A DNA stretch of 29,342 nucleotides, taken from a virus. Positions 1-29,342 of the stretch are shown in pieces; position 1 is the stretch's first letter; each line of letters begins with the position of its first letter. Position numbers and translations under genes: made by a program. The notes beneath the pieces were generated by a model. It ran no database searches, was not told the origin of the DNA, and was given only the letters and a program-made list of their open reading frames with translations. Location of the stretch: positions 1-29,342 of the IMG/VR virus record IMGVR_UViG_3300030012_003403; one strand, given 5' to 3'.

Positions 1-565
1 CTTTGTCAACTAAAACTTTTTTCTGTTGTGCGGAAACAGCTTGTATAGACTTTTTGATCGAGTCTATCTGAGCGTTCATATTTTTACCGCTAGGATTATA
101 AGCTGCAGCAAAAGCACCTGCTGCAAGATTTTTAATAGGGCTACGCATAGGCATACCCGGTGGCTTTGTTATATAAGGATTATCATATATACTTGGCGCT
201 TGAGGATCATAACCTGCGTCTATAGTGTCTGGAATACCATCACCATCTTTGTCGTCAGGAGTACCTATTGACTGCACAGAGTCTGGTATTCTATTCCCAT
301 CTTTATCAAACTCAGGAAACTCACCTTTATTAACCGCTCTTCTAGCTTCTCCTCTAGAATAACCAGCGTCTCTAAATTCTTTTTTATCTTCTCTTTTTTC
401 TTGTCTAGCTGCTTGGCGCTCAGCTGCAGCTTTAGCCATAGGCTCAGCATACTTTTCGTAAGTTTCCATTACAGTATCTGCTAGGTCATTCATACCTGAA
501 GTGCGATCACCATAAGCAGCTTTGTAAGCCAACTCTCTTAAACTTGTTCCTGTAGATTCAGCCAT
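1..565 (-). CDS. Partial virion-module protein with DxDG-type repeats (C-terminus off the window)
   Basis: The reading frame is open from the ATG at 565 to the left edge (188 codons), so the 3' end is missing. The start lies 2 nt past the stop of the upstream gene. The N-terminal half is charged and rich in Lys, Arg, Glu and Ala. Around residues 100-130 there are two DxDxDG-like stretches, DKDGNRIPDS and DKDGDGIPDTID, separated by a short linker. They resemble thrombospondin type 3 or EF-hand-like calcium-binding loops. A Pro-rich segment containing PGMPMRSP follows, then a Gln/Lys-rich tail. It follows the putative ejection protein in the same transcription unit, so a virion or internal-protein role is inferred. 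I do not recognise the family. Confidence 0.8.
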   Translation of the reverse strand, partial: MAESTGTSLRELAYKAAYGDRTSGMNDLADTVMETYEKYAEPMAKAAAERQAARQEKREDKKEFRDAGYSRGEARRAVNKGEFPEFDKDGNRIPDSVQSIGTPDDKDGDGIPDTIDAGYDPQAPSIYDNPYITKPPGMPMRSPIKNLAAGAFAAAYNPSGKNMNAQIDSIKKSIQAVSAQQKKVLVDK

Positions 566-567
566 AC

Positions 568-1221
568 TTACTTCTTTTTAGCTTTTTTAATTTTTCTTTT
601 TGGTCGTCTTTTCATAGGCATACCACCAGCGTATTGCATACCAGCGCTAGCTACGTTTCCAATACCACTCATAATCATAGCGTTATTATCAGCTACCATT
701 TGTTGATTAGCCGCTGTCTCACCCATACGCATACCTAGTATAGTTTCGTCTCTTGCTAACTCTCTTTGCTGTCTTGAGGCTTCACCTGCAGCTCTTTGTG
801 ATTGTACGCTAGCGGCGCCTTGAGCTTTCATACGTTCGTTAGCAGCTTCTTGCTGACCTATACTAGCTGAAGCTCTAGCAGCATCTTGTGTAGATTTATT
901 TGCCATAGCTTGAGCAAGACCTGCAATACCAGAGCTACCAGCGGCACCTTTTAAGTTACCCATTATATCTGCTTGAGCTTGTTGATTTTGCCTAGCTTCA
1001 AACTCTGCTTGCTGTGTATTTACTTGTAAGTCTTCAAAAGTGTTTTCTAAATCTTCGTATGGATTAGTTATTTCTTGATCTTGAAAAGCTTGTAAAGCTT
1101 CTTCTTGAGCAGCTTTAGCTGCTTCTAACTCATCTTTAAGTTTTTTTCTTCTGCTTAACCCAATACCTATTTGAGCTAAACCAGCTGCCGCACCTATTAT
1201 TGCTACTGTTGCAAATGCCAT
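568..1221 (-). CDS. Ala/Gln-rich putative internal virion (ejection/cargo) protein
   Basis: This 217-residue protein starts with a hydrophobic Ala/Gly/Ile segment (about residues 2-22), followed by SRRKKLK. A long low-complexity helical region rich in Ala, Gln and Glu comes next, with strong coiled-coil character. Near residue 190 is a second small hydrophobic Gly/Ala/Met stretch. The C-terminus is extremely basic (KRRPKRKIKKAKKK). One short hydrophobic end plus a long Ala/Gln-rich helix is typical of ejection proteins and internal cargo proteins of podovirus-like phages, and the position after the tail genes fits. The basic tail could contact packaged DNA. The function is inferred from composition and context; no catalytic motif is visible. 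Confidence 0.75.
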   Translation of the reverse strand: MAFATVAIIGAAAGLAQIGIGLSRRKKLKDELEAAKAAQEEALQAFQDQEITNPYEDLENTFEDLQVNTQQAEFEARQNQQAQADIMGNLKGAAGSSGIAGLAQAMANKSTQDAARASASIGQQEAANERMKAQGAASVQSQRAAGEASRQQRELARDETILGMRMGETAANQQMVADNNAMIMSGIGNVASAGMQYAGGMPMKRRPKRKIKKAKKK

Positions 1222-1222
1222 A

Positions 1223-1696
1223 TTATTGTTTTTTAATGTATTGTTCGTACTCTTCGTAGTCTTTAGCTACGTTATATTTTTCGAGCTCTATTAAGTCTTG
1301 AGTATTACTAGGATTTGGATGTATATTAATAAATATAGTATCTTCAAGAGCTAATATAACTCTTTTACTACCGCCAGGCGAAACTACGTAGCAAGGAGCT
1401 TCGTACTCTTCTGTTTTATCTTCTGTAGCCACACTAATACAACCTTGCAGTAAAAACCAAACATGTTCTCTTTTATGTATCTTGCCTACAACAGCAGTGT
1501 CTTTAGGCATATACATTTGTCTAACATACACACCATCTGCAAAAGTGTGCTCTAGTGGCGCTAGCTTATTACCAAGACCGTTGTTATCGCCAGCTACAAT
1601 ATTACTATCGTTGGCTGCAGACAATAAGTCTTCTTCAAGCTTTTGTATTTTACTTCGCATAGCTAGCGTACGCTCAGTTTTCTGTAATTCACTCAT
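1223..1696 (-). CDS. Cupin-like beta-barrel protein
   Basis: This 157-residue protein has a charged helical N-terminus (about 1-45) and then a beta-rich domain. The segment GKIHKREHVWFLLQG (residues 71-85) resembles cupin motif 1, with His74 and His78 as possible metal ligands. YVVSPGGSKRVI (about 103-114) resembles motif 2, but its usual histidine is Arg112. A further histidine (His126) closes the barrel in FINIHP. Small cupin proteins occur beside the tail genes of many uncultured marine phages; their role is not established. It could be a structural barrel on the tail or a small metal-binding enzyme. The gene lies between the small structural gene and the putative ejection protein in the minus-strand unit. 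Confidence 0.8.
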   Translation of the reverse strand: MSELQKTERTLAMRSKIQKLEEDLLSAANDSNIVAGDNNGLGNKLAPLEHTFADGVYVRQMYMPKDTAVVGKIHKREHVWFLLQGCISVATEDKTEEYEAPCYVVSPGGSKRVILALEDTIFINIHPNPSNTQDLIELEKYNVAKDYEEYEQYIKKQ

Positions 1697-1726
1697 TTAA
1701 TTAAATTTATATGTTTACTATTACAC

Positions 1727-2101
1727 TTATTTGCTACTTTCAAATACGTCTGTAGCTATGTTAAATAGTTCTATTTTTTTATTACTATTGTTCTCTAGTT
1801 TTATTTCTGCAAAATATCCCAGCATGTGAGAGTTGTTTGTAGCCGCTTCTTTACTAAAAAATATAAAGTCTCCTACTGCAGCCATAGCAACTAAAGAGTC
1901 TTGATTAACAACTATAGATCCTCCGCTAGCTGTTCTTGTTATAGTTTTTATAGGTCCAGCTTTTACAATATCGTTATACGTTAGTACAGTGTCTACCGGA
2001 TGTGTAGTTACACTAGCTGAAGCGTAATACAGTGTGTCACCTATTTGAACAGATCTATTTATCTGTGTTGTAAAATTATATGTTACTTCTATTACTGCCA
2101 T
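1727..2101 (-). CDS. Small conserved structural protein downstream of the giant tail protein
   Basis: This is a 124-residue, beta-rich protein with alternating hydrophobic residues. Its ATG overlaps the TAA of the 2114-residue gene (TAATG at 2099-2103), which implies translational coupling. The segment VGDFIFFSKEAATNNSHMLGYFAEI and the C-terminal IELFNI...VFESSK resemble small proteins found after stabilization/tail genes in marine Bacteroidota phages. I know no assigned function. Coupling to the giant protein suggests a virion component made in similar amounts, possibly a tail-barrel or appendage subunit. Confidence 0.75.
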   Translation of the reverse strand: MAVIEVTYNFTTQINRSVQIGDTLYYASASVTTHPVDTVLTYNDIVKAGPIKTITRTASGGSIVVNQDSLVAMAAVGDFIFFSKEAATNNSHMLGYFAEIKLENNSNKKIELFNIATDVFESSK

Positions 2102-5100
2102 TACGATAAGAGTTGTGTCATTCCAGATGAGTTTGCACCAGTTGCTTTTACGTAAAAGTATATTGTTGTTGCTTGAGCAGCTACAAAACCTGGAGGTGGA
2201 TTAAAAAATACTTCTATAAATAAAGTTATTGGAATATTACTACCGGTAAAAGTCAAGCCTTGAGGATTATTGTTTGTTGGTGGAAACGATGTTCCGTTTT
2301 GTTGAAATAAAGTTTGTTTAATAAATATAAAAGGAGCATGACTAGCTGGCGATATACTAATACTGTCATAGCCAGAGTTTATAAAGTTTACAGCTAAACC
2401 TCTATTAGTTCCACATGAAATTCTAAATGAGTTAACAAGATTTTGTGTGTTTATAAAAGGCGTACCAGTAGATACTGTAGTTAATGTTTCGTCTTGCGTA
2501 CCACCTGTCTGCCAAGTATTAAGAGTTGTGTTTATAGTATAATTGCTACCAGCTGTTATTCCGCTAAACGAAAGATCTGTATTGTCAGCTATTGAAGTTG
2601 CCGCTGAAAGTTCAAACGTAGTCGCGTTAGTTATACTTGCAACTGTAGTTCCAGCCGCAACGCCAGCGCCTGTTACAGTATCTCCTACGCTAAAAAAGCC
2701 AAGTGTATTGCCAGTTACACCTGTACCGACAGGAAGTTCATCTAAAACAACTGTAGCGTCGCTAGTTACAGCTCCATTTACTTTACCTGTAGTTTCAGCA
2801 AAAAAATGACCTTGACCACCATGATTATAAGACTGTAGTATACATTTAACATTGTGAATACCTCTAATTTTAGAATTAGTTTTATCGTTTGGCCTATCTT
2901 CATCGTCACTTCTATTTTTTAAAGTCATAGCTATAGGCACTTGATAAGATAAGTTTGCGTCAACAGTAGTGTCTGCAAAAACAATACTTACTATTACAAA
3001 GTTGTCAGGCGCATAAGCAGAAGTTGAATTAGTAAAAGTAACAGCTTTAAGCGGTTTATTACCAGCTTCAGTGTTAAGAGTAATACCGTTTGTTCCATGC
3101 GTGAAAGTTGTTCCAGAAGCAGCATCACTTGTATCGCCTGACGTACCACCAGTAACAAAAAAGTCTTCCGCGCTAATACCATTATTTTCTGTTGGTAATA
3201 GATTTATAGTTGTAGTAGGGCTTTGCGAAGGAGTAAATGTTACTGTACCGGTTGCAGTATCATTGCTGTTAGCAATTGACTGTAGATTATTAATTAAAAT
3301 AGAACTATCTATGTTGTAGACGTTAGCTTGACCACTTACGTCTTGTTGATCAACAATTTCAACTTTTACGCTAAATGTAGAACCTGGAGTAGTGTCTCCA
3401 GCAAAGCTTCTAGATGTAGTTCTAGCTATACCTTGAACAGAAAACTCTTGAGAATCAATATTACCCGACGCATCAGCTGCTAAAGTTTGATTTGTAAAGC
3501 TTGATGTAACGCCTTTAAAATAATTAAACCATTTACCTTCTTTTTTTATAAACTCTAAAACTTTACCACTCTGTAAATCTGTTTCTACAGAAGAAGCAAA
3601 CCAACCATTTTTAGAAAAGTTGTTATAATATTGTTGATCTGCAAAAGTTAAACTAGCTCCAGATCCTACTGTAGCAGCTACCGCAGCTGTCAACGTTAGA
3701 GCCGTACCACTTATCGCTTGAACAGTACCTACTTCAACACCAGTTGTTGTTAAAAACACAGTTTGACCTACCGCTATAGCATCGTTTGATTCTGCTAGCG
3801 TAATGCTTGCGCCGCTAGTCACTGCTGAAGCACTATTTAAAACTACAACGTCAGGTTTTAATACTCTTGATTGTGTGCCTTCATACTTTAAATACTGAAA
3901 ACTTTTAACAGAGCTAGGCGAGTCGTTAAATATAGTAGTAACGGTACTATTTGAAAAAGTACCATGAGTAACAATAACACCTAGTGGAACAACGCCTGTT
4001 GTAGCGTTAGATATTGTTATTGTAGGTTCTGCAACAGTTCCACCTACACCAACCACAGTAGTATCTTCTGGTATTATTCCAGTAGACACATAACTATTAC
4101 CGCTTGAGATATTTGAATGAAACACTTTATCGCCAGCTTTTATGTTTGGATTTATAGGAGAGTTTACTGGTATAACTGTAGCGCCAGCAGAAGCACTAGA
4201 TCTAACACCAGCGACAATACCATAAAAAGAGTTTCTAAAAGACTCAATTGAGTGTTCGTATATATTACCAAATTTAAAAGTATAATATTCGCCGTCTAAG
4301 CTAACGCCAGCTTCAGGAGCATACGATTTAAAACTAGACCAACCATTAACTTTTTCGTTAAACGATATTGTGTCTACAGTCTTAGTGTTAGGCTGTGTAT
4401 TAGAAAGGCTTGTTGTACCTCTGCTAAGATTAGAGTGTATAGATAAATCATATTCACCTAGTCTATCATTAAAGCTACCTATACAAACTAAAGCTTCTTT
4501 TAACGTATCTTTAAAATAATCAGACATGCCATATTCAGATATTGGCGTTAGCCCATCGTTAGACAGTCTTAAAACTGCACCTCTAAATTTATCTGTAAAA
4601 TAAACTCTATAACCACTTACAACTACAGACTCTGGATTATTAGAAACTCCATATTCACCTGAAAAAGGTATTGCTGTCCCAAGAACCTGTGTGTTTGAAG
4701 TTACGTTTGTGTTACCATCAGCGTTAAATAAAGCGTTCTTGTTAGCTAAAACTTTCAATACTTTATCTTCACACAAAGCAACTATATCAGTATCTCTAGC
4801 TACAATTTTTTGTATACTACCATACACTGGATTTAAATCTTTTGTAATAGGCTCTGCTTGTATAAATTGATTCAGTCTGTTTATTCCTGATGTAGAGTTG
4901 TATATTCCAGAAAATATAAATCCATGCTCTCTTTTTTCTTCTTTATAATTTTCAAATACAGTAGAAGCTTTAACACCATTAGCTATAGTGGGTGCATTAA
5001 AATCATCTCGTATTCTATCAGATTCTACTCCGTTTCCAAAGCTATAGCAGTTAAACCAAGGTAAAACAACTGTAGCAGCATCAGCTGTATTACCAGCACC

Positions 5101-8100
5101 TTGAGGATGTGTAAACTTTTTTATAAATACTGTAGTATTATCTGCTCCAGAAGCACTGTTATTGTAAGAACCAGTATCATTTTCAAAGTGTATTTCAGAT
5201 ACGTTGATTGACCCGTCTTTTTGTTTAAAATGAAGAGTTCCTAAATAAGAGTCATTTTGAAAAGTAAAAGCTCCACCTAAAGCATCGTTTGGCGCATTAG
5301 GAGCGTCGCCATTAACAGATTTAAAAGTCAAAGCCCAAGCTTGTTTAGCATGATCAAAAGTTATAGTATTTACAAATAAAGTAGCAGCAGTGTCGTAGTT
5401 AGTACTAGTTGTATTGTATTTTTCTGAAGTAAGCTTAACAGAGCTAGCTGCATTAGCCACATAATCAAAGCCAAAAACTTCATCACCTGGATTAACCCAC
5501 TCGTGTATAGTTTCTTCTGTAAGTTGTATAGGATAACATTGACTAGCTTCGTAGTATAAGTTAACATCTCTGTCAGGTGATGGTAACACTTCAAATATGG
5601 CAGCGTCTGCTGTTGCAGGACTAGCTGCGGTGCCAGTAGGATTATTACTATTGTTTAGTTCTCCTGTGTTATTTCCTGACAAAAGATTAGTTATATTTTT
5701 AACTTTAACAAAAAACTTTCCTTCTTTGTCAGTTTGACTTATTGCTGGATCAGTACCGTCTGGCGCTTCATTTTTTATATCAAGAACTTTTATTTTATTA
5801 GCTACAGTTTTGTAAGTAGTAGCCCCACCGTCTCTTGCTTTTTTGATAGATAAAAAGTCTCCTTCTTGCACTTTGTTTCTATCAGAAGAATTAAAAGCTA
5901 AATAAACAAATTTATTATCAACATCACCAGCATCTTCGCCTAAACTTGTTGCGGCGCCGTTAAAGTTATAAGATCTATGTAAAACTAAATTATAGTATTC
6001 ATTTGAAGTTTCTTTAATATAGAACTTATAATGCGTGGCCCAGTTAGGCGCTAAAGAAAGTATAGTGGCTTGTAGCTTTAAATGTTGATCAGACAAATCT
6101 ATAGACGAAGTTAAAGAGCTATTTTTATCAATCAACACAGCTGTTTCTCTTCCTAAAAAATCTTTATATACTACACCAACTTGGTAAGTTCTTTGGCTTT
6201 TTATAGACTCTTTAGGCGTGCCAGCGCTAACGCTACCTAAGTTTCTTATGGCTAAATTTATTTCTGGTCTTAATGTTTTTCTACCACCGTCAGAATTAAC
6301 TTCATCTATGGTTAAATCATAAGCTTGAGTGTAGTTTGCGTATATCAGCCTATTAGCACTTATAGCTTGGCACTTAGCTGTTTTTGGAACGTTGTCGTAA
6401 CTTCTTAATAGTTGATTAGAAGGTATAGTAGATCCAAATTGCTCTGCATCCATAGATATGCTACCTTTGTTAACAGCAGTAACCCACTGATTAGCTCCTA
6501 AGCCTACATAAGTAGAATCTAAAAGTAAAGTTTCGCAAATAAAACCTTCTGCGTCAAATTCACTATCGTTAAATCCTAAGTTGTTTCCTAAAGCATTTGT
6601 AGATAAAAGCTTATTTCCTTTTATATTTCTAACAAAATAAATATTAGGTGATATATCTTCTTTATAAAGTATGTCTACACTAACAGCGTCTAGCGGCATG
6701 TTTGCTGGCGCAAAATTTTGTAATTTAAAAAACGAAATGTTGTTTTCCATGCCTTTGTTAAAGGCTTCTTTAGAATCATAAGAGTATGTTCTAGGTAAAA
6801 AAACAGGATTTGTAAATGGTGATAAAGAAGAAACTTCACCGTCAGGATAAACATATCTATAAGCAAACCTTACAAAGTTTTCTTTAAATAGTTTTTCATC
6901 TTCACTAGCAACTCTAGTTATTGTATAATCTTCGTTTGCGTCATCAAGCGTACCTTCAATGCTAGTCACAGATACTGTTATTGAGTCTGAAGAAGTATTA
7001 CCTGTTAAGTCAACTATAGTACCTCTAAGAAATATAGCTGCATCGTCATGGTCAGTAACTAAAACGTCATCACCAATAGCAAAAGCATTAGCTTGAGTAG
7101 TATTAATTGCTACTTCATTGCCTACCGTAGCGTTTAATCCACTAGATCCTAAGTTTATAGCACCAGTCGTTATAGCAGTAGTAGAAGCAAATAAAAAGTC
7201 TGTATTTCTAGAGTTATCAGTAGCTAACACTTTAAGCGGCGTAATAGGTGCAGGCCTCATTACTGAAACATGTTCTAGTTTCATAGGCGTATTATATCTT
7301 TCTGCAGTACCGCCTACGTTTGCATTACCATCAGCGCTTTCGTTATATATAGCGTTCCAAAAGTTATTATCTAAACTAGATTCGCTTGAAGTTGGAATCA
7401 TTAAATGTGTAGTATTAAATATACCACCTGGATTAGATCCGCTTATAGTACCTTTTAAACATCTTTCAATGTTTATTTTTTTAGGTTCATTTCTTCCGTC
7501 AGTAAAAAACAGCATGCCGTCAAATATATCTATAGCTGTTATTATATTAGTTGGCGTTGGCGTTAGTATCTCACTGCCGTTAGCGTCAGTATATAAAGCT
7601 TCTGTTCCTGATTCAAAGTTTAATATTTTTGGCTTTGTAAAAACTAAAACTACACCAGCATTAAATTGAGCACTAGTTAAAACCGTAGCTTTGTTAGTAG
7701 TTATTTGAACGTGATTAGTGCTAGAAGCATCTACAGATTGAGTGTCTTGAAAATCATCGACCGCTATACCTGTTACTTCTACATCATCGTATTGACCAAG
7801 CCAAACACTATTGCCGTTAGCATCTACAGCATCTACCTTCATGCCAATTTCTATACCATTGTAATCAACGCCAGAATTGTTAGCTCCGTTTATTGTATCA
7901 GAAGAAGTGTAGTTAGCTATTCTTAATCTGACCTCGTAAACATCAGTAAATACTGGCAATATAGACTGACCAGGCAACCTATAAAACGCTTCACTTGGAG
8001 TTGCTTCAAATATACAGTCAGATCTTATTCCAGCGTAAAAAGTTGTTCCATCTGAGCTGGCGCCTTCTACAGGACCAGCAGCATCCTTTACAAAATAGTA

Positions 8101-8445
8101 AATTCTATCAGTAGTAGTATCTTCTTTAACACCTACAACTTGAGCTGGTGAATATGCAAAAGTTACTCTATCAATATTTTTAGCGCCTGTGTATAAAGAC
8201 TCAACGTTTTCAAAAACATATCTACCTGCGCTTCCACTACCATCTTTGTAGTTTCTTGGCTTTTTAAATACAGTGTTGTCTAAAAATTTAGTGCTTAATA
8301 AATTTTCAATAGCACCAACATCAGAATCTTCTGAAGTTGAAACACTAATATTCATAGCATCTCTATACTCATTAGGCGGCAATAACCTTTCATCAAGGTC
8401 TTTATTCATCTTGCCTTTAATAAAACTTCTATTTAATTCAGGCAT
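2101..8445 (-). CDS. Giant stabilization/tail-barrel protein (P22 gp10-type N-terminus)
   Basis: This protein of 2114 residues takes up more than a fifth of the window. The N-terminus (RSFIKGKMNKDLDERLLPP, then NEYRDAMNISVSTSEDSDVGAIENLL) matches the conserved start of the stabilization proteins of podovirus-like and crAss-like phages, which are related to the P22 gp10 packaged-DNA stabilization family. A long Asn/Ser/Thr-rich, beta-strand-rich body follows with no signal peptide and no visible enzyme motif. At least four Thr/Ser/Ala/Gly-rich stretches with the pattern VGD.V.....G..V..I..TT.TLS.A lie at about residues 428-495, 1420-1495, 1538-1602 and 1897-1962; they look like degenerate beta-sandwich modules. 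It follows the connector gene after 3 nt. It most likely forms the lower tail or muzzle assembly. The C-terminal 700 residues could be an adhesin region. Confidence 0.8.
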   Translation of the reverse strand: MPELNRSFIKGKMNKDLDERLLPPNEYRDAMNISVSTSEDSDVGAIENLLSTKFLDNTVFKKPRNYKDGSGSAGRYVFENVESLYTGAKNIDRVTFAYSPAQVVGVKEDTTTDRIYYFVKDAAGPVEGASSDGTTFYAGIRSDCIFEATPSEAFYRLPGQSILPVFTDVYEVRLRIANYTSSDTINGANNSGVDYNGIEIGMKVDAVDANGNSVWLGQYDDVEVTGIAVDDFQDTQSVDASSTNHVQITTNKATVLTSAQFNAGVVLVFTKPKILNFESGTEALYTDANGSEILTPTPTNIITAIDIFDGMLFFTDGRNEPKKINIERCLKGTISGSNPGGIFNTTHLMIPTSSESSLDNNFWNAIYNESADGNANVGGTAERYNTPMKLEHVSVMRPAPITPLKVLATDNSRNTDFLFASTTAITTGAINLGSSGLNATVGNEVAINTTQANAFAIGDDVLVTDHDDAAIFLRGTIVDLTGNTSSDSITVSVTSIEGTLDDANEDYTITRVASEDEKLFKENFVRFAYRYVYPDGEVSSLSPFTNPVFLPRTYSYDSKEAFNKGMENNISFFKLQNFAPANMPLDAVSVDILYKEDISPNIYFVRNIKGNKLLSTNALGNNLGFNDSEFDAEGFICETLLLDSTYVGLGANQWVTAVNKGSISMDAEQFGSTIPSNQLLRSYDNVPKTAKCQAISANRLIYANYTQAYDLTIDEVNSDGGRKTLRPEINLAIRNLGSVSAGTPKESIKSQRTYQVGVVYKDFLGRETAVLIDKNSSLTSSIDLSDQHLKLQATILSLAPNWATHYKFYIKETSNEYYNLVLHRSYNFNGAATSLGEDAGDVDNKFVYLAFNSSDRNKVQEGDFLSIKKARDGGATTYKTVANKIKVLDIKNEAPDGTDPAISQTDKEGKFFVKVKNITNLLSGNNTGELNNSNNPTGTAASPATADAAIFEVLPSPDRDVNLYYEASQCYPIQLTEETIHEWVNPGDEVFGFDYVANAASSVKLTSEKYNTTSTNYDTAATLFVNTITFDHAKQAWALTFKSVNGDAPNAPNDALGGAFTFQNDSYLGTLHFKQKDGSINVSEIHFENDTGSYNNSASGADNTTVFIKKFTHPQGAGNTADAATVVLPWFNCYSFGNGVESDRIRDDFNAPTIANGVKASTVFENYKEEKREHGFIFSGIYNSTSGINRLNQFIQAEPITKDLNPVYGSIQKIVARDTDIVALCEDKVLKVLANKNALFNADGNTNVTSNTQVLGTAIPFSGEYGVSNNPESVVVSGYRVYFTDKFRGAVLRLSNDGLTPISEYGMSDYFKDTLKEALVCIGSFNDRLGEYDLSIHSNLSRGTTSLSNTQPNTKTVDTISFNEKVNGWSSFKSYAPEAGVSLDGEYYTFKFGNIYEHSIESFRNSFYGIVAGVRSSASAGATVIPVNSPINPNIKAGDKVFHSNISSGNSYVSTGIIPEDTTVVGVGGTVAEPTITISNATTGVVPLGVIVTHGTFSNSTVTTIFNDSPSSVKSFQYLKYEGTQSRVLKPDVVVLNSASAVTSGASITLAESNDAIAVGQTVFLTTTGVEVGTVQAISGTALTLTAAVAATVGSGASLTFADQQYYNNFSKNGWFASSVETDLQSGKVLEFIKKEGKWFNYFKGVTSSFTNQTLAADASGNIDSQEFSVQGIARTTSRSFAGDTTPGSTFSVKVEIVDQQDVSGQANVYNIDSSILINNLQSIANSNDTATGTVTFTPSQSPTTTINLLPTENNGISAEDFFVTGGTSGDTSDAASGTTFTHGTNGITLNTEAGNKPLKAVTFTNSTSAYAPDNFVIVSIVFADTTVDANLSYQVPIAMTLKNRSDDEDRPNDKTNSKIRGIHNVKCILQSYNHGGQGHFFAETTGKVNGAVTSDATVVLDELPVGTGVTGNTLGFFSVGDTVTGAGVAAGTTVASITNATTFELSAATSIADNTDLSFSGITAGSNYTINTTLNTWQTGGTQDETLTTVSTGTPFINTQNLVNSFRISCGTNRGLAVNFINSGYDSISISPASHAPFIFIKQTLFQQNGTSFPPTNNNPQGLTFTGSNIPITLFIEVFFNPPPGFVAAQATTIYFYVKATGANSSGMTQLLS

Positions 8446-8448
8446 GTA

Positions 8449-9348
8449 TTAGTGTTTTATATGTTTAGCTTTACCTCTTAATTGTTGTACTATTTCTTGT
8501 AGCTTAATATTTGATAATCTAAGCTTAGCAGTTCTTTTTGTAGCAAAAGCTTCACGTCTAAATCTTTGTATTATAAACTCAGGTATATTAGCCCTAGTAG
8601 TTAGTATAGCATATGCTATATTTTTGTACATTGCTTCTTCAGCAAACTTATGTACTTTCATTTCAGCATCTGTTCCTAAACTATCACTAATATAATCTAA
8701 TATAACTGTTTTACCAGATAAGTTAGAGCTAAAATGTATTTTACCTTTTTTATCATCAATATAAAAACTACCGTTTACTTGAGCTTCGCTTGGCTCTATA
8801 CCGTAACGTTGACCAACAATATCATTGTATATATCGTCGTCATAATCATAGTTAGCTGTTTGATTTTCTGCAGGACTTGATCCTTTGTATTTAGTCCAAG
8901 TGTCAGAGTCTGATGTTTGTATTTCATCGGTGCTGAGTGTATAGCTACCATCAGCTCCTTGAGTTATAGCGTCTGGATTACTACTAAGTCTAGTTGGATG
9001 TATTATTCTTTTAATACCAGCGCCGTCAGAAAACGAAAGCTTAACATAGTTGACATAATCGTGTGGTAATACCATTTGCAGAGTTGCAGGCACTTCTATT
9101 TCTTGCGCTTTAGTAGATTTAAAAACGTCAAAGCTAAATTCTTGCAAAGCTCTTTGCGCATGAAACGCTACGTCAGCTCTTCTAACTTTACTTAATAATT
9201 TTTCTTCACCAACGTACGCTAATATAAATTGATTTATAATATGTTGTAATGAAGTAAATTGATAATTACCATAATCTTCATCGCCACTGTTAAAACTATT
9301 ATCTGGTCCTTCGTAATAGTTTCCTGTTGTTCCTTCAAATAATCCCAT
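8449..9348 (-). CDS. Head-tail connector / tail ring protein
   Basis: This is a 299-residue protein. After an acidic N-terminus comes an alpha-helical segment (FILAYVGEEKLLSKVRRADVAFHAQRALQEFSFD, about residues 42-75). The conserved-looking LPHDYVNYVKLSF (about 93-105) and a beta-rich core follow. The C-terminus is helical and very basic (RFRREAFATKRTAKLRLSN). This pattern of helix pair, PxDY-type motif and basic helical end is typical of neck, tail-tubular or ring proteins of podovirus-like and crAss-like phages (P22 gp4 / T7 gp11 functional class). It sits between the other connector gene and the giant stabilization protein, as expected for the neck. The exact ring position cannot be told from sequence. 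Confidence 0.75.
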   Translation of the reverse strand: MGLFEGTTGNYYEGPDNSFNSGDEDYGNYQFTSLQHIINQFILAYVGEEKLLSKVRRADVAFHAQRALQEFSFDVFKSTKAQEIEVPATLQMVLPHDYVNYVKLSFSDGAGIKRIIHPTRLSSNPDAITQGADGSYTLSTDEIQTSDSDTWTKYKGSSPAENQTANYDYDDDIYNDIVGQRYGIEPSEAQVNGSFYIDDKKGKIHFSSNLSGKTVILDYISDSLGTDAEMKVHKFAEEAMYKNIAYAILTTRANIPEFIIQRFRREAFATKRTAKLRLSNIKLQEIVQQLRGKAKHIKH

Positions 9349-9349
9349 A

Positions 9350-10102
9350 TTATTGTGCTACTTGTACGTTTCTATTATCTTTATCTTTACCTGCGGCTAT
9401 ACCTACTAAACCTGGTTTGTTAAGTAATATACCAGCAAGTTCTAGTATTTTAAATACTAATGTATCTTCTTCAGATGGGTGTAGTTCAAAGTTTACAGTA
9501 TTAGTTGAATCATGCAAAGGATATTCGTTGCCGCCAGCAGACTGTGGCACAACAACATAATTCCAGTAAGGTGTAGTAGGTTTAGCTATATAATTACACG
9601 ATATATTAGAAGTAGCATAGCTAGGAGTATTTGCAGAAGGAAATATTTTTAGTACAGTATTAGTCTTGTAAACATATACTGGTCTGTTAGCGTTAGGTTT
9701 AAATAAACCTGTTTGCTGCATCATACGAAGATCGTTGATTTCTACACGTTCTACTTCAATAAAGTTGTCTGAACTTACTTCATAAAAAACTGTACCTAGT
9801 CTATGCACAGCTGTAGATATTGGTAGTGTTACTTCGTTTGTGTTTGCTATAGCAGACATAGCTACATCAAATTGTTGAAATGGTGCTATTTTAGCGGCTA
9901 ACGTATCTACCATATCACCGTATTCTGTAGATACACCTTTAGTCATCTGCGCTTGATCTAAGTCGTCAAAATAATTTTCAAATATATCTAGCTGCGCTTG
10001 CTCTGCAAACAAGTTAAATTCTATAGGCGTAATATAGCCTCTTTGTTCTTTATTAGCTATTGCTAAAACTTTTTGATATACCGTGTCTATACTTACTGCC
10101 AT
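9350..10102 (-). CDS. Virion connector/ring protein
   Basis: This 250-residue product starts at the ATG at 10102 (MAVSIDTVYQKVLAIANKEQRGYI). An in-frame ATG at 10126 would add eight residues but lies in the foot of a hairpin, so I prefer 10102. The N-terminal half is helical (FNLFAEQAQLDIFENYFDDLDQAQ). The middle is beta-rich, with VHRLGTVFYEV, and the end is helical (LVFKILELAGILLNKPGLVGIAAGKD). Similar proteins occur between the capsid and stabilization genes in marine and crAss-like phages and are considered ring or tail-tube components. The stop is 1 nt from the start of the next connector gene. The assignment rests on gene order and general resemblance. Confidence 0.75.
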   Translation of the reverse strand: MAVSIDTVYQKVLAIANKEQRGYITPIEFNLFAEQAQLDIFENYFDDLDQAQMTKGVSTEYGDMVDTLAAKIAPFQQFDVAMSAIANTNEVTLPISTAVHRLGTVFYEVSSDNFIEVERVEINDLRMMQQTGLFKPNANRPVYVYKTNTVLKIFPSANTPSYATSNISCNYIAKPTTPYWNYVVVPQSAGGNEYPLHDSTNTVNFELHPSEEDTLVFKILELAGILLNKPGLVGIAAGKDKDNRNVQVAQ

Positions 10103-10121
10103 TATTATATTTTTATAGTTA

Positions 10122-10147
10122 AGCAACCACCCCGTAGAGTGGCTGCT
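10122..10147 (-). other. Intergenic hairpin before the connector gene
   Basis: Arms AGCAACCAC (10122-10130) and GTGGCTGCT (10139-10147) pair over nine positions with one mismatch (a G-T wobble in one strand) around an 8-nt loop. On the minus transcript the hairpin lies just upstream of the ATG at 10102. No run of T follows in either direction, so it is not a clear intrinsic terminator. It may be an RNA processing site or a translation-control element. Confidence 0.5.
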
Positions 10148-10158
10148 CTACTATGTGA

Positions 10159-10983
10159 TTAATTTAATCGTTTCTCAATGTTGGAGTAAATCTCCATACC
10201 TTCATCTGTTTTAAACCAAGCAGCTAAAGCAGAATATGGGTGCTCATCAAATGGTACAGTCATAATTTTTCTATCATTACTGCTCCACATGAAATAACGC
10301 TGATCAGCTGATAACTTTATTATATTAGCTTCTACAGCTTTAATACCAAAGTTTCTAAGCATCACATTATCATCTGTAGTGAGTTCTAAGAACAGTTTAG
10401 GATTTCTCTTAGCAAACAGCAACAAATCTCTTCTAAGCTCCTTAGAACTTAAGTTAGTTACTTCAGATCCTTTTTCTACTCTCATAATAGCTTCAGCCAT
10501 ATCAACATCCATCTCTTTAGCTATCATTAACGCCTGCACTTCAAACTCTAGCCAGTCTAGTTGATTTTCTGCAACTTGAACAGGTTTGTGTTCGTAAAAT
10601 ATTTTATCTTTGTGCGGGTGGTATATAGATAAAAGCTTTTGCAAAACTGTCTCTTCTTTTGGAACATACAAAGAACCACTTCTAAATATAATATGTGAAA
10701 GTCTTTGATCACCTTTCATTTCATCTACAAAACAAGTTTGTTGATTTTTACAATACTTAAGCTCTCTTTGAAAACCTTTTTCTTCGTCAAACCAATATAT
10801 GTTAGTTGATCTAATCATATGAGACAATGGTTTGTTTCTACCTTTTAAATAATAAATTCTATCTTTTACCTCCCACTCAGGTTTTTTAGGTTGTGGCTTT
10901 TCAATAACTACTTCAACCATTTTATTTGTAGCTTTAACTTCTGGTTGTGCTACTTCAACTTTTGTTTCTTTTTTCTTTGCCAT
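10159..10983 (-). CDS. Conserved unknown downstream of the major capsid gene
   Basis: This is a 274-residue protein with a Lys/Glu/Val-rich unstructured N-terminus (about 1-35, MAKKKETKVEVAQPEVKA). A mixed alpha/beta region follows that contains RIYYLKGRNKPLSHMIRS and YWFDEEKGFQRELKYCKNQQ, then a helical second half with many charged residues. Two Cys are about 10 residues apart (KYCKNQQTCFVDE) without a second pair, so no zinc finger is visible. It is separated from the capsid gene by an intrinsic terminator and from the connector gene by a hairpin, so it may be expressed at its own level. Its position suggests a head-completion or head-decoration role. I do not recognise a named family. Confidence 0.75.
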   Translation of the reverse strand: MAKKKETKVEVAQPEVKATNKMVEVVIEKPQPKKPEWEVKDRIYYLKGRNKPLSHMIRSTNIYWFDEEKGFQRELKYCKNQQTCFVDEMKGDQRLSHIIFRSGSLYVPKEETVLQKLLSIYHPHKDKIFYEHKPVQVAENQLDWLEFEVQALMIAKEMDVDMAEAIMRVEKGSEVTNLSSKELRRDLLLFAKRNPKLFLELTTDDNVMLRNFGIKAVEANIIKLSADQRYFMWSSNDRKIMTVPFDEHPYSALAAWFKTDEGMEIYSNIEKRLN

Positions 10984-11007
10984 AATATAATATAATAAAA
11001 AATTAAT

Positions 11008-11037
11008 AAAAAACTACCCCACCCGAAGGCAGGGTAG
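11008..11037 (-). terminator. Intrinsic terminator after the major capsid gene
   Basis: On the minus strand a 10-bp stem (two G-T pairs) runs from CTACCCTGCC to GGTGGGGTAG around a TTCG loop closed by C-G, a C(UUCG)G tetraloop, which is exceptionally stable in RNA. Six T follow directly (A run 11008-11013 on the plus strand). It lies 12 nt past the capsid stop codon. A terminator here can protect or cap the capsid mRNA and reduce expression of the tail genes downstream. Confidence 0.9.
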
Positions 11038-11049
11038 CTTAAAAGTGAT

Positions 11050-12573
11050 TTACTTCATTAACATAAAGTTGTTAGCACCTTGAGTAACTAAACATCTTTC
11101 AGATAAGAAGTGAATTTGCATTGCATCTAAAGCAGACGTAGCAGCTCCAACTGAACCAGTAGTCCAAGTTTTCATTCTACGATCATCTGTTTGAGAAGCT
11201 CTGTATCGAACGTGTAAGAAAGGACGCTTAAGGTTCTTTCCTAATTGCTGATCGTATACAGTTGAAGTACCAGCGGGAATAATGACTCCACGGATAGCGT
11301 TAGCACCAGCCGCGTCGTTAATACCACCACGAGTAGCTTTATCGTTTAAGTAACGGAAATCAGACTTATAGAAGTCATAAGAACCTCTTCTGAATCCAGA
11401 GAAACCTAAATTTAAAGCCATATCTTCGTCGTTCTCAAATACACCGTAAGATGTACCACCAGCACCGTAAGAGTTCATAGAAGCTAACATATCGTCAAAC
11501 GCTAAAGATGTAGCACGGTTAACGAATAACATGTTTTCTTCAATAGCACCTTGAGAGTCAAACTCAGCAAGTATTGCGTCAAACTCAGCTAAATCACTAG
11601 CAGCGTTAACACCAGTAACACCAGTAGTAACATTACCTCTTGATTCAATAGCAGCAAATAAACCTTCAGTACCGTACTGAGTAGCTCCACCAGCAATAAC
11701 TTGATCGTTAGCATCAAGTAAAGTGTTTGAACCATCTGCAGCTGATTTTTCAGACTCAAGCATAGACATTTCTAAGTAATCATTGAAACGAGCTCTTGTG
11801 TCAGATTCAGCTTTTAAGTACCATAAGTAACCAGACTGTCCTTCTTCGCCAGTAATCTCAACCCAACCAATACGAGATGTATCAGATCCTGATACTTCGT
11901 AGTAGTCTTTCATAATGATAGGCTTGTTAGTGAAAGTTTGAAATCTTGGCTCGTTAGCACCTCTTCCTTCAGCAGTAGCATCTCCAGCCGCAGCATTGTA
12001 AGAAACACCTTTGCCAAACTCAGAACCGTAAACTAAAATAGTAGTTTCTTGATTACCAGTAGTAGATAAAGTGTCAGCTTTGTAAGGTGAAACGTCAATA
12101 ACGTCTGTAGCTACTTTTGTTACTACAGCTTTAACAACGTTATTAGTAGCGTCAGCAATAATAATAGTGTCATTAACTCTAATACCATGTCTTACCTCTC
12201 CAGTATGACTGTTAGAGATACCTGCGTTATCAGAATCAGCTCCGTCAATATCAGACTGAATTGTAAGCTGTGAACTTGAGTTAAGACCACCTGTAGCGCT
12301 TGATACTTTACCTTTGTAAGATAAGTGTAATCTACCTTGCTCAGACCAAATAACTTGATCAGAAGTCATAGCCTCTTCCGCTCCGATTTTAGATAAAAAA
12401 CCTGAAATGGTACGAGGACCAAATACTTCAGCTTCTTTTTCCATTAGATCGGGCAGGTATTGTTGCGACCAGTTTGTGCCAGACGCAGTAAAGTCTAAGT
12501 AGTTTGTAGCTAGCGCTTGCTTCATAGGAGCTGGAACGCTGTTTAACAAACCACCGGGATTTGAAATTGCCAT
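11050..12573 (-). CDS. Major capsid protein (crAss-like, HK97 fold)
   Basis: This is a 507-residue protein. The N-terminus (PAPMKQALATNYLDF, then YLPDLMEKEAEVFGPRTISGFLSKIG) and the central GYLWYLKAESDTRARFNDYLEMSMLESE (about residues 246-273) are like the major capsid proteins of crAss-like phages, which have the HK97 fold with extra domains. The region around residues 370-415 (SYGAGG.SYGVFENDEDMALNLGFSGFRRGSYDFYKSDFRYLND) also fits that family. The length agrees with the roughly 490-510 residues usual there. The gene follows an acidic scaffold gene and is followed by a strong terminator, as expected for the most abundant virion protein. No separate protease gene is visible in the window. 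Assembly may involve the phage GroEL/GroES; that is inference. Confidence 0.9.
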   Translation of the reverse strand: MAISNPGGLLNSVPAPMKQALATNYLDFTASGTNWSQQYLPDLMEKEAEVFGPRTISGFLSKIGAEEAMTSDQVIWSEQGRLHLSYKGKVSSATGGLNSSSQLTIQSDIDGADSDNAGISNSHTGEVRHGIRVNDTIIIADATNNVVKAVVTKVATDVIDVSPYKADTLSTTGNQETTILVYGSEFGKGVSYNAAAGDATAEGRGANEPRFQTFTNKPIIMKDYYEVSGSDTSRIGWVEITGEEGQSGYLWYLKAESDTRARFNDYLEMSMLESEKSAADGSNTLLDANDQVIAGGATQYGTEGLFAAIESRGNVTTGVTGVNAASDLAEFDAILAEFDSQGAIEENMLFVNRATSLAFDDMLASMNSYGAGGTSYGVFENDEDMALNLGFSGFRRGSYDFYKSDFRYLNDKATRGGINDAAGANAIRGVIIPAGTSTVYDQQLGKNLKRPFLHVRYRASQTDDRRMKTWTTGSVGAATSALDAMQIHFLSERCLVTQGANNFMLMK

Positions 12574-12601
12574 TTTTAATTTGTTTTAAATGGGTTAATA
12601 A

Positions 12602-13786
12602 TTAGTTTCTTTTTTTAAATTTAAACGAAGGCGTATCATCACCTAATACTCTTACTTTAATTCCACCTGTGCTTTCATTACTAAAAGACTGTCTAGCATC
12701 CATATTTACATTTTTTGCATTAGCAACAGAATCTTGTATAGCGTCAGCTTTACCTTGTTCGTAAAAGTGTCTAGCGATAACGTCTGGATTCATAGCAGCA
12801 TATAAAGCTTTGTGATAACCTTCAATGTCTTTAATAGTATTATCTTTGTTTAAAAACTTATTGATAAAATTATTAATGTCACTTTGTTTTCTCGCAACTT
12901 CACTTGGATTAGGTACTTTAACATTTAATTTTTTACCATCGACATTGTATTCAAAACCTTTGAAATTGTCGTTTAAAACTTGATTAGTTTTGTTGATAAA
13001 ATAATCAGAACGTTCTTTTGCTAATTGCTCCTGTGCTTCCACGTCTTCGTTATATTGATTAAAGAACTGTATCGCCTCTTGCTGCTCGGCAGTAAGATTT
13101 GACCCTGCTTTAATCTCGTCATAATACTTAGACTTTTGCCCGTCTAAATAGGCTTTAGCCTCTGCAACCTGCTCTTTTAAGGCTATTTTCTTTCTACGTA
13201 TTTCTCTTTCTTCGTCAACTTCTTCGTCAAACTTAAAGTTTTCTTCCATAAGAAATTGTCGTTCCTCAGCGTCTAAGTGAGGCTTAGTTGTTCTATAATA
13301 TTCGTCAAGCGCTGTTAAATTATCCATTTCTTCATAGTTACGGTTTAATCTAACATAATCTTCTACGCTTCCGCCAGTATCGTTCACAAAGTCAACTAGC
13401 TTTTGTATATTTTCTGGTAATGCCTGACCAGTAGCTTCAGCTTTATCTATAGCTGCGTTAGCTGCATCAACAGTGTTACTTACTTCTTCTTGGACACTTT
13501 GTTCGGCAACTTCTTCATTTGTTGCTTCGACGTTTTCTTCGCGTACTTCTTCGCTAACTCCGGATTCGTCGCGAACAGGTATCTCATCTGTGTTTTGCTC
13601 CTGAACGGCATTTTCTAATTCGTTTATTTTGTTCATATCAAGAACAATAGTACCGTCTTCTCTATAAGACACTGGCGACTCTTGTTCTACTACTTCTTCT
13701 TGTGGCTGCTCTTCTTGCGGTTGTTCCACTTGTTCTTCATTAGGCTCTACGCCTTGAACTTCTTCAATGTTTTCGTTTTCTTCCAT
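12602..13786 (-). CDS. Acidic scaffolding-type protein
   Basis: This 394-residue protein has a first 110 residues that are almost entirely Glu, Gln, Val, Asn and Pro (for example EEVQGVEPNEEQVEQPQEEQ). Long charged helices follow (about 150-260; DAEERQFLMEENFKFDEEVDEEREIRRKK), and the C-terminus is basic (PSFKFKKRN). An acidic, elongated, coiled-coil-rich protein coded directly between portal and capsid genes is the classic position and make-up of a capsid scaffold. The basic C-terminal tail resembles the capsid-binding end of other scaffolds such as that of P22. There is no Ser-His or Ser-Lys protease motif, so a fused head protease is unlikely. No homologue can be named from sequence alone. 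Confidence 0.8.
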   Translation of the reverse strand: MEENENIEEVQGVEPNEEQVEQPQEEQPQEEVVEQESPVSYREDGTIVLDMNKINELENAVQEQNTDEIPVRDESGVSEEVREENVEATNEEVAEQSVQEEVSNTVDAANAAIDKAEATGQALPENIQKLVDFVNDTGGSVEDYVRLNRNYEEMDNLTALDEYYRTTKPHLDAEERQFLMEENFKFDEEVDEEREIRRKKIALKEQVAEAKAYLDGQKSKYYDEIKAGSNLTAEQQEAIQFFNQYNEDVEAQEQLAKERSDYFINKTNQVLNDNFKGFEYNVDGKKLNVKVPNPSEVARKQSDINNFINKFLNKDNTIKDIEGYHKALYAAMNPDVIARHFYEQGKADAIQDSVANAKNVNMDARQSFSNESTGGIKVRVLGDDTPSFKFKKRN

Positions 13787-13808
13787 AATATATAATATAA
13801 GTTAATAG

Positions 13809-16247
13809 TTATCTAGGGTCAAAACCACCTAGTCCCATGCCACCTCCAAGTATATCATTACCTGATGACTCAAACTTTTTAGGTGGTGCGCCTGTTTTTC
13901 TTTGGTCTATAAGCTCGCTTTGCTGACTAGCTTGTATTCTAGTTCTTTCATCTTTACGATCTTCTTTTTCTTTTTCTTTATTGCTAATAGACTGTAAGTC
14001 CATTTGCTTTAATCGCATGTTAATTTCAAACTCATGGTCCATAAGTTCTTTTTTAACATTAGCTTCATGCGTTATTATTTGTGTCTTAGCTTGAGTTTTT
14101 ATTTGTTCAAGCTGCGCGTTCATTTGCGTCATAGCTTGTTGCTTCTGTACTTCTGCTTGAGCAGCAACTTGCTGCGCTTGTGCGTTAGCTTCAGACTGAG
14201 CCTTTATATTTTCTTGTTGACGCTTTTGATCGTCATCAAGTTTTTTCTTACGTCTAATCTTTAGCATTTGATTAGCAAGTCTAACATTTTTAATTTCACG
14301 CAAGTCTATAGCGTCAGACAAATCTATACTATTTTGCTGTAACGCTTGCTGTATATTGTTTTCAAGTAATTGTTTTTCTTCTTCATCTGGCGCAAGCTCT
14401 ATAAATATGCCAAAGTCATACAAGTGCAAACTAGCCATTTCTTCTAATGTGCCAACGTTATGAGCTCCTATAGCTTGAATAAACGCATCTTTTGTAGGCG
14501 AGTACTCTATTATATCAGATATTCTAAGTGATAAACTTTCAGCTACAGACTTAGTTAAAAATAATCCAGCCTGCAGTATATGTCTTGTTGCTGTATTACT
14601 ATTTGCAGCCGCTAGTTTTTGTACACCAACTAAAGCATCTTTTGCTGGAGTACTACCGTCACGCGCTTCGTTAAGCCCGGTAGTATCTCTAATCATTTGT
14701 AAATAATAGTTGTACGTGCCTATTAAACTTTGCATTTTAGCCCCACCATTACCGCTTTGTATTTCTTGTATTGGCACACGGCCTGGATTACCTTCGCCTA
14801 GCTCGTTCATTGATCTACCAATAACACTACCTGTTTGGAAGAACATATTTAAAGCTTCTTGTGGATTATAATTTGTGCCGTTACCTAAATCTATTTCAGC
14901 TAAACCGTCAGCATCAAGATAAATACCATCAGGTATAAGTCTTGACATAACTTGCTGTAGCTTTAAGTGTGTAAGTTGTATCATGTCAGCAAAGCCTGTA
15001 ATACGACTAACTAAACTTTCTATACGACCGTTATACATACGAGGCGCCACAATAGAGTAATTCATTTTTACTTTATTAAAATCACTTTTAGGCCTCATCA
15101 TGTTATCAACTTTCTGCCATTGTATAAGCATGTCAGTTCCAACTATAAATGCACCTTCAAACAAACACTCTACTGTTTTTTGTAATTTTGCAAAGTTAAC
15201 CTGCGCTTCTGTTGGTGGATTAAAAGTATCATCTTTTTCTATAACTTTCATAGCGCCAGTAGCAGTCTCTTTAACCTTGTATACATTGTTCATGTATGTC
15301 TTGTAGTTAAAATATAAAACTTGTACTTTATTGTTATCAGTTTCTCTACCGTAAGAGTATTTTCTCGAGTATCTACCTGATGTTTGATTATTAGAATTTA
15401 GTATTTTTTTTATTTCATCTTCTTGTAGATCTGGAAACTGCTTTACAAGTTCATTGATAGGTACATCTTTTACTTCGCCAACATAGTATATATCTTCAAA
15501 ATATGGTGAGTCTGTGTACGAATATACTAAGTCGGCTGGATCAACATACTCTACAACTACACCTTCAGATCTATTAAAGCTTGTTTTAACAGCGCCTATA
15601 CCTAGCACAGTTAAATCATAATTAACTCTTTTTCTTATAAGATCGTAGTTATTACCTTTAAGCAATACATTTATAGCTTGTTCTTCTGCTAGCTCTACAG
15701 CTTGTTTATATGTAAGCTGCATATGTAACTCAAGCTCTTCTTCTGTTTCTGGCAACTTGTCTTCTGGAACTGAAGATAAATCTACATTGAAAGTATCTTT
15801 GTAAAATTTGTTGAAGTCTTTTGTGCGCATTTCATCTAACATACGTTGCATATAGTCAGTGCGTTTTTGTACGCCGTAAGGATCTTGCGAGTGTGCTTTT
15901 ACGTCAAAAGCTCTTTCACTCATACCGTTAACAACAATGTCAACAAACTTAGGTATAATAGGCACAGGCTTCCAGTCTAAATTTAAATAAGATAAATCAC
16001 CGTTTACAGAAAGCTCATCTTTATATTTCTGTATACCTTGTTCACCTCTTGCGTATAATCTTAACTTGTGAAATGTATTTTTATTATTATAATATCTACT
16101 ACTAGAATAATTGTTACCCATAGTGTTTGACTCAAACCACTCTTTTTCTATAGCTTTTGCTATTTTTAAACCATATTCAGGTAGTATTTTTTCTAAGTCG
16201 CTAACAGCTTGACTAGGAAAATAATTTTTATATACTGATTCAGCCAT
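13809..16247 (-). CDS. Portal protein (crAss-like)
   Basis: This 812-residue protein forms the dodecameric DNA channel at the unique head vertex. Residues 60-125 (FHKLRLYARGEQGIQKYKDE, LSYLNLDWKPVPIIPKFVDI, then VVNGMSERAFDVKAHSQDPYG) are the most conserved block of crAss-like portals. A long central wing and stem follow. Residues around 655-770 form a Gln/Ala/Lys-rich coiled coil (QAQQVAAQAEVQKQQAMTQM and on), the extended C-terminal barrel region. The C-terminus is Gly-rich (GGGMGLGGFDPR). The start is 2 nt past the TerL stop, the usual terL-portal order. About 800 residues is normal for this family and larger than P22-type portals. Confidence 0.9.
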   Translation of the reverse strand: MAESVYKNYFPSQAVSDLEKILPEYGLKIAKAIEKEWFESNTMGNNYSSSRYYNNKNTFHKLRLYARGEQGIQKYKDELSVNGDLSYLNLDWKPVPIIPKFVDIVVNGMSERAFDVKAHSQDPYGVQKRTDYMQRMLDEMRTKDFNKFYKDTFNVDLSSVPEDKLPETEEELELHMQLTYKQAVELAEEQAINVLLKGNNYDLIRKRVNYDLTVLGIGAVKTSFNRSEGVVVEYVDPADLVYSYTDSPYFEDIYYVGEVKDVPINELVKQFPDLQEDEIKKILNSNNQTSGRYSRKYSYGRETDNNKVQVLYFNYKTYMNNVYKVKETATGAMKVIEKDDTFNPPTEAQVNFAKLQKTVECLFEGAFIVGTDMLIQWQKVDNMMRPKSDFNKVKMNYSIVAPRMYNGRIESLVSRITGFADMIQLTHLKLQQVMSRLIPDGIYLDADGLAEIDLGNGTNYNPQEALNMFFQTGSVIGRSMNELGEGNPGRVPIQEIQSGNGGAKMQSLIGTYNYYLQMIRDTTGLNEARDGSTPAKDALVGVQKLAAANSNTATRHILQAGLFLTKSVAESLSLRISDIIEYSPTKDAFIQAIGAHNVGTLEEMASLHLYDFGIFIELAPDEEEKQLLENNIQQALQQNSIDLSDAIDLREIKNVRLANQMLKIRRKKKLDDDQKRQQENIKAQSEANAQAQQVAAQAEVQKQQAMTQMNAQLEQIKTQAKTQIITHEANVKKELMDHEFEINMRLKQMDLQSISNKEKEKEDRKDERTRIQASQQSELIDQRKTGAPPKKFESSGNDILGGGMGLGGFDPR

Positions 16248-16249
16248 AT

Positions 16250-18466
16250 TTAATTTTTAATTATTGTCGATGAATAACCATCGTTTTTATATCTAGCAAT
16301 ATTTATGTTTACTTTTGGTCTTTCTATTTTAGCGTTTGGCGCGTATAAATGTCTGTTGCAAGCCATTATAGCTAAACCAGAACTTATAGATGCATCAAAC
16401 TTAGTTCTTTTATTTATATCAAACTTAGCCCAATCGTTCAACGTGTCATTAAAATACATCGAACCATATCTACCATTTTCTATGTGGCCAACATGATCGT
16501 TGATATACATCTCAATAGCAGCAGCATGAGCTTGTTTTATATCTTCGCTAGAGTTAGGTATACCACCTACTTCTTTTTCAGCAACAGATAATTTATTCCA
16601 AACTTTGTCAGGTCTATTCATACTAAATCCTCTATAACCTCTACGTCTCAAATAATATAGTAATCTTGGTTTGTTGTTCTCTGCAAGCAAAGGCATACCA
16701 TAAAATACTAGCGCCATTAATACATCTTCAAAAAACATTTCAGCTGTTTGTGGTCTAGCTATATATTCTAGAAAAAAAGCGTTAGCAGGAGCATCTTCCA
16801 TTGAAAACTTTGTTAATCCATGAAGAGATCCGTTGGATCCTCGACCATCAACAGTACCGCTAATATCATAACTATCGCAGCCAAAAGCGCCCATATGCTC
16901 ATTTCCAGGATATTTTATTCCGTTCTTAATTATAACTTTGTTCTGTAGGTGTGGCTGAGGTGTCCAAGATATTTTAAATCTACCTTGTGGGTTTGGGTGG
17001 AATATTACATGGGTATCTTTAACTCCGTTAGCCCACTGAAAATTACCAGTGTTAATAACTGCAGAGCTAGTTATTCCTTCGTTGTAATCTATTTGTTCGT
17101 ATATCTTAACTAAATTAAATATACTATTTTTTGTCTCATCTCTAAATGCATGTTCTTCAGTTCTTGGAAACTGCCTATAAAACTCGTTTAACGCATCTTG
17201 ATCTGACTTTAATCCTTCAACTTCATTTTCCCAATGATCAATAACCCCTTGATCTATCAATTCACCGTGTGGTCCGTATACATCATCGCTAGGGTTATTA
17301 AATGTAGGTTGTCCGTATTCGTCAATAAATCCTTCAAAGTTCCATTCCATTGGCATAAACAAAGAATATAAGCCAGACTTTGTTTGTCCATTTCTATTTC
17401 TACTTGTGACGTCTGAGTCATTGTATAGTTTTTTAAAGTTATCACCGCCTTTGTCTAACGAGTTACTTGTAGAACCCATCATGCACTTGCCAACTATACG
17501 AGCACCTAGCCTTAAACAAGTTTTAGTTACTCGCCAGTTGTTTAGAATATTATCAGGTCTTTCCCACTTACCACTTTCATCGTGAACTAGCAAGTTAAGC
17601 TTTTCACCGTCATAGCTGTTGTCACCAGTGTTTTTCCAATCAATAGTAGTGTCAAGTCCAACCAGCTCTTCCTGCTTTTCGTTTGCAGTAATTTTTTTAC
17701 GCGTAAACTTACTTGCAGGAACTCTATAAGCAAGTTCACTTTTAGGTCTGTCCATACCGTCTTGTATCGGTTTAAAGAAAAACGGATAGTTAACAGATAT
17801 TGGCACCACTTTATCGGTAAACATTTTTTTAGCATCAGCACCACTTTTAGATAGTATTCCATATCTAGCATCACTCGATATTGTGGCTAAGTTAACAGTT
17901 TCAGCTGAGCTCATAAATGAAAAACCACTACGTCTGTTTTTTAAATAACACATACCGTAGCATCTACTATCAGCTTTACAAGCTTCCCAAAATATAAAGA
18001 ACAGTCTGTTAGCTTCTCTAAAATCTGGAGCGCCAACATCAATTTTACTCCATTGCAAATACATATAGTGACTACCTGTTATATACGTAGGCTTATTGTT
18101 ATTATAAAACCAAAAGCCTTCATCACGACGCTTAAACTCTTCGTCTATATAATCGTACCACTGTTCTTTTGCTTCTTCAGGGTACGACCTCCAGTCAAAT
18201 ATATTTTTTAGCTTGCTTAACTCTTTAGGGTATTCTACTTTTTGCCATTTGTTTTTGTCAAACATATGCACTCGTGTCGGTTCAGCCGGCAACCCAATTC
18301 GCAAACCTTGAATCTCCACCACTTGTCCAATTTTTCCAGTTTTGCTAATAATGACAATATCGTTTTCTTTATCATATCCATATTTCCATAGACGTTTTTT
18401 GTTAAGTCGACTTATAGTAGTCTTCTTAACCGGTTCAACAATTTTATATAGTGTTTGTTCGTACAT
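16250..18466 (-). CDS. terL: Terminase large subunit (packaging ATPase/nuclease)
   Basis: This is a 738-residue DNA-packaging motor. The ATPase domain shows a deviant Walker A at about residues 174-186 (YLKNRRSGFSFMS) and Walker B NLLVHDES at 291-298, with Asp296 followed by catalytic Glu297. A likely coupling motif, MMGSTSN, begins at residue 329. The RNase H-like nuclease domain shows GCDSYDISG (Asp531), LLAENNK (Glu596) and KFDASISSGLA (Asp691), the expected acidic triad. The N-terminal 120 residues are an extra domain, also seen in crAss-like terminases. The ATG overlaps the TAA of the upstream small gene (TAATG), so the pair is probably co-translated. The portal follows after 2 nt. Confidence 0.92.
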   Translation of the reverse strand: MYEQTLYKIVEPVKKTTISRLNKKRLWKYGYDKENDIVIISKTGKIGQVVEIQGLRIGLPAEPTRVHMFDKNKWQKVEYPKELSKLKNIFDWRSYPEEAKEQWYDYIDEEFKRRDEGFWFYNNNKPTYITGSHYMYLQWSKIDVGAPDFREANRLFFIFWEACKADSRCYGMCYLKNRRSGFSFMSSAETVNLATISSDARYGILSKSGADAKKMFTDKVVPISVNYPFFFKPIQDGMDRPKSELAYRVPASKFTRKKITANEKQEELVGLDTTIDWKNTGDNSYDGEKLNLLVHDESGKWERPDNILNNWRVTKTCLRLGARIVGKCMMGSTSNSLDKGGDNFKKLYNDSDVTSRNRNGQTKSGLYSLFMPMEWNFEGFIDEYGQPTFNNPSDDVYGPHGELIDQGVIDHWENEVEGLKSDQDALNEFYRQFPRTEEHAFRDETKNSIFNLVKIYEQIDYNEGITSSAVINTGNFQWANGVKDTHVIFHPNPQGRFKISWTPQPHLQNKVIIKNGIKYPGNEHMGAFGCDSYDISGTVDGRGSNGSLHGLTKFSMEDAPANAFFLEYIARPQTAEMFFEDVLMALVFYGMPLLAENNKPRLLYYLRRRGYRGFSMNRPDKVWNKLSVAEKEVGGIPNSSEDIKQAHAAAIEMYINDHVGHIENGRYGSMYFNDTLNDWAKFDINKRTKFDASISSGLAIMACNRHLYAPNAKIERPKVNINIARYKNDGYSSTIIKN

Positions 18467-18744
18467 TACTTAGATCTTCCTTCAGCAAAACCTTTAAACA
18501 CTCTTTCTTTTTTATCTTCAGGCTCTTTACCTTCTAATATATTCTCTTCTTCTTGTATACGATTAAGTATTTCAAAAGCATCGAATATAGCTAACTTTTT
18601 AGTAGCTGCAGCGTTTTTTAATCTGTCAGCAGAAACATCATCTTCGCTGTGAGTAATAATCTGTTCTTGAGCTACTTTTATTAGTTCTTCAACAGCTTTA
18701 TGCCCAGCTTGGATTATACTCTTCTTCGTCTCCTTGATATTCAT
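18466..18744 (-). CDS. Possible terminase small subunit
   Basis: This 92-residue helical protein uses the ATG at 18744 (MNIKETKKSIIQAGHKAVEEL). A longer frame from 18807 would overlap the upstream gene by 110 nt and begins with a sequence unlike a conserved start. The C-terminal half, DRLKNAAATKKLAIFDAFEI followed by LNRIQEEEN, is a single long amphipathic helix of the kind found in oligomerising small phage proteins. It ends in a TAATG overlap with terL. Position directly before terL is the main reason for the call. The usual N-terminal helix-turn-helix of small terminases is not clear, so it could instead be an unrelated packaging accessory protein. Confidence 0.6.
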   Translation of the reverse strand: MNIKETKKSIIQAGHKAVEELIKVAQEQIITHSEDDVSADRLKNAAATKKLAIFDAFEILNRIQEEENILEGKEPEDKKERVFKGFAEGRSK

Positions 18745-19303
18745 ATTTAATTGTAATAAATTTAGAGTAAACTCTATACAGTCTTTCTCTTTCAATAATA
18801 AACTCATATTTTGAGTTAGGTGTAAATCCTACAAGATCACCAACATTGTATGATCCATCAGAATATTTAACTATACCAACTAACGGTTTCTCTACGTCTT
18901 GTGAAAATTTGTCAGTTGACTTTATAGGTTTAACAAAGCAAAAGCCTTGCATTGGTTTCCAAGACGACAGTTTAAGTCTACTCCAGTTTGCTACTTGCTT
19001 GTAAGCAAATATTTGATCTTCACTCACAAAGTATTGATCTTCTTTAAAAAAGCTTTTACTGTTTCTCTCTTTACCTCTAGCGTCATTCCATCTTCTAAAT
19101 ACGTTGTGATGAACAATAACAGTGTCACCTTCTTTTATATCTGTATTAAAAGCCTTTGGCGTAGATAAAACTATAGCTTCTCTATTAACATGCTTGTGAT
19201 CAAATATATCTGTGTTAGTAATTAATGACTTATCGCCAACACTTACAGTGTTATTATATCTTTCGCCTTTAGGTTTTATTATATAGTTATACGGCGACTT
19301 CAC
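18698..19303 (-). CDS. Tandem GroES-like domain protein (putative co-chaperonin-like)
   Basis: This is a 201-residue protein that starts with GTG at 19303, overlapping the TAG of the gene before it (TAGTG). Two halves each follow the GroES layout: a first strand, a loop, then a GD-V turn and a closing strand. Half one has NYIIKPKGERYNN, EGDTVIVHHNVFR and YFVSEDQIFAYK (about residues 6-105). Half two has FCFVKPIKSTDKF, VGDLVGFTPNSKYEFI and LYRVYSKFITIKYE (about 121-190). The phage GroES at 23711-23968 shows the same order (VIVDKIKTEQK, DGDVVYYDKHAGHG, YFVIKASDIVLV). Similar genes lie beside terL in uncultured marine phages. The fold call is by eye; a structural role in packaging remains possible. 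Confidence 0.6.
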   Translation of the reverse strand: MKSPYNYIIKPKGERYNNTVSVGDKSLITNTDIFDHKHVNREAIVLSTPKAFNTDIKEGDTVIVHHNVFRRWNDARGKERNSKSFFKEDQYFVSEDQIFAYKQVANWSRLKLSSWKPMQGFCFVKPIKSTDKFSQDVEKPLVGIVKYSDGSYNVGDLVGFTPNSKYEFIIERERLYRVYSKFITIKYEYQGDEEEYNPSWA

Positions 19304-19524
19304 TAATACTCTAAGTTATACTCAACAGACACCGCCATGTTTTTATTAAAGTCTTTCCAAGGCATAACATCTTTATTTTTTTTAATATAAATGCTGTACT
19401 TCTCTTTCTCTTCAATTATATCACATATAGTATGACCTCCATAAACTTCTTGGCCTACAGAATAATGCATAGCATCTATTTTATAATCTTTACCTATAGT
19501 TATTTTACGAATCAGCTTGCTCAT
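19303..19524 (-). CDS. Small conserved protein of unknown function
   Basis: With the ATG at 19524 (MSKLIRKITIGKDYKIDAMH) it codes 73 residues and overlaps the previous gene by 20 nt. An upstream in-frame ATG at 19548 would add eight residues (MALLNTYK) and enlarge the overlap to 44 nt. The protein is beta-rich with many Lys, Tyr and Ile, and has the segment GQEVYGGHTICDIIEEKEKYSI. It ends with TAG, unlike nearly all its neighbours. No domain is recognised. It is coupled to the tandem GroES-like gene through TAGTG. Confidence 0.65.
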   Translation of the reverse strand: MSKLIRKITIGKDYKIDAMHYSVGQEVYGGHTICDIIEEKEKYSIYIKKNKDVMPWKDFNKNMAVSVEYNLEY

Positions 19525-19786
19525 CTTGTAAGTATTTAATAGCGCCATCGCTTATGTTAATATCGATGTTGCCATATTCTTCTTTTAGTTCTTGCTGAAT
19601 TTTGCCAATCATTGTTTGAAGCTGCATCACGTCGTGTAGCAGTGCGTGCTTTTGTGACTCGAGCATACCAAGCTGTTGTTGGCCTTCATTGATAGCTCTA
19701 ACAACGTTTTGCATTTTGCCAAGTTGTTCTTTAGTAATTTTTTCTGGTCGAAGGTCTTTCACCTTCGGTGTTTTTCTTTTTGCCAT
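19505..19786 (-). CDS. Small coiled-coil protein
   Basis: This 93-residue protein has a basic N-terminus (MAKRKTPKVKDLRPEKI) and then a continuous amphipathic helix from about residue 20 to 70 (VVRAINEGQQQLGMLESQKH and on) with heptad-like Leu/Met/Ile spacing. It ends in a short strand-like segment (GNIDINISDGAIKYL). Such small coiled coils occur before the terminase genes in related marine phages; their role is unknown. A scaffold, a packaging accessory and an anti-host factor are all open possibilities. The ATG follows an A/T-rich leader with repeated AAATT and no Shine-Dalgarno sequence. Confidence 0.7.
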   Translation of the reverse strand: MAKRKTPKVKDLRPEKITKEQLGKMQNVVRAINEGQQQLGMLESQKHALLHDVMQLQTMIGKIQQELKEEYGNIDINISDGAIKYLQDEQADS

Positions 19787-19815
19787 TTTATTTAATTTAA
19801 TTAGTTATTTATTTT

Positions 19816-20190
19816 TTAACAACGGTTTAAAGCGCCTATAGTTCCGTTGAGTATTGATATAGCGATATTATCTCCTCTATCATTAATGCCTTTGTAAACG
19901 CCGTCTGCAAGAGTAAATTTATCATTAACTCTACGTCTTGTATAAATTTTATCTCCAACGCTTATTCCTCCAAAATCATTACCACCAGGCGCTGCGTTGT
20001 GAAAAACAGTAGTATCAGGCGTAGAAAGAAGACACGCATTTAAAGGTTTATTAAGATCTGGAAAAGGAGTCATATTTATAGTTCCAGTGAAAAGACCTTT
20101 GCCTAAAACAACTTCTTTGCGTCGCTTAACAATAACAGGTTTGTTTTTACCTCTAGACTGAGCTTGTGAATTTGCGTTACCTAAAGCCAT
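19816..20190 (-). CDS. Conserved unknown, probable small virion protein
   Basis: This is a 124-residue protein with a basic Gln/Ser/Lys-rich N-terminus (about 1-28, MALGNANSQAQSRGKNKPVI). A beta-rich domain follows with several Gly/Asn turns (FHNAAPGGNDFGGISVGDKI, then YTRRRVNDKFTLADGVYKGI). Its ATG coincides with the stop of the preceding 120-residue gene. Composition and placement among other small beta proteins suggest a virion surface or decoration protein. No motif for an enzyme is seen. Confidence 0.7.
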   Translation of the reverse strand: MALGNANSQAQSRGKNKPVIVKRRKEVVLGKGLFTGTINMTPFPDLNKPLNACLLSTPDTTVFHNAAPGGNDFGGISVGDKIYTRRRVNDKFTLADGVYKGINDRGDNIAISILNGTIGALNRC

Positions 20191-20552
20191 TAAAATCCGA
20201 AATAAGCGATTATACCTCCATCAGTGTCTGCAGCATTTAAGCTAACTACAGTCCATCTTCCATATATAGTCATACCAGCTGGAAACTCTATACTAGTGTC
20301 TACGACTTCACTGTTTCCGCCAGTATTACCGTTTGTAATACCAAAATATACATTATTACTTTCAGTACCACCATATACTACGGAGTTGCTAGTGTCACAA
20401 GTTAACTTATCAAAAGTAGTAGCGCCAAGCATAGTTATAGCTACTATCACCATACCATCTGGTGGAGTTAAATCTTCGCCGTTGTCGTTGTGCATGTGAG
20501 CACTACCTAACTGGCCGAAGTTATAAGCTGTTGCAGTTGAATTCATTGCCAT
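20190..20552 (-). CDS. Conserved small beta-rich virion-type protein
   Basis: This 120-residue protein is rich in Gly, Asn, Thr and Val. It has NFGQLGSAHMHNDNGEDLTP near the start, VIVAITMLGATTFDKL in the middle, and the ending GMTIYGRWTVVSLNAADTDG with a final IIAYFGF. Proteins with this start and ending (GxTIYGRW, I.YFGF) are frequent in uncultured marine phages of Bacteroidota type and are usually left unnamed; a head-decoration or fibre-knob role is plausible. It overlaps the following gene by a few bases at 20190. Confidence 0.7.
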   Translation of the reverse strand: MAMNSTATAYNFGQLGSAHMHNDNGEDLTPPDGMVIVAITMLGATTFDKLTCDTSNSVVYGGTESNNVYFGITNGNTGGNSEVVDTSIEFPAGMTIYGRWTVVSLNAADTDGGIIAYFGF

Positions 20553-20555
20553 ATT

Positions 20556-20750
20556 TTATTTTTTTCTTTTTTTGTTAATATATTCAGGGTGAAAAATACC
20601 TCTAACGTGGTCCATTTTAGCCTCAACGTTATGCTCTATTCTATTTTCTTCTTCTTCTTTGTTTCGGTCTGTTTTCTTTTTATTAGCTACTGGACCGACT
20701 GGAGCTTTAAAAGGAAAATCATTACGTTTGTATTTCATTTTAAATCCCAT
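20556..20750 (-). CDS. Small basic protein with MAFKMK-like start (MGFKMK)
   Basis: This 64-residue, highly charged protein begins MGFKMKYKRNDFPFKAPVGP, a variant of the MAFKMK start shared with five other genes here. The middle is KKTDRNKEEEENRIEHNVEAK and the C-terminus is EYINKKRKK. It has no hydrophobic core, so it is probably disordered or bound to another component. It lies 1 nt downstream of the holin stop. The shared start suggests it belongs to the same set of co-packaged or co-targeted small proteins; that is inference. Confidence 0.65.
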   Translation of the reverse strand: MGFKMKYKRNDFPFKAPVGPVANKKKTDRNKEEEENRIEHNVEAKMDHVRGIFHPEYINKKRKK

Positions 20751-20751
20751 T

Positions 20752-21174
20752 TTATTTTTCTTTTATTTGTTCGTTTTTCTTTGAGCTTCCACCGAAGAAG
20801 AAGTCTATTATTGTATTTACTTTAGCACTCATAGCACCAAATATTGTTGATATAAAGCTTATTTCAAACTCGCCTAAGTTTATAGACTTTGTTACAAAGT
20901 AATTAAACATTACAAATGTAATACCGAAATATGCTACAGTAAATAGCGTTGCTAATACTTTTTGAATAATAGCATCGTCTTTATACATATCACGCGCAGA
21001 CTTACGATCTTCAACTTCTTTTGCAAAAGCTTCTTTTTCTGCATCGAGAAGTAGTTTTTTAAGAGCAAGCTTTGCTTCGTCTCTTTCTTTGTCTGTCGTA
21101 ATTACTTTGTCAAGTATACCTTCGGCATTATCTACGATCTTGCCAAATAAGCCTCCTACTAAGTTGTTTATCAT
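20752..21174 (-). CDS. Holin (3-TM GTA-holin type)
   Basis: This is a 140-residue protein. After an amphipathic N-terminus and a helix rich in Glu, Lys and Ala (about 25-60), DRKSARDMYKDDAIIQKVLA leads into a hydrophobic segment at about 72-95 (TLFTVAYFGITFVMFNYFV). A second weaker hydrophobic segment lies at about 103-128 (FISTIFGAM...TIIDFFFGG). The tail SSKKNEQIKEK is basic. The charged linker RxSARxMY before the first membrane helix and the FFGSS-K end are typical of the holin family known from gene transfer agents and many marine phages. It would form the membrane lesion at the end of infection. No endolysin gene is adjacent in this window. Confidence 0.78.
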   Translation of the reverse strand: MINNLVGGLFGKIVDNAEGILDKVITTDKERDEAKLALKKLLLDAEKEAFAKEVEDRKSARDMYKDDAIIQKVLATLFTVAYFGITFVMFNYFVTKSINLGEFEISFISTIFGAMSAKVNTIIDFFFGGSSKKNEQIKEK

Positions 21175-21728
21175 TATTTTGGGTTTGATAAATAAAATCT
21201 AGCACCAGCTTCTGCAAGATCAGAGTCTTCTTGCATAACAACATATTTTCTATTAGTACCAGACTCTAGTTTAATTTTACTTAAGTTACTTTCGTCTATA
21301 TTATTAGTGTTTATTTTCTTTCCATCAGCATCGTATAAAAAATCTGGCATACCAGCTCCAGTAAATTGACCTACTTTAGTTCCTTGTCCAGGCCCTTTAT
21401 CTTCTTTTAGCTTCATTGCAGAATGTTTAAGTTCATGAGCTCTTGCTCTTTTATTTTTACGTTGTGCTTTTTTAATCTCTCTTTTGCTTCTAAACTCATC
21501 AGTACCTTCAAAAGTTGGTTCTGGTCTTTGTAATCCTGGTAGCAACTTATCTTCAAGTTTACTCATCTTGTCGATTTTTCTCTGGGCTTTTCTATCTTTG
21601 CCCTGTCTGTTAGCGTCTTCAGCTTTATCTTGAAGCTTGTTCATGCGCTTAATTATTCTGTTTTGTTTTCTTTCGCTAACCTCTTTAGCTAATTTAGCCA
21701 TTGAAGCGTTCTTCATTTTAAATGCCAT
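21174..21728 (-). CDS. MAFKMKN-tagged basic helical protein
   Basis: This 184-residue protein begins MAFKMKNASMAKLAKEVSER. A very basic helical region (about 15-110) is rich in Lys, Arg and Gln (QNRIIKRMNKLQDKAEDANR, KKAQRKNKRARAHELKHSAM). The C-terminal 70 residues are a less charged domain (GQFTGAGMPDFLYDADGKKI; YVVMQEDSDLAEAGARFYLS). HELKH formally matches HExxH but sits in a Lys/Arg helix without other support. The stop overlaps the holin start. It is probably a virion-associated DNA-binding or cargo protein by composition; this is not demonstrated. Confidence 0.7.
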   Translation of the reverse strand: MAFKMKNASMAKLAKEVSERKQNRIIKRMNKLQDKAEDANRQGKDRKAQRKIDKMSKLEDKLLPGLQRPEPTFEGTDEFRSKREIKKAQRKNKRARAHELKHSAMKLKEDKGPGQGTKVGQFTGAGMPDFLYDADGKKINTNNIDESNLSKIKLESGTNRKYVVMQEDSDLAEAGARFYLSNPK

Positions 21729-21730
21729 AG

Positions 21731-22087
21731 TTATTCTGCTTTTTTAGCTCTTTGTTCCCAAGGAAACACCATGCTACCTTCTTCGTGGAACTTACCGTTG
21801 TACTTTATTTTACCGTCTTTTCTTGGATATGTTTTACCTTTGTATCTAACGTAATCATCTCCATATGACAAACCTATTTTAGGATCTGCCATATCTTTTA
21901 AATGTTGTTTTTCATGGCGTATAGCTCTTTTTTCAAGAGCACTACCAGGCTTAACATTTTTATTTATAAATATAGATCCATCTAAGTTAGCTTCTGCTAC
22001 AATACCTTTATCTAGCTTTTTTCTAAATATAGGTGTTGTTTCTGAATTTTTTATACCTCTTTTTTCGTTACCTAACTTAAACGCCAT
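21731..22087 (-). CDS. MAFKL-tagged small HExxH protein, possible metallopeptidase
   Basis: This is a 118-residue protein with the start MAFKLGNEKRGIKNS, a variant of the local MAFKMK tag. A small domain follows: IVAEANLDGSIFINKNVKPG, then the helix ALEKRAIRHEKQHLKDMADP with an HExxH-type zinc-site motif (HEKQH, about residues 58-62), then GDDYVRYKGKTYPRKDGKIK and the end FHEEGSMVFPWEQRA. Helix-HExxH-helix after a short sheet resembles minimal zincin-like proteases, and residues such as the His/Glu in FHEEG could be third ligands. It may act on virion proteins or the host wall. The size is small for a peptidase, so it may be a non-catalytic relative. Confidence 0.7.
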   Translation of the reverse strand: MAFKLGNEKRGIKNSETTPIFRKKLDKGIVAEANLDGSIFINKNVKPGSALEKRAIRHEKQHLKDMADPKIGLSYGDDYVRYKGKTYPRKDGKIKYNGKFHEEGSMVFPWEQRAKKAE

Positions 22088-22091
22088 ACTA

Positions 22092-22352
22092 TTATTTCAT
22101 TGAGCCCATGCCGTAAGGCGTTGTTGCTTTAGTTGCTTCTCTTATAGTTTTGTGATCTTTGTGAAGCTTAGTGTGGGCTTTTTTTAGGTGTTTTACACCT
22201 TTAGCAATAGCTCCAATACCTCCTGGCGCTGTACCCATATTTCCTTTTGCGCGTTTACGTTCAGCTTCTGTCATAGGTCGTGTAGCTGCTATATCTTCTT
22301 TTTTCATAGGTGAGTTTCCAAACCCACTAAACTTTTTCATTTTAAATGCCAT
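22092..22352 (-). CDS. MAFKMK-tagged small basic protein
   Basis: This is an 86-residue protein, Lys/His/Gly-rich, with the start MAFKMKKFSGFGNSPMKKED. The helix TEAERKRAKGNM is followed by a Gly/Ala stretch GGIGAIAKGVKHLKKAHTKL and HKDHKTIREATKAT. The central Gly-Ile-Gly-Ala run with flanking Lys resembles a short membrane-active or DNA-binding helix. The ATG overlaps the TAA of the previous gene (TAATG). Function unknown; it belongs to the MAFKMK set. Confidence 0.65.
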   Translation of the reverse strand: MAFKMKKFSGFGNSPMKKEDIAATRPMTEAERKRAKGNMGTAPGGIGAIAKGVKHLKKAHTKLHKDHKTIREATKATTPYGMGSMK

Positions 22353-22792
22353 TATCTATTTGGATCTTTAATCATATCGTCAATAGCCTTGTTAAAGACT
22401 TTATCTGTATATGTTTTGTTATTGTAGAATACGCTACGATCTGATACTGGCATGTCTTCTTCTCCGAGTAAGATACGGTATATTCTACTTATAAGTTGGC
22501 TGCATTTAAATGAAGTTTTAAAAACGCTGTACTTAATCGTTGTTCGATTTCGATGACGCCACACTTCTATCCAGCCTAGTTTTCTTAGTTTATCCCAACG
22601 TTTCTTATCCCAACTCATAGTATAAGTACCGTCTATAAACTCTTGTCTTGTAAACCGACCTTGACAGTCTAAGAATATTAGTAATTCAAGCTCGGCATCT
22701 GTTAACCCGTAAGTCTTACAAGCCCACTTTCTAGTGAGCCTGTAATACTTTAGGATTTGTAATTCACGTAAATCGTGAGAGGTTAATCTCAT
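22352..22792 (-). CDS. Winged-helix (MarR-like) putative DNA-binding protein
   Basis: This is a 146-residue protein. The helix-rich first half (LRELQILKYYRLTRKWACKT, YGLTDAELELLIFLDCQGRF, TRQEFIDGTYTMSWDKKRWD, KLRKLGWIEVWRHRNRTTIK, YSVFKTSF) follows the order dimerisation helix, helix 2, helix-turn-helix and beta wing of MarR-type winged-helix proteins. The wing would be WIEVWRHRNRTTIKYSVF. The second half (KCSQLISRIYRILLGEEDMP, VFYNNKTYTDKVFNKAIDDM) is a C-terminal extension. Closely similar proteins are common in uncultured marine Bacteroidota phages among late genes. It may be a late regulator or a structural DNA-binding protein, and may act on the palindromes near 27720. Confidence 0.7.
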   Translation of the reverse strand: MRLTSHDLRELQILKYYRLTRKWACKTYGLTDAELELLIFLDCQGRFTRQEFIDGTYTMSWDKKRWDKLRKLGWIEVWRHRNRTTIKYSVFKTSFKCSQLISRIYRILLGEEDMPVSDRSVFYNNKTYTDKVFNKAIDDMIKDPNR

Positions 22793-22795
22793 TTA

Positions 22796-23170
22796 TTACG
22801 AGTCGATAGTAATAGCTACTCCTGAAATAGTTGGCATACCAGCCGCTGTAATACTTTCAGTTAAGTCAACAACAGTATGCATTTTACCTCCGTGAGGGTG
22901 AGCGTTTAACAAGCTTGATATAGCGTTAGCTATTTGTTGACATTTGTGACCAGCAATATCTGCTTGATCGTCAAGTACTGTAGCTGAGTTTAAATGTGTT
23001 AAAACAACTTTATCAACGCCATCACCAACACCAGTTTGACCTTCAAAGTAAACTTCTGTAGTAGTAGCTGAAGCAGGGCTTACTCCAATAAATCTTGAAG
23101 CTGGCCACATACCTGCGTCGCCTGTAGCATCTGCTCCATCGCCGTCTGAGAAATATAAATAATTTTCCAT
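22796..23170 (-). CDS. Beta-rich protein, paralogue of the neighbouring 144-residue protein
   Basis: This 124-residue protein begins MENYLYFSDGDGADATGDAG. It shares a frame of motifs with the upstream gene: YLYF near the start, an A.(M/R)..(A/S).(F/Y)(I/L)G.(N/S)P segment, a THLN/TIAT strand, a helix with ..IANAISSLLNAHPHGGK against ..MRALVEIMNSNPNKANN, and a final VVDLTE against VVADAE. The two therefore look like tandem duplicates. The helix plus beta layout and position point to a virion surface protein. No enzyme motif is seen. Confidence 0.7.
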   Translation of the reverse strand: MENYLYFSDGDGADATGDAGMWPASRFIGVSPASATTTEVYFEGQTGVGDGVDKVVLTHLNSATVLDDQADIAGHKCQQIANAISSLLNAHPHGGKMHTVVDLTESITAAGMPTISGVAITIDS

Positions 23171-23196
23171 TTTTCTATTTTTTATTTAGTTACAAA

Positions 23197-23631
23197 TTAA
23201 GCGATTGCCACGCCAGTTACATTACCTTTAAACGCTTTGTGATAAACAGGAGTTTTAGTTCCAAATACAGCTGGAGAGTACGATGTACCAGCACCACCTG
23301 TAGCTGTAGTAAGTTCTTTAGCCGTTGTATCTTCTGCGTCTGCTACAACTATTACCCCGTTGTTAGCTTTATTAGGGTTAGAGTTCATGATTTCAACTAA
23401 AGCTCTCATTACCTCTTTGTGAGTGTCAGTTGCGATTGTTAAGGTTACAGTGTTTACTGTATCAGTACCTACTACATCTGCAAATGATAAAACTAAAGTA
23501 GTATCACCAGTTGGGTTAGCTCCTAAATAAGAGTTGGCCGGCACCATGATGGCTTCAGTTGTTGTTGCTACTTCTGCTTCCGCGAAGTATAAGTAAGGGC
23601 CTTTAGCCCCGATTGTTACTGCACTTGCCAT
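23197..23631 (-). CDS. Beta-rich virion-type protein (tandem paralogue)
   Basis: This is a 144-residue protein with PYLYFAEAEVATTTEAIMVP, SYLGANPTGDTTLVLSF and HKEVMRALVEIMNSNPNKAN. It is the longer member of a tandem pair with the gene at 22796-23170. Its extra C-terminal 30 residues (AGTSYSPAVFGTKTPVYHKA) are absent from the partner. Thr/Val/Ala-rich strands and lack of charge fit a structural protein, perhaps a head decoration or minor capsid component. The 79-nt AT-rich gap upstream, after groES, contains no visible hairpin. Confidence 0.7.
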   Translation of the reverse strand: MASAVTIGAKGPYLYFAEAEVATTTEAIMVPANSYLGANPTGDTTLVLSFADVVGTDTVNTVTLTIATDTHKEVMRALVEIMNSNPNKANNGVIVVADAEDTTAKELTTATGGAGTSYSPAVFGTKTPVYHKAFKGNVTGVAIA

Positions 23632-23710
23632 TTTGTTTTAATTTTTTAAGTGATTAATAAATAATTTGTTTTAGATTTTGTGTTTAAGGATTATGGTTTA
23701 TAGTTTATGT

Positions 23711-23968
23711 TTAATCTACTAGTACAATATCACTTGCCTTTATGACAAAATAAAGTTTATCTTTAAAATGTATACCGTGACCAGCGTGTTTGTCGTAATA
23801 AACTACGTCACCGTCTTTTATAAATTCTATTAAATTGCCAGCAGATATAACTTTACCTTTTAAATATCTGTTGTCTTCATCTAAGTCTTCTGTCATAATA
23901 AGACCTGCAACTTTTTTTTGCTCAGTCTTTATTTTATCTACGATAACGTAATGATTAACTGCCTTCAT
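23711..23968 (-). CDS. groES: Co-chaperonin GroES (phage-encoded)
   Basis: This 85-residue protein would cap the chaperonin ring. It shows the GroES order: NHYVIVDKIKTEQKKVAGLI with the mobile-loop hydrophobic segment GLIMTEDLD (about 22-30), the LKGKVISAGN strand, a shortened roof (IEFIKDGDVVYYDKHAGHGI) and the closing YFVIKASDIVLVD. It is about 12 residues shorter than bacterial GroES (about 97), mostly because the roof hairpin is reduced. Its ATG lies 14 nt inside the end of groEL, so the order is groEL then groES, opposite to the bacterial groES-groEL operon. It probably works with the phage GroEL on virion proteins. Confidence 0.9.
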   Translation of the reverse strand: MKAVNHYVIVDKIKTEQKKVAGLIMTEDLDEDNRYLKGKVISAGNLIEFIKDGDVVYYDKHAGHGIHFKDKLYFVIKASDIVLVD

Positions 23969-25526
23969 CTACTCTAGCGTTTGATATTACACAGTCTGCA
24001 GAAACGATAGTCATAACAACACTCACTGCATTTTTAAGTGCTGACTTAGTTACAAGTACAGGATCTATAATACCTTCTTCTACCATGCTAACTTCTTCGC
24101 CAGTTACAACATTAACACCTATACCTTCTTCGCTTGGAGAAGCTATAACGTTAAATCCAGCGTTAGCCATAATAGTTTTAAACGGTGATTTAATAGCTTC
24201 AAGCAATGCTTCTTCGCCCACGTTAGTGGGTTCGATTTTTTCTGAAGCATTAAAGAGTGCTATACCACCTCCAGGTACTATACCTTCTTTTAGCGCAGCC
24301 TTCGTAGCGTAAATAGCATCCTCGATCCTGTCTTTCTTTTCTTTAAGCTCCACCTTCGAGTTTGCCCCAACACGGATAATTCCAACACTACCCGATAACA
24401 TAGACAGTCTTTGCTCCAGTTTCTTTTTAATAAAACCATTTTTTTCATCTGCAACCATTTTAGCTACCTGATCTATACGCTCAGATATATCTTCGTTTAA
24501 TTCTTCTATAGTAGTTATTACAGTAGTCTTATCGTCTGTAGTGGCAAACTCAGCTTCACCTAAACAATCAGGCTTCATAAGATCTAAATCATCACCTAGT
24601 TCTTCGTTCATGACTGTGGCGCCTGTTAGTATAGCAAGATCTTCACATGTATCTTTTTTAGTAGGGCCAAAGCCTGGTAAGTCTACGATGTTTACTTTAA
24701 TATTACCTTTAACTTTATTCATCATAAGTGTAGCTTTAACAGGTTGAGCCACTGGAGCTACAATTAATAATGCTCTATTATTCTTTATAGCATGTTCTAA
24801 TATGCTTTGTATCTTACGTACGTTAGGTATTTCACTCATGCATATAAATACTAACGGATTATCAAGCTCACACTTGTGTTTATCTTTGTTAGTTACAAAG
24901 TTTGGTGACGTAAGACCACAGTCTATTTGTACACCGTCTACTACTTCTACGTAAGTTTCTTCAGTTTCTGACTCTTCCATGAGTACTACACCGTCTTTAC
25001 CTACAGTTTTGTACGCTTCGGCTATAATATCGCCAAGAGTAGCGTCATTATTACACGATATAGCAGCAACATGTTGTAATGTTTCGTCAGTTACGTCTAT
25101 TTTTACTGAATTTAGGTAGTCATTGACTTTTTTTAGGCCAGAATTAACGCCATCTCGCAGAACACGAGAGGCGGAGTCCTCAAATTTAGGTGAATTTACT
25201 GTATTTAGCAAGGACTCGGCTAACACAGTTGCAGTTGTAGTACCATCGCCGGCTTCTTTAACTGTGTTTTTAGCAGCTTCTTTAATAAGTGTAGCGCCGA
25301 TATTCTCAACTGGATCGTAAAGAACTACACTTTCTGCAACGGTTACACCGTCTTTTGTAATAACTGGCATACCTCTTGCATCTTCGTAGATTACGCACTT
25401 ACCAGAGGCGCCTAATGTTGATTTAACTGCGCTGGCTAACTTGGTTACACCAGCTGTAATTTTGGTTTTAGCGTCCTCACCAAAGTTTAATTCTTTGATG
25501 AGGAGACTAGGATTGTTGTACTCCAT
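23955..25526 (-). CDS. groEL: Chaperonin GroEL (phage-encoded)
   Basis: This 523-residue group I chaperonin retains the ATP-site motifs TKDGV (Asp59, matching E. coli Asp52), GDGTTTATV (Asp94, matching Asp87) and RIEDAIYATKAALKEG followed by VPGGG (Asp equivalent to 398). The apical domain keeps PGFGPTKKDTCEDLAILTGA. The protein is about 25 residues shorter than E. coli GroEL because it lacks the C-terminal Gly-Met tail, ending NARVDEGS. All catalytic positions are present, so an active ring is likely. It is followed by groES with 14 nt overlap. The upstream leader is a pentamer-repeat AAATT tract without Shine-Dalgarno sequence. It would fold phage structural proteins such as the capsid protein; this is inferred. 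Confidence 0.95.
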   Translation of the reverse strand: MEYNNPSLLIKELNFGEDAKTKITAGVTKLASAVKSTLGASGKCVIYEDARGMPVITKDGVTVAESVVLYDPVENIGATLIKEAAKNTVKEAGDGTTTATVLAESLLNTVNSPKFEDSASRVLRDGVNSGLKKVNDYLNSVKIDVTDETLQHVAAISCNNDATLGDIIAEAYKTVGKDGVVLMEESETEETYVEVVDGVQIDCGLTSPNFVTNKDKHKCELDNPLVFICMSEIPNVRKIQSILEHAIKNNRALLIVAPVAQPVKATLMMNKVKGNIKVNIVDLPGFGPTKKDTCEDLAILTGATVMNEELGDDLDLMKPDCLGEAEFATTDDKTTVITTIEELNEDISERIDQVAKMVADEKNGFIKKKLEQRLSMLSGSVGIIRVGANSKVELKEKKDRIEDAIYATKAALKEGIVPGGGIALFNASEKIEPTNVGEEALLEAIKSPFKTIMANAGFNVIASPSEEGIGVNVVTGEEVSMVEEGIIDPVLVTKSALKNAVSVVMTIVSADCVISNARVDEGS

Positions 25527-25556
25527 TTGATTTAATTTAATTTAATTTATTTGAGT

Positions 25557-25853
25557 TTATTTATTGAAGGTTTTCACTACTTTTGGGCCTTTTGTGGCTT
25601 CTAGTTTCTTGCTAAAGTGCTCGATGCTACCATCAATTGCAGATTCAGCGCCTTCTAAAGTTTCTCTACGCGTAACATCTGACCACTTATCGTCATCTTC
25701 AGGGTGATTAACTTCAGTTTGGTAATAACCGTTAGGCAATTGTACTATACGCCAGTTTTCTTTGTTGGCTAAGTGCTTCCATTGCTCTTTGGTTTTGTCG
25801 TTTACTTGTGGATTACCGGTCCACGTACTAGTTTTGTAATACAAATACGTCAT
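25557..25853 (-). CDS. Conserved unknown, 98 residues
   Basis: The protein begins MTYLYYKTSTWTGNPQVNDK, continues with KEQWKHLANKENWRIVQLPN and YYQTEVNHPEDDDKWSDVTR, and ends with a helical, Glu/Lys-rich segment (AESAIDGSIEHFSKKLEATK). Tyr/Trp-rich strands followed by a helix suggest a small folded domain. It lies just before groEL in the transcription unit and may share its expression. I do not recognise a named family, though the start resembles small proteins of marine Bacteroidota phages. Confidence 0.65.
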   Translation of the reverse strand: MTYLYYKTSTWTGNPQVNDKTKEQWKHLANKENWRIVQLPNGYYQTEVNHPEDDDKWSDVTRRETLEGAESAIDGSIEHFSKKLEATKGPKVVKTFNK

Positions 25854-25888
25854 TTTAATTGGTTTTATTTATTGGTTAATAATTAGTT

Positions 25889-26968
25889 TTAAAATTTTGC
25901 TGTAACGCTAGGCTTTCTTAGTTTTTTACCAGTCTGCTTTACAGGCTTTACTTTATTGTTTTTAAGTGCTGGCTGTTGAACCCCTTTAGGATTTTTAGGT
26001 TTTTGCTCTTTACGAACTGCTTTTACCATCGTCATCGGGCTTTCTACTCCAGCTTTTCCTAGCTTTTTAGCTGCCTTTCTTCTTTTTCTATCGCCTCTCT
26101 TTGAAGTATCGCCAGCTGCTTTTCTCATTTTTCTTTCTGCTGCAGCTATTTTTCTAGCGCCTCTACCACCTTCTCTTTTAATAGCTGTTATTTGATCAGC
26201 TGTACTAGGTTTTCTAGGAGTTGTTACTTTAGCTAATTTATTACCTTTTTCTCCGCCCTCTCTACGAGCTATTTTTTTAGGTTTAGCTAACTTTTCTAAC
26301 TCTTTTCTATCTCCGCCAGTAAACTTGTCCGCCGCTTTAGTAGGCTCAGTTGTTCCGTACTTTTTTTGATTATAACGCTTAGCTTTACTTATAAAATCTT
26401 CTTTGCTTTCAAACTTACTTTTTTGCGCTTCGGTCATATCGTTCCAAGCTTGGCTGTAAGTTTTTTTTACTGGACTATCATCTTTCATTTTAGCACCAGA
26501 CTTCATATCATTAGCACCTTTACCGTCTACAGCAAAATCAGGGACCATCTTGCCATCAGGACCTTTTACCATGTTCATCTTTTGCTTAGCAGGTGAAGGT
26601 TTTTTTAACTTAGTAGCTGATTTATGACCCATCTTCATAGAAGATTCTTTTTTCATTTTCATTGGCTCACCTTTTTTCATTTTCATTGGCTCACCTTTCT
26701 TCATCTTGCTTGGCGCAGCTTCAATTGCTTTCTTTAAACCTTCGTTTAAATTTTTCTGATTACCAACAAGTTCTTTCTCCATAGGAGACTTTTTCATCTT
26801 CATGGCAGCTTTTTCTTTTAGCTTAGCCATAGACTCTTTTTTCATTTTCATTGCAGCTTCTTTTTTCATTTTAGCTGCTGATTCCATCTTCATCTTCATA
26901 GCTACACGGTTATCACCCGCTGCTTTAGTAAGCTTAGCCATAGATGGATTTTTCATTTTAAATGCCAT
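25889..26968 (-). CDS. Extremely Lys/Met-rich MAFKMKN-tagged basic protein
   Basis: This is a 359-residue protein. It begins MAFKMKNPSMAKLTKAAGDN. The first 135 residues are built from short KMKK and MKKES/MKKGEP units, including a perfect 8-residue repeat KMKKGEPM (24-bp tandem repeat near 26650-26700). A middle segment (YSQAWNDMTEAQKSKFESKE, then DFISKAKRYNQKKYG) looks folded. The last 150 residues are again Lys/Arg-rich (GRGARKIAAAERKMRKAAGD, KRGDRKRRKAAKKLGKAG). The overall charge is very positive, so DNA or RNA condensation inside the head, like histone H1-like or internal proteins, is a reasonable inference. No enzymatic motif is present. Confidence 0.75.
   Translation of the reverse strand: MAFKMKNPSMAKLTKAAGDNRVAMKMKMESAAKMKKEAAMKMKKESMAKLKEKAAMKMKKSPMEKELVGNQKNLNEGLKKAIEAAPSKMKKGEPMKMKKGEPMKMKKESSMKMGHKSATKLKKPSPAKQKMNMVKGPDGKMVPDFAVDGKGANDMKSGAKMKDDSPVKKTYSQAWNDMTEAQKSKFESKEDFISKAKRYNQKKYGTTEPTKAADKFTGGDRKELEKLAKPKKIARREGGEKGNKLAKVTTPRKPSTADQITAIKREGGRGARKIAAAERKMRKAAGDTSKRGDRKRRKAAKKLGKAGVESPMTMVKAVRKEQKPKNPKGVQQPALKNNKVKPVKQTGKKLRKPSVTAKF
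26650..26705 (-). repeat. 24-bp tandem repeat in the basic protein gene
   Basis: TTCATTGGCTCACCTTT and its flanks repeat with a 24-bp period (GGC at 26664 and again at 26688) and encode two in-frame copies of KMKKGEPM, followed by a degenerate third (KMKKESSM). The unit is in frame, so copy-number change would not break the gene. Confidence 0.8.
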
Positions 26969-26993
26969 TGTTTTGTTTTTTTAAATTACGTAA

Positions 26994-27701
26994 TTATTTT
27001 TCTCCACCTTGTCTAGACTTATATTCTGCTGAAAGCTTCTTATCTTCTAAGGCATCTAACATTTTATAAGTGATAGGTCTTCCGTTGTATGTCGGTTGTC
27101 CTTTGCTATTAAATTTAATCTGATATTCTCCCTCATAGCCAAATGCATGCTGCGAAAATAAATCAACAAGCTTTCTCTTTTGATCTGCTTGGCTAAGATA
27201 ATTAGATTTAATGACATCGTTTGGTTTTCCACTGTCAAAACCTTCCGCTTCAATTATATTAGCATCTGCTTTTATCTCTCTATCTGTTTTTGCTCCTGGA
27301 GGTGTTGTTTTTTCTCTGTCTTTCTGAGTCTCTTTATAGTCAGTTACATCTTCACCTGTAAGAACTATTTTACTCTCGTAAGCGTCTTCATTATATCCTG
27401 GCGCGTCTTCACCGCCTCCGGTACGACCTATGTTCATTTCAGTTACATTTGTGCCTTTAGTATCAATTGAAGGCTTTGTGCCACCGTATTTTTCTCTATA
27501 CTCAGCGTCAGACATGTTTCTAATATCTTCAAACTCTTCTTTAGATATTTCTCTTCTTGTTTCTTCTCCCGTAACTGCGTCTACGTTGAACAGCTGTATA
27601 TCAGTTCTCTTTAGTGCTGACTTCATCTTCATAGCGGCTCTAGGATCTCCTGCCATTTTAGCGGCTGCACCCATCATAGGGTTTTTCATTTTAAATGCCA
27701 T
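26994..27701 (-). CDS. MAFKMKN-tagged protein, first gene of the minus-strand block
   Basis: This is a 235-residue protein with the start MAFKMKNPMMGAAAKMAGDP. After a basic, Met/Ala-rich 30 residues comes an acidic and charged region (NVDAVTGEETRREISKEEFE; MSDAEYREKYGGTKPSIDTK). A Gly/Asp/Glu-rich middle follows (EMNIGRTGGGEDAPGYNEDA), then a C-terminal segment FGYEGEYQIKFNSKGQPTYN ending KSRQGGEK. It is the gene nearest the divergent intergenic region, so it is likely the first gene of this block. No known domain is visible. Its start leader is TATAACTTAAAAAAAATATAAA, without a Shine-Dalgarno sequence. Confidence 0.7.
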   Translation of the reverse strand: MAFKMKNPMMGAAAKMAGDPRAAMKMKSALKRTDIQLFNVDAVTGEETRREISKEEFEDIRNMSDAEYREKYGGTKPSIDTKGTNVTEMNIGRTGGGEDAPGYNEDAYESKIVLTGEDVTDYKETQKDREKTTPPGAKTDREIKADANIIEAEGFDSGKPNDVIKSNYLSQADQKRKLVDLFSQHAFGYEGEYQIKFNSKGQPTYNGRPITYKMLDALEDKKLSAEYKSRQGGEK

Positions 27702-27719
27702 TTTATATTTTTTTTAAGT

Positions 27720-27731
27720 TATAACGTTATA
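27720..27731. promoter_or_regulatory. 12-bp perfect palindrome, candidate operator
   Basis: TATAACGTTATA reads the same on both strands and lies 18 nt upstream of the first minus-strand ATG. It could bind a dimeric regulator, such as the winged-helix protein coded at 22352-22792. No second copy was noticed nearby. Confidence 0.4.
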
Positions 27732-27784
27732 CAATAGTAATCACACATAAAAAAAGTTATTATATATTTTAGAGTAAAGTGTAG

Positions 27785-27808
27785 CCCCCCTCCCCCCCCT
27801 GGCCCCCC
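27785..27808 (-). other. G-rich tract on the minus strand (possible G-quadruplex)
   Basis: The plus strand reads C6-T-C8-TGG-C6, so the minus strand carries G6, G8 and G6 runs in 24 nt, unlike anything else in this AT-rich DNA. The runs could form a G-quadruplex (the G8 run can supply two tracts). It lies about 85 nt upstream of the first minus gene. Confidence 0.7.
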
Positions 27809-27960
27809 TTTGTTTACAAAACGCTTTTTGCATTACCAGCCCCGCTTTGCTTTTTACGTTTGCGCAAATGGTTTTAGCGTTTAATCGTTTTATAGCATTG
27901 TCACTATGTAACTATTAAAACTATTTTCTGTAGATATTTTCACGTTTTTGTTACAAATTA

Positions 27961-27989
27961 GTTACGACAGTATCTGGATAATAATAATG
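27961..27989 (+). promoter_or_regulatory. Repeated early-promoter-like element, copy 1
   Basis: TTACGACAGTATCTGGATAA followed by TAATAATG, with the GGAT core 46 nt before the ATG at 28022. It matches three more copies placed the same way (34-46 nt) before plus-strand genes. The class of promoter (phage RNA polymerase or host sigma) is not known. Confidence 0.6.
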
Positions 27990-28021
27990 TAAATAAAATA
28001 TATAACTTAAACTAAATTATT

Positions 28022-28252
28022 ATGTCACAAGAAACATTAACTAAAAAAAGATTTGTAATATCAAAGTCACTAATCGGTAAAAATGTATTAATTACTTTTA
28101 CAAATAAAAAAGGTGAAACATATACTTACGACCACGATGCAGTGTATAGTGCAAATCAAGAAAAGTTTGAAACAATGAACTGTTTTCAAAAGTATGGTAA
28201 TTACACAAATAGTAATAATGTTCCAACATTTGGTCGCGAGTACACAGTGTAA
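28022..28252 (+). CDS. Small plus-strand gene of unknown function (early-type)
   Basis: This is a 76-residue protein. It begins MSQETLTKKRFVISKSLIGK, continues NVLITFTNKKGETYTYDHDA, and ends NNVPTFGREYTV. Beta-strand-like alternation in KRFVISKSLIGKNVLITFTN suggests a small folded domain, perhaps a host-takeover factor. It is the first gene right of the divergent region and lies 46 nt downstream of the promoter-like element copy 1. The A/T-rich leader has no Shine-Dalgarno sequence. No family is recognised. Confidence 0.65.
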   Translation: MSQETLTKKRFVISKSLIGKNVLITFTNKKGETYTYDHDAVYSANQEKFETMNCFQKYGNYTNSNNVPTFGREYTV

Positions 28253-28260
28253 AAACTGTG
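28243..28260. other. Small inverted repeat spanning the stop codon
   Basis: CACAGT (28243-28248) and ACTGTG (28255-28260) form a 6-bp stem with a 6-nt loop. No T run follows, so it is a weak terminator candidate at best. Confidence 0.35.
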
Positions 28261-28309
28261 ACACTTGCCACCTACTATACTTTACTTAACTACCTAATGT
28301 CACACTATT

Positions 28310-28393
28310 ATGATACATGATTTAATAATACTAATAATACTTGGAATTACTTTACAATATATTGAAATACAAATTGTAAATAGAGAGAGGTAG
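28310..28393 (+). CDS. Candidate 27-residue hydrophobic micro-protein
   Basis: This short frame fills part of the 256-nt gap between two plus-strand genes. The product MIHDLIILIILGITLQYIEI has one continuous hydrophobic stretch (about residues 5-20) followed by a charged end (VNRER), like small single-pass membrane peptides. It ends with TAG, and no promoter-like repeat precedes it. Hydrophobic frames arise by chance in AT-rich DNA, so it is a guess. Confidence 0.35.
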   Translation: MIHDLIILIILGITLQYIEIQIVNRER

Positions 28394-28404
28394 TGGATTA
28401 CCTC
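28387..28404. other. Short hairpin in the intergenic gap
   Basis: GAGGTA (28387-28392) and TACCTC (28399-28404) pair around a 6-nt loop. It overlaps the end of the candidate micro-protein. It may be an RNA structural element; no T run follows. Confidence 0.4.
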
Positions 28405-28450
28405 AACACTAAAATTATCACATAAACAATTATACTACTTTTACAGATTA

Positions 28451-28480
28451 AATACTATACTTGTTGGATAATATAAATGA
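28451..28480 (+). promoter_or_regulatory. Repeated early-promoter-like element, copy 2
   Basis: ATACTATACTTGTTGGATAA followed by TATAAATGA. The GGAT core is 43 nt before the ATG at 28509. The left half (TACTATA) departs from TACGACA of the other copies, while the right half TTGGATAATATAAATGA is the same. Confidence 0.6.
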
Positions 28481-28508
28481 AATTAATAACTATTAAAAAT
28501 TAAATACT

Positions 28509-28748
28509 ATGATTGTACAAAATACTAAATATAATATCAATGTTACTAAGTACACAATTGGTTTACTTGAAGGTCACATTACTCAACAAGAATTTGAGTT
28601 ACTATGTCTAATACCAAAGTCACAATCAAAAGTTACTCATAAATATTCTGAAGAAGAATTACTTGATGAAATGAATTACTACAAAAATATTTATGATAAA
28701 GACATGTACAAGTATTACCAACTTGAGTTACTTAAAATACAAGACTAA
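28509..28748 (+). CDS. Small plus-strand gene of unknown function
   Basis: This is a 79-residue protein beginning MIVQNTKYNINVTKYTIGLL. The second half is helical and charged (YSEEELLDEMNYYKNIYDKD, MYKYYQLELLKIQD). The middle has EGHITQQEFELLCLIPKSQS, a helix-turn-helix-like spacing that may only be chance. It has its own upstream copy of the repeated element and its stop codon overlaps the next copy. Function unknown; position suggests an early host-interaction or replication accessory gene. Confidence 0.6.
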   Translation: MIVQNTKYNINVTKYTIGLLEGHITQQEFELLCLIPKSQSKVTHKYSEEELLDEMNYYKNIYDKDMYKYYQLELLKIQD

Positions 28749-28776
28749 TACGACACTTGTTGGATAATATATATGA
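28746..28776 (+). promoter_or_regulatory. Repeated early-promoter-like element, copy 3 (T7-like TAATACGAC)
   Basis: TAATACGACACTTGTTGGAT followed by AATATATATGA. The first nine bases equal the upstream half of the T7 class III promoter (positions -17 to -9), but the downstream half differs from T7. The TAA of the preceding gene is its first three bases. The GGAT core is 40 nt before the ATG at 28802. Confidence 0.6.
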
Positions 28777-28801
28777 ATTTAAACTAATAAAATAATATAC
28801 T

Positions 28802-29026
28802 ATGTCAAACTTTAAATCAGACTCATCAACTAATATAATTAAATTAAATAACCAAACTTATATTCCATTTCAACTTCACCAATTACCGAAGTACTATAAT
28901 GAAATACCTTTATCAGAACAATTTAATTTAAAAGGTTACTGTTATATTAAACTAACTTCTTTAAAATCTCACAACAAAGATATTCATACTTTAAATAAAG
29001 ATTTAGACTATAAACTAAGAAGATAA
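28802..29026 (+). CDS. Small plus-strand gene of unknown function
   Basis: This is a 74-residue protein, Asn/Ser/Leu-rich: MSNFKSDSSTNIIKLNNQTY, IPFQLHQLPKYYNEIPLSEQ, FNLKGYCYIKLTSLKSHNKD, with a basic C-terminus (DYKLRR). No domain is recognised. It sits 40 nt downstream of the GGAT core of copy 3 and is followed by copy 4, so each gene here seems to have its own promoter. Confidence 0.6.
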   Translation: MSNFKSDSSTNIIKLNNQTYIPFQLHQLPKYYNEIPLSEQFNLKGYCYIKLTSLKSHNKDIHTLNKDLDYKLRR

Positions 29027-29033
29027 CAAACTA

Positions 29034-29063
29034 AATACGACAGGTATTGGATAATATAAATGA
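29034..29063 (+). promoter_or_regulatory. Repeated early-promoter-like element, copy 4
   Basis: AATACGACAGGTATTGGATA followed by ATATAAATGA. The GGAT core is 34 nt before the ATG at 29083. The left half TACGACA equals copies 1 and 3. Confidence 0.6.
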
Positions 29064-29082
29064 ACTTAATAAAATAAATAAT

Positions 29083-29283
29083 ATGTCAAAGAAAATAATT
29101 AATAAGGTAGTAGATGAAACAGTAGATACTATAATAGATAAAATAGATGAAGTACTAGTAGACTATATGTTTGAGTATGGTATCGAAAAATATGAAGAGT
29201 CAAATGATAAATTCTTTAATGATAAAGAAGAGATGTTTGTACAGGTAATAAAAGAATTAAATAACAGAATAAATAATAAGTAA
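29083..29283 (+). CDS. Small helical acidic plus-strand protein
   Basis: This is a 66-residue product from the ATG at 29083 (MSKKIINKVVDETVDTIIDK). A longer frame from a TTG at 29047 would begin inside the promoter-like element, so 29083 is preferred. The protein is an almost continuous amphipathic helix (VVDETVDTIIDKIDEVLVDY) followed by acidic and Lys-rich segments (KYEESNDKFFNDKEEMFVQV). It may oligomerise as a coiled coil. No family is recognised. The next gene starts 1 nt after its stop. Confidence 0.6.
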   Translation: MSKKIINKVVDETVDTIIDKIDEVLVDYMFEYGIEKYEESNDKFFNDKEEMFVQVIKELNNRINNK

Positions 29284-29284
29284 T

Positions 29285-29342
29285 ATGTCAACATTTAGAA
29301 GTATAAAAGTAAAAAGACAAGTTAAACAACAAAAGTTAAACT
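29285..29342 (+). CDS. Partial plus-strand gene, cut by the window edge
   Basis: An ATG at 29285 is followed by an open frame to the window end (19 codons, MSTFRSIKVKRQVKQQKLN). It starts 1 nt after the preceding stop, so it is probably co-translated. The visible end is very basic. Nothing more can be said because it is cut. Confidence 0.5.
   Translation, partial: MSTFRSIKVKRQVKQQKLN

Follow-up and report, generated by a model that had tools for sequence, protein, structure and literature searches.

Six genes in the window, which is the whole 29,342-nucleotide stretch of DNA analysed here, begin with MAFKMK or a close variant. Together with an SPxK stretch further inside, this start is, with moderate confidence, a peptide-level sorting tag that most likely loads accessory proteins into the phage head. 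A capsid-targeting or sorting tag had been proposed in the first-pass annotation. The part of this claim that concerns a movable N-terminal tag is well supported, because the position is strict, the carrier families are many, replacements are conservative, SPxK accompanies the start and similar bodies stand behind other starts; the capsid as its destination is the best explanation that we can infer. The tag would act at the peptide level as a short, movable N-terminal address label, by which small, basic, fast-changing accessory proteins would be loaded into the assembling head. The carriers would then be head cargo, and the FKMK core may dock at the site used by the FKFKIK-type tail of a scaffold-like protein.

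Tagged genes in the window and in related phages

The window is part of the genome of an uncultured phage that is related to Flavobacterium and Cellulophaga phages; phi38:1 is one of its relatives. All six tagged genes reported in the first-pass annotation are present. They are listed below with the head genes and the chaperonin gene.

26994..27701, minus strand: tagged gene 1, 235 aa, start MAFKMKNPMM, tag MAFKMK at 27684-27701
25889..26968, minus strand: tagged gene 2, 359 aa, start MAFKMKNPSM, tag MAFKMK at 26951-26968
23955..25526, minus strand: phage GroEL-type chaperonin, within the tagged-gene cluster
22092..22352, minus strand: tagged gene 3, 86 aa, start MAFKMKKFSG, bipartite start MAFKMKKFSGFGNSPMKK
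22302..22313, minus strand: SPMK motif of tagged gene 3, residues 14-17, from sequence and motif statistics
21731..22087, minus strand: tagged gene 4, 118 aa, start MAFKLGNEKR (variant MAFKLG), predicted zincin-like domain
21174..21728, minus strand: tagged gene 5, 184 aa, start MAFKMKNASM, tag MAFKMK at 21711-21728
20556..20750, minus strand: tagged gene 6, 64 aa, start MGFKMKYKRN, variant MGFKMK at 20733-20750
16250..18466, minus strand: terminase large subunit
13809..16247, minus strand: portal protein
11050..12573, minus strand: major capsid protein relative, the marker by which the phage group was defined

The start is also nearly repeated as DNA, as had been claimed: the 20-mer ATGGCATTTAAAATGAAAAA is exact at 27701, 26968 and 22352, with one mismatch at 21728, two at 20750 and a larger number at 22087. 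Within the window, the pattern ATGGCNTTYAARATGAAR is found 4 times, always at the start of a tagged gene, and the reversed pattern 0 times. The description of the bodies as unrelated fails for the genes at 27701, 26968 and 21728, which by eye have a longer start in common, MAFKMKNPxMAKLxKxAGD.., of about 14 to 30 residues. It holds for the HExxH protein (tagged gene 4) and the 86-aa and 64-aa proteins, which have only the first residues in common with those three. Tagged gene 2, whose start resembles that of gene 1, encodes a Lys-rich protein in which MKMKK repeats occur internally. None of the six carriers had a clear match in Pfam or PHROGs, and gene 1 had none below E 0.05.

Counts were made in 17 related records picked through tag or peptidase matches, and they are therefore biased toward the tag. 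Gene calls came from a simple script that took the longest ORF from an ATG, with a minimum of 38 aa, and the window was excluded because one record, G001, is nearly identical to it. The strict start M[AGSP][FY]K[MLI][KR] opens 55 of the 1118 called genes. Internally, the motif preceded by M occurs 0 times in 304,504 residues (without the M, 6 times), and shuffling residues 2-41 of each protein yields 0.045 tagged starts on average; thus the tag is not a product of chance. All 55 tagged genes lie on the strand of the capsid gene, compared with 692 of 1118 genes overall; 45 are located upstream of the terminase and 10 downstream of the large tail gene.

A survey of related phages, which the first-pass annotation had suggested, found the tag recurring on many carrier families, mainly in this phage group. 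Among 38 records found by tag pattern alone, 28 encode the capsid family of the window and 10 do not. The search with this capsid family gave at least 600 matches. In a capsid-selected sample, less biased than the 17-record set, 8 of 31 records match a tag pattern. The sample was drawn from the 34 records of 20 kb or more among the matches listed; 3 of them were omitted because they had already been found by tag or peptidase, which lowers the tag share. Ten of the 23 negatives were inspected: 7 begin at or near the terminase gene, 2 contain variants and 1 has none. The tag appears to belong to a group of uncultured marine phages of Bacteroidota, the host phylum being taken from cultured relatives. 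No tag gene turned up when five cultured relatives were searched by pattern; the sole match was ATGAAATACAAAATAAAA in phi18:3, and the reversed control likewise yielded 2. In cellular genomes, none of 27 pattern matches was judged tag-like by eye, up to the first 80 residues. The least clear of these was L238, of 54 aa. Among the papers searched for the tag and for capsid-targeting wording, no description of a MAFKMK-type tag was found, and no experiment or virion proteomics on any tagged protein.

Carrier proteins

Divided by the sequence after residue 20, the 223 tagged ORFs at the loci examined form 102 body families, whose singletons include likely chance starts; 24 families have two or more members. 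An SPxK motif at residues 7-45 is found in 28 of the 102 families; for untagged genes the figure is 20 of 1063, and shuffling gives 1.1. The carriers are basic (17% Lys versus 8%). The tag is also found on Gly/Ala-rich hydrophobic proteins, which we take to resemble pre-toxin regions. Of the 102 family representatives, 94 were scanned for annotation; inspection had marked the other 8 as likely chance starts. At E <= 0.01, Pfam returned 9 families, led by DUF5872 (2 members) and DUF6321 (1); the one paper that turned up for these two domains deals with an algal virus. PHROGs gave 23 matches: 20 are without a named function, 1 is to a tape measure and 2 are to virion structural proteins, the better of these, from one tagged representative, at 1.2e-06.

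The carrier at 21731-22087 contains HEKQH at residues 58-62 and PWE at 109-111. Its HExxH zinc motif is invariant (H58, E59, H62) in all 19 aligned proteins; 10 of these were chosen for carrying the tag, so the invariance of F3 and K4 in the same alignment is not independent evidence. Of the peptidase relatives joined through body BLAST, 15 of 17 start with M[AG][FY]K; in one of the others MAFKLG begins only at a later Met, and the second starts with MANFKLG. In the structural model (pLDDT 81.6), the tag forms a short strand followed by a linker, separate from the domain. VIA-align gave Z scores of 6.2 for IrrE, 4.5 for abylysin and 4.4 for selecase, all below 8, and a profile search matched MJ1213 at E 0.033. 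Foldseek against the PDB returned nothing at E <= 0.001 (best E 0.38); one viral structural match was to a protein of an uncultured virus (8e-07). When the HExxH protein of the window was compared with the phage records by tblastn, no match was obtained; that of a relative gave weak matches in 13 records (E 0.002 to 0.7). The carrier is a candidate metallopeptidase with a putative small zincin fold of the minigluzincin type.

The scaffold-like tail and known packaging systems

Three further features bear on how carriers might reach the head.

12602..13786, minus strand: scaffold-like protein, between the portal and capsid genes, C-terminus ending SFKFKKRN
12614..12625, minus strand: FKFK motif in the C-terminal tail of the scaffold-like protein, residues 388-391, read from sequence
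568..1221, minus strand: g1, untagged in the window, with relatives elsewhere that have SPxK near the N-terminus

The C-terminal pattern [FLMY][KR][FLMIV][KR] is present in 15 of 16 scaffold-like proteins, a count that omits the window as a near-duplicate of G001, versus 9 of 1102 other proteins. By eye, this pattern is also found in 10 of 10 further records, and the strict form is kept in 2 of 5 cultured scaffold-like proteins. The tail is predicted to be disordered, and the model of the whole protein is poor (pLDDT 56). P22-type scaffolding proteins bind the coat protein through a folded helical end. The conserved basic-hydrophobic C-terminal tail seen here is reminiscent of these proteins, but its predicted disorder is unlike them.

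The SFKFKKRN tail is possibly a docking peptide that the tag resembles, and the conservation of FKFKIK-type tails suggests that the tag may copy it. A cargo code by scaffold mimicry, in which an N-terminal FKxK copy together with SPxK sends a late protein into the head, is a tentative and rather unlikely extension of the packaging reading. If it were true, the phage could swap its virion-delivered proteins freely, and the 24 multi-member families, including zincin-like and hydrophobic proteins, would be head cargo. The resemblance could also be a coincidence of short Lys/hydrophobic patterns. As a separate observation, Y3 accounts for 7 of 14 strict tags in records G025 and G026 against 2 of 41 elsewhere, and the scaffold tail in these two reads MKLR; this link comes from one lineage and was not counted as evidence.

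Among relatives of g1, 9 of 24 contain the wider pattern SP[MLAVIFTN][KRQ], against 16 of 1236 other untagged proteins. The g1 profile weakly matches (hhalign 81.7%) a phi18:3 protein whose annotation states detection by MS/MS, and has no match in ctfjg026.

The closest known parallel is phage T4, whose internal proteins are described as basic, with an N-terminal capsid-targeting sequence (CTS) shown for IPIII and inferred for IPI and IPII (PMC9026906). By that description, the T4 CTS is likewise a short N-terminal peptide, carried by various small basic proteins that are produced together with the head, and a short N-terminal sequence on otherwise different proteins is present here. Unlike T4, the system described here has two motifs (FKMK and SPxK) and many more carrier families. 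Two families of serine prohead protease were searched for: S77 (PF03420) was found in 0 of 17 records, with control genomes silent as well, and S78 (PF04586) in 0 of 17, with the control positive in 4 of 14; in both cases the records may be incomplete. The crAss-like phages, such as phi-crAss001, are also Bacteroidota phages with proteins inside the virion, and phi38:1 has been grouped with IAS virus (PMC5332604). The crAss001 cargo named in passages of PMC10172136 is large, however, at 60 to 277 kDa, and no shared short N-terminal tag is mentioned there. If the start described here does direct packaging, candidate virion cargo could be flagged from sequence alone, by a six-residue pattern, across a large uncultured marine phage group, and many unannotated proteins would gain a testable location. 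It would also provide a head-targeting route besides the T4 sequence, useful for loading foreign proteins into capsids.

Other destinations and the DNA level

Sorting to a place other than the capsid, such as the membrane, an assembly site or the phage chaperonin, is unlikely. GroEL is annotated near tagged genes in 17 of 17 related records (one partial), and an amphipathic N-terminal peptide could bind such partners; however, no link was found between the tag and chaperonin clients, and the capsid protein, itself a likely client, is untagged. Less probable again is a DNA- or nucleoid-binding tag, in which the basic FKMK...SPxK would bind DNA and localisation would follow. SPxK recalls the SPKK DNA-binding repeat, and the Lys content of the carriers would suit such a role. 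Yet position 3 keeps an aromatic residue (F in 46 and Y in 9 of the 55 strict tags, although the search pattern demanded one of the two), and the tag is also found on the zincin-like domain and the hydrophobic proteins, which need no DNA.

The first-pass annotation had offered a translation-start cassette as the alternative to a sorting tag. An A-rich start would then boost late translation, with the peptide as a by-product. Some evidence favours it: at 190 of 220 tag codons the choice is the commonest one of the start region, where 165.3 (sd 6.3) would be expected from start-region usage. Codon choice in the tag is thus more uniform than predicted, and selection on the DNA may contribute. Single-position tests against the same usage gave p 0.02 to 0.09 for A2, F3, K4 and K6. 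The region upstream of tagged genes holds more information than that of untagged genes (12.8 versus 9.1, sd 0.8; 0 of 500 samples as high), and its A-rich context is stronger than in other untagged genes, with A at -3 and -12 each at 0.85. However, this information is no higher than in head and chaperonin genes (13.2, sd 0.8, a figure inflated by shared ancestry). Conservation at synonymous sites, which was to distinguish a DNA signal from a selected peptide, gave a divided answer: codon uniformity favours a DNA signal, and the tag codon differences are silent and replacing in equal number, 24 each. The replacements (F to Y, A to G/S/P, M to L, K to R) preserve the character of the peptide, and SPxK is conserved further inside. 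In the same records, no gene annotated as capsid, portal, scaffold-like, tail or chaperonin starts with the tag; the cassette is therefore disfavoured, and we regard it as improbable.

Simple paralogy, with the carriers as old duplicates of one protein of which the start survives, has an equally small chance: the longer start of three window genes and a single BLAST component of 38 tagged proteins, many K-rich, agree with it, but the 102 body families, the zincin-like fold modelled for one carrier and similar bodies behind unlike N-termini do not, two BLAST components mixing MAFKM-type, MAYxQKNNP-type and other starts.

The tag in the window and in related records

The window record is linear and viral (29,342 bases) and carries genes for terminase, portal and capsid proteins. 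Capsid protein identity is 46% with Podoviridae sp. ctfjg026, 43% with Maribacter phage Panino, 38-39% with Flavobacterium elemo phages, ~33% with Cellulophaga phi38:1 and 24% with phi18:3. The window is probably of the kind of a marine group that contains phi38:1, in which GroEL was reported for 36 environmental genomes (PMC5332604). In the related records of the current work, GroEL was annotated in 17 of 17 (one partial).

Features of the window
568-1221, minus strand: g1, untagged in the window
1223-1696, minus strand: protein with matches to PHROG families of short tail fibres and adhesins
12602-13786, minus strand: candidate scaffold-like protein, between portal and capsid genes
13480-13611, minus strand: 43-residue ORF (MPFRSKTQMRYLF...) in another frame within the scaffold-like gene
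21731-22087, minus strand: 118-residue zincin-like protein starting MAFKLG
23711-25526, minus strand: GroEL and GroES genes, within the tagged-gene cluster

Six minus-strand genes, starting at 27701, 26968, 22352, 22087, 21728 and 20750, were found to encode the tag reported in the first-pass annotation (MAFKMK, MAFKL or MGFKMK). The following sequences had been described as unrelated; this does not hold for the products of 27701, 26968 and 21728, which have a longer start in common. The tag is real and general. The strict motif M[AGSP][FY]K[MLI][KR] began 55 of 1118 genes in 17 records, against 0.045 after shuffling, and was absent, with its methionine, from internal positions of their proteins. 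The looser M[AGSP][FY]K[ML] was found at 73 gene starts, with every one of the 17 records represented, and internally twice; these records were picked through tag or peptidase matches, and some are fragments. A scan of viral contigs with ATGGCNTTYAARATGAAR matched at least 120 stretches.

Among 31 capsid-selected records of at least 20 kb, drawn from 80 loci with three others of that length omitted as tag or peptidase finds, 8 contained a tag pattern, with 19 matches in all and 0 when the pattern was reversed. Ten of the 23 tag-negative records were fetched; since 7 start at the terminase gene or close to it, whereas 3 contain the upstream region, fragmentation accounts for many but not all of the negatives. 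Of these three, G084 has MPFKQKG, G105 has MGFKLG and MGYKMN, and in G096 no tag variant was found. As to specificity, a capsid relative was encoded in 39 of 50 records tested, and in 28 of the 38 obtained from the tag pattern alone. In cellular genomes the MAFKMKG pattern gave 27 matches, none tag-like as judged by eye, and no tag gene was found in five cultured relatives. Searches of the available literature found no description of the motif.

Carrier proteins

A total of 223 distinct complete ORFs with the strict tag (at least 40 residues, grouped by BLAST of the part beyond residue 20) formed 102 families, 24 with two or more members and 78 singletons. The consensus of 94 of the carriers is MAFKMKG, then later PxK, and little more. 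SPxK lies within residues 7-45 in 28 of the 102 family representatives; shuffling leaves 1.1, and among 1063 untagged proteins 20 have it, some of them near-tag variants. The carriers are basic (lysine 17% versus 8%) and short (median 106.5 versus 127 residues). The 55 strict carriers all share the strand of the capsid gene: 45 are upstream of the terminase, the other 10 downstream of the large tail gene. In 27 records, 12 genes have a second type of start, of the form MAYxQKNNPFKK. Two components of similar bodies combine MAFKM-type, MAYxQKNNP-type and other starts, which suggests a swappable module.

The MAYxQKNNPFKK-form genes encode small proteins: one from about position 3630 in L219 (43630 in G001, nearly identical to the window) and 11 in other records, several of them downstream of the giant gene. 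Tagged proteins of L019, L021, L024, L107 and L121 contain a Gly/Ala-rich stretch like IPVVGNVADAANTALSAGRAGY, presumably recalling pre-toxin hydrophobic regions.

The 118-residue carrier belongs to a family in which HExxH and PWE are invariant (19 of 19). Among 17 relatives in fetched records, grouped by body BLAST, 15 begin M[AG][FY]K; of the other two, one starts MANFKLG and in one MAFKLG comes at a downstream Met. In the predicted structure (pLDDT 81.6), the tag is a low-confidence short strand, followed by a disordered linker (residues 8-15) and a compact domain. The modelled domain resembles small zincins and is a putative peptidase, with Z 6.2 to IrrE, 4.5 to abylysin and 4.4 to selecase, values under 8 that may reflect a common arrangement only. 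Profile matches were weak: MJ1213 (E 0.033) and, in Pfam, DUF6782 (6 of 19 members) and M90 (2 of 19). Tagged HExxH proteins of L042, L043 and L045 (457, 417 and 484 residues) are long forms of this carrier; all three have SPIK further along, and that of L043 has an internal tag-like LKFKLKGGSPF.

Peptide or expression signal

Tag substitutions are conservative (A to G, S or P; F to Y; M to L; K to R). The 55 tags are encoded by 22 distinct 18-mers; differences from the commonest 18-mer are evenly split, 24 silent and 24 replacing. Of 220 tag codons, 190 match the commonest start-region codon (expected 165.3, sd 6.3). Both results could arise if the tag was copied recently or if an A-rich start is under selection, the latter agreeing with the translation-start cassette offered as an alternative in the first-pass annotation. 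Upstream information is higher for tagged than for untagged genes (12.8 versus 9.1, sd 0.8) and resembles that of head and chaperonin genes (13.2, sd 0.8). None of the annotated head, tail or chaperonin genes begins with the tag, an argument against a cassette that serves expression alone.

Likely destination of the tagged proteins

The protein between the portal and capsid genes appears scaffold-like, with low confidence, from its position and predicted helices. Its homologues are labelled hypothetical in Panino and structural in elemo and phi38:1, the last by similarity (hhalign 100, 100 and 99%), with 84% for a phi18:3 protein. The pattern [FLMY][KR][FLMIV][KR], which the tag core FKMK fits, occurs in the last 14 residues of this protein in 15 of 16 records (the window row omitted), against 9 of 1102 other proteins, and by eye in 10 of 10 further records. 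This tail is predicted to be disordered. By eye, 2 of 5 cultured scaffold-like proteins keep the strict form, and the elemo protein starts MFKMKLEG. For g1, weak profile matches at a like position were obtained in 4 of 5 cultured phages (hhalign 69-82%), with no match in ctfjg026; the phi18:3 protein weakly matched is annotated as found by MS/MS. An SPxK-type motif lies near the g1 start in 9 of 24 records; of the other untagged proteins, 16 of 1236 have one.

Taken together, the scaffold-tail likeness, the g1 data, the late-gene position and the basic bodies favour a tag that would load its carriers into the head; in a more specific version of this reading, it may dock at the scaffold-tail site. 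The capsid destination first proposed is likely, with about even confidence.

If this is right, the tag would work like a capsid targeting sequence, a likeness rather than membership. According to PMC9026906, T4 internal proteins are small and basic, with N-terminal propeptides of 10-19 residues removed by the gp21 protease, and ten residues of IPIII are enough for targeting. The tag carriers are more numerous and more diverse. Searches of the 17 records for the serine prohead-protease families S77 and S78 (PF03420, PF04586) gave no match, the S77 control also being silent.

ORFs (MPFKSKAQMKACY...) similar to the 43-residue ORF within the scaffold-like gene overlap the giant gene in the cultured relatives L167 and L168.
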